Positions 1 through 64,000 of a stretch of DNA of 64,000 nt are shown one piece after another. The notes under the pieces are model-generated. The model ran no database searches. It was given only the letters and a program-made list of their open reading frames with translations, and was not told where the DNA came from. The translations under genes were made by a program, and so were the position numbers. This DNA comes from Fidelibacterota bacterium. GTDB taxonomy: Bacteria; Fidelibacterota; UBA8477; JABMPR01. Positions within the stretch are counted from its first letter, which is position 1; each line of letters opens with the position of its first letter. The DNA lies in contig JAERTJ010000054.1 of assembly GCA_016844945.1 (NCBI GenBank), positions 1 to 64,000 on the forward strand. The letters run 5' to 3'.

Positions 1-65
1 CGCCCGCCTTCGACCTCTTTCAGTATCCGTATGATCTGTGTCTCTGTGAATCTTTTGCTGCGCAT
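1..65 (-). CDS. IS3-family transposase OrfA, N-terminal fragment cut by window edge
   Basis: Reverse strand from ATG at 65 reads MRSKRFTETQIIRILKEVEGG, a typical IS3 OrfA N-terminus. Confidence 0.75.
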   Translation of the reverse strand, partial: MRSKRFTETQIIRILKEVEGG

Positions 66-129
66 TGACAATCTCCTTTGCACCATAAAATGGGCTCGTT
101 GTCTCTAATTATCAATGGCACTATTTACA
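1..129. mobile_element. Left/upstream end of an IS3-like insertion sequence (partial)
   Basis: OrfA start plus an IR-like terminus; reverse strand TGTAAATAGTGCCATTGATAATTAGAGACAA ending near 129. Exact boundary is inferred. Confidence 0.55.
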
Positions 130-148
130 GGGGGGAATACATTCAGGC

Positions 149-1459
149 TTATTTTTCGGGATAGATGTTTAGCAGATCGGCTTTTGAATAATAGTGTTTC
201 AATATCTGCTCAAAGCCAGTCCCTTTTGATGCTTGAGCGACAGCTCCAGATTGACACATGCCTACCCCATGACCCCAGCCAGCGCCATAGAGGGTGATGA
301 CTTCACCGTTTCTTTTATAATAGAAATTTGAGCTGCGCAGAGAGGGGCTAAAAAGTTGCCTGATAGCCAGTTCACCATCGATACTGTATGAACCGCTCTC
401 AAAAACAAACTGTGCTTTGTAGATTCTACCTGAAGGACCTCGATTTAACACCTTCACTTTTTTAAACAATCCAAAGTCTTGATCACCGCTAAGCATTGCG
501 GATAATTCAGCAATATCAAATGACCGCTCCCAGCGAAAGTTTCTCCTGCTCCATTCCGGCAATGCGGGTTCAAATTCGGGATTACAAAAAACGTCAGGTG
601 ATTTTTTGATCCAGTGCTTTGCCTTCCAGTTTCTGAATAACCGAGGTCCCTTGCGGGAAGGATTGTCAGGCAGTGAAACTTCATAGGATTCCAGTCGAGG
701 GCGATCCGGCCAAACATTCTTGATGAGCTCGTTACGTCCGCCGCAATTTGATGCATAGTATGCATTCATAGGCTGGCCTTTTTCACTGATGATAAGACCT
801 CGTGTTTCATCAACAGCCTGGTCAGAGGACTGAGACCTTCTTTTGTTTCCGCTAAAGACCTGGCATTCCACGTCCGAGGTAAGGTCGTGATGTTCTCCAG
901 AGTACAGTTTGGAGGTTAAAGCAATAACGGCTTCTGACCTGGCGGCAACAGCCTGGGCTTTTAGTGCTTCCAGGGGTGATGTGGGTCCGATTTCATAGGG
1001 TACAACACCTTTTAGATAGGTTTCCAGGGGAAGTTGAATGGTTGTACACAGGTCATGATCACTGTCTATATATAGATGGATATCACCCTCATAAATACGA
1101 TCCTCGATACCAGCCCACCACCAGCCCACACCATAAGGAACATCCTGGATATGGGCTGTACTGATATCGCTTAATCCTTTCAAGAGCAGGCTTGAAACAT
1201 CTTCAGAAAAGATTCTAATGGAGTCTAGAACTATAACCCTGCCTTCTGAATGGGTGATCATGATGACTGAAGAGTCTGGAAAGGATGCGATCAAGGAATC
1301 CTCAACCTTTAGTGACCAACCCCCTGCAAGTGTAGCGTTAAGCGTATCAAGCGTATTGATAATGCGAACCCGTACTTTGGGTTCTGAGTTGAAGATGGGT
1401 TGAGCCCAAAGGTTACCCATAATTGACAATAGAGCGAGCAGAAGCTTAATGTTTTTCAT
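149..1459 (-). CDS. SpoIID/LytB domain protein
   Basis: Signal peptide; motifs LETYLKGVVPYEIGPTSPLEALKAQAVAARSEAV and GAGWGHGVGMCQSGAVAQA. Confidence 0.85.
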   Translation of the reverse strand: MKNIKLLLALLSIMGNLWAQPIFNSEPKVRVRIINTLDTLNATLAGGWSLKVEDSLIASFPDSSVIMITHSEGRVIVLDSIRIFSEDVSSLLLKGLSDISTAHIQDVPYGVGWWWAGIEDRIYEGDIHLYIDSDHDLCTTIQLPLETYLKGVVPYEIGPTSPLEALKAQAVAARSEAVIALTSKLYSGEHHDLTSDVECQVFSGNKRRSQSSDQAVDETRGLIISEKGQPMNAYYASNCGGRNELIKNVWPDRPRLESYEVSLPDNPSRKGPRLFRNWKAKHWIKKSPDVFCNPEFEPALPEWSRRNFRWERSFDIAELSAMLSGDQDFGLFKKVKVLNRGPSGRIYKAQFVFESGSYSIDGELAIRQLFSPSLRSSNFYYKRNGEVITLYGAGWGHGVGMCQSGAVAQASKGTGFEQILKHYYSKADLLNIYPEK

Positions 1460-1493
1460 GGTCCCCCGACTTTTGTGTTTGATGAAAAAGGGG

Positions 1494-1859
1494 TTATAAG
1501 TTTTCTTCCAGCATTTCCTTGATACGTTCTGCGCTAATTGGCTTTACGAAATAACCAAGTGGGTTCAGTGCTTTGATCTTGGCGATAATATCGTCATCAT
1601 GATATCCCGTGAGAAAGAGAATCTTTGTCTCAACAAGTTCCTGGATTTTTGCTGCAGCCTCTATTCCGTTCAAGTCACCAGGAAGGTTCACATCCATGAG
1701 AATTACATCCGGTTTTTCACGCGTGGCTAGCTCAATTGCTCTATCTCCGCGGGTCGCGAGAGGACACACATGAAAGCCAAGCTCTTCCAGTCCCATTTTT
1801 AACGAAGAGGCAGTGATAACCTCATCCTCTACCAGTAAAACTCTCGTTTTGTCAGCCAT
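1494..1859 (-). CDS. Single-domain response regulator (CheY-like receiver)
   Basis: RVLLVEDEV..., DVILMDVNLPGDLNGIEAA..., K near FVKPIS. Confidence 0.9.
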   Translation of the reverse strand: MADKTRVLLVEDEVITASSLKMGLEELGFHVCPLATRGDRAIELATREKPDVILMDVNLPGDLNGIEAAAKIQELVETKILFLTGYHDDDIIAKIKALNPLGYFVKPISAERIKEMLEENL

Positions 1860-1933
1860 TGAACTCTCCTTGTCGCTGCATTCTTCCCATGATCTGATAT
1901 TGCAGTAAGTATATGGAACTCAAAAAATCCTCG

Positions 1934-4900
1934 TTAATCTAAGTCTATGTCAGGGATAGTTATATAATATTCAACACCACCATCAGATGTAATCACAAGC
2001 TCTCCGAACAATTGCAATTCAATGATATCTTTAACGATGCGTATCCCCAACGTGTCTGATGTCTCGATCGAAAAACCCTCATTGAAGCCAACACCATTAT
2101 CTCTAATTTTAATAACCAGCCCATTTTCACCGAAAGGGTCAGTATCAACAATTATTTGACCGTTTCTGTTTTTCGGAAAAGCGTACTTCAAGGCATTACT
2201 GACGATTTCATTAATAACCAAGCCCAGAGGAATTGCCACCTGAATTGTAATAGGAGTGGGTTGTGCGTTACAGTGAAGGTTTACATCACCCAGGGTTGTT
2301 TTATACGCAATAACAAGTCGTTCAATGAGATTTTTCAGGTATACATCCAGTTTAATCTCTGACAAGTTTTTGGACCGATACAAGAGGTCATGAACCATAC
2401 TCATGCTATAGATTCGGTTGGTCATCTCCTTGATGACTGCCTGCATTTCCTGGCTACGCGTTTTAAAGCCTTGCATTTCCAGTAGTCCGACGATGACCTG
2501 CATATTGTTTTTAGTTCGGTGATATACTTCTTTGAGCAGTACATCTTTCTCTTTAACAGATGTCTTTAGCTCCCGTTCACGCTCTTGAAGCTCACTGGTT
2601 TGTGCTTGAAGCACAGCATCTGTTTGAGCACGCACCAGTGCGCCACCGATCTGGTTGGCAAAAACCTTTAGTTTGGCAGTGTCCGCTTCAGAAAACTTAT
2701 TCACTGTATAGCTTTGCAAACTAAAGAGTCCAATCTGAACGCCTTCCCAAAAAATGGGCACAAAGACCAGCGACTTGCTCCTGCGGGTTGTATTGCCAAA
2801 CTGCTCGAGGGAAGCCTCACTTTCATTCTCAGCCCTGTTGACCAAAACAGGAGATTGGATGACAAAAACACTTTTGTGATTTAACAGGTCAAGTGATGTA
2901 ATACCCTGCTCAACCTCAACTGGCTTCTCATCACCCTCAAACGTGTCTTGAGCAAATAAGCCGAGAGCTATATTTTCTTCAAAATTGATACGATACAGGG
3001 CAAAAGCATCGTACTTGAATAAATCATAAAGCACGGAAGAGGCGATTATCCCCACTTGTCGGGGATTCAATGAAACAGTGAGCCGTCGAGCCAGTCTTCG
3101 CAAGGCACCCCTGAAAAACTCATCTTCTTTTCGGTCGCTCACATCTCTGGCAAAAAACAAGATACTTTGAATACCATTCAACTCCATGGTTCCAACTCGA
3201 ATTTCAACAGGAAATGATGAACCATCCTTGCGTGTGTGGTTGGTTTCAAGCGTGATCGACTGTTTCTCTTTCGCCAGGTGCTTTAAACGTTTTTTGGACA
3301 AGGACTTTCTTAATTCTGGACTGAACGACTTTAAGTTGAGTTTGAGAAGTTCTGCTTCACTGTAGCCAAGAGACTCCGTCGCATTCTGGTTAAACGCTAA
3401 AACCTCTCCTTTGAGTGAAACCACGAAAACCGCATCTCCGGCATTCTCAATAATACTGCGGTACTTCAACTCACTTTCCTGGAGTTCATTCTTCTTCGCT
3501 GTAAGTTCCTCATCCTTTTTGGCGCGTAAAAGGGCACTTCCAACCTGGTCAGCAAAAGTCTGAATCGTTGGAATATCCGCTTCGGTGTATTTGTTGGTGG
3601 TATAGCTCTGTACCGTTAATACCCCGATAGCCTTCCCTGTCCAGACAATGGGAGCAAACATTAGTGAGTGACTGGGTCTGTTGGATCCAAAAGGTCGAAC
3701 CGTTTTAAAGGTTTCTAATTCCTTAGGTGTTCTGTTTCTGACATGGGCAATTGAGTTGCGTTCAAAGAAATCAGGTTTCAATGCAGAAATTGAGGTGTCA
3801 GTAGGGGTAACCGGTCTGGGCTTTTTATGTCCCACAAATGTATCTTCAGTATAGATTCCTTGTATCATGTTGTTCTCGAAATCAAAATACTCAATAGAAA
3901 AAGCATCACTCTCAAAAAAATCGCGGATGGATTGGGCTGCCAGCTCTGCTACCGAGTACATATTCGAGGATTCATTCAGGTCATGTGACAACGTTCTGAG
4001 GGCCAACTCTCTTTTTTCTGACAACTTGCGGTCCGTGATGTCTCTGGCAAAACAGAGCAGGGAGGGCTTGCCTTCAATTTCTGTCACACCAACTCTTAAC
4101 TCGACAGGGAAGGACGCTCCATTTTTCCGGGTGTGGACAGACTCAATAGTCAGGAACGCCCCATCAGCTTTTAAGGATGACAACGCTTTTCGGTTGAGTT
4201 GTTCAAAAAGGTTCTGGTCAACAACATTTAGATTGAAAGCCATCAATTCTGCTTCAGTATAACCCAGTGTAGTGCAAGCATGCTCATTTGCTGTCAAAAT
4301 CTGACCTTTGATAGTTGTGACAAATACGGCATCACCGGCATTTTCAATAATTGAACGATACTTCTTCTCTTCTTTTTCCAGAGCCGTCTGGTGCGCACGG
4401 ATTTGGGCATCTTTTTGTGCTCTGACAAGCGCCCCACCGATTTGATCCGCAAAGGACTGTAGTAAAGGAAGGTCTTTTTTTTCATACTTATTGTCCGTAT
4501 AGCTTTGAACAGAGACAACTCCCACAGTAGTACCTTCCCTGCGGAGTGGAACGAACAACAAAGAATGGCTGGGTCGTGAATCACCAAAAGGAACCGTGTC
4601 TTTATATTCTTCCAGCTGGGCTGGTGTGCGGTTCAAACATTGGGCTTTGAAGCGCGTGTTGTATCGAGTGGTTGTGGAAAACGGTATTTCATTGACAGGT
4701 ACTGGTTGTGGATCAGACTGTCCTTCAAAAGTATCTTCAGAATAAATGCCCAGAATTAGACCTCTATCATGGTCATAGAGCTCAATGGTAATGGCATCGC
4801 TTTCAAAAACGGAACGTAAGGTGTTTGCTGATACGGCTCCAACCTCATTCAGACCGGTCGCTTTCGTCAGCGAATATGCTAGATCCTGGAGCGCTTGCTG

Positions 4901-7642
4901 TCTTTTTTCTGCCATTCGCTGATCAGTGACATCTTGAAGTGAAGTAAGAAAAGCCTTCATTTTTTTGTTCTTATCAAGGTGGGGTATGTATCGAAGGTCA
5001 AAAAGACGGTTTTCCCCAGATTTGTCAGGGGCTTGCCAGGCAAGCTGTTGTTCCTCGCCAAGAGAGAGCTTTTTTGAAGACTGTTTGAACAAGCGATAGC
5101 CTGCAGGAGACAGGATATCTTTCATTGGTTGGCCGATTAAATCTTCCTTCTCTTTTCCATACCACCGGGCATACGCTTTGTTCACGTATAAATAATTCTG
5201 ATTCATGTCGGAGTAAGAGAAGAATCCAGGTATAGTATCGATAATTAACTCAAGAAGTTCTTTGTTTTCCGCGAGCTCTTTTCTGGCAGCCTCCCTTTCT
5301 GTGATATTTTCCATCTGGACCATGTATGCCAGGAGCTCGTTGTTGTCATCCATAACAGGGATTAAAATCACCCAGAAATCAAGCTCCCCTTCAGTATTGG
5401 AACTATAGTGTTGGAGGTAACCACAGGCTTCACCCTTTTGGAGGCGCGGTAGATATTGTTTGGCTGCTTCAAGGGCATCGGCAGGAGCCAGCTCTTTAAG
5501 GCTCATTCCTACCAGCTTTTCACTTGTGTGTCCCAGCCAATCGGCAGTTGCATGGTTTACATAGAGAACCGATAAGTCTAAATCGATTAAAAAAATAAAA
5601 TTAGTGACATGCCTGGTGACCAACTCGAGCTGCTGTCGACTTTCTTCCACAAGCTGTCTGGCCATGACGCGATCATGAATATCGTTGAAAGAGACCATGA
5701 GTAGCATTTTTCCGTCCTGGTGAACCGGAAACCCCCTGGCTTCCACCCAACGCTCCTCACCAGTGATCGTCAAATATATTTGTTCGCGAACCGGTGTTGG
5801 CCGATCCGTTTTTATGACTTGAATCATTCTATCTTTTGTTGATTGCACAAAATCTTTGTGCACAAATGAAAACAAATCATGACCCAAAACATCTTCCAGA
5901 CTATCTACACCGGCAAATTCCAGCGCTGCCTGGTTGGCGTCAATTAAAGTTCCGGCATCATGTAAAATCATTGGCGTGGGAGAAAAATCGAACGCCCGTC
6001 GGTAGCGTTGTTCGCTTATAGAAAGCTCTTTTTGGACCTTTAGTTCATCCGTAATATCTCGAAAAGAGGTCACGACCAGCAGGCGACCATCAAGGGTGAT
6101 GGGTGCAGCCATCACTTCTATATCCCTTACCTCACCCGTTGAGATAATTAGTTTTTGGTGAGAAAGGTCATTGGGTTGGCGTGATGAAAAGAGTTCCTGG
6201 AGTCTTGATTTTGAATCTTCATAAGAATCAGGGTGAATGACATCAGAAATAGGAGAACCAATGTATTGATCGAGATTATCAGTCTTAAAAAAGTCGATAG
6301 CTGCCTGGTTGGCTGCTAATATGATCTGACCATCATGTACAACGATAGGGTCGGGTGAATTTTTAAACAAGGTTTGATAGCGTTCTTCAGCAGCCCTTAA
6401 ATCAGTATAGTCAATGATGGTGCCCACAAATCCAGCAACGTTACCATGTGCATCATGATAACGAGCCCTGCGGAACTCAACCTGTCTTAACTCACCTGAT
6501 GCATTTGTTATTTCACGTGAGTATATCGGGCTTTCATTCTTTTTTAAAAGCGTCTGGTCAGAATGTTCAATATCGAATGCTTTTTTATTCGACCAAACCT
6601 CAGAAGTCGTTTTCCCAAGCATTTCGTCTCGAGTTTTCCCAAAAAACTCAAGATAGGCATCATTAAGCATGATGTAATGACCCCTGTTGTTTTTTGCATA
6701 AAGAGGGGCAGGTATAGCGTCAAAAAGCGCTGAGATTTGATTTTTTTGATCAAGAAGTTGTTCATTGGTTGCTGTCCGCTCGGTCAAATCACGAATTATG
6801 CTGACCAAGGTTCCATCAGACAGTTTTTTTGAATTCATTTCAATAGGAATACGGCGCCCATCTTTTGTAATGAAAACGCGTTCAGCGATGATGGTCTGAC
6901 CTTCTTGAATAAGATCATATCTTAAGGGTTTTCTCGCGAGAATCTCAGGATCAAAAAGGTCAGAAAAATTCATGGATAGCAACTCTTCGTTACTATACCC
7001 CAGCAAGCGTGAGGCCGTCCGGTTTGCCTGAATGAGGTTGCCCTGGGCAGTACCTCGGAGAATGATGTCACCAGCCTGGTCTATAAGCTCTCTATAGCCA
7101 CGCTCGCTATCTTCAAGCGCCTTTTCTTTTTCTTTTAAGGTGTCATGCAAGCGTGCATGGAGTAACGCCAGGGATAATCGAGCAGACAACAAGGTGAGGA
7201 TATCCTGGTGATCCGATGAAATACCATCAATATCTCGTGAATCTATGTTCAACGAGCCAACCACATCATCCCCAACAATTAGCGGGATGATAAAAAATGA
7301 TTTTACTCCTGCTCCCAGAAGAAGTTGTTCTATAGGGTTTAGCGCGGTGATTATTTCAAGGTTTGATACGTATTGTGGCTCGGTGTTTGAGGTAAGTATT
7401 ACTCGTTGGGGTACTGTGATGGGAATACGATCGCCCTGAGATAAACCAAGTACTGAAGTATCGTTGGTGTAGATATCCAGGAAGGATTTTTTGGTATTTA
7501 TCAGGGAAATGGAAACACGGTCAAAATCGAAATTAGATTTGACAAAAGATATAGCATTGTCCGTGACGCGATGTGTGTCGGGCCAGGAAATAGCCTGATC
7601 AAAGGCGATGAGTGTTTGAACGTGGTTCCCAAGTTCTGACAT
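1934..7642 (-). CDS. Giant multi-PAS/GAF sensor histidine kinase with HisKA_2-type dimerisation domain
   Basis: Many PAS motifs, repeated GAF domains, LLKEVYHRTKNNMQVIVGLLEMQ H-box, HATPase at C-terminus. Confidence 0.9.
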   Translation of the reverse strand: MSELGNHVQTLIAFDQAISWPDTHRVTDNAISFVKSNFDFDRVSISLINTKKSFLDIYTNDTSVLGLSQGDRIPITVPQRVILTSNTEPQYVSNLEIITALNPIEQLLLGAGVKSFFIIPLIVGDDVVGSLNIDSRDIDGISSDHQDILTLLSARLSLALLHARLHDTLKEKEKALEDSERGYRELIDQAGDIILRGTAQGNLIQANRTASRLLGYSNEELLSMNFSDLFDPEILARKPLRYDLIQEGQTIIAERVFITKDGRRIPIEMNSKKLSDGTLVSIIRDLTERTATNEQLLDQKNQISALFDAIPAPLYAKNNRGHYIMLNDAYLEFFGKTRDEMLGKTTSEVWSNKKAFDIEHSDQTLLKKNESPIYSREITNASGELRQVEFRRARYHDAHGNVAGFVGTIIDYTDLRAAEERYQTLFKNSPDPIVVHDGQIILAANQAAIDFFKTDNLDQYIGSPISDVIHPDSYEDSKSRLQELFSSRQPNDLSHQKLIISTGEVRDIEVMAAPITLDGRLLVVTSFRDITDELKVQKELSISEQRYRRAFDFSPTPMILHDAGTLIDANQAALEFAGVDSLEDVLGHDLFSFVHKDFVQSTKDRMIQVIKTDRPTPVREQIYLTITGEERWVEARGFPVHQDGKMLLMVSFNDIHDRVMARQLVEESRQQLELVTRHVTNFIFLIDLDLSVLYVNHATADWLGHTSEKLVGMSLKELAPADALEAAKQYLPRLQKGEACGYLQHYSSNTEGELDFWVILIPVMDDNNELLAYMVQMENITEREAARKELAENKELLELIIDTIPGFFSYSDMNQNYLYVNKAYARWYGKEKEDLIGQPMKDILSPAGYRLFKQSSKKLSLGEEQQLAWQAPDKSGENRLFDLRYIPHLDKNKKMKAFLTSLQDVTDQRMAEKRQQALQDLAYSLTKATGLNEVGAVSANTLRSVFESDAITIELYDHDRGLILGIYSEDTFEGQSDPQPVPVNEIPFSTTTRYNTRFKAQCLNRTPAQLEEYKDTVPFGDSRPSHSLLFVPLRREGTTVGVVSVQSYTDNKYEKKDLPLLQSFADQIGGALVRAQKDAQIRAHQTALEKEEKKYRSIIENAGDAVFVTTIKGQILTANEHACTTLGYTEAELMAFNLNVVDQNLFEQLNRKALSSLKADGAFLTIESVHTRKNGASFPVELRVGVTEIEGKPSLLCFARDITDRKLSEKRELALRTLSHDLNESSNMYSVAELAAQSIRDFFESDAFSIEYFDFENNMIQGIYTEDTFVGHKKPRPVTPTDTSISALKPDFFERNSIAHVRNRTPKELETFKTVRPFGSNRPSHSLMFAPIVWTGKAIGVLTVQSYTTNKYTEADIPTIQTFADQVGSALLRAKKDEELTAKKNELQESELKYRSIIENAGDAVFVVSLKGEVLAFNQNATESLGYSEAELLKLNLKSFSPELRKSLSKKRLKHLAKEKQSITLETNHTRKDGSSFPVEIRVGTMELNGIQSILFFARDVSDRKEDEFFRGALRRLARRLTVSLNPRQVGIIASSVLYDLFKYDAFALYRINFEENIALGLFAQDTFEGDEKPVEVEQGITSLDLLNHKSVFVIQSPVLVNRAENESEASLEQFGNTTRRSKSLVFVPIFWEGVQIGLFSLQSYTVNKFSEADTAKLKVFANQIGGALVRAQTDAVLQAQTSELQERERELKTSVKEKDVLLKEVYHRTKNNMQVIVGLLEMQGFKTRSQEMQAVIKEMTNRIYSMSMVHDLLYRSKNLSEIKLDVYLKNLIERLVIAYKTTLGDVNLHCNAQPTPITIQVAIPLGLVINEIVSNALKYAFPKNRNGQIIVDTDPFGENGLVIKIRDNGVGFNEGFSIETSDTLGIRIVKDIIELQLFGELVITSDGGVEYYITIPDIDLD

Positions 7643-7701
7643 TTAAGTTTCTCCTGAGCAAAAACCAAAAGGTTGACACACAGATAAAATCACAGGCGGT
7701 A

Positions 7702-7740
7702 GAATAAAAAAAGGGTGTCAATTACACAGCTTTTTTATTC
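7702..7740. terminator. Bidirectional terminator-like hairpin
   Basis: GAATAAAAAA...TTTTTTATTC perfect 10-bp arms plus internal GTGT/ACAC, downstream of the MCP gene. Confidence 0.5.
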
Positions 7741-7913
7741 ATGACCACGACTATTGTTTTTATGCTAACTACAGTGGCGTTTGATCAGGGGTGGGTGATT
7801 CTGAAACAAAAAACCAGGACACAACACCTTTTCAGTGAAAGCCATATAGCACTCATGTATTCTGGAGTGCCGTTCTTCACACACGATCCAGTATATTGAT
7901 TGCGATGCAATAG

Positions 7914-9572
7914 TTATACGGTGAATTTACCGACCATGTCATTCAAGCGGTCAGCCATTTCTTTCAGTCTGTCCACACCACCCATAATACCCAGGGTTCC
8001 CTGGCTTACCTGACTACTCACATCAAGTGACTGGGAAGAGTTATCTGTGGCAATATTTACAGCATTGCTTACTTCAGTAATCTGAGAATTGATGTTGGAA
8101 ATTCCCCCAGAGGTACGCGTGATGTTTCCAGCAATATCTCTGGTTGAGATACTTTGCTCTTCAATGGCGGATGCCATGGTGGTAACAGCCTTGGTGATTT
8201 CGGAGATAATGTCATTGATGCCGTTGATGTCACCTACGGTCACATTAATGGATGTGATAATATCCTGAATCAGTGCTTCAATATTTGAGGCAGCAGTAGT
8301 GCTCTGTTTGGCTAACTCTTTCACTTCACCGGCTACAACTGAAAAGCCCTTCCCGGCTTCGCCAGCCCTGGCAGCCTCAATCGTGGCGTTCAAGGCAAGA
8401 AGTTTGGTTTGATCAGAAATTTCATTAATGGTATCAACAATCTGGACAATGGACTTTGCTTTTTTGTCAAAATCGCTGACCCGTAGTACAGCGGCTTCTA
8501 CTTTTTCAGTAGCTCCAGAGGACGATTCACGCATTCTTTCTGAGGATTGTGCGATTTCATTGATGGTGGCGCTCATCTCTTCAGCGGCAGCGGCTACATT
8601 GTTCAGATTGCTGGATGCTGTGTCAATCTCTGTGCTGACAGAACCCATAGCGTTATTGGCTGAGCCCGCTGTTTCTGCAGTCCCTTGGGCTTTTGCTTTG
8701 AGAACATCAGTTTGGGTGTTCATCTCCTCAGCAGTTTTCACTAGAGAGATGGCTTCTGTACCAAGGATGGTAGCATCCTCGGAGATGCTTTTGACAATAA
8801 GCTGAACTTTTTCGATAAACACGTTAAACCAAAGAGCAAGATCTTTGGTTTCGTCTTCACTATCAACTTCAATTCTTGCGGTCAGGTCACCATCCCCTTC
8901 TGCAATATCCTTTAGGGCAGAGATGATTTTTTCGATAACTCCCACCACAATTTTTGTCTGGTTGTACCCCATGTAAAGCGACCCAATAGAGACACCCAGG
9001 AGAATGATAAGCGCAAATGCAATCGCGCCCATAAGATACATAGAGCGTGTAAACTTTGTATGAACAGCAGCGTTGAGCCGCTTGATGTTTTCTTTACCGA
9101 GCGCTTCCATTTTTTCAAAGGTTTCATTCATTGTCATGGCTTTTTCCATAACCTCATCAGTAAACTCGCCAGAAATCATAGCCGTGGTCACGCTGGTAGC
9201 CAGTGTATAGTACTCATCCAAAAGACCTCGAGCAGTCAGGAAGGACTCAGTATTATCAATATTCAGCTTAATCATATGGCTGATCATCTGGAGTAGGGTA
9301 TCATAGGTAGCGGTCGCCTGCTCAAGAAGAGCATCATCACCCAGCGTGGTAGCATCGATAAAGACTCGCTTTAGTTCAACCTGGAGCGATTCATACTTGT
9401 TCATTGTGAGTTGAGCCGGGTTGTAAATAGTTTCGATCTGTTTAAGGTTTGAGTTATTGATCAATCCCAATACAATTGCAGTAAGTAATATGACAAACAC
9501 GACAATGGTCGAGATAGCAGGTACAAAATTGAATTTATATATTAGTTTTTTCTTTTTGTCTTCGGAGATCAT
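7914..9572 (-). CDS. Methyl-accepting chemotaxis protein
   Basis: Two TM segments, HAMP-like region, hairpin signature [41 protein letters not shown]. Confidence 0.95.
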
Positions 9573-9879
9573 TTGAGTGGTCCTTTATAAATATCCCCCT
9601 TACAAGCTCAAGACTTACAGATACTAATTGTTTAAGACGGTATGAAAAGGTGTGGTTTGCCTGGGCTATAAAAAGCGAAGGACACCTGCTTGCCAAAAAG
9701 AAACAATGCGATTGACAATATATACGCCTCACATATGTTATCGATAGTAGGGACATGATCTTTAGGAAATACATGGTTTTTACCCCTTGACGGATGAACT
9801 GCTTTCGATGAGTTGATTTATTTGTAAAATTCACTAGTATTAGAGCCAAAGAGTGAATGAAGACAAGAAGGAATAGAAA

Positions 9880-10725
9880 ATGAGAAAAAGGGGTGCATTA
9901 ATTACTGTTGTTGTGGGGCTTGCAAGCGTCTCAATGGCTGCTGACAGTGTGAATACCGCCTGGGAAAAATCAATCGTGGGTGGATTAAATATGACACAAA
10001 CCGGGTTTGATAATTGGTCTGCTGGAGGTGAAAATGCATTTGCCTGGCAAATGAACTTGAATTTCAAGTTTACAAGAGATCAGGAAAAGACAAATTGGTC
10101 AAACTCAGGAAAGGTTGTGTACGGCGCTACAAAAATTGGTGATGGGGATATGCGGAAGTCAGTAGATGAAGTAAAAGTCGAAAGTGTTTTGACCTATAAG
10201 CTGGGAAGCAAGATCAACCCCTATGCCGCGCTTAACGGGGAGACTCAGGTGGAAGCGGGCTATGATTATTCAACAATTCCTGAAACACAGATATCAGCTC
10301 TTATGGACCCTGGATATTTCAGGGAAAGCTTTGGTGCCGGTTTTGACATCAAGGACGGTGTTTCAACCCGCCTGGGATTATCCCTTAAGCAAACAGTAAC
10401 AACAGACTACCCCCAGCCCTATGCCGATGATGTAGAAACTTTAGACGTTATTGAAACAACACGCAGTGAGGTCGGTCTAGAGTCTGTCAGTGATTTTTCT
10501 ATTCCCGTCTCCAAGACCTCATTGTTCACGTCAAAGTTGGAATTGTTCTCTGCTCTAAAGGCTGCAGATGAAACAGATGTAAACTGGGACAACACACTCT
10601 CCGTCAAAGTTTCAGAGTATATAAATGTGAATGTAAATGTGAAGTTAGTTTATGACAAGGATATTTCTGTAAAGCGACAATTAAAACAGTCCATGGCATT
10701 AGGTGTGAACTACACGTTTATTTAA
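9880..10725 (+). CDS. DUF3078-type outer membrane beta-barrel protein
   Basis: Signal peptide; WEKSIVGGLNMTQTGFDNWSAGGENAFAWQMNLN; beta-rich with C-terminal aromatic. Confidence 0.7.
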   Translation: MRKRGALITVVVGLASVSMAADSVNTAWEKSIVGGLNMTQTGFDNWSAGGENAFAWQMNLNFKFTRDQEKTNWSNSGKVVYGATKIGDGDMRKSVDEVKVESVLTYKLGSKINPYAALNGETQVEAGYDYSTIPETQISALMDPGYFRESFGAGFDIKDGVSTRLGLSLKQTVTTDYPQPYADDVETLDVIETTRSEVGLESVSDFSIPVSKTSLFTSKLELFSALKAADETDVNWDNTLSVKVSEYINVNVNVKLVYDKDISVKRQLKQSMALGVNYTFI

Positions 10726-10743
10726 AGCCAGTAAGTCACCATT

Positions 10744-10773
10744 AAAAAGGTCTGTTTTATGTAGCCTTTTTTT
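10744..10773 (+). terminator. Rho-independent terminator-like hairpin after DUF3078 gene
   Basis: AAAAAGG ... CCTTTTTTT. Confidence 0.5.
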
Positions 10774-10809
10774 GTTTGCTTTCCTGTTGTTTCTCGATTA
10801 AAATAGATC

Positions 10810-10928
10810 TGTCGAGAGGCAACCATCTTCAAACAAACTATCAGAAGAAAAATCAGGACGTGTAGCTACAACCAGTTATGGTTGAAGGGTATAGTTTTAT
10901 GTTTATCATAAACTAGCAGCTCTCGACA
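10810..10928 (+). ncRNA. Candidate structured leader RNA (multibranch)
   Basis: Closing helix TGTCGAGAG/CTCTCGACA encloses hairpins TCTTC/GAAGA, CAACCA-GTTA-TGGTTG and TAGTTT(T)ATG/CATAAACTA. Confidence 0.4.
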
Positions 10929-10975
10929 AAAAGACTTCTTTAAACAAAAAGGAGTAATCAATCAAAAAGCGAACA

Positions 10976-11010
10976 GGGTTAGAGTTTTATCTAAATGATA
11001 TTGCTAACCC
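10976..11010 (+). promoter_or_regulatory. Leader hairpin just upstream of the small peptide RBS
   Basis: GGGTTAG ... CTAACCC perfect 7-bp arms with internal ATC/GAT. Confidence 0.4.
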
Positions 11011-11028
11011 AAAAAGAAAGGAACGATT

Positions 11029-11259
11029 ATGAGTCGTTTTGGCAGAATCCTTTTAAGTGGGCTGGTGGCGCTTTTGATGGTAGGTATGGTTTCAGCAAGT
11101 GAGATAAGTGCGCCGGTTGGAGGGAGTGTCGATGTGCTTCCGATTGGTGGTCATATAGGCACATGGGTCGAGGGTGTTTGTATAGATACCAGCGATGAAG
11201 TGTGTTTCAAGTTATGGATTAGTATAGATGTTGGCTGGCTAAAAGCCTTGCTTTTCTAG
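11029..11259 (+). CDS. Small secreted two-cysteine peptide (76 aa precursor)
   Basis: ATG with upstream AAGAAAGGAA RBS; signal peptide MSRFGRILLSGLVALLMVGMVSA; mature part contains VCIDTSDEVCF. Confidence 0.6.
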   Translation: MSRFGRILLSGLVALLMVGMVSASEISAPVGGSVDVLPIGGHIGTWVEGVCIDTSDEVCFKLWISIDVGWLKALLF

Positions 11260-11275
11260 GCTGTTAAAGACTAAG

Positions 11276-11295
11276 GGGCGGTCGAAAGGCCGCCC
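11276..11295 (+). promoter_or_regulatory. Intercistronic stem-loop with GAAA tetraloop
   Basis: GGGCGGTC-GAAA-GGCCGCCC, 8-bp stem including one G-U, no following U-tract. Confidence 0.6.
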
Positions 11296-11316
11296 TGGAA
11301 ACATTTGGGGTGGAAA

Positions 11317-12489
11317 ATGATAACACGACTTATTCTGGTTTGTACGCTTGTTCATTGTTTGGTAGCTGCTACAGAGGTTATCAAAATATCAGGACCCATA
11401 AGCAAACACACACAAACATATATGTGGCCCGCTTTGGCAAATGGTGGTGTTACGGTTAGTGGAAATATGGTTTATATACCAGATGGCAATAAAATTTATA
11501 TACAATCACGCCTTGTTCATGACGAGAAGAAATATAGAGATGTTGACGTTGATGGACACAACTACTTCACCATTAGAAAATTGCTAATAAATAAAACTAA
11601 CATGTATGTAGATATTCTATATACCGATGGCATGATATATCTCTATAAAATACAAGGCGGGACATCAAAGAACATTGGGCTTATTTCAAAACATGCTGTT
11701 AATGACAGAATGATACAGTACTCTGATGGTAAAGTTATATCAACTGGTATTTATAGGCCAAACTATGCAAAAGTGTTAAATAAATATGATGATGATTCCA
11801 CCCCGGGATCAACACCACAGGAAGAACGCAAGTATAAAGAGCTTTACGAAAATAGTAGAGCCTTCTCATTGGCGATCTATAGTCAGGATTTGGAACTTAT
11901 TGACTCGGCCAATTTTATTGATCGAACTGGAGAGAATGCCCAGGCTTTTGATAGGTTGTTTGTAAGGCATCCTGTAGATCTAACAGATCAGGATAAAATG
12001 TTTATAATTGACAATATGAATGGATATGAAGTGAAAATATTTGATAAGAATGTTAAGCATATACGAACTTTCCCCATACACAATAAATCATTCAAGCCAA
12101 TACCAGCATACCTAACGCTAAAACAGGCACAGAAGTTACGCTCAGATAATGGTAAGTATTCAGTTGCTTATGCCCTATATGTTAAAGGTGATAAAGTCAT
12201 CACTTCCTTCTGTCAGTCCTATGTGGGCAGGGACTTACCAAAACCACCCTATCACTATGATGTTTCCACGCTTGAGGGTAAACCGCTCGGATCTGGAGAG
12301 ATTAATTACCCGATTATTAGTGAGGATGATGAAGAAAAAATTTTCCTCCTGGTTGTTATGGATGGTGGCTGGTTGGGCGAAAACCAATACTATTTAGTGG
12401 GAATGACGATTGACGAGCTTATGGCTGGTATGGGAGCACCTGCATCCATAGAACATGCAATAGATAAATACTTGGAAGGTTCACGGTGA
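11317..12489 (+). CDS. Secreted protein, possible 6-bladed beta-propeller-like
   Basis: ORF track start 11305 is TTG; ATG at 11317 has GGGG/TGG upstream. Signal peptide then blade-like repeats, e.g. MFIIDNMNGYEVKIFDKNVKHIRTFPI. Confidence 0.55.
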   Translation: MITRLILVCTLVHCLVAATEVIKISGPISKHTQTYMWPALANGGVTVSGNMVYIPDGNKIYIQSRLVHDEKKYRDVDVDGHNYFTIRKLLINKTNMYVDILYTDGMIYLYKIQGGTSKNIGLISKHAVNDRMIQYSDGKVISTGIYRPNYAKVLNKYDDDSTPGSTPQEERKYKELYENSRAFSLAIYSQDLELIDSANFIDRTGENAQAFDRLFVRHPVDLTDQDKMFIIDNMNGYEVKIFDKNVKHIRTFPIHNKSFKPIPAYLTLKQAQKLRSDNGKYSVAYALYVKGDKVITSFCQSYVGRDLPKPPYHYDVSTLEGKPLGSGEINYPIISEDDEEKIFLLVVMDGGWLGENQYYLVGMTIDELMAGMGAPASIEHAIDKYLEGSR

Positions 12490-12908
12490 AACAAAAGCTG
12501 TTTATGCTGATTCGTCTGTTTGTGTCTATCATATTTATACTGATGGCCATGGCTAAGCTTTATTATCTCACAACCCACGGACTCTCGGACTATAAAGCTG
12601 TGGTGCATGCTGCGAGCTTGCCAGGGGTCTTTGCTTATTATGGTGTTGTTGCCATGGCGATAGAGTTTTATGTCGCGGGTGGTGTCTGGGTAGAGCGTCT
12701 ATTTAAAAGTTCAGTCTATATAACCATGGTGTTGGTTACCCTTGGTACTATCCTGAGTATATACTTTGTCTTGTTCAAGGTAAGCAACGAATGTGGTTGC
12801 GGTTTGTTGGGTGATAGCGAAGGCGGTCTGCTGGTTCAAAAAATACTGATCATCATCTTGTTGGCTCTCTTGTGGAGGGGTCGAGAATATTACTTTTTGA
12901 GAAATTAG
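12486..12908 (+). CDS. MauE/DoxX-like integral membrane protein
   Basis: Four TM segments and NECGCGLLGD motif; GTG start overlaps the upstream TGA. Confidence 0.65.
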   Translation: MKQKLFMLIRLFVSIIFILMAMAKLYYLTTHGLSDYKAVVHAASLPGVFAYYGVVAMAIEFYVAGGVWVERLFKSSVYITMVLVTLGTILSIYFVLFKVSNECGCGLLGDSEGGLLVQKILIIILLALLWRGREYYFLRN

Positions 12909-13024
12909 CCCTTTAGATAGTTAAGATGCAGTGTAATGCATGTATATAACATGGATAGCAAACTGTATTGTTGGGGTGTATGGCTGTGGGCTCTTTTTGG
13001 TGGAGAAGGGTTACATGTCGAAAA

Positions 13025-13065
13025 TGTCTCGGAAAGGCTTGCCAAAAGGAAGCCCATCCGAGACA
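13025..13065 (-). terminator. Hairpin downstream of the M16 gene
   Basis: TGTCTCGG/CCGAGACA outer arms and GGCTT/AAGCC inner arms; on the minus strand followed by TTTTC. Confidence 0.55.
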
Positions 13066-13073
13066 ATCAAGGC

Positions 13074-16043
13074 CTAGTCCAGTGTGATCAGTTTATCAAA
13101 CAGGTCAGCGTTTTGTTTGAGCTTGTCCTCATTCCCATAGACACAAATCGGACTGCCTTTTAAGATATCTGAAATAAACCCCTCGTAACTTTTAACATCC
13201 TCAACCGTTGTTGATAAAACTGCATCACGATCACTTTGAAGTTGTTCTTTGGATGACTTTGAGAAGTATCGACCAACTGCAGTGTTGCCTCTTTGAGATG
13301 GCGTTTGTGGTCTATCCATTCCGGCGATCGTTCCTATGATAAAGCGTGTCATCTCAGTTTCATCTATATCAAGAGTTTTTAAAAACCCTGGAGTGTTGGC
13401 ATAGTTTTCCAGCGTGCTTGAAAGATTAGGATCTCGATAAGATCCAAAATACACCTGACCCGTGGGAGAAAACCTGGCAAACCCACCATAGGCACCACCA
13501 ATGACTCTGACCTGGTTTTTCAGCCATTCCCGGGAAACAATTTGGTTGAGAACCCTGATCTTTCCATCCCAACGATAACCAAGATCTGTAAAATCTCTAC
13601 CTTGCAGCACGTATTGAACTTTGGATGCTGCCAGAAGACCTTCATTACGTGATGAAGACTTTAACGTCCATGTCATATAAGTGGGCTTCTCTCGCATTAG
13701 TTGCCGGCCAAAACCTCGAAGCTCTTTTCTAAACAGTTTTAGGGCATCCTCAGAACTTGTCGTAGCTGCAAATAAATTGTTCTTCGTAAAAAGTTTATCT
13801 GATACCAACTGCAACTCATTAACCAGCTTATCCTTGTTCTCGTCAAAATTTTCTACCAGTTGAGTGATAAACCAATAATACTCAAGACCGCCAGTCAGCT
13901 CATCAAACATTCCAGTTCGTGTCGTATACGAGAAAAGCCTGGTTCTGGCATATCCCAGACCATCACGCTTTACAGAAGCACTAAGACGTGAATGATGTCG
14001 TGTTAACACATCTTTGATCCTATCAACATCATCAAGCTGTGATTTGGTCAGAATTTCGAGGGCAAGATCAAATGCTTTTCCCTGTTCTTTTGAAAGTGTT
14101 TTGGTTGAAAGTACAAATTTTGGAACAAGCCTATCATCATTTCGCTCTTCCAGGTAACGTGTCAAATAGGTGCTGAAGCCACCAAGTTCCTTATCCAGGG
14201 TATTGTCGAGATCACCGAAACTATAGCTCTCAGTGCCTATAGAACCCAACAATACGGCAAGGAGTTCTGCATAGGGCAACTGGTATTCTTCAAGCACCCG
14301 TAGATCAAAAAAGAATTTATTGTAACTGATATCGTTGGTAAATACATCGTAGTGCAAATAGGGAATCCATGAAACCCTGGCTTTCTCAGCAATAAACCAG
14401 TCAGCCTCTGGCTCAATATCCTTGAGATCGAGAAGGGGGATACTGGCTAAGGCCTCAGGTGTGTCTTCAGACTTCTGATATTCAACTAACAAATCAGTAT
14501 GTTCAACCAGGTCTGCAACTTCTTGAGTTGACAGGCCTGACTTAAAAGCTTCAAGCTCTGCCGCTGTTTTTGTGTCATTCTCTCCTTCCAGACCAGGCTT
14601 GGGGTTAAGCGTGAAAAGAAGTGCATGGGTGTTGTTCAAAAAATACTGATCAACAAGTTTTTCAAGATAACCGGTTTTTATCTCTGACTTAAGCTCACCA
14701 AGGGGTTTTTCATAGGCTAGCCCGCTGAAGGGTTCACCCCCCCAGAACCAACTCCCCAGTGCCTTTTGGTTGTAGTACAAGCCCTTCTGTGGCGTATTTC
14801 CCTCTCTCAGGCTGAACTCCATCCTGTTGAGGATTCCAGCCACAGCAGACTGGTCAACGCCTTCCCGGGCAGTCTTTTCAAGCGTTTCCAGGACCACAGA
14901 CTTAAACCGCCCTGATTCATCGCTATTGGCGTTCTGGACTCTGATATGAAAGACATTTTGCTTCAAGTCATCCACCCAGGCACTTATGTCTTTTCCAATA
15001 CCAGCTTCCTGTAGAGCCAGGCGGACCGGGGCAGATTCGTTGGTAAAAAGAACCCGAGTCAACACCCTTAAACCCATGACCAGTTTGGCGTCACTACTTG
15101 ATCCACTGACAAAGGAAAGCGAAAGGTAGGACTCCCCCTCAGTGTCCGATGATTCAGTCGCCGAGTACACCCCGGAAGCAGATCGCATGGTATCAAACGG
15201 AGTCTGTAGCGGAATATCCACGACTTGTTCTGAACGCGTGTATTTAGACAAATAGTTTTCATCGATGAACTTCAGTTCGGAAGCAAGATCACCGTCTCCA
15301 TACAGAAAGATATAGGAGTTAGAGGGGTGGTAATATTTTTCGTGAAAGGCTATAAAAGCATCATAGCTCAGGGTGGGGATGGCTGCAGGGTATCCTCCGG
15401 ACGAGAACCGATACGGTGTATCTGGAAAAAGCTGCTTGTCCACGAGGTAACCCCATTCTCGGGTTGGGCTGGAATAGGCGCCTTTCATTTCATTATAGAC
15501 GACACCCTTGTAGGTGACAGAAGAGTCTGGATGTTCAAGATCGTGGTGCCAGCCTTCCTGTTCAAGGATTTTTGGGTCTTTGTAGATCAAAGGATTAAAA
15601 ACGGCATCAAGATAGATATGCATGAGGGTGCGAAAATCCTTGTTATTCATACTTGAGACAGGATACAGCGTGATGTCAGGACCCGTCATTGCATTCAGAA
15701 AGGTGTTGAGAGAGCCTTTTGCGAGAATATCAAAAGGACTCTTAACAGGAAAGTTTGTTGAACCATTTAAAACAGCGTGTTCTAAGATATGAGGTGTTCC
15801 TGCATCAGATTCAGTAACAGTTTTGAAGGTAATGCAGAAGGTTTTATTTAAATCATCATTTGAGATTTTGAACAAGCGTGCTCCGGAAAGCTCATGCTCA
15901 AACAGATAACAATCAGCATCCACTTCTTTGACAAAGCGTTTCTCGATAAGTTTAAAGCCGGACATAAGTTCTCCTGTTGATGGTTGTGCACATAGTGTTA
16001 ATGCCAGGAATAAGGACAGGGTCAATAGAATTGATTTACGCAT
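13074..16043 (-). CDS. M16C (PreP/presequence-protease-like) zinc metallopeptidase
   Basis: HILEHAVLNGSTNFPVKSPFDILAKGSLNTFLNAMTGPD; ~990 aa; signal peptide. Confidence 0.9.
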   Translation of the reverse strand: MRKSILLTLSLFLALTLCAQPSTGELMSGFKLIEKRFVKEVDADCYLFEHELSGARLFKISNDDLNKTFCITFKTVTESDAGTPHILEHAVLNGSTNFPVKSPFDILAKGSLNTFLNAMTGPDITLYPVSSMNNKDFRTLMHIYLDAVFNPLIYKDPKILEQEGWHHDLEHPDSSVTYKGVVYNEMKGAYSSPTREWGYLVDKQLFPDTPYRFSSGGYPAAIPTLSYDAFIAFHEKYYHPSNSYIFLYGDGDLASELKFIDENYLSKYTRSEQVVDIPLQTPFDTMRSASGVYSATESSDTEGESYLSLSFVSGSSSDAKLVMGLRVLTRVLFTNESAPVRLALQEAGIGKDISAWVDDLKQNVFHIRVQNANSDESGRFKSVVLETLEKTAREGVDQSAVAGILNRMEFSLREGNTPQKGLYYNQKALGSWFWGGEPFSGLAYEKPLGELKSEIKTGYLEKLVDQYFLNNTHALLFTLNPKPGLEGENDTKTAAELEAFKSGLSTQEVADLVEHTDLLVEYQKSEDTPEALASIPLLDLKDIEPEADWFIAEKARVSWIPYLHYDVFTNDISYNKFFFDLRVLEEYQLPYAELLAVLLGSIGTESYSFGDLDNTLDKELGGFSTYLTRYLEERNDDRLVPKFVLSTKTLSKEQGKAFDLALEILTKSQLDDVDRIKDVLTRHHSRLSASVKRDGLGYARTRLFSYTTRTGMFDELTGGLEYYWFITQLVENFDENKDKLVNELQLVSDKLFTKNNLFAATTSSEDALKLFRKELRGFGRQLMREKPTYMTWTLKSSSRNEGLLAASKVQYVLQGRDFTDLGYRWDGKIRVLNQIVSREWLKNQVRVIGGAYGGFARFSPTGQVYFGSYRDPNLSSTLENYANTPGFLKTLDIDETEMTRFIIGTIAGMDRPQTPSQRGNTAVGRYFSKSSKEQLQSDRDAVLSTTVEDVKSYEGFISDILKGSPICVYGNEDKLKQNADLFDKLITLD

Positions 16044-16076
16044 ATAAATCCCCTTGATGTGTTTAGAATTAACGGT

Positions 16077-17078
16077 TTATTGTCGAAAAAGGTGAACAAA
16101 CTCAGTGAATATTTCAGGGTTGAAATGATGTCCCATCTGGTTCTTCATAATCGACAGAGCATCATAAAGAGAAAGCGCTTCTTTGTAGGGTCGTTTGGAG
16201 GTAAGGGCATCAAAAACATCTACAATGGAGCAAATACGACCATAGGCGTGAATGTTATCACCCTCCAGGCTATTGGGATATCCAGACCCATCGGCGCGCT
16301 CATGATGCTGCATAACAATAATTTTACATTCAGGACTCAAGTGGTTGGTGTCCTCCAGAATCTGAAACCCATTCAGGGGATGTTCCTGCATCAGTATCCG
16401 TTCTTGATCACTGAGAATACCAGGTTTGGCAATGACAGAATCAGGAATATTTACCTTCCCCAAATCATGAAGAAAAAATGCTGCACCTAATTCCTGCATA
16501 TCATGGGGTGTCGTTTTTCCGTAAAGCGCTTTCGTTAGTAAAACAGAGAGTACACCTACGTTTACTGAATGAGTGAACGTATAATAATCATGAGAGGTAA
16601 TCCTTAAAAGTTGAGAGGCTGTCTCATTATCATCCAGGATAAGGTCCACCATCTCGGATACGCCCTCTTTAAACTGGGCAATGTTTTCAACCGTTGGACT
16701 CTTTAACAAGGTGTCCATGACATCAAGAGAGGCTTGGTAAATAAATCCAGCTTTTTGATCTGGCGGGAGAGTGGCATCATTGATCACCCGGGTGAAATCA
16801 TCAGGCATGAGTGGGTTTTCCCAAACCTTTTTTGGCGGCGGGGGTGGGGGAACATAATTCGGTTTTGTTTCTGGAGAGGGTCGAACCGTGCTTTTCAAGG
16901 GGTGAACAATTACTTCCTTCACTCCATTCTTTGCCAATTTTAAAATTTGAGCCGGTTTCTTGATCAGAAAGCTATTACGAACAAATGAATGCTCAACCCA
17001 ACTGCCTGATAGCTGCACGTACATTCCAACCTTTAGATCTTTGGTTTTTACTTTAACTGGTCGGTCTACGGGTCTCAT
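16077..17078 (-). CDS. HD-GYP domain protein (probable c-di-GMP phosphodiesterase) with DUF3391-like N-terminus
   Basis: FLHDLGKVNIPDSVIAKPG, HHERADGSGYPNSLEGDNI, VDVFDALTSKRPYK. Confidence 0.9.
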   Translation of the reverse strand: MRPVDRPVKVKTKDLKVGMYVQLSGSWVEHSFVRNSFLIKKPAQILKLAKNGVKEVIVHPLKSTVRPSPETKPNYVPPPPPPKKVWENPLMPDDFTRVINDATLPPDQKAGFIYQASLDVMDTLLKSPTVENIAQFKEGVSEMVDLILDDNETASQLLRITSHDYYTFTHSVNVGVLSVLLTKALYGKTTPHDMQELGAAFFLHDLGKVNIPDSVIAKPGILSDQERILMQEHPLNGFQILEDTNHLSPECKIIVMQHHERADGSGYPNSLEGDNIHAYGRICSIVDVFDALTSKRPYKEALSLYDALSIMKNQMGHHFNPEIFTEFVHLFRQ

Positions 17079-17141
17079 GGCGAATGTTAAAAATCCCTTA
17101 CTGTTTGCGCAAACGATATGTTATCAACTTAGCGGTTAATC

Positions 17142-17174
17142 AAAAAAAAGCCAGTTGCTAATACTGGCCTTTTT
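17142..17174. terminator. Bidirectional terminator
   Basis: AAAAAAAAGCCAGT ... ACTGGCCTTTTT between the giant ORF and HD-GYP. Confidence 0.7.
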
Positions 17175-17199
17175 AAATCAAAGAGATGGATAATAAGGT

Positions 17200-20100
17200 T
17201 TAGTCAACGACCACCCTGAAGGTAATGGTTCCATTTCCACCAGCAACCAGAGTGCCTTCTTTCTGAAATTTTATATCAGTAACAGGAGCAGCCTGGGAGG
17301 TATCATAGGAGCCAGCATTGTCGTGACTGTAGCTGATTGTCATACCAACCCCAGAAGCTGAGTTTTCCACATAGGTTGAATTGTCTGGAATTGATTGATC
17401 CACGACCACGCTGGTGGCTAATCCAGCACCGACATTTGAATAAACAACTGTATAAGTCAATGTGTCACCAGGTGCTGCAACAGTCAGGTCAACGGATTCA
17501 ACCAACGTTAATACAGGTGGGGGTGTTGGGAGCCCTTCTCCCTGTATGGCAAAGGTATACGGGTTTTCATCAGAGTCATCAGATGCGATGCTAACAAGCG
17601 CGGTTCTCATGCCCTCTTCAGAAGGAACAAAGCGAATGGTAAAACCTGTTGTTCCTCCACCGGCGGCTATGGTTGCTGAAGGAGTCTGGCTCAAGGTAAA
17701 ATCACTTGAATTGGTACCGCTAATTGTGATATATGGTTCTGGATTTGTCAGGGTTAAAATCGCGCTCCCAGGATTTTCTATGATATAACTAACATGTGAA
17801 GTGGAGTCTAAAATGGTGGCTGTAAAGAGGGTACTGTCAGTCAAGCCGGGAGTAAGATCACCACTCACAATAGATACACCATTTCCAGTTACATTTATCT
17901 CACTGCTTGCGACTCCTGTCCCCTGGATATTAAAGTTAAAGGGGTTCTCATCTTCATCATCACTGGCAATGCTAATGCTGGCAGACCTTAACCCAACGGC
18001 AGTTGGATCGAAAGTAACTTCGAAAGCCAATGAATCACCAGCCGGAACGGTTGATGCTGCTGGCTGCGAATTGATTAAAAAGTCTCCAGCATGCGCTCCT
18101 GTTAAGATGACAAAAGGATTGCCTGTTAAAGTGAGGTCTCCACTACCGGTGTTAATAATTTTAAAGGTATTAACCTGGGTGTCAGACAGAATGTCTTTAC
18201 TGCCAAACTCAGTACTATCTGAAACGCTTGGTGTTAGGTCTCCATCTGCAATAAGTTGTCCGTTGGCTGCGACTGTAATTTCTGGCGAAGCCAGCCCAAT
18301 ACCCTGAATAGCGAAAGTGAAGGGGTTTTCATCCAGGTCATTATTTGCAATTGAAATTGTAGCACTTCTCAGACCTTCTGCTTCGGGGTTAAAAGTGATG
18401 GTAAATGTGGTCGAGTTGTTTGTAGCAACAGGAGAAGTTGGCGCACTGGTTACGCTAAAATCAGCTGCGTGATCACCAGAAATAACGATAAAATCAGGTG
18501 CATCAGATAAGGTTAAATTTGCATTTCCAGAGTTCAAAATGGAAAAGATCTGCGCCTGGCTTCCAGTAAGAATATCTTCAGATCCAAAATCGGTATAATT
18601 GGAGGCTGTCGGTGTTGTGCTGCCATCTACAATTATCTGACTATTGCCTTCCACCTGAATTTCTGATGCCAGCCCAAATCCTCTCACATCAAAAGTGTAA
18701 GGTCCTTCATCGGGATCTGTATTGGCAATGCTTAATGTGGCTGTACGCAGACCCTCTGCGGCAGGTGAAAATGTAATTTCAAAAGCAGTACTATCACCTG
18801 AACTGACCAGAGTGGCTGGGGCTGTGGTAAGAACAAACTCAGACGCATGGGTTCCGGAAACGACTACTTTTGGTGTTCCATTAAGGGTTAAATCAGTTCC
18901 CACGCCATTGTGAACCATAAAGATGCGTGCCAGAGAACCTGTTCCTGCATCAACATCTCCAAAGTCTGTATAGTCCAGTGTTTGTGGAGAAGTATCACCG
19001 CTGGGGATGCTGCGATAGTTTCCAGTCACATCGATTTCAGGAACGGATAGCTGATAAACACCAACATCTACGGTACTGTTATAGACACCGGTACTCAAGG
19101 TGAAAACATCTGATTGTCCATTGCCTGCATCGACATCACTGTCCAGGGCATCATCAGCACCCTGATTCTGCAGCGAAAAGGCATATCCAGCAGGCAGGTT
19201 TGTAAAGTACAATCTATAGGTTGCCGCACTAAGCCCCGTGAAAATGTATTTTCCTGATGCGTCAGTTGTGGTTGTACCCATGCTGACACCTGCGGGATCA
19301 GTCTTGATTTCCACATTAATACCGGGAACGCCATTTTCACCTGGATCTTGAATACCATCTTCATCAATATCCAACCAGACAAAATCACCAACACCTGTAG
19401 CTTTGAACCCAGCATCGATACTGCTGTTCACTACACCAGGTGTGATTTCAATATTGTCTGTTTTAAGTGTTGCAGGGTCAGGGTCACTATCCAATCCATC
19501 ATTGGTGCCAGCAGTTTTTGTGGTAAGCGAAAAACCAGCTGGTGGTGTCGTAAAGGTCAGGTAATACTCACCAGCACCCAGGCTACCAAAACTATAAAGC
19601 CCATCAGCAGCTGTTACTGCAGTACCAACAGGAGTACCATCAGAGACATAGAGGGAAACGGTTACGCCAGCCAGACCAGACTCACCAGCGTCCTGGATGC
19701 CATCACCATCGCTGTCCAACCAGACCAGGTCACCAATGCTGCCTGAAGTTGGCAGAGGTGAAGCAGCCACAGCACAGGAGGCTCCATCGCTATTTGATGT
19801 TGCCAGTGACTGTCCAACATAAATACTCTCAACCGGGTTGGTGGAAACATTCACCTTGTACATGCGTCCACTGGTGTTGTTGGCAACATAGACATAGCCA
19901 TCACTGGCGGTCCATGTGGCACCAAAAGCGTTGCCGTTTGTACCAGCAATCAAATCATCACTCAATTTACCCTGCACAGCTTCAGTACTGACACTGTTGG
20001 ATCCCGGGTTATAAATGTAGAGGGTAGATCCGTTCACACCATAAAAGAGACCATCGCTACTTCTGAAAGCCATATCTTGCGCCAGGAAGTCTGCACCCCC

Positions 20101-23100
20101 AGGATTGAGGTTTGAAGTGACCGTACCTGTGCTGGCATCAAAACGACTCAGATTATCACCGGCAGAATTCCAGAAATATAAGTCACCCTGGTCGTCAAAA
20201 TCGGCTCGTGTAGAAGCATAAGGAATTGAGATGGACGTCAGGACAGTAACATCACCTGAAGCGTCAATCCGTACCAGTCTGTCGCCTGCCACTGTAAGGT
20301 CTTGCTCAAAACCATAGATGAGACCGTCTTGTTGATTATAACCAATACCATCAATGGTGTAACCTGCTGATGCAACGGTGGTGTATGTGTAGGGACTGGT
20401 TGATGCATCCAGATAGGCAATCGTGCCGCTGGACCCATAGACCTGATAAAAATTGGGAGCACAAGCCAGGGGCGAGCCAGCGCCAGTTCCATAACCCTGT
20501 ACGTTAAACGTGTAGGTGGGTGTGTCTGGATCATTGCTGGTTACTGAAATGGTAGCCGTTCTGGCACCAACCACAAGGGGATCAAATTCAATAACAAAAC
20601 TGGTATTTCCGCCTACAGCAACACTGCTGGCGGGGTAACTGGAGACATAGAAATCACTACTGTTGGATCCAGAGATGGCAACCTTTGATCCTGTAAATGT
20701 TAGAGGTGCGCTACCATTATTGTTAATTGTATAGGTGACCATTCTATTGCCAAGGCTTACATCAACGTCACCAAAGTAGGTGCTGTCAAGTGTGCTTGGA
20801 GAGGTATCACCTGTCGAAATGGTGGAGCCATTCCCGGAAATGCTGATTTCAGAGGCTGTAGTTCCTGTGCCCTGGATTGCAAAGGTATAAGGGCTTTCTG
20901 TTAAATCACTATTATCAATGCTGACAGTTGCAGTTCGTAAACCTGTTCCAGACGGATCAAACGTGATTGTGAATGCTACAGTACTGGCTGGTGCAACCAG
21001 AGAGGCTGGTACAGCTGTAACGGTAAAGTCACCAGCATTTGCTCCAGAGATTTCAATTATTGGGTTGTCACCCAGGACCAGATCATCACTACCAATGTTA
21101 TGCACGACAAATTCCTGTGCCTCAGTAAAACCACCAACAACTTCCACACTTCCAAAATCAGTCCCATCATTGACTGCTGGTGTGCCATCGCCATCGGGAA
21201 TATCGATCATATTACCCTGGATGTTGATTTCTGATTGGGATATAGGGTCGTAGATACCGGTTCCCTGGATTTTAAAGGTGTAAGGGTTCTCATCAGAGTC
21301 ATCATTTTGAATGCTGATATAGGCTTGACGTGTTCCCAGGGCTGCAGGTGTGAAAGTGACTTCAAAACTTGTAGTTGCACTATCAATGGCAATGACGTTT
21401 GAAGGGCTTGATGTAATGGTAAACTCAGAAGCATTAACACCGGTGAGGTCTACATAGGGTGGAGGACCGGTGAGGTTCAGAGTAGCATAACCAATATTGC
21501 GAATAACAAACTGAGCTGTAGCAGGAATACCTGATATTTCAGCAGTTCCCAGCTCTGTGTTGTCAGATTCCATTGGGAAGCTATCGCCTGATTCAATGAC
21601 AATCCCATTACCCAGAACTTCAATCTCTTCATCCAGTGTTGATGTACCGAGGCCAGTTACAGCAAACGTAAATGGGTTTTCATCGGAATCATCATTTGAA
21701 ATGCTGATGGTTGCCTGGCGATTTCCAGTGGTTGTTGGATCAAACCCTACTTGAAAGGTGATTGACCCAGCAGGTGTAACTGTCGATCCAGTTGGTTGCT
21801 GGGTGACAATAAAGTCTCCTGCATTGGAACCAGAAATTTGGACAACAGGCATACCTGTCAGCGAAAGGTCACCAGAGCCAGGGTTTAAAATGGTAAAAGT
21901 ATGAACAATGGGTGTTTCAAAAATATCTCGACTACCAAAATCAGTATCATCTGCAATTGAGGGTGAGGTATCGCCATCGGAAATATCCACCAGGTTTCCC
22001 TGAACTGCAATTTCTGGAACAGTGGTTCCCGTCCCCTGAATATCAAAAGTAAAGGGGTCTTCATCCGTATCTGAGTTGGCTATTGAAAGCGTTGCTGTTC
22101 TAACTCCAGCTGCACTGGGATCAAAATGAATGGTGAATGTGGTGGAACCACTGGGAGTAATTGGAGTCACAGGGTTTACAGTAATTGAAAAATCACTGGC
22201 ATGTGTTCCACTGATTGCAATATAGGGTGATGATCCAGTCAGACTCAGGTTTGCCCCACCTGTATTTTGAATAGTAAAGACTGTACTGATTGAACCTGTA
22301 TCAATGTCATGGTTCCCAAAATCAGTTGCGTTGGTCGTCGTCGGAGTTGTGCTTCCTGAAACGATGTTTTGACCATTACCCTGTAAGGTAATCTCAGGAG
22401 CCAGCCCTGTTCCCTGGATATCAAAATCATAGGGGTTTTCATCGGAGTCATTGTTTGAAATACTTACGATGGCACTTCTAAGACCATCACCAGAAGGATC
22501 AAATGTAATCTGGAACGTGGTTGAGTTACCCGAAGTAATTGTGGCAGCAGGTGATGCTGTTACTGAAAAATCAGATGCATTTACTCCTGAGATGGAAACG
22601 CTCGGCGATCCGTTTAATGTGAGGTCAGCACCGGTTACGTTTTCAACGGTAAATGTGTGTACAATGGTACCTGATGCAGCTGAAATGGACCCAAAGTCTG
22701 TATCGTCAGAAATAGCGGGAGAAGTATCACCATCAGGAATCGTATTTCCGTTTCCAGTAATGTTGATTTCAGGCTCGGTTTGTTGATAGAGACCAGCGTC
22801 AACAGTACCGTTAAAATTTCCCGGTGTCAGCGTAAACTGATCTGAAAGACCCGTACTTGTATTCACATCACTATCGATATCGTCGGTGGCACCATTTTGA
22901 GTGGTAAAGATATAGCCACCAGGTAGGTTACTGACTCTAATCTGATAGGTAGTAGCTGAGACATTGGTAAAGAAATAAAATCCATTGGCATCTGAAGTTG
23001 TAGTTGCAACCGTTGAACCATTGCTGACCAGAACCAACTCAACGGTTACACCGGGTATACCGACTTCACCGAAATCCTGGTCACCATTATTGTTGACATC

Positions 23101-26100
23101 ATCCCAGATAAAATCTCCCACACCTGTTGAGATATATCCCGCATCCATACCCTCTTCGATAGAACCAACGCCAACAAAAAAATCGGCGGTTTGACCTGTA
23201 GCAGGGTCGGCATCACTATCGGAAACATCATCGCCGCCCTGGTCTTGCGAGGTAAGACTGAATCCGGCGGGGGCTCCAGAAAAGATGATGTAATATTCAG
23301 AGGGAGCCAGATTGTGGAAGGTATATTCACCATTTGCATCTGTTGTTGTGGAGGCAATAAAAGGATTGTCTATTCCATAAAGAGATACGGTTACACCAGC
23401 GAGACCTGCCTCGCCAGCATCCTGGACTCCATCCATATCATTGTCGACCCAGACCTTGTTTCCCACACTTCCCGTTGAAGGGAGTGGTGCCTCGGCCAGA
23501 GGACAAGAAGCTCCATCAGATTTATTTAGATTTGCTTCAGCTTGTCCAACATAAACACTTTCACCAGTGTTAACGTTAATCTTGTACATACGTCCACTCT
23601 GACTGTTGGTGGAGTATAGATAACCATCATTTGCGGACCACGAGGCACCGTAATAAGCACTGTTTACAGCTGTGGCGTACTCATCTGATAGTCGACCTGT
23701 AATTGTAATTGTGGACACAATATTGGTAAGTGGGTCGAATTTATAAAGTAAGTCTGTATGGATACCGTAAAACTTGCCATCAGAATTGAGATAGGCCATA
23801 TCAATAGGTAGCCATGTGACACCGGTTGTCGGGGTGCTACTGACGACAGCGCCAGCACTGGCATCAAAAACGGAAATATCATCTCCACCAGCATTCCAAA
23901 AATACATATCTCCTGAATTGTCAAAATCAGCTCGCCATGATAAATAGGGTATACTTACACTGGAGAGGACTGAAATAGTACCCGTTCCATCTATTCGAAT
24001 AAGGTTATCGCCGGGTACATCGGTGTCCATTTCAAACGCATAAAGTAACCCATCTTCCAGATTATAGCCAGCACCATTAATGGCATAGCCTGCCACTGCG
24101 ATTGTGGTATAAGAATAGGGGTTGGTGGTTCCATCCAGATAAGTGATTGTTCCTTCATCGCCAAAGATGTGAAAGAAGTTTGGCACACAAGCTAGAGGTG
24201 ACCCAGGACCTGTTCCATTCCCCTGAATGGCATAAACATAGGGGTTTTCGTCGTCATCATTGCTTGTTATAGAAACAGCGATATTTCTAAGACCAACTTG
24301 CGCGGGATCAAACTGCACCGAGAATTCTGAGCTACCACCTGGAAGTATGGTGGATGCGGGCATGTCTGTAACAGTGAACTCAGTATCTGCGTCACCAATA
24401 AGCGCAACCAGAGGACTTCCAGTTAATGTCAGGGTAGAATCACCGGTATTATAAATTGTATAGGTCACATGCTGATGACCCAGACTGGCGGTGACATCAC
24501 CAAAATAAGTGCTGTCCAACATGCTTGGGCTGGCATCAGCATTTTCGATTGTCAAACCATTACCCCGAATTTCAATCTCCGGGTAGGTCAATCCAAACCC
24601 TTCCACAGTAAAAGTGTAGGGGTTTTCGTCTGTATCGTTGTTCTCAATACTGATGACGGCTGTTCTTGAACCTGCACCAGATGGATTAAAGGTAACTATA
24701 AAAGGAACACTACCAGCAGGCGCTACCGGTGTGCTGGGTTGTTGGGTAATGGAAAAATCTGAGGCATGAACACCAGAAACACTCACCAACGGCGAACTGG
24801 TTAATATTAAATCCTGAGACCCAGTATTGTTTATAGTAAATGTTTGACTCAAGGAGCCGCTTGTTACGGCTACGACACCCAGATGTGTTCCATCAAGCTC
24901 AGAAGGCGAGGTGTCACCGGAGATGATGCTGGCCAGGTTTCCTTGCACATCAATTTCTGTATTTGACACGCCTCCTACACCGGTACCCTCTATGTCAAAG
25001 GTATAACTGCTTTCATCCAGATCATTGTTTGCGATGGTCAAGCTTGCTGAACGCGTGCCTGATGTCAGTGGATTAAAAGCAATTTGAAAGGTTGTGCTGC
25101 CGCCTGCTGCAATAATGGAGGATGGTGCTGTATGAACACTGAAATCTCCAGCATGCGAACCGGTGATACTGACCAATGGCCAGGCCCCCGTCAGGTTTAA
25201 CTGGGCGGGACCCGTATTTAAAATCGTATAGGTAACGATGCGTGACGTTGCACCCACATCCACAGAACCAAATGCTGTTGAATCAGTCGCTGATGGTGTG
25301 TCATCGCCAGAGACAATTTCAACAGTAGAGCCTTCGATTGAAATTTCCGGGTTAATGGTTCCTGTTCCCTGAATCGAAAAGGTGTAAGGGCTTTCATCAG
25401 CATCATTACTTGTGATGGAAACGGAAGCCTGGCGAAGACCAGTTGAAGGCGGATTGAAGGTGATCTGAAATGTTTGCGTACCACCCTGGGATGTAACTGT
25501 GGCTGAAGCCGGTTGTTGGGTAACTGTAAAATCGGAAGCATGAGCTCCGGATACAGCTACTACAGCAGGAAAGTTGGAAAGGCTTAAATCTCCTGAGCCA
25601 ATATTACTGATGGTAAACGTGTGTACAGTCGAACCATAGCTAATATCAGTATTGCCAAAATCTGTATCATTTAAAACGGAGACGCTGGTGCTTCCATCCG
25701 ATATGGATAGACCGCTTCCAGAAATGTCAATTTCCGGGGTTGCTGATCCTGTTCCCTGAATGTTAAAAGTATAGGGGTTTTCATCGCCATCGTCGCTAGC
25801 AATTGAAACCGTAGCTGAACGCATTCCAGAGGCACTTGGGTCAAATTGAATAACAAAAGTATCAGAGCCACTAGCAGCGATGCTAGATCCCGGTTGTGAG
25901 GTTACTAAAAATTCAGCAGCATGGGTTCCGGAAATCGCTACTACAGGACTTCCCGTTAAATAAAGAACCTCATTACCCAGGTTTGATATGGTAAACGTAT
26001 GATCAACGGTACCTGTAACAATATCTGTGCTTCCGAAATATGTGTCATCATTTACACTGGGGGATGTGTCGCCATCAAAAATCGAAATGCTGTTACCAGC

Positions 26101-26931
26101 AACATCAATTTCTGGTAGTCCCAGCCCTGTTCCCTGTATGTCAAATGTATACGGATTTTCATCAGAATCATCAGAAGCAATGGTAACTGTTGCTGAACGA
26201 AGCCCAAGGTCTGAGGGATCAAACTGAATAATAAAGGTTGTGTTGTTCCCACCTGTGATGGTGGCTCCAGGTTGGGAAGTAACTGTAAAATCCGAAGCAT
26301 GAGATCCGCTGATGTTAACAAGCGGTGACCCACTCAGGGTAAGATCCAGATCACCTAAATTTAAAATTGTAAAGGTTTTTGAAACCGCTCCCGACACCGC
26401 CACAATGCTACCGAAACCTGTATCGTCTCCGGTTGAGGGTGTGGTGTCTCCATCGGGAATAGAAGTGCCGTTCCCTTGAATATCAATTTCAGCCGGGAGG
26501 TAGATACCGGCATCAATATGGGTCAGCGTGGCATTTCTTACTGCAGTAATTATACCTGTTGTACCTGTAGATGTGTTGGCATCACTGTCGAGATCATCGT
26601 CTCCACCCTGATCCTGGGGACTGAAAAGATATCCAGCAGGCAGGACAAATGTTACTGTATAGTTTTTACGTGACCTTAAATCACCACTTTGCCAGTTTCC
26701 GTTAGCATCTGTGGTTGTGGTACCATTATAGGTAACATTCGCCCCAGTGATGTTAACTGTTACCCCGGCTACCCCGGGTTCACCAGCATCTTGAATACCA
26801 TTCGCATTGGTATCGTGCCAGACCTTGTCACCAATATACTCAGCTGCAATAGAGGGCTGTACAAGGAGGAACAATAACAAGAGAACAGAGAAAAAATATT
26901 TGGCAAACACTGGAGCGTCAGAAAAACTCAA
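17200..26931 (-). CDS. Giant secreted repeat protein: SdrD B-like, choice-of-anchor-D, DUF6923-like and C-terminal DUF11 domains
   Basis: Signal peptide KYFFSVLLLLFLLVQPSIAA; about 16 repeats ending ENPYTFxIQGTG; SdrD modules (GDxVWxDxDxDGxQDxGExGxxGVxV); DUF11-like tail. Annotated start is TTG; GTG at 26910 is an alternative. Confidence 0.85.
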   Translation of the reverse strand: MSFSDAPVFAKYFFSVLLLLFLLVQPSIAAEYIGDKVWHDTNANGIQDAGEPGVAGVTVNITGANVTYNGTTTTDANGNWQSGDLRSRKNYTVTFVLPAGYLFSPQDQGGDDDLDSDANTSTGTTGIITAVRNATLTHIDAGIYLPAEIDIQGNGTSIPDGDTTPSTGDDTGFGSIVAVSGAVSKTFTILNLGDLDLTLSGSPLVNISGSHASDFTVTSQPGATITGGNNTTFIIQFDPSDLGLRSATVTIASDDSDENPYTFDIQGTGLGLPEIDVAGNSISIFDGDTSPSVNDDTYFGSTDIVTGTVDHTFTISNLGNEVLYLTGSPVVAISGTHAAEFLVTSQPGSSIAASGSDTFVIQFDPSASGMRSATVSIASDDGDENPYTFNIQGTGSATPEIDISGSGLSISDGSTSVSVLNDTDFGNTDISYGSTVHTFTISNIGSGDLSLSNFPAVVAVSGAHASDFTVTQQPASATVTSQGGTQTFQITFNPPSTGLRQASVSITSNDADESPYTFSIQGTGTINPEISIEGSTVEIVSGDDTPSATDSTAFGSVDVGATSRIVTYTILNTGPAQLNLTGAWPLVSITGSHAGDFSVHTAPSSIIAAGGSTTFQIAFNPLTSGTRSASLTIANNDLDESSYTFDIEGTGVGGVSNTEIDVQGNLASIISGDTSPSELDGTHLGVVAVTSGSLSQTFTINNTGSQDLILTSSPLVSVSGVHASDFSITQQPSTPVAPAGSVPFIVTFNPSGAGSRTAVISIENNDTDENPYTFTVEGFGLTYPEIEIRGNGLTIENADASPSMLDSTYFGDVTASLGHQHVTYTIYNTGDSTLTLTGSPLVALIGDADTEFTVTDMPASTILPGGSSEFSVQFDPAQVGLRNIAVSITSNDDDENPYVYAIQGNGTGPGSPLACVPNFFHIFGDEGTITYLDGTTNPYSYTTIAVAGYAINGAGYNLEDGLLYAFEMDTDVPGDNLIRIDGTGTISVLSSVSIPYLSWRADFDNSGDMYFWNAGGDDISVFDASAGAVVSSTPTTGVTWLPIDMAYLNSDGKFYGIHTDLLYKFDPLTNIVSTITITGRLSDEYATAVNSAYYGASWSANDGYLYSTNSQSGRMYKINVNTGESVYVGQAEANLNKSDGASCPLAEAPLPSTGSVGNKVWVDNDMDGVQDAGEAGLAGVTVSLYGIDNPFIASTTTDANGEYTFHNLAPSEYYIIFSGAPAGFSLTSQDQGGDDVSDSDADPATGQTADFFVGVGSIEEGMDAGYISTGVGDFIWDDVNNNGDQDFGEVGIPGVTVELVLVSNGSTVATTTSDANGFYFFTNVSATTYQIRVSNLPGGYIFTTQNGATDDIDSDVNTSTGLSDQFTLTPGNFNGTVDAGLYQQTEPEINITGNGNTIPDGDTSPAISDDTDFGSISAASGTIVHTFTVENVTGADLTLNGSPSVSISGVNASDFSVTASPAATITSGNSTTFQITFDPSGDGLRSAIVSISNNDSDENPYDFDIQGTGLAPEITLQGNGQNIVSGSTTPTTTNATDFGNHDIDTGSISTVFTIQNTGGANLSLTGSSPYIAISGTHASDFSITVNPVTPITPSGSTTFTIHFDPSAAGVRTATLSIANSDTDEDPFTFDIQGTGTTVPEIAVQGNLVDISDGDTSPSIADDTDFGSRDIFETPIVHTFTILNPGSGDLSLTGMPVVQISGSNAGDFIVTQQPTGSTVTPAGSITFQVGFDPTTTGNRQATISISNDDSDENPFTFAVTGLGTSTLDEEIEVLGNGIVIESGDSFPMESDNTELGTAEISGIPATAQFVIRNIGYATLNLTGPPPYVDLTGVNASEFTITSSPSNVIAIDSATTSFEVTFTPAALGTRQAYISIQNDDSDENPYTFKIQGTGIYDPISQSEINIQGNMIDIPDGDGTPAVNDGTDFGSVEVVGGFTEAQEFVVHNIGSDDLVLGDNPIIEISGANAGDFTVTAVPASLVAPASTVAFTITFDPSGTGLRTATVSIDNSDLTESPYTFAIQGTGTTASEISISGNGSTISTGDTSPSTLDSTYFGDVDVSLGNRMVTYTINNNGSAPLTFTGSKVAISGSNSSDFYVSSYPASSVAVGGNTSFVIEFDPLVVGARTATISVTSNDPDTPTYTFNVQGYGTGAGSPLACAPNFYQVYGSSGTIAYLDASTSPYTYTTVASAGYTIDGIGYNQQDGLIYGFEQDLTVAGDRLVRIDASGDVTVLTSISIPYASTRADFDDQGDLYFWNSAGDNLSRFDASTGTVTSNLNPGGADFLAQDMAFRSSDGLFYGVNGSTLYIYNPGSNSVSTEAVQGKLSDDLIAGTNGNAFGATWTASDGYVYVANNTSGRMYKVNVSTNPVESIYVGQSLATSNSDGASCAVAASPLPTSGSIGDLVWLDSDGDGIQDAGESGLAGVTVSLYVSDGTPVGTAVTAADGLYSFGSLGAGEYYLTFTTPPAGFSLTTKTAGTNDGLDSDPDPATLKTDNIEITPGVVNSSIDAGFKATGVGDFVWLDIDEDGIQDPGENGVPGINVEIKTDPAGVSMGTTTTDASGKYIFTGLSAATYRLYFTNLPAGYAFSLQNQGADDALDSDVDAGNGQSDVFTLSTGVYNSTVDVGVYQLSVPEIDVTGNYRSIPSGDTSPQTLDYTDFGDVDAGTGSLARIFMVHNGVGTDLTLNGTPKVVVSGTHASEFVLTTAPATLVSSGDSTAFEITFSPAAEGLRTATLSIANTDPDEGPYTFDVRGFGLASEIQVEGNSQIIVDGSTTPTASNYTDFGSEDILTGSQAQIFSILNSGNANLTLSDAPDFIVISGDHAADFSVTSAPTSPVATNNSTTFTITFNPEAEGLRSATISIANNDLDENPFTFAIQGIGLASPEITVAANGQLIADGDLTPSVSDSTEFGSKDILSDTQVNTFKIINTGSGDLTLTGNPFVILTGAHAGDFLINSQPAASTVPAGDSLAFEVTFDPTAVGLRSASISIASDDEDENPFNFNIQGTGVASSEINVTGNGVSIVSGDLTPGLTDSTLFTATILDSTSHVSYIIENPGSAILTLTNPEPYITISGTNSSDFTLSQTPSATIAAGGGTTGFTIRFVPSEEGMRTALVSIASDDSDENPYTFAIQGEGLPTPPPVLTLVESVDLTVAAPGDTLTYTVVYSNVGAGLATSVVVDQSIPDNSTYVENSASGVGMTISYSHDNAGSYDTSQAAPVTDIKFQKEGTLVAGGNGTITFRVVVD
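17500..26500 (-). repeat. Tandem ~330-bp choice-of-anchor-D repeats within the giant gene (interrupted)
   Basis: Protein repeat unit of ~110 aa, about 16 copies arranged roughly 6+6+4. Confidence 0.8.
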
Positions 26932-26959
26932 AGAGCCAATTGATAAGGCTCTTGAGTTT
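26924..26959 (-). terminator. Terminator/attenuator-like hairpin overlapping the annotated start of the giant ORF
   Basis: Minus strand AAACTCAAGAGCC-TTATCAATT-GGCTCTTTGAGTTTTTC: 13-bp stem with one bulge then U-tract. Confidence 0.65.
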
Positions 26960-27019
26960 ATATTTAGGGTTGGAGTTGGTGTAATAGTTTTCAGGATCTG
27001 ACTTCCTTACAGATAGGAC

Positions 27020-27035
27020 CTGTTCCCTGGAACAG
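27020..27035. promoter_or_regulatory. Short perfect palindrome (operator or hairpin)
   Basis: CTGTTCC-CT-GGAACAG. Confidence 0.35.
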
Positions 27036-27448
27036 TGTGCTGAACCCCCGGACAGAATTGAGCCAAAGACCGGGTACCGTTTCCCGGGTGATTAAAACAT
27101 TCTGGTAAATTGATCTCTGCATAACTACTTATATATATGTCAAAGGTCGTGCCAGCACTATAAACCACATCTAAACCATTAAATATTAAGATAATATGTA
27201 TCCTTTTTTAATGATGTGAAAATCACGGGGTGTTAACTATATCTGACGTGATTTATAACCATGTAATAATAAGGAGACAGTACATAACAAAAGCAATCAT
27301 TCAATTGAGGTGTTTAAATGCGGTGAGTTTGACCACCAACCTGAGAGGGAAAGGGAAATTTGTTAGCTACACAGGAGCAATGTTTTGCCAGGACGAACGC
27401 TCCATAGTTTGGGTTGATTGTCGCTGTTGATACAGATGAAAAATCAGT

Positions 27449-27802
27449 TTAAACCCCTAACCGTTTTTGTTCCTTTTTGCTCATGGTTTTAACAACCAGG
27501 ACATAGGAATCTTCAATCAGTTTTATGAGCATATTCTTCTCAACTGAGTCATCCAGAATCACTGTATTCCAATGGTCTTTAGTCATATGATATCCCGGTC
27601 GTATTGCTTCGAACTGGGAGCGTAAAATCAACGCATCATCAGGGTTGCACTTCAAGTTTATTGCAAGCGGATCCTTGTCTATACTTACCAGAGCAAACAT
27701 CTTTTTACCCACCTTAAAAACAGGTGTGATATCATCAAAAGGAAAGGTGAGTGTGGCATCATTCAAGGAGAGTAAAAGTTTTTCCAGTTCGTCATATTGC
27801 AT
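27449..27802 (-). CDS. MmcQ/YjbR family protein
   Basis: FPFDDITPVFKVGKKMFALVSID... LRSQFEAIRPGYHMTKDHWNTVILD. Confidence 0.85.
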   Translation of the reverse strand: MQYDELEKLLLSLNDATLTFPFDDITPVFKVGKKMFALVSIDKDPLAINLKCNPDDALILRSQFEAIRPGYHMTKDHWNTVILDDSVEKNMLIKLIEDSYVLVVKTMSKKEQKRLGV

Positions 27803-27814
27803 GAAACTTAGTCC

Positions 27815-28480
27815 TTATTGAATAGACAAATTGCTGATGGTATTCATGAATTGTTGAAGCTTATTTTTATCCAGATACCCACCAGAGCGAACACCAGAAC
27901 AGAGATCAACACCGCTGGGTTTTACATGAGTTATGGCGTCACTAATATTTTCAGGGTTTAATCCACCCGCCAGAAAAACGGGTAATTCGCTACCCTGACA
28001 AATTTCCCGACTGATACCCCAATCATGCGTAGCCCCTGTTCCTCCAAGCGTCTTTATTTTTGCTTCAGGATTTCCCGAATCAAGGAGAAGGAAATCGACG
28101 TTATCTTGATATGCTTGTGCCTCCTTCAGGGATGAATTATCGCGGACATGAATGACCTGAATCAGTGCTGTTGTTCGTCGTGCTTTTTTGAGCTTGAGTA
28201 GCTCTGTCGGAGGTAGAGTATCCACCAACTGAATACCCCAGGTTTTGACCGTATTGTGCTGAGCGATTATCTCATCACTCGTAAGCTTACTGGTGAGTAA
28301 AATGGTTTTGGTTTCAGAGGGTAGTCCAGCAACAATATCTTTGATTTCAGTAAGCGATATAACACCAGGTCCACTGGGCATTTCAGATACCAACCCCAAA
28401 TAATCCGCACCGGCTTCTCGTGCCATTTGGGCTTCGCTTAAAGAACTAATACAACATACTTTAACCTTTGGTAAGGACAT
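27815..28480 (-). CDS. Phosphoribosylanthranilate isomerase (TrpF)-like TIM barrel
   Basis: VKVCCISSLSEAQMAREAGADYLGLV; FLAGGLNPENISDAI; VDLCSGVRSGGYLDKNKLQQF. Confidence 0.7.
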   Translation of the reverse strand: MSLPKVKVCCISSLSEAQMAREAGADYLGLVSEMPSGPGVISLTEIKDIVAGLPSETKTILLTSKLTSDEIIAQHNTVKTWGIQLVDTLPPTELLKLKKARRTTALIQVIHVRDNSSLKEAQAYQDNVDFLLLDSGNPEAKIKTLGGTGATHDWGISREICQGSELPVFLAGGLNPENISDAITHVKPSGVDLCSGVRSGGYLDKNKLQQFMNTISNLSIQ

Positions 28481-28629
28481 TAAAAAACCTCAAGATTGTA
28501 AAATTCAACAAAAAACCCAAAATACGTTAAAAAAGCTCATAATATAAAATAAATGGGGGCTAACAGGTGCAAGGTCGCACTTCACGAGGGAAAAACAAGG
28601 GCTAATGTTGATTATACTTCATGTCAATT

Positions 28630-29622
28630 TTAGTTAAAGTACTTCTTTAAGTCGTTTAAAACCACGGCTGGAAGCTCGCTTTTCACCCGAATGAAATAAA
28701 TGCTATGTGCTTCACAGAAGCCGGGGTCAAGTTTGATATAATCCTTTTGTGTAGTAATCCAATATGAGCATGAATTATCAGTGATCATATCAAGCTGCCC
28801 CTGAGTGTATTGTGCATGATCAGGGAAAGATATTTGCGTATGAGCGGGACCGTGAATTGCGTTAACAGAATCAAAAAAATACTGTGGATTTCCCAGGCCA
28901 GCGAACAGTCCATAGTCACCTGAAAGTTCATCGAGATTAAGGCTGGAATCCTGGCTGTTGTAGACCTTTTTTTCCAGTGTAAAAGACAGGTTTTGTCCCT
29001 GCTTAGAACCCCGGGCATTTTTGCTGTAAAGGATCTGATCCGCCCGGTGAAGCTCATGCGCTTTTTCACGAAAATTTCCCCAGGGTAGGAGGTGCTGTTT
29101 TTGAGTCGACGGATAATCAATGATGACAATATCCAGATCCCGAAAAAGACGTCTGTGTTGAAAGCCATCATCCAGAATGATGACATCAGGGGTGAAATTA
29201 TCCTCAAGATATTGAGCACCAACCACACGATTTTCTGACACCACGACAGGCACTCCAGGAAAGTTTTGAGCCAATAAAAATGGCTCGTCCCCAGACTCTA
29301 AAACAGATGCCCTATGGGCGGTCATATTAGCAACAACCAATAACCCTTTTGTCTGTCGCCCGTAGCCCCGGGATAATATTGAAGGGTTTTTATTTTGATC
29401 TAAAAAATATTGAACCAGGGACTGTACAAGAATTGTTTTTCCACTACCGCCTGCTGAAATATTCCCCACAGAAATAACTGGAGTTTTGACACGATGAATT
29501 TTAAAAAGTCCTTTGTTGTAACAGAAATTTCTCATGGAAATCAGGATGCCATATATGCTGGATAATATTATTCGTACGGGTAAGAACCAGGTGGCAGAAT
29601 GCAAATATTTAGCGATGCTCAT
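28630..29622 (-). CDS. lpxK: Tetraacyldisaccharide 4'-kinase
   Basis: VGNISAGGSGKTILVQSL P-loop, LSRGYGR, VIILDDGFQHRRLFRDLDIVIID. Confidence 0.92.
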   Translation of the reverse strand: MSIAKYLHSATWFLPVRIILSSIYGILISMRNFCYNKGLFKIHRVKTPVISVGNISAGGSGKTILVQSLVQYFLDQNKNPSILSRGYGRQTKGLLVVANMTAHRASVLESGDEPFLLAQNFPGVPVVVSENRVVGAQYLEDNFTPDVIILDDGFQHRRLFRDLDIVIIDYPSTQKQHLLPWGNFREKAHELHRADQILYSKNARGSKQGQNLSFTLEKKVYNSQDSSLNLDELSGDYGLFAGLGNPQYFFDSVNAIHGPAHTQISFPDHAQYTQGQLDMITDNSCSYWITTQKDYIKLDPGFCEAHSIYFIRVKSELPAVVLNDLKKYFN

Positions 29623-29627
29623 CAGGC

Positions 29628-30299
29628 TTAAATGAGGAAGCTATCTTCCAGGTCTTCTTGATGTTTCTTGCAAAGCAAACTGACTGCTTTTAATGCATCA
29701 TCCAGTGCCTCGCTTTTGAGCTTTGGATCCACTTTAACAGGTGTTCCAAAACTTGCTACTGCTTTTGAAAAAGGAAGGGGAATGACAAACTTGTCCCAAC
29801 CCCTTGCACGAAGCGCCCATTTCGAAACAGTCGCTGTAGGGATGATATATCCATCTAAATGTTGAGCCGCTACAAAAGTCCCGGGTTTCATTTCACGTCT
29901 GGGGCCCCGTGGTCCATCGGAGGCAAAAGCAGAAACTTTCACCTCTCTTTTACGCAAATAGCGAATCATCCCTCGGTAAGCCTTACGACCTCCGCGGGTA
30001 CTCGATCCACGAAAAGTCACATAGTTCAAACCCTCAAGTACAGCGCTGGCAATATCTCCATCTGCTGCTTGACTGACGATGGCTGCCGGTTTCAATGGTG
30101 CGGTGAGATACCAGCCGATAAACATGTCTCCATGCCAAAACTGGAACACGATGGGAGAACCAGTTTTTAACAACTGTTGAACCTTTGTCCACCCGCGTAC
30201 CTCGAGGCGTAGACTTCTACCGATACCATTGACGAGATAACCACCAATTCTGCGAGCAACCCGTGATATCCGGTTTTGTGTTTGTCGGTCCAGTCCCAT
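29628..30299 (-). CDS. DUF374 lysophospholipid/Kdo-acyltransferase-like protein
   Basis: FWHGDMFIGWY, FRGSSTRGGRKAYRGMIRYL, ASDGPRGPRREMKPG; likely start MGLDRQ at 30299 rather than 30347. Confidence 0.85.
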   Translation of the reverse strand: MGLDRQTQNRISRVARRIGGYLVNGIGRSLRLEVRGWTKVQQLLKTGSPIVFQFWHGDMFIGWYLTAPLKPAAIVSQAADGDIASAVLEGLNYVTFRGSSTRGGRKAYRGMIRYLRKREVKVSAFASDGPRGPRREMKPGTFVAAQHLDGYIIPTATVSKWALRARGWDKFVIPLPFSKAVASFGTPVKVDPKLKSEALDDALKAVSLLCKKHQEDLEDSFLI

Positions 30300-30301
30300 A
30301 T

Positions 30302-31438
30302 CTAATTCAAATCCTCTAGAATTTGATCTGCTATAATTTTCGCGCAACCTGGTTTACCAAGGGCTTGTTTTAGGTATGCCAGCTTCTCCAGCATATTTTT
30401 GCGTAAGCCCTCATTGGTTAAGAGAGTAGACACCTGTTCAGAGATGATTTTTCCAGTAGCTTCTTTCTGAATGAGCTCAGGCACGGCACGCTCACCTACA
30501 ATCAAGTTGGGCATGGCGAGATGATCAATATCCACCAAAAGCTTGCCGATAACATATGACAATGGCGCAATTTTGTAAATCACCACCAGGGGCGTACCCA
30601 GGTAAGCTGTCTCCAGAGTCGCGGTACCTGAAGCAACGATGGCAACATCAGCATGAGCCATCATGGGGTAGGGGTTATCATGGATAACCTTAATGCCAGG
30701 TTCACTTGAGAAAGCATCATAGTATGAACTGGAAAGCGATGAAAGACCGGCAAGTACAAACTGGATATCTGAATTGACTTTGTGTAGCTCATGAACCGCA
30801 TTAAGAATGGGTGCCGTATGTCGCTCCATTTCGTTGCGTCGACTTCCAGGCAATAGAGCAACCAGGGGTTTGTCGGGATCCAATCCCTGTTCTTTATAAA
30901 AATCAGTTCGTGTGGGTAGCTTGAAATCTTTTTCCACAACAGGATGTCCGGTGAAGGTGACTGGAATACCCTGTTCCTTGTAAAACCTTTCTTCAAAAGG
31001 AAAAATAACAAACATGCGCTTGATGAATTTACGCATGGTTTTAACACGCCCCTTCTTCCAGGCCCACACTTGAGGGGAGATGTAATAATAAACCGGAATG
31101 CCCATCGCTTTCAATTTTACGCCAAGGCGGATGTTAAAGCCGGGGTAATCAAGAAGGATGGCAGCATCTGGTTTTCGCACCTGACACTGTTCAATCACAG
31201 TATCCATGACCTCCCTAAAAAAGGAGAGATGTTTAATTACTTCCAAAAAACCAGTTACTGAAAGATCTCTGGCGTGGTAAAGGGTGTCCAACCCCTTTAA
31301 TGCCATTAGGTCACCACCAAGCCCCCAGAAGTTTATTTCTGTATCCTGTGACTTAAGGGCAGCCATGAGAGGTGCTGCATGTTGGTCGCCAGAGACTTCT
31401 CCAGCAACAATGAGCAGGTTGGTCGCTTGATCTTTTAT
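30302..31438 (-). CDS. lpxB: Lipid-A-disaccharide synthase; true N-terminus extends upstream of first ATG
   Basis: LDYPGFNIRLGVKLK, YYISPQVWAWKKGR, LLPGSRRNEMERH; upstream in-frame NLLIVAGEVSGDQHAAPL is the conserved LpxB N-terminal motif. Confidence 0.88.
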   Translation of the reverse strand: MKDQATNLLIVAGEVSGDQHAAPLMAALKSQDTEINFWGLGGDLMALKGLDTLYHARDLSVTGFLEVIKHLSFFREVMDTVIEQCQVRKPDAAILLDYPGFNIRLGVKLKAMGIPVYYYISPQVWAWKKGRVKTMRKFIKRMFVIFPFEERFYKEQGIPVTFTGHPVVEKDFKLPTRTDFYKEQGLDPDKPLVALLPGSRRNEMERHTAPILNAVHELHKVNSDIQFVLAGLSSLSSSYYDAFSSEPGIKVIHDNPYPMMAHADVAIVASGTATLETAYLGTPLVVIYKIAPLSYVIGKLLVDIDHLAMPNLIVGERAVPELIQKEATGKIISEQVSTLLTNEGLRKNMLEKLAYLKQALGKPGCAKIIADQILEDLN

Positions 31439-31440
31439 GG

Positions 31441-32415
31441 TTAACCCTGGAGTTGTTGGTTGATTAGATCTGCGATTCTAAGCGCTTCGAGACCATCCCG
31501 CCCACTTACTAAAGGCGTTTTCTTTTCCAATATGGAATCTGCAAACGCAGCTTGCTCTGCGTACATAGCATCAAGCTTGGGAAGTTCACGATTGGTATAT
31601 ACGATTGATTTGTCTGAGCCCTCCATGGGAATCACACGATCACCATCCAATTCAGTGCCAGACTCTTTCAACGAATACATCTCAGTGGAGCCTTTCTGGA
31701 AATCAATGGTGATATAATTTTCAGGTTGGAAAATGCGCATTTTACGCATGGGGTTTAGGGAAATTCGACTGGCAGTGACATTTGCCACACAGCCGTTTTC
31801 AAAGGTGAGTCGTGCGTTGGCAATATCGGCCAGTTTGGATACCACAGCCAGACCATTGGCTTGAATATTGGTGACCGGGCTTTTGACTAGAGAAAGAATG
31901 ATATCGATGTCATGAATCATGTTTTCATGAACCACAGGGTTATCAATACCCCGGGGAACAAAACTCACCAGGCGATGGGCTTCAATAAATTGAGGTTTAA
32001 GCACAACACCATCCAGGGCTGCCAAGGCAGGATTAAACCGCTCGACATGTCCGACCTGTATGTTCACGCCATTTTTATCAGCCAGGGAAACCAACTCCTC
32101 GGCTTCTTTCAGGGTGACAGAAATTGGTTTTTCAATAAAGACATGTTTGCCCGCCTCCAGAGCCTTTGTGGCGTAGGAGTGGTGAAATTTTGTTGGACAG
32201 GTAATAAATAGCGCATCGCAAGATTTAATCAACTCATGGTGATTGGATGCTACAGGAACATTGAATTCCCTGGCTACGAGGGTGGCTCGTTCATTATCAG
32301 TGTCATAGATGCCCAGACAATCCCATTTTTCATGTTGACTGAGATGTCTGGTGTGAAAGCGGCCAATATGACCCGCTCCGATTAATCCGGCCTTGAGTTT
32401 GTTTGCATTTATCAT
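31441..32415 (-). CDS. Gfo/Idh/MocA family oxidoreductase in lipid A gene cluster
   Basis: AGLIGAGHIGRFHTRHL; HVFIEKPISVTLKEAEELV; VGHVERFNPALAAL. Confidence 0.85.
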   Translation of the reverse strand: MINANKLKAGLIGAGHIGRFHTRHLSQHEKWDCLGIYDTDNERATLVAREFNVPVASNHHELIKSCDALFITCPTKFHHSYATKALEAGKHVFIEKPISVTLKEAEELVSLADKNGVNIQVGHVERFNPALAALDGVVLKPQFIEAHRLVSFVPRGIDNPVVHENMIHDIDIILSLVKSPVTNIQANGLAVVSKLADIANARLTFENGCVANVTASRISLNPMRKMRIFQPENYITIDFQKGSTEMYSLKESGTELDGDRVIPMEGSDKSIVYTNRELPKLDAMYAEQAAFADSILEKKTPLVSGRDGLEALRIADLINQQLQG

Positions 32416-32708
32416 AGCGGAAAAATTAAGTCAAAACCACAGGGGTGAAAGGCTATTCCCACAGGAGTGTGTTGAAACCTGATCTACTCTTAACTGGCTA
32501 TTCTTGCTCTGATACAGAAATGTAAGAAGAGGGTGAAAAGCTCTCTTTGAGAACATCATTAACCTGGAAACCCATCGAATTCATGAACCCATAAACCCTC
32601 ACCCCATTTCTGGAAATTCATTCATGGTAAAAAATGTATTTAATGTTAATTTAATAGTCTCCCGGATGAATTAAGGTATTGATTAAAAAAAACTGTAAGG
32701 GTCGGAAA

Positions 32709-34226
32709 ATGTCAGCACGTGAAATTATTCTCAAAGAATTACTTGACGCCAGTCATCTTCAGGGTGTGGAAGCTCTGTTGAGCTGGGATCAAGAGACCTA
32801 TATGCCTGAAGGCGCTGGTGCTGCTCGAGCTGAACAAGTCGCATATATCACCACACTCATGCATTCAAAATTGGTGGGTGAGCCGCTAAAAAATGCGCTT
32901 GAGGAACTTATAGACCTGAAAACAGGTGAACTGCGGATTATGACTCTCAACGACCGCGAGACCCGTCAACTCAAAGAAATCTGGAGAGACTACCGCCAGG
33001 AAGCCTCACTTCCCACTGAATTTGTTTCAGCCCTGGCAAAACACGCTTCTGTGTCACAACAAGCCTGGGTGCGTGCGCGCAAAGACAATGACTTCGCCTT
33101 TTTTGAACCCTTTCTGACGAAAATGGTCCAGATGCAAAAAGAGAAAGCCAAATATCTTGAAGTAGGGACAACAGACTATGATAGCCTGCTGGATCAATTT
33201 GAACCGGATATGACATCAGAAAATGTCAGTCTTCTGTTTGGTGAGATTCGCGAACGTCTTGTTCCGCTTATTCAAAAAATTCAGGAAGTCAAACACCGGG
33301 TAAATGGAAGCCTTTTGACCAAAGAATATGATGTAGACAAACAATGGGATTTTGGGGTCACCATGCTGGAAGCTATTGGTTTTGATCTGAATATGGGACG
33401 GCAGGACCGCTCGGCACATCCATTTACCACCAGTACACATCCAACAGATGTGAGAACCACGACTCGATTAAGGGAAAATGATCTGAAGTCGGCCCTCTTG
33501 AGTACGCTCCACGAAGGAGGCCATGCCCTTTATGAACAGGGGCTACCACTGGAAGAATATGGAAACCCCCTGGGTCAGGCTATTTCATTGGGCATCCATG
33601 AGAGTCAATCACGAATGTGGGAAAACCTGGTAGGGTTGAGCCCCGCTTTTTGGCGGTTTGCTTATCCCAAACTCCAGGCAAAATTCCCCGATCAATTGCG
33701 GAATGCTGATCGTGATATGTTTTATGCAGCGCTAAATCGTGTTCGACCCAGCGCCATTCGTGTAGAGGCCGATGAGGCAACTTACAACCTGCACATCATG
33801 TTGCGCTTTGAGATCGAAAAAATGCTCATCAATGAAAACTTTCCAGTTGCAGAGCTACCTCAGCTCTGGAATGAAAAAATGCAGGAGTATCTGGGCTTTA
33901 CACCAGCAAATGATACTGAAGGTGTCTTGCAGGATGTACACTGGTCGTTTGGTGCTTTCGGCTATTTTCCAACCTACACATTAGGAAACCTGTATAGTGT
34001 TCAGTTTTTTAACCAGGCAAAAATAGATATCTCCGGAATCGATGAATCGTTTGCCCGGGGAGATTTCTCTGGGCTCCTGGACTGGCTCCGCGAACATATT
34101 CACACCAAGGGTCGGGGGCGAAAAGCAGAGGAACTGGTTGTTGAACTAACAGGAAAACCCCTGTCAGCAAAGCCATTTATGGATTATCTGGAAGAGAAAT
34201 ACAGCAAGGTTTACAACCTGAGTTAA
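32709..34226 (+). CDS. Carboxypeptidase Taq (M32 metallopeptidase)
   Basis: STLHEGGHALYEQGL (HExxH-type), IHESQSRMWEN; internal ATG at 32709 is the more likely start than 32679. Confidence 0.92.
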   Translation: MSAREIILKELLDASHLQGVEALLSWDQETYMPEGAGAARAEQVAYITTLMHSKLVGEPLKNALEELIDLKTGELRIMTLNDRETRQLKEIWRDYRQEASLPTEFVSALAKHASVSQQAWVRARKDNDFAFFEPFLTKMVQMQKEKAKYLEVGTTDYDSLLDQFEPDMTSENVSLLFGEIRERLVPLIQKIQEVKHRVNGSLLTKEYDVDKQWDFGVTMLEAIGFDLNMGRQDRSAHPFTTSTHPTDVRTTTRLRENDLKSALLSTLHEGGHALYEQGLPLEEYGNPLGQAISLGIHESQSRMWENLVGLSPAFWRFAYPKLQAKFPDQLRNADRDMFYAALNRVRPSAIRVEADEATYNLHIMLRFEIEKMLINENFPVAELPQLWNEKMQEYLGFTPANDTEGVLQDVHWSFGAFGYFPTYTLGNLYSVQFFNQAKIDISGIDESFARGDFSGLLDWLREHIHTKGRGRKAEELVVELTGKPLSAKPFMDYLEEKYSKVYNLS

Positions 34227-34247
34227 ACCTCTTGGTGATATGAGGTA

Positions 34248-34709
34248 GTGCCTGTGAAGATAAATGATAAACAGATCATAAAATCCCAGCTCATTCAATG
34301 TGATACCAAAACCGCCTGGTGGAAGTGGACCACTCATGAAGGACTCAAGACCTTTATCGGTATGGACAATAAGGTTGAGCTTCAGCCGGGAGGTGCCTTT
34401 GAAATCTATTTTCTCATGGACAACCAGCCAGGAACAAGGGGAGGAGAAGGCAATCAGGTATTGAGCTTTATTCCTGAGGAGATGTTGTCCTTTACCTGGA
34501 ACGCCCCACCGACCATCCCTGAAGTTCGCAATCATGATCACCGCACCTGGGTGGTAGTAAATTTCAACGCACTTGACCCTGTAACCACAGAGGTCGTTTT
34601 GAAACATGTGGGTTGGCTGGATGGTGAGAAATGGGATGAAACCGTTGCCTATTTTGAAAACGCCTGGGATATTGTCATGAAATCACTTGCAGAGAGCTGT
34701 AAAAAATAA
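34248..34709 (+). CDS. SRPBCC/AHSA1-like domain protein
   Basis: TAWWKWTTHEGLKTFIG...VELQPGGAFEIYF; VVLKHVGWLDGEKWDETVAYFENAWD. Confidence 0.8.
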   Translation: MPVKINDKQIIKSQLIQCDTKTAWWKWTTHEGLKTFIGMDNKVELQPGGAFEIYFLMDNQPGTRGGEGNQVLSFIPEEMLSFTWNAPPTIPEVRNHDHRTWVVVNFNALDPVTTEVVLKHVGWLDGEKWDETVAYFENAWDIVMKSLAESCKK

Positions 34710-34984
34710 AAAAATCTCCCGGACATTGAGTTCATTTACCCGGTCGTAGCTTAGAATGCGTAGACTGGTCGAAATATCCGAATCCCTCCGAGGTGGTTTT
34801 GATAGACATCGAAAGGCTCTATCTTCGGGTTTACCCCAGCCGTCTTTGCGAGGCTCGTAGTGTCGCGGCCTGTCTATGCCGAAGCGGCTCCGCGCACCTT
34901 CCTTCAGTACGAATACGGCGGACAGGTGCAGGTAGGCAATCCTTATACTAAACAGAGAAACTTCCTGCAACATATTGCCCTATA

Positions 34985-35049
34985 GTTTGGGCTAAAGCCC
35001 GATTATTGTGAGTGCTTAAACCCCCGCCTTAAAAGGTGGGGTAATATTG
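34985..35049. repeat. Intergenic palindromic element, copy A
   Basis: GTTTGGGCTAAAGCCC ... CCCGCCTTAAAAGGTGGGGTAATATTG; shared with 51533-51597. Confidence 0.65.
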
Positions 35050-35097
35050 AAATTGCCCACAGTTTTAGTCGGTGGATAATAAATACCTGCACGCTTC

Positions 35098-35137
35098 GCG
35101 GTTAATAAATCAGTGCAATCAGTGTAATCCGTGATTC
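35098..35137. repeat. Intergenic repeat GCGGTTAA..ATCAGTGCAATC.GTGTAATCCGTG.TTC, copy 1
   Basis: Near-identical to 35222-35262. Confidence 0.65.
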
Positions 35138-35221
35138 GTAGCTACGGATCAAGATTCTTCGTTGCACTCAGAATGACATTGGCAGTAACCTCAATCATTC
35201 TCCAAGTCCTTTGCCCCCTCT

Positions 35222-35262
35222 GCGGTTAAGCCAATCAGTGCAATCCGTGTAATCCGTGGTTC
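35222..35262. repeat. Intergenic repeat, copy 2
   Basis: GCGGTTAAGCCAATCAGTGCAATCCGTGTAATCCGTGGTTC. Confidence 0.65.
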
Positions 35263-35334
35263 CCAAAGCCCCTGCAAATTCTAACTTCCCAGCCGTATGC
35301 AGAATGAAATAAATAAAAAGAAAGAAATGAATAG

Positions 35335-36891
35335 ATGAAACCCGTTGTATTGATTGTTTTAGATGGCGTTGGATATACCGAACGAACTGAAGGTAATGCT
35401 GTGTTGGCTGCCGAGACGCCAAACCTGGATGCCTATAGAAGTAAATACCCACGCAGTATTTTAGGCGCTTCAGGTGAAGCTGTTGGATTACCAGATGGAT
35501 TTCAGGGGTCCAGTGAAGTGGGGCACCTGAGCATGGGTGCTGGCAAGGTTGTTATTCAAGAGCTAAAACGTATCAATGACCAGCTGGAAAGCGGTCAGAT
35601 TTACTCAGGTGAGTTGTGGCAATCCATGATGACTCAATGGAAGATGAAGAACTCCACCTTTCATCTGCTGGGCTTGCTCCAGGATGAAGGCGTCCATGCT
35701 CATTATGATCATCTCTTTAAATTCATTCTCCGAGCCGTTGAGGAAAACCCTTCAGGCAAGATCGTGGTTCATCCTTTTCTGGATGGTCGAGATACACCAC
35801 CACGCAGCGCTCTGGAACACTTAAGCAAGCTGGAAGCGGTTATATCTGACCTGGAAAATGTGTCGATTGGAACGCTCATGGGACGCTATTACGGGATGGA
35901 TCGCGGAAAAGTCTGGGAAATTACGGACCAGGCCTATGATTGCATCGTTTCAGGCATGGGACGCAAGATGACATCTGCTGCCGAAGCCATTCAGGAGTCA
36001 TGGGCAAAGGATAAAACCCCCAGCGGTGAAGACATGTTTGATGAATATGTGCTACCCTACGTCATGGACGGTTATTCTGGTGTTAAAGATGGTGATATCG
36101 TCCTCCACACCAACTATCGTCAGGATCGAGCAACCCAGTTGACCCTGGCATTTAGCGGCAACGACTATCCCGGGACTGCAAAACCAGCCCTGGATATTAT
36201 TTACACCGGGATGACCGCCTACTATGATGGCTTTGATAATTTTCTGTTGGTTGAAGTTGGAAATGGTGACGATGAACCATCGGTCACTGTTGGTCAACTC
36301 ATTGCTGAGGCTGGTCTGAACCAGCTACGCATGGCTGAAACCCAGAAGTTTCCCCATGTCACCAGCTTCTTTAACGGTAAACTTACCACACCTTATGAAA
36401 ACGAAGATCGTGTTGAGCTCAAGGGTCGTTTTGACCCGGCCAGTTTCGCAGATCACCCAGAAATGGAAGCTTATCTTGTCACCGAAGCCTTTTTGTCAGA
36501 ACTGGGTAAAGATAAATATGATTTCATCATGGTGAATTACGCCAATGGAGATATGGTGGGACATACAGGTAATTTTGATGCTGGCGTAAAAGCAGTAGAG
36601 GTTCTGGATGAATGTCTGGCTCAAATCATTCCCGCTATCCTGGAAAAAGATGGTCAGATTCTCATGACTGCTGATCATGGTAATGTGGATCAAATGGTCG
36701 ATTATGAAACGGGTGCCGTTCGTACCAGCCATAGCCTGAACCCTGTGGAATTGCTCTATATGGCGAATGATTCAAAGCTTGACATCAAGCTATCCGACGG
36801 GGTGCTTTCAGACATTGGTGTTACCGTTCTGGACTTGCTGGGAGTGAAAACACCCCCTGAAATGGATGCTAAAGTTCTAATAGACCGATAG
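35335..36891 (+). CDS. gpmI: 2,3-bisphosphoglycerate-independent phosphoglycerate mutase
   Basis: VLIVLDGVGYTERTEGNAV; SSEVGHLSMGAGKVV; HPFLDGRDTPPRSA; MTADHGNVDQM. Confidence 0.95.
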   Translation: MKPVVLIVLDGVGYTERTEGNAVLAAETPNLDAYRSKYPRSILGASGEAVGLPDGFQGSSEVGHLSMGAGKVVIQELKRINDQLESGQIYSGELWQSMMTQWKMKNSTFHLLGLLQDEGVHAHYDHLFKFILRAVEENPSGKIVVHPFLDGRDTPPRSALEHLSKLEAVISDLENVSIGTLMGRYYGMDRGKVWEITDQAYDCIVSGMGRKMTSAAEAIQESWAKDKTPSGEDMFDEYVLPYVMDGYSGVKDGDIVLHTNYRQDRATQLTLAFSGNDYPGTAKPALDIIYTGMTAYYDGFDNFLLVEVGNGDDEPSVTVGQLIAEAGLNQLRMAETQKFPHVTSFFNGKLTTPYENEDRVELKGRFDPASFADHPEMEAYLVTEAFLSELGKDKYDFIMVNYANGDMVGHTGNFDAGVKAVEVLDECLAQIIPAILEKDGQILMTADHGNVDQMVDYETGAVRTSHSLNPVELLYMANDSKLDIKLSDGVLSDIGVTVLDLLGVKTPPEMDAKVLIDR

Positions 36892-37092
36892 AAAATGGAT
36901 TCGTCACGCTGAGGCTCTCGAAGCGCAATATTTCAAATTTCAGGCTGAGCCTCCAGTATACACACCTTTAGCTTTGATTTAGCAGGCAGGATGACAATTG
37001 TGGAGACCCTTGCAGGGAACAAACCCTTGCTCCACGCTTTTCTAAACAGAACTTGTCCGCAAGCAAATCATTAAAAAAGAAAGACCACACAT

Positions 37093-39633
37093 ATGAAAAC
37101 AAAAGCCATTCTACTACTATTGCTGGCCACTACAATCTTTGCAGCCCAACCGGGTGTATCAATCCACAAACTCAACAATGGTATGGATGTACTCCTCATA
37201 GAGAACAAAGCATTACCCATGGTGGGTGTCAACGTGGTCATCAAAACAGGATCTGCCTATGAGACCTATGAAACCAGTGGCATGAGTCACATGTTGGAGC
37301 ATTTGCTGTTTAATGGAACCACAACTCGTACACAGCGAGAACTCTACGATGCTACAGATTTGATTGGTGGTTATAACAATGCCAATACGGGTGATTATTA
37401 CACCAACTTTATGATGGTTATGCCGGCTGAACACAAAATTGCTGGTATGGAAATTCAAGCAGATATGTTGTTTAACTCCACCCTGCCTGAAGAAAAATTT
37501 GAAAAGGAAAAAGGAATTGTGCTTGAGGAAATCGCACAGTCTCTGTCAAAACCTGCCACCCAGATGGAATACAATTTATCTGCAGAAATGTACAAGGGAC
37601 ATTCCCTTTCCTTGCCAACCCTGGGAACCTATGCAACCATTGAACATATGACCCGCGATGCTGTGAATGACTACTACACCTCGACCTATCTACCCAACAA
37701 TATGATTCTAAGTGCCATCGGTAACTTTGATAGCGCAACCATGTTAGCAGAAATCAACCGTATTTATGGTGCTGCAGCACCGGGATCAATTTTTAGACCC
37801 TCAGATAGCATTCTGAAAACGGGCATGGATGAACCTGTTGTTGGTGATTTACCAGCAGACCTCTGGTTGGACCGATATTATGGCGGTGAAGTACCAACAC
37901 TGCACCAGATCTATACCATAGATGGTGATCAACCCCAAGGCTTTATGCAGTTGTTGGATATGGCGCTCAAAGAAAACAAAACCCGTCTGGAAACAGTGTT
38001 GAAAGAAACCTATCCAGAGATTGTAGATGGTCTCTCGGTTGTATTGCACTCAAGCCCTATCGCCAACTATGTCGAGATGAAAGTCAATTTGAAGCTAGAG
38101 TCTCAACTTGATGAGATTAGCCAGTTGTTAAACAAAACTGTTAAAAAAACAAAATTCAGAATTCCATCCACGACCCTGGCTTCTATGGCAACCAAAGAGA
38201 AAACAGCCTTTCTGCAGAATGTTGAAAAACCGCACATGTTTGGGATATACAATGCCTTTGATCTGGCTGTTTATGGTATCGATGGCGTCCTTGATTTACC
38301 TTCAGCTAAAGATTTTAGCGAGGCTGCAGGCGTTTTAAAGTATTTCAGATTGAATATGGTGCCTTCAGTCATTATGCATCATGCCCAGAGTGCAGAGATC
38401 GCCGGAGAGGCAGGAGAGATTCAAACAACACTGGCACAAAGTCCTGACAAAGGGATGGGATTGGTTATTCGACAGAATACAGGCTCGGAACTCCTGGCGA
38501 TTCACTATCTCTTCAAACATAAATCAGCCTATGAGGCCGAGTTTGGAAAAGATGCCGCCAAAATTCTCCATGATTGTTTTGGTCAGCGCATGAAAAGCAC
38601 GGAAAAACTGGCTGAGAGTCAGCAATATGGCCTAAAATTTACAGTCAATGATAATCCGTGGATTCCCATGGATAACATCTATCTCCATCCAGACTTTGGG
38701 TATATTCGAGTTGAAGGACTGGCGAATGACCTGGATGGTGCGATCTCATTTCTAAATGCTGAAATGAACTATTTTGTACCAACTATTGAAGAGTTCAAGG
38801 TTGCCCAGGCTAAATTCTCCAAATCCATGATGCATGGCTCAAAAGACAAGGCCAATGACCTGTTTAACGAACTTGTTGATTCTGTTCTCTATGGTGTAAA
38901 AGCTGACGTCGAAGATGTTGAGTTATCTCATGCGAAACTGGTTGAATTCACTGCCAAATATTTTGCACCAAATAACCGTGTCGTCAGTGTGGTCTCCCCT
39001 GAATCAGCTGAAAAGCTCTCTAAAATGCTGTTGTCAGGTGCCGGGGATTCACCCGCCCAGAGCTACTCTCTGACAGATCGAGCCCTGCTTAACCAGATTG
39101 CTCCTGTATCACAGGATGTTGCCGGGGGTGGAGAACGATCCTATCTATACTGGGGCTTTATCAAAGAGGTTGAGGATGGTGACAAAGCAGCCATCAAAGC
39201 CTTGGGTTTGATTCTTTCGGATAAGATCACTTTTGATGTCCGTGAGAAGCAGGGGTTGGCGTATCGTATGACTGCTACGGCAAGTGTTCGAGAGGACAAA
39301 GCAGTCTTTTACATGAGCCTGGGAACGCGCCCTCAGAATGCTGAGGTACTGTTACCACAATTTCCGACCCTTATGAGCAAACAAACCCTGGGTACACTTA
39401 CAGAAGAAGATGTTCAGAAAACCATAAATATGTATCTGGGACGGATGATGTTTAGAAGACTATCCAGTATCAACCAGGCTTATTATCTGGGGACCTCTCT
39501 TTTCTTTGAAAATGATATGAATCATGACCAGGCATTCCTCGAGGCATTAAGCAAGGTGACGCTGAAAGACGTAAACAGGGTCGCTGATAGATACTTGAAA
39601 GCGGAAAACCCGATCTCCATTGTTGTAAGATAA
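37093..39633 (+). CDS. M16 family (pitrilysin-like) zinc metallopeptidase
   Basis: SHMLEHLLFNGT (HxxEH), signal peptide, ~846 aa with two M16 halves. Confidence 0.92.
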   Translation: MKTKAILLLLLATTIFAAQPGVSIHKLNNGMDVLLIENKALPMVGVNVVIKTGSAYETYETSGMSHMLEHLLFNGTTTRTQRELYDATDLIGGYNNANTGDYYTNFMMVMPAEHKIAGMEIQADMLFNSTLPEEKFEKEKGIVLEEIAQSLSKPATQMEYNLSAEMYKGHSLSLPTLGTYATIEHMTRDAVNDYYTSTYLPNNMILSAIGNFDSATMLAEINRIYGAAAPGSIFRPSDSILKTGMDEPVVGDLPADLWLDRYYGGEVPTLHQIYTIDGDQPQGFMQLLDMALKENKTRLETVLKETYPEIVDGLSVVLHSSPIANYVEMKVNLKLESQLDEISQLLNKTVKKTKFRIPSTTLASMATKEKTAFLQNVEKPHMFGIYNAFDLAVYGIDGVLDLPSAKDFSEAAGVLKYFRLNMVPSVIMHHAQSAEIAGEAGEIQTTLAQSPDKGMGLVIRQNTGSELLAIHYLFKHKSAYEAEFGKDAAKILHDCFGQRMKSTEKLAESQQYGLKFTVNDNPWIPMDNIYLHPDFGYIRVEGLANDLDGAISFLNAEMNYFVPTIEEFKVAQAKFSKSMMHGSKDKANDLFNELVDSVLYGVKADVEDVELSHAKLVEFTAKYFAPNNRVVSVVSPESAEKLSKMLLSGAGDSPAQSYSLTDRALLNQIAPVSQDVAGGGERSYLYWGFIKEVEDGDKAAIKALGLILSDKITFDVREKQGLAYRMTATASVREDKAVFYMSLGTRPQNAEVLLPQFPTLMSKQTLGTLTEEDVQKTINMYLGRMMFRRLSSINQAYYLGTSLFFENDMNHDQAFLEALSKVTLKDVNRVADRYLKAENPISIVVR

Positions 39634-39893
39634 GGGGGGGCAGAACTTGTCGAAGCCCTCAGGCCCGGAACGACAAGACTTTCCACTCTAAAGGATAAAG
39701 GTTTTTCACTGCATTCTGAATGAAGGATTGAATAGAATTGGATAGTGTCCGAGCCAGCAAAACTTCACTCAACTCGTCATCTCGAGCGGCCTGAGTTGGC
39801 GATGTTCTGAAAGAGCGTAGTCTCGAATCGAGGGATACAAAAATATCCGTAGACGATAACTAGAGAAATTTTAGTAACAATAATGAGGAAATC

Positions 39894-42011
39894 ATGAAAC
39901 GACTCAATCTCTTATCCATCCTTGTACTTCTTACAGCTATTGTTCTTCAATCCTGCCAACAAGGTGAGGTTCGTGCCGTCACCTTTCTTTCTCACAAGCT
40001 TGATTTTACGATAAACGTGGAAAATCATACTGCAACCTTCGTTGACCAGGGGCAAATGCAGACATATGAGGGGGTAAACCTTATATACTTGGCACCTGAT
40101 GTAAAAGTTAGCCTTCTGTCTCTGGATGATAATGATGTAGAGTTTAAACTTTTGGATTCTCTACCATTGGGTGCTGAAAACCCGGAGTTAGCTGCGAATA
40201 TTCTAGCATTAGACCCTCCAGATGATGCATTATGGTTGGTATTTGACCAAAACAGCTCCAAAACGACCAACTTCTTTCTTGAATACTCCGGATTGTTTCA
40301 TGAGGATGTCTCTGAGGTGAAGTTTTCGAATCAGAATGTAGGTCGTGAGGTGACAGGAACTATTCTTGAAAAAGGTGCCTATTTCAGTCCTGCATCCTAC
40401 TACTACCCCCGTGGTGATGATGGTCTCATGAGTTTTGAGTTGACCGTTACCATACCATCAGACTGGGAATCAATTGCTGATGGAAACAGTACAGCCAGTG
40501 TGGTTGCCGGAGATACAAAAATTCAGAGCTGGAAGAATCCTTATCAATCGGATGGTCTCATGTTTATGGCAGCTCCGTTTGCAGTAAAGCATGCAAAAGC
40601 TGGAGACGTGGACATCTACTGTTATTTCTTTGAAGAGGATACCAGTCTGTTTGAGACCTATTTGCCCGCCACGGTTGATTATATGAACATGTATTCAGAA
40701 ATGATTGGTCCCTATCCCTATAAGCGTTTCACGGTTGCAGAGAATTTTTTCCCAACAGGTTATGGAATGCCAGCTTGGACACTCCTGGGGCAGCAGGTGA
40801 TTCGACTGCCATTTATTGTGATGACTTCTCTGGGACACGAGGTTTTGCACAACTGGTGGGGTAACAGTATCTATGTGGATTATGAAAACGGAAACTGGTG
40901 TGAGGGTCTCACCGTCTATGGTGCAGATTATCGTTATAAACTGAAACGTGGTCCTGCCAGTGCCCGTGATTACCGCAAAGACATCCTCAAACAATACAAA
41001 AGTTATGTAACTGACGAAAATGAGTTTCCAGTTCGAGAGTTTCAGGCGCGTCACAATGCCGAGAGTCGTACCATTGGCTATAATAAAACCATGATGATCT
41101 TTCATATGATTGAAGAAGTCATTGGTGAAAAAGCATTTTTCCAGGCCTGGCGGAATGTTTATAAACAACACAAAGGCCAGAAGGTTTCGTGGGAGCAGTG
41201 GTTGGCTGCCTATGAACAGGCTTCCGGTGAAGACCTGGGGTATATGATTCCACAATGGGTTGATCGAGTGGGTGCTGCTAAAATCAGTGTGGAGCTTCTG
41301 GAAAAGGAATTCACCGATACGCAGACCCGGATCAAATTTCGGGTCACTCAACCTGAGAATGATAGGTATGAGCTACAAATACCTGTGAAGTTCACGGGTG
41401 TTGAAGATCAGGATGCCATCATCGATGTAAGGGAGGCTCAAGTCGATTTCGAATATACTCTGGAGGGTAAAGTAACTGCTTTTGAGCTGGATCCGGATTA
41501 CAACCTATTCAGACATCTCTATCCCCAGGAAATTGAAGCAACGGTCGCAGCAGCCATGGGAGCACCCGAAAAGCATTTCTGGTATTATAATGAAGCGGAG
41601 AAGGATGTGCTTAAGACCTTCGGTGACGCACTCACTGAAGGAGATGTAACACCGGCATCAGTGAATGATGTAGTCACTGCAGGACTGGAAGGCAATTATG
41701 CCATTTTTGCATTAAATCCCACTCAGTTGCCCCAGGGACTTTCAGAGCAAATTGAAATGGATGAGACTACCATTACCATCAATGGAACAGACCACCCCAG
41801 AGAAGGGCATACCTTTGTCTTGAGTTCAGAGGAAGAGGAAATCGCAGCCAAGATGCTGGTCGTGTTGTCAGATGATCCTGGGTCCCTGCCACGGATTGGA
41901 CAATTGATACCTCATTATGGCAAATACTCTTACCTGGTGTTCAAGGGGTCACGCAATATTGCCAAGGGTCAGTGGCCGGCCCTGACGAGCCCGTTGAGAG
42001 TTAACCTGTAA
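39894..42011 (+). CDS. M1 aminopeptidase-like secreted/lipoprotein
   Basis: Lipobox-like LQSCQQG; GHEVLHNWWGNSIYVDYENGNWCEGLTVYGADY (HExxHx18E). Confidence 0.88.
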   Translation: MKRLNLLSILVLLTAIVLQSCQQGEVRAVTFLSHKLDFTINVENHTATFVDQGQMQTYEGVNLIYLAPDVKVSLLSLDDNDVEFKLLDSLPLGAENPELAANILALDPPDDALWLVFDQNSSKTTNFFLEYSGLFHEDVSEVKFSNQNVGREVTGTILEKGAYFSPASYYYPRGDDGLMSFELTVTIPSDWESIADGNSTASVVAGDTKIQSWKNPYQSDGLMFMAAPFAVKHAKAGDVDIYCYFFEEDTSLFETYLPATVDYMNMYSEMIGPYPYKRFTVAENFFPTGYGMPAWTLLGQQVIRLPFIVMTSLGHEVLHNWWGNSIYVDYENGNWCEGLTVYGADYRYKLKRGPASARDYRKDILKQYKSYVTDENEFPVREFQARHNAESRTIGYNKTMMIFHMIEEVIGEKAFFQAWRNVYKQHKGQKVSWEQWLAAYEQASGEDLGYMIPQWVDRVGAAKISVELLEKEFTDTQTRIKFRVTQPENDRYELQIPVKFTGVEDQDAIIDVREAQVDFEYTLEGKVTAFELDPDYNLFRHLYPQEIEATVAAAMGAPEKHFWYYNEAEKDVLKTFGDALTEGDVTPASVNDVVTAGLEGNYAIFALNPTQLPQGLSEQIEMDETTITINGTDHPREGHTFVLSSEEEEIAAKMLVVLSDDPGSLPRIGQLIPHYGKYSYLVFKGSRNIAKGQWPALTSPLRVNL

Positions 42012-42246
42012 TTCGCAGTTAAAACGGTTTGGCTTTGAGGTGATCAAAGCCCAGGAACCTTTGTGGGCTGGGGTTACAGGCTGATCCTCAAATCTGGGAA
42101 ATGACTTCACAATGATTGGAATCCGGGCTGCTGTGGGTTGTTTTTAGATAGTAAGGGCGACAAAACCACTTGGTTTTACCTCAAACCACCCATTTTAATC
42201 ACCATGTTTTTCATTAAATGTCTTTTATTGTGGCATCGGATTTGCT

Positions 42247-42276
42247 ATTATTCGACCGATCGTTCGAATAATCGAA
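42247..42276. promoter_or_regulatory. Candidate TetR autoregulatory operator
   Basis: ATTATTCGA-8 nt-TCGAATAAT perfect arms, nested TTCGA/TCGAA, ~20 bp upstream of the TetR ATG. Confidence 0.55.
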
Positions 42277-42292
42277 CATAAGGTTAGGGACT

Positions 42293-42892
42293 ATGAAACA
42301 AAACACTATTAAAGCAGATCGAAAATCAGCAGAGCGCGCAGCACGCAAAGAGTTGATTTTACAGGGTGCCCTGGCCGTTTTTAAGGAAAAAGGTTTAGAG
42401 GGGGCGAAGATCGATGAGATCGCGCGGGTTTCTGGTTTCGGGAAAGCCACGCTTTATTATTACTTCACCTCAAAAGAAGAGATTTTTAATGCCCTCCTCC
42501 TCCATGGTTGGCTAAGTCTCTGGCAGGAACTTGAAGAAACAGCAATGGGTGGTGACAGCCCACGTGCTACTTTCATTTCAATGTTAAAAAAAATAGCAGA
42601 GACGGTGAATACCGACCGTCCCCTCTACGAATTCCTTTTTCAAGCACCACAATCGTTTTCAGCAGAAGAGAATCAGCGGGCTGAGTGGAAAGCCTATCAG
42701 AACCGCTTATATAAAGTTTTAACTCAGCTCATTGAACAGGGTGTTGAGGAAGGTGAGTTTCCAAAAATGGAACCCCGCTTAATCCTGAAGGCAATGGGTG
42801 GTCTGTTTCATGGTCTTGTCTTTTGGGGCAAGGATCGTAATTCTATTACTGAGAATGAAATTGAGGAAATGCTCGGCAACCTGCTGGGCTGA
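42293..42892 (+). CDS. TetR/AcrR family transcriptional regulator
   Basis: ILQGALAVFKEKGLEGAKIDEIARVSGFGKATLYYYFTSKEEIF. Confidence 0.95.
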   Translation: MKQNTIKADRKSAERAARKELILQGALAVFKEKGLEGAKIDEIARVSGFGKATLYYYFTSKEEIFNALLLHGWLSLWQELEETAMGGDSPRATFISMLKKIAETVNTDRPLYEFLFQAPQSFSAEENQRAEWKAYQNRLYKVLTQLIEQGVEEGEFPKMEPRLILKAMGGLFHGLVFWGKDRNSITENEIEEMLGNLLG

Positions 42893-42990
42893 TTACCGAT
42901 TTATACATTTTAGTCTAATTAAGTGCTTATAGCTATATTGAACAATACAAACAGTTATCTATGTCAATAAATACAATAGGAGACATTTCC

Positions 42991-44697
42991 ATGAAAAGAA
43001 ACGCTACAATTTTTACAATAATCCTTTTGATGATGGCTTTTAGCCTTTCCTTTGGACAGGCTTATACAGAAGATTTTGAAGATGGTGATATCAGTGAATG
43101 GCAGCAGTATCGTATCGATGAAGAAATGATACAAGCTGTTGACATGACCAGTGCACCCTCCATCCTGGTTGGTGGCGGCGACAAGGTTGGTTACATACAG
43201 GATCTTGATTATTCATATTCAGGAGCTGCAATCCTTCTTGATGGTGAAGTAATGGATCAAAACTATACGGTTGAAGCAGATGTCTATGTCTATGAAAATG
43301 CAACCACATCAGCCTATACGGGTTTGGTAGCTTATGCTGACTCATCCCACCAGGGACCACATTCTCATGGCTACTATGTCAAGTTGGTTGCAGACTTTGA
43401 TGGTGACAACCGATTCCGTTTATATAACAACCAACTCGATTTCAGTACTTTCAGCTATACGTTCAGCAATACCATTGATGCCTCTGGTGTAGATAAAACA
43501 GAGGGTTGGCACCACATGAAGGTTGTGGTTAATACAAACCCTGCAGACAGTTCTGTTTCCTACCAGTGTTTCTATGATGAAATTGACCTGGGAACCTATG
43601 TAGATGACAGTGATGGCAATACCTATATGGGTCAACCCGGTGTGTTTGCCTTCCAGCAAAACGGTGTAGATGGTCTGGCAGGCTATTTTGATAACTTTGT
43701 CGTTGAACCAAATAGCAGTTCAGGCCTGAACCATGCAGAAGATTTTGAGGATTCAGATGTGAGTGAGTGGCAGCAGTATCGTATCGATGAAGAAATGATA
43801 CAGGCTGTTGATATGACCAGCGCACCAGCTATTCTGGTCGGTGGTGGAGATAAAGTTGGATACATTCAAGATATTGATAATTCCTACTCGGGAGCTGCGA
43901 TTTTACTCACTGGCGAATCGACTTTTATGGACTATACCGTTGAAGCGGATGTCTATGTATATGAGAATGCGACAACATCAGCCTACACTGGCATTGTTGC
44001 CTCTGCAGACTCATCACATCAGGGACCACATTCACACGGATATTATGTAAAATTAGTTGCAGACTTTGATGGTGACAACCGTTTCCGCTTATATAACAAC
44101 CAACTTGATTTTAGTACTTTCAGCTATACGTTTAATAACACCATTGATGCCTCTGGTGTCGATAAAACTGAAGGCTGGCACCACATGAAGGTTGTGGTCA
44201 GTACCGACATGACGGACAGCACCGTTTCATACCAATGTTTCTATGATGAAATTGACCTGGGAACCTATGTAGATGACAGTGAAGGTCGTGCTTATATGGG
44301 TCAACCAGGTTTGTTTGCATTCCAGCAAAATGGTGTAGATGGATTAGCTGGTTATTTTGACAACTATATGGTCTATGCGAATTCCACTTCAATCGACAAG
44401 CCCTTCGAGAGTCGGCCTGTCACTATGAAGATGGAGCAAAACTTCCCCAATCCCTTCAACCCATCAACAACGATTACTTTTGATGTGCATGAAAGCGGGG
44501 AAACCTCACTGAGAATATTTAATGTTCGTGGTGAAACCGTTGCTACCCTGGCTCAAGGTCATATTCAGCCTGGAAGCTATCAGCTCACATGGGATGGAAA
44601 AAATGACAGAGGTCAATTGGTGGCTGCAGGGTCCTATATCGCAGTCCTGACCAAAGGCAGCGAACAGGTCAGCCGTAGCATGCTCCTGTTGAAATAA
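42991..44697 (+). CDS. Secreted protein with two near-identical LamG/concanavalin-like domains and T9SS-type FlgD-like C-terminal domain
   Basis: Signal peptide after ATG 42991; 223-aa tandem repeat; C-term MEQNFPNPFNPSTTITFDV...NGKNDRGQLVAAGSYIAVL type. Confidence 0.85.
   Translation: MKRNATIFTIILLMMAFSLSFGQAYTEDFEDGDISEWQQYRIDEEMIQAVDMTSAPSILVGGGDKVGYIQDLDYSYSGAAILLDGEVMDQNYTVEADVYVYENATTSAYTGLVAYADSSHQGPHSHGYYVKLVADFDGDNRFRLYNNQLDFSTFSYTFSNTIDASGVDKTEGWHHMKVVVNTNPADSSVSYQCFYDEIDLGTYVDDSDGNTYMGQPGVFAFQQNGVDGLAGYFDNFVVEPNSSSGLNHAEDFEDSDVSEWQQYRIDEEMIQAVDMTSAPAILVGGGDKVGYIQDIDNSYSGAAILLTGESTFMDYTVEADVYVYENATTSAYTGIVASADSSHQGPHSHGYYVKLVADFDGDNRFRLYNNQLDFSTFSYTFNNTIDASGVDKTEGWHHMKVVVSTDMTDSTVSYQCFYDEIDLGTYVDDSEGRAYMGQPGLFAFQQNGVDGLAGYFDNYMVYANSTSIDKPFESRPVTMKMEQNFPNPFNPSTTITFDVHESGETSLRIFNVRGETVATLAQGHIQPGSYQLTWDGKNDRGQLVAAGSYIAVLTKGSEQVSRSMLLLK
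43067..43735 (+). repeat. Internal tandem duplication, copy 1 (669-bp period)
   Basis: EDFEDGDISEWQQYRIDEEMIQAVDMTSAPSILVGGGDKVGYIQD... Confidence 0.85.
43736..44390 (+). repeat. Internal tandem duplication, copy 2
   Basis: EDFEDSDVSEWQQYRIDEEMIQAVDMTSAPAILVGGGDKVGYIQD... Confidence 0.85.
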
Positions 44698-44710
44698 ATG
44701 AAAAACTATC

Positions 44711-44735
44711 AGACCGCCTCTTTTTGAGGCGGTCT
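44711..44735. terminator. Strong GC hairpin between 578-aa gene and TonB receptor
   Basis: AGACCGCCTC-TTTTT-GAGGCGGTCT perfect 10-bp stem. Confidence 0.6.
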
Positions 44736-44746
44736 GTCACTATTCT

Positions 44747-47383
44747 ATGAAAATTGTTGCTCGCCCACTTCTGGTACTTCTTTTTCTAAGCCAACTCACT
44801 TTTGCCGGTGTTGGTGGAAAACTATCTGGTACCATCACCGCATCAGACCAGGGAGAAATGACAGGTGTCAATGTCGTTATTGAAGGTACCTCCATGGGGA
44901 CAGCTACCGACAATTATGGCGACTATTTCATCCTGAATGTCCCACCAGGAACCTACACCATCAAATTCATGATGATCGGTTATAAAACGGCGGTTCATCA
45001 GGATGTGCAGGTTGTCTCCGATTTTACCACCAAAATAAATGTAGTCCTGGAACCCAGTTCACTGGATGCCCGGGAAGAAGTCTTTGTTGTGGCTACCCGC
45101 CCGTTGATTCAAAGAGATGCCACAGCTACTATTCGGGTAATTAGTGCCGATGATATCATCTCTATGCCAGTGGACAACTTTAAAGATGTGTTGGCGACCC
45201 AGGCAGGTTTTACAACCGATGAGAGTGGCGGAATTCACGTTCGCGGTGGTCGTACCAAAGAAATTCTTTATATGATCGATGGTGTCATTGTCAGAGATCC
45301 TTTGGAGGGTGATTTCAGCGGAACATTAAATCAAAACGCTATCCAAGAACTCACCGTCATCAGTGGAACCTTTAATGCTGAATATGGCCAGGCTATGTCC
45401 TCCGTGGTCAATATTGTGACCAAAGAAGGTGGTGAGGATTTTCACGGTAGATTTGAATACACCACAGATCAACTCAATGAATCATCCTATCATGAGCGAG
45501 GAGCGTTCGAATATCTTGACTCAGCATATGCCATGGTTGATTCATATTTTGTATATGTAGATCTGAGAGATTCGCTCTTCAATTTCTACAACAATTCTCC
45601 AGATGATTTTTACCCTCGGACCCTCATACCTCTTTTCGATATCCCCATTAGAGGTCGAACCAGCATTAGTTTTGGTGGTCCGTTGTTCGGGAAGACCAGT
45701 TATTTCGCATCAGCTTTTTACGGTACAGCAGACAGTCCTCTGCCCCATGGTGTAGACATCAAACAGGACGTTCAGCTAAAGTTGAGCAACCAGTTCACTC
45801 AGAAAACAAAACTAACAGTCCATTTACACAGTTCAAACCGACTCTATCAAAACTACTCACATGTCTGGAAATACAGACCCAGTTACAACACACATACACT
45901 GAGAACAAATGACCGAGTTTCACTGTCTTTAACCCAGAGTCTTTCTGCAGCTTTTTTCCATAACATTCATGTGTCAACACAATGGGTGGGCACTAAAACA
46001 GGTGTACAAGACCTCCTACCGGAAGCCTATAACAAGCCTTTGAAAGACAAGCATAACTTTTACAATTCAGGTACAAGTGGGATATACAAGGACAACCGCA
46101 GCCGGACCAACAGTGTTGATTTTAATGCAACCTACCATGCCAGCTCCAGCCAAATGATCAAAACGGGTATGACCTATTCGGCCCATGAACTGAATATTTA
46201 TAATGTGGAAGATCCATGGCCACAGGGGTCAAACTTTGAAGATGATACAACCTTTACTCCCAGTGAATTGTCCTTTTACATACAGGATAAAATAGAATTA
46301 AGCTATTTAATTCTGAACCTGGGTCTTAGATATGACCAGATCAACCCCCAGATCGGTATGTGGGAAAACATCTCCCGCTTCGCCGTCTGGGACTCTACCG
46401 TTGACAATTGGGTTACTGCTCCCGTCGTGGAGACAAAACCCGAAGCAAAGATTAGCCCGAGAATTGGATTGGCTTATCCTGTCACAGAGAATACGGTCTT
46501 TCATTTTTCTTATGGTCACTTTTTCCAATCTCCTGACTTCAATTCTATGACCTATAATGCGCAAAAAGACATCAGCTCTGCGTTACCCCTGGTTGGAAAT
46601 GCTGGAACCAAACCCCAGAAGACAGTGGCTTTTGAGGTCGGTGTGAAACAAGCGCTTTCTCCCATTACACGTTTGAGTGCAACAGCCTGGTCTAAAGACA
46701 TCAGAGATCTGCTCTCAACCCAATATTTTAGAATCATTTCTATTCCTGCTGTTATTTATACCAATACTGACTATGCCAGCGTAAAAGGTGTGGACGTCAG
46801 TCTGGACAGACAGTTTGGTGGGAATTTTGGTGCCAATATCAGCTACACGCTTTCCGTGGCGCGGGGTAACAATTCCAGCCCAATCGCCGGCTATTTCTCA
46901 GCAGTCGAAATTGAAGAAGTGCCTCACAAAGAGTATTTCCTGGATTTTGATCAACGTCACGATCTTGCTGTTAATCTGTCCTTTAAAACAGGGAACAAAC
47001 AAGGTCTCTATCTCGCAGGGTTTTACCCCTTCTCTGGGATAAATGCTGATCTACTGGTTAATGCATCCAGCGGGTTGCCATACACCCCGATTATTGACCC
47101 AACCATTCGGGTGGAAGTTAACTCTGCCAGGAAACCCTGGACCTATAGCCTCGACTTACGTGTCAGGAAACAGCTGTCTGTTGGTGGTCTTCAACCGGGC
47201 CTGTTGCTTGAAATTATGAATTTAACGAATCATGAAAATGTACTTTTTGTAAACCCACGTACAGGAAACCCATTTGATCAGGGTCAATCAGGTCTGGTGG
47301 GGGGTGGAAATGATCTGAATCTCAACCCGGGTAAACTGGGTCCTGGAAGATCAATTAAACTTGGACTAAGTGTAGGTTGGTAA
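44747..47383 (+). CDS. TonB-dependent receptor with N-terminal carboxypeptidase-regulatory-like domain
   Basis: GVNVVIEGTSMGTATDNYGDYFILNVPPGTYTIKFMMIGYK; plug IHVRGGRTKEILYMIDGVIVRDPL; barrel. Confidence 0.92.
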   Translation: MKIVARPLLVLLFLSQLTFAGVGGKLSGTITASDQGEMTGVNVVIEGTSMGTATDNYGDYFILNVPPGTYTIKFMMIGYKTAVHQDVQVVSDFTTKINVVLEPSSLDAREEVFVVATRPLIQRDATATIRVISADDIISMPVDNFKDVLATQAGFTTDESGGIHVRGGRTKEILYMIDGVIVRDPLEGDFSGTLNQNAIQELTVISGTFNAEYGQAMSSVVNIVTKEGGEDFHGRFEYTTDQLNESSYHERGAFEYLDSAYAMVDSYFVYVDLRDSLFNFYNNSPDDFYPRTLIPLFDIPIRGRTSISFGGPLFGKTSYFASAFYGTADSPLPHGVDIKQDVQLKLSNQFTQKTKLTVHLHSSNRLYQNYSHVWKYRPSYNTHTLRTNDRVSLSLTQSLSAAFFHNIHVSTQWVGTKTGVQDLLPEAYNKPLKDKHNFYNSGTSGIYKDNRSRTNSVDFNATYHASSSQMIKTGMTYSAHELNIYNVEDPWPQGSNFEDDTTFTPSELSFYIQDKIELSYLILNLGLRYDQINPQIGMWENISRFAVWDSTVDNWVTAPVVETKPEAKISPRIGLAYPVTENTVFHFSYGHFFQSPDFNSMTYNAQKDISSALPLVGNAGTKPQKTVAFEVGVKQALSPITRLSATAWSKDIRDLLSTQYFRIISIPAVIYTNTDYASVKGVDVSLDRQFGGNFGANISYTLSVARGNNSSPIAGYFSAVEIEEVPHKEYFLDFDQRHDLAVNLSFKTGNKQGLYLAGFYPFSGINADLLVNASSGLPYTPIIDPTIRVEVNSARKPWTYSLDLRVRKQLSVGGLQPGLLLEIMNLTNHENVLFVNPRTGNPFDQGQSGLVGGGNDLNLNPGKLGPGRSIKLGLSVGW

Positions 47384-50300
47384 TGCATAAAAAGATCAGC
47401 ATCTTCGCCCTGTTAATCCTTTTCTCTGTTGGCTTGTCCGCACAGGACTGTACCCCTTGTCATGCATCCAGTAAATCACCCTTTCTGGGAAAACCAGCAG
47501 GCATTTTCCAGAAGTCAGTCGGTGTTATGGATAAAGGCCAGGTTCAGAATAACACGGGAAACTTTGGTGTGCTATCAAGTTTTCATGTCTATTTCACAAA
47601 CGCCTTGCACTGGCCATCGTCTGCAGCTTATGAACGCCAGTACTCATTTGGTCTGGGTCTCATGTTGGGTATCGATAAAAACAATGTGCTTGAGACAGAA
47701 ACCCAGAGTGCATCTAAAATTGTAGACTGGTTACCACCCGATGATGCCCGGGGCCTGGAGTTTTCAGGGAATATTGTCGCCGAATCTGACGACACCCCTT
47801 TTATGGCTAGTAGTGATCTTATCAATACCTGGCCGGACATTGGTTGGCCGGGATACTTCAGGGTAGATGTCAACAGTTTGACACCTGAACAGCTAGCAAG
47901 CCATCCCAGTTCTCTGTCTCTGCCTTATGCGCCAAGTCAGTTTACCTCAGATCGTGATTTGTTTGCCACCTATAATGATGCGTATAGCAATAGTACTGGA
48001 GGTTATGGGATAACGGTGGAACAAACCGCCCATTCCTATGGACGTCCTTATGCTGAAGATTTTGTGTTCTGGGATTTTAAGATATTCAATGATGGTGTAG
48101 ATGATCTGGACAGTATTTATGTTGGTTTTATTGCCAAGTTCAGACCGGATTTTGACAATCATGACTATATCAACTTTATTGATAGTGATGATGATGGCAT
48201 CAAAGACCTCGTATATATTTATGATGTTAACAATACCCGTGATGGTTCCTGGGGAGATACGGATGACCCCATGGGTATGGTTGGTCTCCGGGTCTATGAC
48301 ACACCGGGACAGATGGGGATCACTGATTTCCATCATTTTTCCCATGAGGTGAAACCCACCACAGACCAGGAAATGTGGGCGCTCATGACCAGTGATCGTA
48401 CAAGTGACTCCTTAATAGATCCTAACTACTATTTCCACGGTAGTGATCCGCGTATCGATTATACTGGAACTGATTCCATTGGGTTTTATTATCCTGAATA
48501 CTCTGATGTTGGAGAAGATGCCCGAGTCGGAGGTGCTGTTGATTATGTGATTTCCTGTGGTCCCTTTGACCTAAAAGCAGATTCCATGGTCACGTTATCC
48601 ATGGGTATTATTATGGGTGATGCAGGAGAAGTTGCCAATAATCCTGATGTAACCGATCTCATGAACAACACTGAGATAGCAAATCAGATGTACAGGCTTT
48701 ATTTCCAGGGTGCTGGACCTCCAGACCCCCCAACGGTACATGCCATTCCAGGAGACCAACGCGTCAAATTGTATTGGGACGCAGCATCAGAGTCATCAGT
48801 TGATGTGTGGAACGGCGAGAATGATTTTGAAGGCTATCGCGTGTTTCGGAGTACGGATAAAGGATTAACCTGGGGTAACCCCATTACAGATAGATATGGT
48901 AATACCGTAGGATATCATCCAATTGCCCAATTTGACTATACAGAAGATGAGGATATCGAACGTTTTGGTGTGGAAATCTCCGGGTTGGACCCACTATATC
49001 CTCAAAATCTTGGGGATAATACAGGTCTGGCACACAGCTTTGTAGATTCAAACCTGATCAATGGTGTGGAGTACTGGTACTGTGTTTCCGCCTATGACAA
49101 AGGTGTTCAGCATTCTAATCCGGATAGCTCAATACAATCCTATATGAATGGATTGGGACAATCGTGGCACGAGATTCATACTGTCAGGGTTACACCGGGT
49201 AAAACAGCCACGGATTTGTACTATGGAAGCAACAGTGAACTTCAGGTAACCAATGGAATTTGCGACGGTCTTGTGCGTCTTGAATTCGAAGACGAGGATC
49301 AACTGCTTGATCATGACTATGAATTGCTCTTTGATGCTCTCCCATATATAGATGAAATGGGCGATACACTCGAGGGGATAGGTATTTGGCTCACAGACCT
49401 TTCCACACAGGACACGCTTATTTATGGTCGTCGGATTGGTGATAATACGGACACCAATACAGTCGTTATGGATGGATTTATTCTTCACATTGAAAATGCT
49501 GAAGGTGGTCTAAAGGAACTGGGGTGGACAAAGGTTGCAGGAGATACCTGTACCTTTGATTGGCGTATTCATAGCATGTATCCAAACCTCATACCATCAG
49601 GACAGGCTGTTGGTGATGTTTTTGAAACGTTTGATGATTGGCGTTTAACCGTTGATTATGACGTTGGTGTAGAGGCTGATTGGCTGGATGCGTTCACAGG
49701 TGATTATAGTGATCAAACCCAACATTTGCCCTTACGAGCAGAGGTCGTCACAGACCCAGACAACCCCATTGATGTGACGGACAATCTGGTTCTGGCTGAA
49801 TTCAGCCATGCCATGCCAGAGGCAATTAGACCCTCCTTTTACAGTCCTCTCGGGTGGGACTTGGTATCCGGTGGTCTTGGCTTTTTATCTGGAAGTCCTG
49901 GTTGGTACGATAAACATGTGGATATGATCATCATGGAGAAGATCGATACTTTGCGTAGAGTCTCTGGTGATTCCACTATTCTGGATACGATTCCCAACTA
50001 TCTGTATCTCCTCACCAACAATAAACCGGACACCTCTTTTAGTGGGAATGTTGGACCAGATATCATTGATGCTGTTGCACCTTCAAATGGGGATCAATTC
50101 ACAATAATTGCCAGTAAGCCTTTCCAGCCGGGTTTTGTTTATCGTTTCAATCCTCTACGCCAGAATGGTACTGCGGACATTGAAGCTGAGGACCCCCTGG
50201 ACAATGTCTATGTTGTGCCTGATCCCTACATCGTTTCCAATGCCTGGGAAACCAACGAGTTTGGCAAAAAACTCATGTTTACCAACCTACCTTCAAATTG

Positions 50301-50499
50301 TACCATAAAGATCTACACCATTTTAGGTGAACATGTTGAAACCATTGAGCATGGTAAAAACACGACATCTACTGAAGGTTATGCCTTTTGGAACATGCGT
50401 ACGCGAAATGATCAGTTTATTGCACCAGGCGTTTATCTTTTTCATGCTAAAACACCTGATGGTCATGAAACCATGGGAAGGTTTCTGGTGATCAAATGA
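47383..50499 (+). CDS. Large secreted protein with T9SS-type FlgD-like C-terminal domain and N-terminal CXXCH motif
   Basis: MHKKISIFALLILFSVGLSAQDCTPCHASSKS; C-term TIKIYTILGEHVETIEHG...APGVYLFHAKTPDGHETMGRFLVIK. Confidence 0.8.
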   Translation: MHKKISIFALLILFSVGLSAQDCTPCHASSKSPFLGKPAGIFQKSVGVMDKGQVQNNTGNFGVLSSFHVYFTNALHWPSSAAYERQYSFGLGLMLGIDKNNVLETETQSASKIVDWLPPDDARGLEFSGNIVAESDDTPFMASSDLINTWPDIGWPGYFRVDVNSLTPEQLASHPSSLSLPYAPSQFTSDRDLFATYNDAYSNSTGGYGITVEQTAHSYGRPYAEDFVFWDFKIFNDGVDDLDSIYVGFIAKFRPDFDNHDYINFIDSDDDGIKDLVYIYDVNNTRDGSWGDTDDPMGMVGLRVYDTPGQMGITDFHHFSHEVKPTTDQEMWALMTSDRTSDSLIDPNYYFHGSDPRIDYTGTDSIGFYYPEYSDVGEDARVGGAVDYVISCGPFDLKADSMVTLSMGIIMGDAGEVANNPDVTDLMNNTEIANQMYRLYFQGAGPPDPPTVHAIPGDQRVKLYWDAASESSVDVWNGENDFEGYRVFRSTDKGLTWGNPITDRYGNTVGYHPIAQFDYTEDEDIERFGVEISGLDPLYPQNLGDNTGLAHSFVDSNLINGVEYWYCVSAYDKGVQHSNPDSSIQSYMNGLGQSWHEIHTVRVTPGKTATDLYYGSNSELQVTNGICDGLVRLEFEDEDQLLDHDYELLFDALPYIDEMGDTLEGIGIWLTDLSTQDTLIYGRRIGDNTDTNTVVMDGFILHIENAEGGLKELGWTKVAGDTCTFDWRIHSMYPNLIPSGQAVGDVFETFDDWRLTVDYDVGVEADWLDAFTGDYSDQTQHLPLRAEVVTDPDNPIDVTDNLVLAEFSHAMPEAIRPSFYSPLGWDLVSGGLGFLSGSPGWYDKHVDMIIMEKIDTLRRVSGDSTILDTIPNYLYLLTNNKPDTSFSGNVGPDIIDAVAPSNGDQFTIIASKPFQPGFVYRFNPLRQNGTADIEAEDPLDNVYVVPDPYIVSNAWETNEFGKKLMFTNLPSNCTIKIYTILGEHVETIEHGKNTTSTEGYAFWNMRTRNDQFIAPGVYLFHAKTPDGHETMGRFLVIK

Positions 50500-51509
50500 G
50501 ACGGGTGATTGTTCTTCTCTCGCTGGTGACCCTGGGGTTTGCAGAATTTGATAAGGTGGCAACCACTGCTGCCCCATTCTTAAAAATGGGTGTGGGTGCC
50601 CGTGCAACTGGAATGGGTGGCGGTTTTGTGGCCCTGGCTGACGATGCCTCAGCTCTTTACTGGAATCCCGCGGGGATGTTGAACCTGAACAAGATGACTA
50701 TTTCAGCCAGCCATAATGACTGGTTACTGGATATCACCCATGATTATGTGGGTATCGTACTACCAGGGAGACCCAATGAACGGATAGGTTTATCTTTTAC
50801 CGCGCTAACCATGGATGATCAACCCGTTCGGACACTGGGGGATCCTGAAGGATCTTCGGGTCTGGTCTATGGTGTCATGGATCTGTCCATGAGTGCTGCC
50901 TATGCACGACAGATTACTGACCGACTCTCCATGGGAATAACGGGAAGGTATATCCAACTCACGGCCTTTAACGAAAGTGCCTCAACTCTGGCGCTGGATG
51001 TGGGCTCTATTTTACGGACTGGCTTTTATGGGTTGAGAATTGGAATGGCACTCTCCAATTTTGGTGGAGATATTCAATTTAGCGGACGTGACCTCATTCT
51101 TAAAGCAGATATCGATGACACTATTGATGGCAACTATTCAAACGATGTTGATTTGAGAACCGAAACCTGGCCCTTACCACTCATGATACGTATTGGTGTA
51201 AGTATGGATATTATGGGTAGTGGTGAAGCTCTAATACAGAGCCAGTCAAACAGGTTGACAATGGCGATAGATGCAGAACACCCAAATGATGGACCCGAAC
51301 ATCTCAACCTTGGTGTGGAATACGCTATTCGAGAAATGGTTTATTTTCGCGGTGGATACCGGCATAATTATGACCAGGAAACGTGGACTCTCGGAACGGG
51401 TATCAATTTGGATATCCATGGTCTTGGGCAAGTCAAACTGGATGTTTCAGCCAAACCCATGGATGTATTTGGTAATACCACCATTCTTTCAGTAGAATTC
51501 AGCAAATAG
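50496..51509 (+). CDS. PorV/PorQ family (UPF0164-like) outer membrane protein
   Basis: FLKMGVGARATGMGGGFVALADDASALYWNPAGM; ATGA overlap with upstream gene. Confidence 0.88.
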   Translation: MRRVIVLLSLVTLGFAEFDKVATTAAPFLKMGVGARATGMGGGFVALADDASALYWNPAGMLNLNKMTISASHNDWLLDITHDYVGIVLPGRPNERIGLSFTALTMDDQPVRTLGDPEGSSGLVYGVMDLSMSAAYARQITDRLSMGITGRYIQLTAFNESASTLALDVGSILRTGFYGLRIGMALSNFGGDIQFSGRDLILKADIDDTIDGNYSNDVDLRTETWPLPLMIRIGVSMDIMGSGEALIQSQSNRLTMAIDAEHPNDGPEHLNLGVEYAIREMVYFRGGYRHNYDQETWTLGTGINLDIHGLGQVKLDVSAKPMDVFGNTTILSVEFSK

Positions 51510-51532
51510 CTATCCAGGCATTAACCCCTCTT

Positions 51533-51597
51533 GTTTGGGCTAAAGCCCATTTTGTTTGAGAGTAGATGACCCCGCCCTGAAGGGCAGGGAAATATTG
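51533..51597. repeat. Intergenic palindromic element, copy B
   Basis: GTTTGGGCTAAAGCCC ... CCCGCCCTGAAGGGCAGGGAAATATTG. Confidence 0.65.
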
Positions 51598-51829
51598 CCT
51601 GGCACAAGTAGTGACTGAAACTCCAAGCCAGAAAAAATTACCCTGGACGATAGGACTGGGCAATATTGTCAAGCACAAGCAATGGCAGAAGCTTGAGGGG
51701 GGGCTATAATTACCCCGGGCTTCAGTCCGGGGGTATAAAAAAACCCAGGAAAAGGGGTTTTAACCCCACACCTGTAGAGCTAAAATCCTTACCGTAAATT
51801 CGTTCTATTCGTTGAAAAAAAGATAGAAA

Positions 51830-52549
51830 CTACTTCACACCACTATAAATCGCAGTTATCCCAAAAGTAAGGTCACGGTGTTTTACATACTGGAAGCCCT
51901 CACTGCTTAGCAGTGCTTTAAAATCACTGCGATCAGGGAAGTGACGCACGGATTCTGGTAGGTAGGTATAGGCTGATTTGCTGGACATCACTCCAGCCAG
52001 TTTGGGTAGAATGTGGTCAAAATAAAAGCGGTAGAGTCGACCAAAGAACCATCCCTCGGGTTCAGAAAATTCTAGAATGGAAACTCGCCCCCCTGGCTTG
52101 AGAACGCGATAGAATTCGCTGAGAGCGGCAGAAATTGTCCCCACATTGCGAATCCCATAACTAATACTGAGGGCGTCAAAACTATTGTCCTTGAAAGGGA
52201 GGTTCTCTGCATCCCCTTGAACGACCTGGAAGCGTTCACCAAGATTACGTTGGTCAATTTTCTTTTTCGCCAGCTCCAGCATATTGAAAGAAAAGTCCAG
52301 CCCCACCACCTCAATACTTGCAGCCTTCAAGGCAGAAAAGCCCTGATCTCCAGTGCCTGTAGCCACATCCAATAAGACGTGTCCGTTTTGGAGCTCCAGG
52401 GTTTTCACAGACTGTTTGCGCCAATACAGATCAATCCCAAGGCTGAGGAAGTGGTTCAAAAAATCATAACGCCCGGCAATACGATCAAACATGGATTGCA
52501 CTTGGGATTTTTTTTCATCACCACTATGTATAAAGTTGGAATCGTTCAT
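51830..52549 (-). CDS. ubiE: Demethylmenaquinone/ubiquinone methyltransferase UbiE/MenG
   Basis: VQSMFDRIAGRYDFLNHFLSLGIDLYWRKQSV; LLDVATGTGDQGF; YGIRNVGTISAALSEFYRVLKPGG. Confidence 0.92.
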   Translation of the reverse strand: MNDSNFIHSGDEKKSQVQSMFDRIAGRYDFLNHFLSLGIDLYWRKQSVKTLELQNGHVLLDVATGTGDQGFSALKAASIEVVGLDFSFNMLELAKKKIDQRNLGERFQVVQGDAENLPFKDNSFDALSISYGIRNVGTISAALSEFYRVLKPGGRVSILEFSEPEGWFFGRLYRFYFDHILPKLAGVMSSKSAYTYLPESVRHFPDRSDFKALLSSEGFQYVKHRDLTFGITAIYSGVK

Positions 52550-52842
52550 TAATTACCTTTTCATTTTAACTATGCCTGCAAAATGCGGGCTGGCAATGGA
52601 TAAGACCGAGTGTTTACACGTGTGATCCATCGCCTATAATCTTGCTGGTCACATGAGCGTAAACAAGAAAATTACCCCCTCTGGAAAACAGCGACCGGAT
52701 AACATAAAGCAGGCGACATCCTGGTATGAACGGGTTAGCTTTTGGAATACACAGATGCTGTGAAAAGGGTTAAAATGGTTGGTGTAGTAATTGAGCTGAA
52801 TGGCTATAAGCAGAGCTGAAAAACAAGATTAGATTTAGACCG

Positions 52843-55824
52843 ATGAAATTTCTGAACCTGGGTTCGATTGGGAGAAACTTGACATTGCTTGTGATGCTGG
52901 CGGTCCTTCCTTCCCTTGCAATTTTTGTTTATTCGGGAATGGAGCAGCGTTCACAATCCATTGAAAAAGCCAAAAGTGATGTTCAGCTCATAGCGAAAAC
53001 AATGGCTGAACTTCAAAAAGACCTGGCTATATCATCACGTCAGACCTTATCAACCCTTTCCTTATTGCCTGAAATTCAAAGCATGAATCTGGCAGAGATA
53101 GAGAACATTCTCAAGGCAGTCCTGGAAAGAAACCCGGATTTTAAAAACATAGCACTTGTCGATACAAAAGGGGTTGTATTAGTCTCTGGCTTGCCCTCAT
53201 CTGCCATTAACCTCAAGGACCGTAAGCATGTACGTGAAGCACTTGCCCAGAGGGCTTTTGCTGTAGGTGAGTACATCATGACACGTGTTGGAACCCAGGA
53301 ACCAGCTTTTGCTTTTGCCTATCCAGTACTTGATAAAGCAGGGGATCCCAAAGGTGTTCTGACGCTTGCAATTTTGCTTTCACGTTTTTCAAGAATACAC
53401 AATGCGTCTCCTCAAACAGAAAATACTTTTCTAGCACTCACAGATCATCAGGGAATTAGACTGTACTATTATCCCCCCAACGAGGAAACAAACCCCGTGG
53501 GTAAAGCGATTCGTTCCAGTACCTGGGAAGTTGCCAGCAACGCAGAACAGCCAGGACAAATGATCACAGAAGGTTCAGATGGTACGAGACGAATTTTCGC
53601 TTTCGAACAGATTCGTTTAACACCCACGTCATCACCCTATATCTATGTCTGGGCTGGAATTCCAGAAGCATACATTCTGAAACCTGCAAATATTGCCCTG
53701 ACGAGAAATATCGCACTTATGTTTCTAGTTACCTTTTTGGCCTTGTATATCGCCTGGTCTCTGGGCAAGCAAACATTTATTCAGCCTATCACCAACCTGG
53801 TTGAGTTGGTCCAAAAGTTTGGAAAAGGAGAACTTGATCCCCGCCATAAGTATGCAAATGATCCCAATGAGTTTGAAACCCTCACCAATGCTTTCTATGA
53901 CATGGCAGAAGCTTTGAGTGTAAGCCAGGAGCTTCTCCGGGGTAACGAAGCCCGTTTCAGGTTGATTATGGATAGCCTGGATGCCTTTGTCTATGTCGCC
54001 GATATGGAAAGCTATGAAATTCTCTTCATCAATGAATATGGAAAGAAAGTTGTTGGGGATATTACGGGAAAGGTTTGTTGGCAGAGCATTCAGGAGGGGC
54101 AAGTGCAGCCCTGTGAGTTTTGCACAAATAAATTTCTGTTGAATCAACAAGGGAATCCCGGAGATCTTTATACCTGGGAGTTCCAAAATACTTTGACTGG
54201 TAGATGGTTCTACATCCACGATCGCGCTATCAAGTGGGTGGATGGTCGGGTTGTCCGGTTGGAAATAGCTACAGACATATCTGAAATGAAAGCTGCTGAA
54301 GAAAAACTGGCCCAGGAAACTGAAAGACTGGCAGTAACCCTACGCAGTATTGGCGATGGCGTTATTACGACAAATACATCAGGTGAAATCATATTAATAA
54401 ATGATGTTGCTGAACAGTTAACCGGGTGGGATACTGCTGATGCCGTGGGACAACCGCTCACATCCGTATTCAATATCATCAACGGTGACTCGAGGGAAGC
54501 CTGCGAAAACCCAGCCGCCAGAGTGATGGCATCAGGAAAACATGTATCTCTGGAAGAAGACACTATCCTGGTTTCTCGAGATGGAGAGGAACGAAATATT
54601 GCTGACAGTGCTGCACCCATCAAGAATGAAGCGGGTGAAGTGATCGGTGTTGTCCTTGTGTTCCGGGATATAACCGAGCAAATACAGACTGAAAAAGAGC
54701 TGGCAAAAGTGACTAAACTTGAATCCATAGGGGTTCTTGCCGGTGGGATAGCCCATGATTTTAATAATATTTTGACAGCTATTTTAGGAAATATAGACCT
54801 TTCTCTATCAGACCCCGTGCTTTCCAAAGAAACACGAGTACTATTAAGTGAAGCTGAAAAAGCCTCGAAACGCGCACAGTCGCTCACGGGGCAACTTTTA
54901 ACATTTTCCAAAGGCGGAGAACCAATTATTGAAACAGCATCCCTCATGGATGTCGTTAAAGACTCAGCTGAATTTGTTTTACACGGTGATAAAGTGGCTC
55001 TGGAGTACGATTTTTCAGAAGATTTAGGGTTTGTGGATATCGACAAGGGTCAAATCAGCCAGGTTATTCAAAACATTATCTTGAATGCTAGAGATGCTAT
55101 GCCTGATGGTGGCATGATCACGGTTCGTGGTGAAAACATCAACCCTGAAAAAGAAGAAGGATTAATTCTCCCGCAAAATAAACCCTATGTCAAATTGCAT
55201 TTCAAAGATAACGGAAAAGGGATGACCGCTGAGGTGCTTGAAAGAATTTTTGATCCTTATTTTTCAACAAAAAAGGATGGCTCCGGCCTGGGATTGGCGA
55301 TAACCCACTCCATTATCAATAAGCACCAGGGTCAAATTAAAGCACATTCTGTACGTGGTGAGGGAACAAGCTTCCTGATCTATCTACCAGTATCAGAACA
55401 AACAAAATTGACACCCAAACCGGAGAAGAAAGTTACAGAATCTCAACCAGCTGCAAGGATAATGATCCTGGATGATGAGCCATCAATTCGAGATGTTACT
55501 GGGGTAATGCTAAAAAAGATGGGGCATGAAGTCACTGCGGTGGAAACAGGTGAAGATGTTATCCATCAATACCAGCAAGCTCAGAAAACGGAAAAACCGT
55601 TTGATCTTGTTATTCTTGACTTGACCATACCAGGTGGTATGGGTGGCAAAGAAACCATTAACAAACTCCAGGAAATCGACCCTGAGATAAAAGCCATCGT
55701 TTCCAGTGGGTATTCCAATGATCCTGTCATGGCAAATTATAAGGATTTTGGTTTTTCTGCTGCCATTGTAAAACCCTACTTGATAAGAGAACTTTCAGAA
55801 GCAATTAACCAGATCATCGAATAA
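52843..55824 (+). CDS. Hybrid sensor histidine kinase: Cache-like sensor, HAMP, PAS domains, HisKA/HATPase, receiver
   Basis: GVLAGGIAHDFNNILTAILGNIDLS; DNGKGM, GSGLGLAITHSI; C-term LVILDLTIPGGMGGKE. Confidence 0.93.
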   Translation: MKFLNLGSIGRNLTLLVMLAVLPSLAIFVYSGMEQRSQSIEKAKSDVQLIAKTMAELQKDLAISSRQTLSTLSLLPEIQSMNLAEIENILKAVLERNPDFKNIALVDTKGVVLVSGLPSSAINLKDRKHVREALAQRAFAVGEYIMTRVGTQEPAFAFAYPVLDKAGDPKGVLTLAILLSRFSRIHNASPQTENTFLALTDHQGIRLYYYPPNEETNPVGKAIRSSTWEVASNAEQPGQMITEGSDGTRRIFAFEQIRLTPTSSPYIYVWAGIPEAYILKPANIALTRNIALMFLVTFLALYIAWSLGKQTFIQPITNLVELVQKFGKGELDPRHKYANDPNEFETLTNAFYDMAEALSVSQELLRGNEARFRLIMDSLDAFVYVADMESYEILFINEYGKKVVGDITGKVCWQSIQEGQVQPCEFCTNKFLLNQQGNPGDLYTWEFQNTLTGRWFYIHDRAIKWVDGRVVRLEIATDISEMKAAEEKLAQETERLAVTLRSIGDGVITTNTSGEIILINDVAEQLTGWDTADAVGQPLTSVFNIINGDSREACENPAARVMASGKHVSLEEDTILVSRDGEERNIADSAAPIKNEAGEVIGVVLVFRDITEQIQTEKELAKVTKLESIGVLAGGIAHDFNNILTAILGNIDLSLSDPVLSKETRVLLSEAEKASKRAQSLTGQLLTFSKGGEPIIETASLMDVVKDSAEFVLHGDKVALEYDFSEDLGFVDIDKGQISQVIQNIILNARDAMPDGGMITVRGENINPEKEEGLILPQNKPYVKLHFKDNGKGMTAEVLERIFDPYFSTKKDGSGLGLAITHSIINKHQGQIKAHSVRGEGTSFLIYLPVSEQTKLTPKPEKKVTESQPAARIMILDDEPSIRDVTGVMLKKMGHEVTAVETGEDVIHQYQQAQKTEKPFDLVILDLTIPGGMGGKETINKLQEIDPEIKAIVSSGYSNDPVMANYKDFGFSAAIVKPYLIRELSEAINQIIE

Positions 55825-55919
55825 ATTTACAGTCGGATTTACGTTTGTCTGATACCAGTCTTTACCAGTGGCTAGCGAGATAGCTTGCTGTCACCTATTC
55901 TTTGGAAAGAGAGGAAGTC

Positions 55920-56657
55920 ATGAAGTCTATCACCTTATTGTTTTTAAGTGTGGCAGTTGCTTTGTCAGGCGCACCTGAAGGAAAAACCGTAGAATATAAA
56001 ATTGCTGGAGATCAGTATGAGGGGTACTACATCACACCATCTCCAAAGGCACCCCTGGTGATGATAGTCCATGATTGGGATGGGCTGACAGGTTATGAAA
56101 AGAAACGAGCTGAGATGCTGGCGGATCTGGGATATGCTGTTTTCGCCGCGGATTTATATGGTGCGGGTATTCGCCCCACAGAGTTCAAAGACAAACACGC
56201 TAGAGCTACCGAACTTTATCAGGACAGGGGAAAAATGAGAGCCCGCCTGAAGGGCGCATTGCAGGCTGCTAAAAAACAAAAAGCCAACGTGGATAATGCC
56301 GTTGCTATTGGCTATTGTTTTGGTGGGGCAGCCATCCTCGAATTTGCCCGTGCTGGTGCGGACCTGAACGGGTTTGTTGCTTTTCATGGAGGGTTAGAAA
56401 CACCCGAAGGAGAAGACTATTCAAATGTCAAAGGTGAGATTCTTGTGTTTCATGGCTCAGCAGATGAAGGTGTTAGTCTGGATGATTTTGCAAACCTGGC
56501 GAAAGAGCTTGAACAACATAAGGTACCCCATGAAATGATATCCTATAGCGGTGCACCTCACGCTTTTACTGTTTTTGGGTCCAACCGTTATCGTGAAGAC
56601 GCTGATAAAAAGTCCTGGCAACGTTTTACGCAATTCCTTGAAGAAATCCTGGATTAA
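55920..56657 (+). CDS. Dienelactone hydrolase family protein
   Basis: VIVHDWDGLTGYEKKRAEMLADLGYAVFAADLYG; AIGYCFGGAA; HAFTVFGS. Confidence 0.9.
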   Translation: MKSITLLFLSVAVALSGAPEGKTVEYKIAGDQYEGYYITPSPKAPLVMIVHDWDGLTGYEKKRAEMLADLGYAVFAADLYGAGIRPTEFKDKHARATELYQDRGKMRARLKGALQAAKKQKANVDNAVAIGYCFGGAAILEFARAGADLNGFVAFHGGLETPEGEDYSNVKGEILVFHGSADEGVSLDDFANLAKELEQHKVPHEMISYSGAPHAFTVFGSNRYREDADKKSWQRFTQFLEEILD

Positions 56658-56709
56658 AGGACGGTTCACTCTGTCACCAACACAAAAACAGTCACAGTTT
56701 AATGCTGCT

Positions 56710-57390
56710 ATGTCGCGCTATCATTCAGGGTGGGGTTATAAAGCCTTTAACCATGCCGTTGCCACAGCGAATCTGCTACTCCAGATTATCCTGATCATAA
56801 TGGTTTCCAGGGTGTCAATGGGGTGGGGTGAATGGATTGTTGTGGTCGTATCTGCCTACTTTCTCGCCGACCTATTGAATGGTATCATCCATATGATTAT
56901 GGATCACAATGAAAACTATACATCCATTTATGGTCCCCTGGTTGCACAATTTCATCTCCATCATCAAACACCTCTATATACCCCAAAAGCATTACCCTTA
57001 ATTTATTTTATCGAGTCTGGTGCAAAAATTTGGCTGGCGCCTTATCTCTTTGCTACTCTGCTATTGGTTCAATATTCTGTTATCCCGAATTTTGTATTAC
57101 TCCTCCTGGTTCTGGTGGGTGTTCTATCTTCTGTGGCGGAAGTATCTCACTACTTGTGCCATACGTCAAAATCAAAGAGTGCCAGGTTTCTCGCATCCCT
57201 TGGGCTTCTCCTGTCCCGGAAGCACCATATGCCTCACCACGCACAGGATAATATTAATTATGCATTCTTGAACGGGATGAGTGACCCCCTGATTAACAGA
57301 CTTGCAGTATGGTTTTACCCTGGATACAAGCAAACCACGGATCTTCATTTTGCCAGGTACTCACATGGAAATGAAGGGCATCGTTTGTGA
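56710..57390 (+). CDS. Lipid desaturase-domain (CarF/TMEM189/Kua-like) membrane protein
   Basis: YFLADLLNGIIHMIMDH..., AQFHLHHQTPLYTP, RKHHMPHHAQDNINYAFLNGMSDPLIN; start inferred at 56710 because the longer ORF overlaps DLH. Confidence 0.7.
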   Translation: MSRYHSGWGYKAFNHAVATANLLLQIILIIMVSRVSMGWGEWIVVVVSAYFLADLLNGIIHMIMDHNENYTSIYGPLVAQFHLHHQTPLYTPKALPLIYFIESGAKIWLAPYLFATLLLVQYSVIPNFVLLLLVLVGVLSSVAEVSHYLCHTSKSKSARFLASLGLLLSRKHHMPHHAQDNINYAFLNGMSDPLINRLAVWFYPGYKQTTDLHFARYSHGNEGHRL

Positions 57391-57402
57391 TCGGAAATTA
57401 TT

Positions 57403-57798
57403 ATGCCTAGACCAAAAACCACCTGGTCAATACAAAGCTATGGTATTTACACAGCCTGGGATCGTGAATCAAAAGCGCTACCTGAGATCAAGGAGTTTAC
57501 CCAGGAAATCCCAGCCCGTCTGGATGTGGAGTTTGGTTACATCCTGGAGATAAAAAAAGGAAAGGGAAAACAGATACAGTTCAGGATCGAACATCCCCCG
57601 TTTCTAGATAAAAATGGTGAGGTTGCCCCCCCTTTTACTGGAGAAGTGTATATCCGGAGGAATGAATGGTCTTTCTTTTTGGGAGATACAATTTGGGCGC
57701 CTGTTGAGGATAAGTGTGGGTCATGGCGCATCATTGCTGAACTTGAAGGCGAGGTCATGGCAGATAAAACATTTGAAATCACAGAAGGAAACGGCTGA
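57403..57798 (+). CDS. DUF3859-like protein
   Basis: SYGIYTAWDRESKALPEIKEFTQEIPARLDVEFGYILEIKKGKG... Confidence 0.6.
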   Translation: MPRPKTTWSIQSYGIYTAWDRESKALPEIKEFTQEIPARLDVEFGYILEIKKGKGKQIQFRIEHPPFLDKNGEVAPPFTGEVYIRRNEWSFFLGDTIWAPVEDKCGSWRIIAELEGEVMADKTFEITEGNG

Positions 57799-58241
57799 TG
57801 AGCAGGGGTAATCGTAAAAAGAAGACAAAGGGCTCCCAGGGCTTTAATCGTAAGAATACTGAAGAATTTCTGGTGAAAAACGCAACAAAACCAGATATAA
57901 CGTGTCTGGATTCAGGCTTACAATACCTGGTTGTTGATGAAGGCTTTGGAGTGATCCCAGATGCTGCAAGCAGGGTGGAGGTAGAACAGCGTATCATGCT
58001 GGTTGATGGAACCGTTATTGATGATACCTATAAAAAAGGTAAGCGTGCAAAATTCTCTCTTGAAGAGGCCATTAAGGGGTATCGCGAAGGGTTGCTCATG
58101 ATGAAGACAGGCAGCCGCTATCGACTGTTTATTCCTCCTGAATTAGCCTGGGGAAAACGTGGGGCTGGAACAAAAATTGGCCCTAATAGTGTATTGATCA
58201 TTGATGTCAGGTTGACTGATATTCTAGAACCACAGATTTAG
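57798..58241 (+). CDS. FKBP-type peptidyl-prolyl isomerase
   Basis: VEQRIMLVDGTVIDDTYKKGKRAKFSLEEAIKGYREGLLMMKTGSRYRLFIPPELAWGKRGAGTKIGPNSVLIIDVRL. Confidence 0.88.
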   Translation: MSRGNRKKKTKGSQGFNRKNTEEFLVKNATKPDITCLDSGLQYLVVDEGFGVIPDAASRVEVEQRIMLVDGTVIDDTYKKGKRAKFSLEEAIKGYREGLLMMKTGSRYRLFIPPELAWGKRGAGTKIGPNSVLIIDVRLTDILEPQI

Positions 58242-58275
58242 CTCGGACAAGACCAGAGAATAATACTTAAGGGAG

Positions 58276-59346
58276 ATGAAGTTCATGAGTTCAATGAAGA
58301 AACTATCACTGGTTCTGATAATCCTAGCGCTTTTTCAGGGGTGTGCCCAAAAGACAGTCTGGTTTCGAGGGAATACCCATGCACATACGGTAATATGTGG
58401 ACATGCTGATTCATCTCCTGAAGTCGTCACACAGTGGTATCACGATCACGGTTATAATTTCCTGGTTCTCAGCGAGCATAACCATTTTATCGATCCAGAC
58501 TCTGTGACACTACCAGATGAATTGAGGGATGACTTCATTCTTATTCCCGGTGAAGAGGTTTCTGGTCCCAAAGTTGTTCACTCTACCGCTCTGAATATTG
58601 ATAATCTGGTAACCAGCGATCAATCCCTGGAGGTGAAAAGTCACATCATCCAGAATCATGTTGATGTTACTCTGGCAGCTCAGGGAAAGACCATCCTGAA
58701 CCATCCCAACTACCAATATGCAGTTTCTGCTGCGGACATTCTGGAGGTCAAAGGCTTGTACATGTTTGAGTTGTACAATGGTCACCCCTATGTGGACAAT
58801 GAGGGGGACAGGGACCATCCATCTACAGAAGCCATGTGGGATGAACTATTGACTAAGGGAATGGCAATATATGGCACCTCCTCCGATGATGCCCATCACT
58901 TTAAAACTCTGGATGCAGAGCACTCAAATCCGGGACGGGGATGGGTTATGGTGAAATCAAAAGAGTTAACAGGAGATGCCATTGCACAAGCGATGAACAC
59001 AGGTGCCTTTTATGCAAGTAATGGCGTCGTCTTGAAAGAATGTACTGTCACTAATAAAAGCTATCAAGTTGAAGTTGATCCCCGGCAAACCATGCTTACC
59101 ATTGATGACCCTGACCTCAAAGGAAAGCTCGACACAGGTTTGAAGCCAGGTTTCCTTATCGAGTTTGTTGGTCCATACGGGAAAGTGATTTATGCATCTC
59201 GCAAACAACAGGCTACCTACAACCTGAAAAATGCCCCCAATTATGTTCGGGCTCGAGTGAGTTATACCAGAGATGACACCCGGCGTGGACAAGAAACGTT
59301 TTTTGCCTGGGGACAACCCGCTTTCACAGATGGGAGATTGGACTAA
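58276..59346 (+). CDS. PHP-domain metal-dependent phosphoesterase-like lipoprotein
   Basis: Lipobox LFQGCAQ; RGNTHAHTVICGHADSSPEVVTQWYHDHGYNFLVLSEHNHF. Confidence 0.85.
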   Translation: MKFMSSMKKLSLVLIILALFQGCAQKTVWFRGNTHAHTVICGHADSSPEVVTQWYHDHGYNFLVLSEHNHFIDPDSVTLPDELRDDFILIPGEEVSGPKVVHSTALNIDNLVTSDQSLEVKSHIIQNHVDVTLAAQGKTILNHPNYQYAVSAADILEVKGLYMFELYNGHPYVDNEGDRDHPSTEAMWDELLTKGMAIYGTSSDDAHHFKTLDAEHSNPGRGWVMVKSKELTGDAIAQAMNTGAFYASNGVVLKECTVTNKSYQVEVDPRQTMLTIDDPDLKGKLDTGLKPGFLIEFVGPYGKVIYASRKQQATYNLKNAPNYVRARVSYTRDDTRRGQETFFAWGQPAFTDGRLD

Positions 59347-59348
59347 GT

Positions 59349-60128
59349 ATGAACCTGGTAAATAAAGAATATCATAAAAGGGCTAGAGTTCTACTGGAAA
59401 ACTGGCAGGATAGGGGTGTCTTTCCTCCAAAATTATCAGGCCTATCCGAAACGATCTCTCCAGAGATCTTAAACCTATACCTATTGAAAGCTGATGCTTC
59501 CATTTCTGAAGTCAATAAGCTTTGTAAAGAAGCCAGGAAGTACCACATAAAAAAGGTTTGTGTAAACCCTGCTCTGGTAGCTCGCGCAAGTCAATTTACC
59601 GAATCTGATATAGATGTGGTTACTGTAGTTGGTTTTCCTCTGGGTGCTAATCATCCCCGGACTAAAATCGCTGAGGCTGAGCTGGCCATGAGTCAAGGTG
59701 TGAAGGCAATTGAACTAGTTCTAAATACCGGTCTGTTAAAAACATCAAACTTCCAGGAGGTCTTTGAAGAAATCCGTGCGGTTCGTTATGCCTGTCCAGA
59801 GGCTGATCTGACTGTGATCCTGGAAACAGCTCTGTTGGACCCCCTCCACATAATTATCGGCTGCATGCTTTGTCGGGAGGCCGGTGTTGATCAAGTCAAA
59901 AGTGCTACTGGATTCCAGAAAGCCGATCTTAAGGTTGAGGATGTGTCCTTGATGCGTTTTGTTCTGGGTGAAGATTTGGATGTTATAGCTGCTGGCCACG
60001 TAGTTTCCGAAGAAAGTGTCCTCTTATATCTCAAAGCAGGTGCGACTCATGTATCAATTGAGTATTTGGGACCAGACAATCCCCTACAGGGCATTCTTGA
60101 CAGTTCTGACCATTCGGTCAACGAATAA
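59349..60128 (+). CDS. Deoxyribose-phosphate aldolase (DeoC)-like
   Basis: KKVCVNPALV, VTVVGFPLGANHPRTKIAEAELA, LTVILETALL, GVDQVKSATGF. Confidence 0.82.
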   Translation: MNLVNKEYHKRARVLLENWQDRGVFPPKLSGLSETISPEILNLYLLKADASISEVNKLCKEARKYHIKKVCVNPALVARASQFTESDIDVVTVVGFPLGANHPRTKIAEAELAMSQGVKAIELVLNTGLLKTSNFQEVFEEIRAVRYACPEADLTVILETALLDPLHIIIGCMLCREAGVDQVKSATGFQKADLKVEDVSLMRFVLGEDLDVIAAGHVVSEESVLLYLKAGATHVSIEYLGPDNPLQGILDSSDHSVNE

Positions 60129-60149
60129 AAATCGCTGGAGGCGACCCTT

Positions 60150-60740
60150 ATGAAGCGTGTATGTGTGTTTTGTGGATCAGGTGTCGGGGCGCGTCCTGAA
60201 TACCTCCAGGCTGCCACTGATCTGGGACAGGCTCTGGTTGATCGAGGGGTAGGTCTGGTCTATGGTGGAGCAAATGTGGGTACCATGGACAAAATTGCTT
60301 CCACTGTCTTAGAGGCGGGTGGAGATGTGATCGGTGTGATGCCCGAGGCTCTTGTCAAAAAGGAAGTCGCTAACACTGCCCTTAAGGATTTACGTGTTGT
60401 TGGTAGCATGCATGAACGCAAGGCGTTGATGAATAAGCTTTCCAATGGTTTTATAGCCCTTCCAGGTGGTTTAGGCACCATCGAGGAATTTTTTGAGGTT
60501 TTAGCCTGGGGACAATTGGGAATACATACTAAGCCTGCAGGTGTTCTCAACGTATTGGGCTTTTATGATAACCTGCTTAATCTTGTTGATCATGCCGTTG
60601 CAGAAGGCTTTATGCAACGAGCACATCGAGAGATGATACTAACTCATGATCAAGTCGACCCTTTATTGGATCTACTTGAGTCCTATGATCCTCCCACGAT
60701 TGACAAAGCGGCCTGGATTAAAGCCCAACATAACAGCTAG
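60150..60740 (+). CDS. LOG family (TIGR00730) protein
   Basis: VCVFCGSGVGARPEYLQAA; MHERKALM; FIALPGGLGTIEEFFEVLAWGQLGIH. Confidence 0.95.
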   Translation: MKRVCVFCGSGVGARPEYLQAATDLGQALVDRGVGLVYGGANVGTMDKIASTVLEAGGDVIGVMPEALVKKEVANTALKDLRVVGSMHERKALMNKLSNGFIALPGGLGTIEEFFEVLAWGQLGIHTKPAGVLNVLGFYDNLLNLVDHAVAEGFMQRAHREMILTHDQVDPLLDLLESYDPPTIDKAAWIKAQHNS

Positions 60741-60759
60741 CAAGTAGAGAGGAAGAGAA

Positions 60760-61086
60760 ATGGAAAATGCATTGGCTTTACATGCTCAAATCCTGAAAGA
60801 TATTCAGACATTGATAGGGCAAAAATACAGCATCCAGCCTGACAAGATTAAACCGGTCAACTTTTCAATTGAGGATGGCAATATTATGAAGTTTCAACTC
60901 TCATTCATATACCTGACCGGCAATCCAGGGAATGAAGTACTCCTGAATTTCGAAATAAATGACCGTTTTCCACATAGCCTGAATTTTGAGACCCTGGCAG
61001 GCTTAAAGGGGTATGAAATGTCAAACAAATACCATGGGCTGGAAAGTGAGATCATCAAATACATCGACGGAGTCATAGAAGACTAA
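60760..61086 (+). CDS. Hypothetical protein (108 aa)
   Basis: RBS (GAGAGGAAGAG) upstream, compact placement in co-directional run. Confidence 0.6.
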   Translation: MENALALHAQILKDIQTLIGQKYSIQPDKIKPVNFSIEDGNIMKFQLSFIYLTGNPGNEVLLNFEINDRFPHSLNFETLAGLKGYEMSNKYHGLESEIIKYIDGVIED

Positions 61087-61122
61087 CGGTGAACATATCG
61101 TCAAATATGACGAACGGAGGAT

Positions 61123-62373
61123 GTGGTGAAATCAAGATTTGAATATACCCTGGTCTACTCTGAGTTAGTGCCAGAAGGTGCAACCTTTAACCGGTATATG
61201 GATTCCTATACCAAGGTTCTGGATGGTCTGGGAGGAAAGCTCTGTAATGATATAAAGACCCGGGGAGCAATCCCCTTTGTGTATCTGATAACCACAGGAG
61301 GTACAGAACAGGCACTCCTGGATATTCGCCAGCAACGCCGCAAGCATTCTCCTGATGAGCCTGTGTGGATTGTGGCTCATCCATCCTACAACTCACTACC
61401 CGCCTCGCTTGAGGTTCTGGCGCGACTCCAGCAGGATGAGGAGGACGGTCGTATTTTTTATCTCCAGAGTTCAGACGACGAAGAAGGTCTTCAACAGATA
61501 AATACTGCCCTGGACAAAACCGGTTCTCCTGAACTCTTAAGCCAGACTCGAATAGGGCTGGTTGGAGCGCCTTCAGATTGGCTTGTAGCTAGTCGACCGC
61601 CAAGGGAAACCGTACGAAATGTCTGGGGTCCAGAAGTTGTGGATGTATCAATAGATGAGATAAATAGCGCCATTCAGATGGTGGCGGCGGATACTATTGA
61701 CCCCATTCGTGAGCCCTTGGTGACAGGTGCCACGGAGGTGCGTGAACCCTCTACAGCAGATCTGGATAATGTCATCAGGGTCTATCTAGCCCTAAAGACA
61801 GTCATTCGAAAGCATGATTTAGATGCACTCACTGTCCGTTGTTTTGACCTGGTCTTAAGCCTGCAAACCACTGGCTGTTACGGTTTAGCCCAACTAACAG
61901 ATGAAGGGGTAATTGCTGGGTGTGAAGGTGATCTTGTGAGTACCGTGGGGATGGTTTGGGTAAATAAACTTCTTGGTAAGACACCGTGGATGGCTAACCC
62001 GGCAAGGCTGGACGAGGCATCCAACACACTTTGGCTGGCACATTGTACAGTTCCAAGAGGGATCGTACAAGATTATGGCTTGCGCTCACACTTCGAATCC
62101 GGAATGGGTGTTGGGATTCAGGGAACCCTGGCAAATGAAGCTGTAACCCTGCTTAGAATCGGTGGGAAACGGATGGAGAAGCTATGGCTGGCTGAAGGTG
62201 AAATCATTCAGGCTGGTGATGCTGAGGACCTCTGTCGCACCCAGGCAGAAATCAGGCTAGATGATGGGAAGGTAGGTGATTTACTCAAGTCACCCCTGGG
62301 AAACCACATCATTATGGTACAGGGACATCATGCTTCCGCTCTGAAATCCTGGCATCAAACCATGATCTCTTAA
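61123..62373 (+). CDS. L-fucose/L-arabinose isomerase-like protein
   Basis: LITTGGTEQALLD; GVIAGCEGDLVSTVGMVWVNKLLGKTPWMANPARLDEASNTLWLAHCTVP. Confidence 0.75.
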   Translation: MVKSRFEYTLVYSELVPEGATFNRYMDSYTKVLDGLGGKLCNDIKTRGAIPFVYLITTGGTEQALLDIRQQRRKHSPDEPVWIVAHPSYNSLPASLEVLARLQQDEEDGRIFYLQSSDDEEGLQQINTALDKTGSPELLSQTRIGLVGAPSDWLVASRPPRETVRNVWGPEVVDVSIDEINSAIQMVAADTIDPIREPLVTGATEVREPSTADLDNVIRVYLALKTVIRKHDLDALTVRCFDLVLSLQTTGCYGLAQLTDEGVIAGCEGDLVSTVGMVWVNKLLGKTPWMANPARLDEASNTLWLAHCTVPRGIVQDYGLRSHFESGMGVGIQGTLANEAVTLLRIGGKRMEKLWLAEGEIIQAGDAEDLCRTQAEIRLDDGKVGDLLKSPLGNHIIMVQGHHASALKSWHQTMIS

Positions 62374-62389
62374 ATAGTTTATTACCCTT

Positions 62390-63031
62390 ATGACACCACT
62401 TGAATCAATGAATGCTGCAGGGTTTGACAAGTGGTCAGGGGATTATGATGACCGCATTCTAAAACTGCAGGACAAAGGCTATCCCTTTCAAGGTTATTAT
62501 GATACACTTCGGGCTATTCAAGCTCATGTAGTTAGAGGGGAACACGCCCGAGTATTGGATATAGGGATTGGAACCGGGCTTTTAACTCATGCCTTGTATC
62601 AGAGAGGCTGTTCGGTTATCGGTATCGATTTTTCGCGTGAGATGTTGGACCAGGCTCAGTTAAAAATGCCAACAGCTCAACTTATACAATCTGATCTAAA
62701 CAAAGGGTTGCCTGAAAGTCTGCTGGATGAGCAGTTTGATGTCATCATTTCAGCCTACACCATGCATCATTTCGAAGATGATCACAAGTTCAAGCTGGTT
62801 GAGTCACTTTTACAGGTTTTGAGTCGCAGGGGTTCCATTCTTCTAGGTGATATAGCCTTTGAATCTTGGACAGCATTGGATAAAGTGAAATCAATATCCA
62901 ATGGATGGGATGACGCAGAACATTATATGGTAGCCAGTGAAATCTTGCCGAGAATGCTTGAATACAACCTAAAGGCTCGATTTATCAAAACTTCAGCAAG
63001 TAGTGGGGTTTTTGTCATTCAGCCCGTTTGA
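62390..63031 (+). CDS. Class I SAM-dependent methyltransferase
   Basis: VLDIGIGTGLLTHALYQRGCSVIGIDFSREMLDQAQ. Confidence 0.9.
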   Translation: MTPLESMNAAGFDKWSGDYDDRILKLQDKGYPFQGYYDTLRAIQAHVVRGEHARVLDIGIGTGLLTHALYQRGCSVIGIDFSREMLDQAQLKMPTAQLIQSDLNKGLPESLLDEQFDVIISAYTMHHFEDDHKFKLVESLLQVLSRRGSILLGDIAFESWTALDKVKSISNGWDDAEHYMVASEILPRMLEYNLKARFIKTSASSGVFVIQPV

Positions 63032-63113
63032 TATCATTCAATTCATGCATTTGAAATAAACAGTCCTGTTGCATAACAACTATTTCTCATGCATAATACT
63101 CGCTGGAGTTATT

Positions 63114-64000
63114 ATGGATACCACCATCACTCTTCCAGCCTGGGTTTTTTTCGTGCTTCTGGTCTTTGCCGGCATCATGGTGCTGGATCGTTTATTGATG
63201 CCCAGCCTGCGTTGGTATCTTCGTCGCCGCGTGAAAAGGGTCATGGATGAAGTAAGCTCCCGTCTGGATATAAAAATTCGACCCTTCCAGTTAACCCGCC
63301 GACAAGGTCTTATCGATCAAATTCTTTTTGATGACCAGGTCATAGAGGCGGTCAAAGCCTATGCGCTGGAAAAAGACCTGCCCACATCCATTGCCCAGGA
63401 AAACGCTCGGCGATATGCAGGTGAGATTGTCCCAGCCTTTAATGCTTATGTATATTTCAGGTTTGGATATTGGCTCGCCCGTAATATTGCCCGCCTGGTT
63501 TACCGTATTCGAGTTGGATTTTTTGATGAGAATGAGTTAAAAAAGATCCCAGAAGACGCCAGCGTGGTGTTTGTCATGAACCATCGTAGCAATATGGATT
63601 ATGTTCTGGTTTCATTTCTAGTCGCAGAAAAGACAGCCCTCTCTTACGCTGTAGGTGAATGGGCCCGTATCTGGCCTCTGCAAACACTCCTCAAAGCCAT
63701 GGGTGCCTTCTTTGTCCGCAGAAACTCAGGTAATTCTCTTTACCGTAAAGTCTTAGAGCGATATGTTCACCTGTCGACGCGGGCAGGTGTCTGTCAAGCC
63801 GTGTTTCCTGAAGGTGGCTTGACAAAGACGGGGTCTTTGCTTGAACCCAGACTGGGATTCATGGATTACATGCTTAGAGAATTCCACCCAGCGTTCGATA
63901 AGGATATTGTATTTGTCCCTGTGGGGATCAATTACGACCGGGTCATTGAAGATCGCAGTCTCATCCGCAAGTTAGATCCAACAGCCTCAAAACGCGGGAA
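63114..64000 (+). CDS. Glycerol-3-phosphate/1-acyl-G3P acyltransferase-like (PlsB/PlsC superfamily), truncated by window end
   Basis: Open frame from ATG 63114 (MDTTITLPAWVFFVLLVFAG) with VFVMNHRSNMDYVL and VFPEGGLTKTGSLL; absent from ORF track because no stop in window. Confidence 0.85.
   Translation, partial: MDTTITLPAWVFFVLLVFAGIMVLDRLLMPSLRWYLRRRVKRVMDEVSSRLDIKIRPFQLTRRQGLIDQILFDDQVIEAVKAYALEKDLPTSIAQENARRYAGEIVPAFNAYVYFRFGYWLARNIARLVYRIRVGFFDENELKKIPEDASVVFVMNHRSNMDYVLVSFLVAEKTALSYAVGEWARIWPLQTLLKAMGAFFVRRNSGNSLYRKVLERYVHLSTRAGVCQAVFPEGGLTKTGSLLEPRLGFMDYMLREFHPAFDKDIVFVPVGINYDRVIEDRSLIRKLDPTASKRG

Follow-up and report, generated by a model that had tools for sequence, protein, structure and literature searches.

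A conserved three-gene cassette at a fixed locus

Three genes follow one another on the forward strand of the window, the 64,000-nt stretch of DNA analysed here (Table 1). They encode an exported peptide with two cysteines, a secreted protein with a predicted β-propeller fold, and a four-transmembrane protein of the MauE family. The initial annotation had proposed these open reading frames as a candidate peptide-maturation cassette, and all three, of 76, 394 and 140 aa, are present where it placed them. Neighbourhood comparison confirmed that homologous trios exist in related genomes: no intact locus of the genus departs from the order peptide, propeller, MauE, which the distant relatives G021 and G028 share. 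Within the genus, which belongs to the uncultured ocean bacteria Candidatus Neomarinimicrobiota (Marinimicrobia), a leader precedes the trio at each intact locus.

A search of relatives located the propeller protein in 18 of the 245 genomes of the phylum set, 16 of the 18 coming from the same genus, at approximately 26-40% identity. It is mostly present in single copy, and some loci are divided over several contigs. Three members of the genus lack the cassette, and both flanking genes are missing there too. These flanks, an outer-membrane β-barrel protein (OMP) and a convergent PreP-like peptidase, lie outside the variable cassette. The peptidase is missing from this position in loci L025 and L033, where a 117-145 aa open reading frame, presumably MmcQ/YjbR-like, takes its place 3′ of the MauE gene next to the cassette; the right flank is thus not constant in the divergent loci.

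The cassette lacks a dedicated exporter and any known immunity gene; it also has no receptor or sensor kinase and no transcription factor or other dedicated regulator. A RiPP-type modifying enzyme acting on the precursor is not recognisable in it either, MauE being only a candidate redox partner. PADLOC returned no profile match to anti-phage defence systems, and a plasmid search using the propeller as query gave no match. In G021 the locus (L037, G021:C228, 8253-13220) is a tandem duplication: the peptide-propeller pair occurs twice, MauE once, and one further propeller, of DUF5128/TolB-like type, is present. Elsewhere in the window, the reverse strand encodes a multi-domain sensor of 1902 aa that contains many PAS/GAF-like repeats (1934-7642) and a secreted 3243-aa protein with many repeat units (HASDF.VT..P motif) and SdrD-like segments (17200-26931).

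Table 1. Features of the cassette and its surroundings (window coordinates).
Feature	Position	Strand	Details
DUF3078/DUF481 outer-membrane β-barrel protein (OMP)	9880..10725	+	upstream flank
Sigma-70-like promoter, predicted	10776..10804	+	TTGCTT-17-TAAAAT; from conservation and position in an alignment of 13 loci
Leader, 5′ part	10810..10955	+	P1 stem (10810-10818 with 10920-10928), inner hairpins, hairpin H4 (~10934-10955); covariation
Hairpin H5	10976..11010	+	GGGTTAG...CTAACCC; compensatory changes
Ribosome-site hairpin	11003..11067	+	Shine-Dalgarno GAAAGGA with TCCTTTT of codons 7-9; start codon in loop
Exported peptide precursor, 76 aa	11029..11259	+	ATG start; signal peptide codons 1-24, then variable mature part
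Constant coding stretch, 35 nt	11047..11081	+	within signal-peptide codons; near-exact pattern, no mismatch, in 14 genomes of the genus
Intercistronic hairpin	11277..11297	+	between peptide stop and propeller start
Secreted β-propeller protein, 390 aa	11317..12489	+	ATG start; alternative TTG 11305 gives 394 aa
MauE-family four-transmembrane protein, 140 aa	12486..12908	+	GTG start; GTGA overlap with propeller stop
M16C (PreP-like) peptidase	13074..16043	-	downstream flank, convergent

The three proteins

The peptide precursor was described in the initial annotation as carrying a signal peptide and exactly two cysteines. This is correct, and Cys51 and Cys59 are, together with Gly44, the residues of the mature part that are invariant across homologues. 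The signal peptide is near-invariant (mean identity 83%) vs 36% in the mature part. The same annotation had made its reading depend on conservation of this open reading frame, and the frame is conserved: the mature part of the closest pair combines normal synonymous divergence with strong purifying selection (dN 0.056, dS 0.527, dN/dS ~0.11), which supports its translation. None of the 16 peptides matched Pfam, and the window peptide matched nothing in Pfam, NCBIfam or the PDB. Its AlphaFold (AF2) model is of low confidence (pLDDT 65 overall), with residues 41-60 at 78-82 and strands around both cysteines; a Cys51-Cys59 disulfide is predicted, the model being too weak to fix its geometry. A cofactor peptide of the TTQ/CTQ type was considered and rejected because tryptophan is not invariant, the Trp of the GTW motif becoming Tyr, Phe or Ser in relatives.

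Between the peptide stop and the propeller start, a strong hairpin is found in 15 of 15 loci, inside a gap of 43-92 nt. Its stem sequences are unrelated between loci, and the hairpin covaries fully. The coding strand carries no T run here, which makes 3′-end protection or processing more likely than termination.

For the middle gene, the secreted frame was borne out; its start is more likely ATG 11317, which suits the homologues better than TTG 11305. The AlphaFold (AF2) model of the resulting 390-aa protein (pLDDT 84.3, pTM 0.85) has β-propellers as best Foldseek matches (E 7.8e-8), in agreement with the propeller-like nature suggested earlier; a β-propeller fold is therefore predicted. The protein has no sequence relative in Pfam, NCBIfam or the PDB and matches neither the DUF5128 nor the TolB_like profile, and the structural search retrieved no Mau or quinoprotein homologue. 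In one relative (L022, G016:C191, 672-1835) the propeller frame contains one TGA and one TAA, with peptide and MauE intact.

The 140-aa protein scores 33.8 bits against the MauE profile PF07291 (gathering cut-off 27, E 4.8e-8), and 16 of 17 homologues also reach E<=0.01. The MauE assignment, four transmembrane segments, NECGCG motif and overlapping GTG start proposed in the initial annotation all stand. Homologues keep the four hydrophobic segments and the CxC (Cys103, Cys105), which lies in the TM3-TM4 loop and would be periplasmic, given an N-terminus inside. Across the cassette, the peptide pair and this CxC are the only conserved cysteines; none is invariant in the propeller. Components of a methylamine dehydrogenase context (MauA, MauB, MauD) are not among the identified flanking genes. 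A second, more canonical MauE is encoded elsewhere in the genome of the window (G000:C86:63839-64213, E 1.4e-27).

A structured leader RNA extends into the coding sequence

Approximately 220 nt, from the promoter to the start codon, are conserved in an alignment of 13 loci. The predicted promoter, too weak to be listed by a consensus scan, has the counterpart TTGCAT-17-TAACAT in relatives, and from its position the RNA would start near 10810. The window leader (10795-11035) is more stable than shuffled sequences (MFE z -3.55), and Alifold energies exceed those of column shuffles (z -7.9 for the whole UTR). Both arms of P1 are altered in L022, L025, L033 and L036, and they nevertheless pair in 13 of 13 loci; in H4, three pairs are changed on both sides. 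Over H4 and H5 together, 10 cells are changed on both sides, vs 4.1 in shuffles, and the covariation score is 0.175 vs 0.118, values reached by none of 500 shuffles in either case. The leader thus shows what characterises regulatory leader RNAs in general, a structure that compensatory changes have conserved ahead of a gene. A structured leader had been noted before; its structure is upheld by fold stability and covariation, and its extent needs correction, since structure continues into the coding sequence.

This continuation is the ribosome-site hairpin, which folds in each of the 13 sequences and has 95% of its cells paired. These cells are nearly invariant, so that the hairpin lacks covariation support. 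The 3′ arm of H5 doubles as its 5′ arm, making the two structures mutually exclusive, and the alternative between them suggests the usual layout of a translational switch. A scan of the window against Rfam yielded nothing at E<=1; in six related loci there were only sub-threshold, chance-level matches, mostly outside the leader or at a terminator downstream of OMP. Each genome has a single leader, at this locus only. A multi-copy leader/signal module, as in an array or phase-variation model, was rejected on this ground.

Constraint at the nucleotide level was also evident within the signal-peptide codons. The 35-nt stretch shows three base differences in all over 14 genomes, occurs once in each, and its pattern is absent from all others in the 245-genome phylum set. 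Over the conserved signal columns synonymous identity is 0.887; same-amino-acid columns of OMP and PreP averaged 0.36 and never exceeded 0.57 in 20,000 draws. Leader and signal-peptide codons are therefore constrained as nucleotide sequence; coding sequences of signal peptides are rarely kept constant at this level. Together, the recurrence of the trio, the low dN/dS of the mature peptide and the covariation of the leader show that the observation is not due to chance.

The variable genes diverge together and are exchanged as a unit

Downstream of a constant module (promoter region, leader and signal-peptide codons) lies a variable one, consisting of the mature peptide, the propeller and MauE. 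Mean identities are 71% for OMP, 80% for PreP, 47% for MauE, 38% for the propeller and 36% for the mature peptide. Distances of mature peptide and propeller are correlated (r=0.78), also when controlled for OMP (partial r=0.775, Mantel p<2e-4); for OMP vs PreP the correlation is 0.94. The peptide-propeller correlation could stem from linkage and joint transfer, not physical contact.

Locus L023 is a mosaic. Both its flanks cluster with L026-L030, and its peptide and propeller cluster with L021. Compared with L026, leader and flanks are mostly 75-93% identical at the nucleotide level; the coding sequence starts with 45 nt at 100% and remains at 86-93% until about codon 25. Across the cassette, identity then lies mostly at 36-62%; a few 100-nt bins exceed this, among them a MauE stretch at 70%. 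In PreP it is back to 77-86%. L023 thus carries a foreign cassette, with the left breakpoint just past the signal-peptide codons. The reverse pattern was observed for L026 vs L028, where the cassette is more alike than the flanks (dS 0.48 and 0.53 vs 1.74 in OMP): the two share a recently transferred cassette. The mosaic and its reverse indicate that the cassette moves as a unit: mature peptide, propeller and MauE diverge together and pass together between species.

Comparison with known systems

Bacteroidetes have NVEALA-type exported peptides arranged with six-bladed propellers, and the initial annotation had drawn this parallel. It holds in part. The precursor is likewise short and exported, with a constant N-terminal part, a variable Cys-containing end and a propeller neighbour (families PF14055, PF17170, PF15869), and the distant cassettes of G021 and G028 hold an additional, true DUF5128/TolB-like six-bladed propeller (PF17170/PF15869 profile matches). 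It fails for the window itself, whose peptide is not matched by PF14055 (a profile that matched 0 of 120 genomes) and whose propeller is not matched by the profile of either propeller family. The constant RNA-level module and the single-copy allele exchange also set this cassette apart. A literature search on NVEALA, DUF5128 and Marinimicrobia peptides found nothing directly relevant.

The ComQXPA pherotype locus of Bacillus has constant flanks around a linked hypervariable, exchangeable block of peptide and partner. The cassette shares the linked hypervariable block, the constant flanks and the exchange as a unit, but contains no isoprenyl transferase, kinase or response regulator and belongs to another phylum with other chemistry. 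Methylamine-utilisation MauE proteins (PF07291) resemble the window protein in their four transmembrane segments, profile score over the cut-off, CxC, and the proximity of a propeller and an exported small protein containing cysteines; the locus here lacks MauD and methylamine dehydrogenase subunits. In decRiPPter, mauE was found in candidate peptide clusters, near short precursor genes as here, and a disulfide role for MauE is cited there as speculation (PMC7794033). Those clusters come from Streptomyces and have other precursors, and the portions of that paper considered here name no propeller partner and describe no leader RNA.

A model for the cassette and its alternatives

An allelic exported-peptide cassette under RNA control at a fixed locus is well supported by these results. 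In the mechanism that we favour, the peptide would be exported via Sec and its two cysteines oxidised to a disulfide, passing electrons to the periplasmic CxC of MauE. The main argument for such a dedicated relation is that conserved cysteines are confined to the peptide pair and the CxC. The propeller would be the cognate periplasmic partner, whether receptor, chaperone or self-protection, fitted to its own peptide allele. Translation may be controlled by the leader through exposure or hiding of the ribosome site, and the intercistronic stem may keep peptide output higher than that of its partners. The putative role suggested is recognition between cells, by a signal, kin marker or antagonistic peptide. 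Both the MauE-dependent disulfide and the recognition of peptide by propeller are plausible, and the candidate roles are signalling, antagonism, and a surface or periplasmic complex. For the explanation as a whole, combining the fixed-locus allelic cassette with oxidation, cognate binding, leader control and a recognition role, we consider the balance even. Counting against it are the lack of an exporter, receptor kinase or immunity gene in the cassette, the weak peptide model, the speculative status of a disulfide role for MauE, the ribosome-site hairpin that does not covary, the possibility that linkage alone explains the peptide-propeller correlation, and the stop codons in the G016 propeller. 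More tentatively, and with rather less than even confidence, the locus may represent a new class of polymorphic peptide-recognition loci in Marinimicrobia. Here a switch-like leader and the signal codons would act together as a constant module for expression and export. Different alleles of mature peptide, propeller and MauE would be recombined onto it, giving each lineage one matched peptide-partner specificity.

The same features can be read in other ways. A fixed locus in nearly all members of the genus, constant flanks and control region, a conserved structured leader, and a hypervariable linked peptide and partner that are jointly transferred would suit a pheromone (pherotype) locus evolving like ComQXPA or agr, in which the peptide would act as signal, the propeller would bind or mature it, and the alleles would define communication groups. 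We regard this as unlikely, though worth serious consideration: the cassette has no sensor kinase or transcription factor, and a mature peptide of ~50 residues is large for such signals. Allelic linkage to a fast-evolving partner, horizontal transfer and a small exported peptide of disulfide type are also compatible with a bacteriocin or another antagonistic peptide that acts independently of contact, from which the propeller, alone or with MauE, would protect the producer. That a dedicated exporter is lacking, that the cassette is near-universal in the genus at one locus and not patchy, and that it resembles no known system make this reading rather improbable.

In methylamine dehydrogenase, which needs MauE, a small subunit rich in disulfides is paired with a propeller subunit, and the cassette contains the same three kinds of part. 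The peptide might accordingly be the small subunit of a similar periplasmic or surface complex, its variation reflecting escape from phage or predators. This is equally doubtful, as there is no MauD, cofactor residues are not conserved (the Trp of GTW included), the peptide has two cysteines only, and the structural matches of the propeller did not identify it as homologous to Mau proteins or quinoproteins. Finally, leader and signal codons might have no RNA function and be kept identical by gene conversion, or because they anchor the recombination that exchanges cassettes. The left breakpoint of the L023 mosaic does fall at the end of the conserved block. However, a single copy per genome leaves no donor, which disfavours gene conversion as the source of the identical 35 nt, and in L022, L025, L033 and L036 the leader has diverged with compensatory pairing kept and the 35 coding nucleotides essentially unchanged. 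Of the readings considered we find this one very unlikely.

Were the favoured mechanism true, an abundant uncultured marine phylum would possess a recognition system that is based on peptides and composed of parts without classification, namely a peptide and a propeller of unassigned families and a leader RNA absent from Rfam. It would also offer a concrete case in which to examine whether MauE-type proteins serve a secreted peptide as its own disulfide partners, and a natural set of matched alleles for peptide-propeller specificity.

Peptide arrays elsewhere in the phylum

Arrays of different short peptides, again with an N-terminal part that is constant and a Cys-containing end that varies, are present in G036, G091 and another G028 locus, where they adjoin DUF5128/TolB-like propellers, M23 peptidases and small proteins anchored in the membrane. 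By profile, these peptides are not homologous to the window peptide. When plasmids were searched with a distant DUF5128 propeller, all matches were at chance level. The arrays suggest that the phylum repeatedly combines an exported peptide with a propeller. Such a combination also occurs in Bacteroidetes.

The G036 array (L119, G036:C1:2460000-2476000, 1386-12220) consists of at least 4 tandem units encoding a constant-leader peptide (MKTKWWKKACIGLFVVAMLMNLTVYFDSAG...) with a variable two-Cys end, and its units also hold a TolB_like propeller, a 189-aa protein and an M23-peptidase protein. Two more short peptides (SVCPGGQDMCATVTVS, SFCPGGGIKCASINFT) adjoin a DUF5128 propeller in G028 (L121, G028:C9, 1813-4084), a genome that also has an A1-type cassette. 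Similar units in G091 (L118, G091:C6:10000-25270, 3469-15005) contain Cys-rich peptides, DUF5128 propellers, an M23 peptidase and a thioredoxin-like/DsbD_TM membrane protein.
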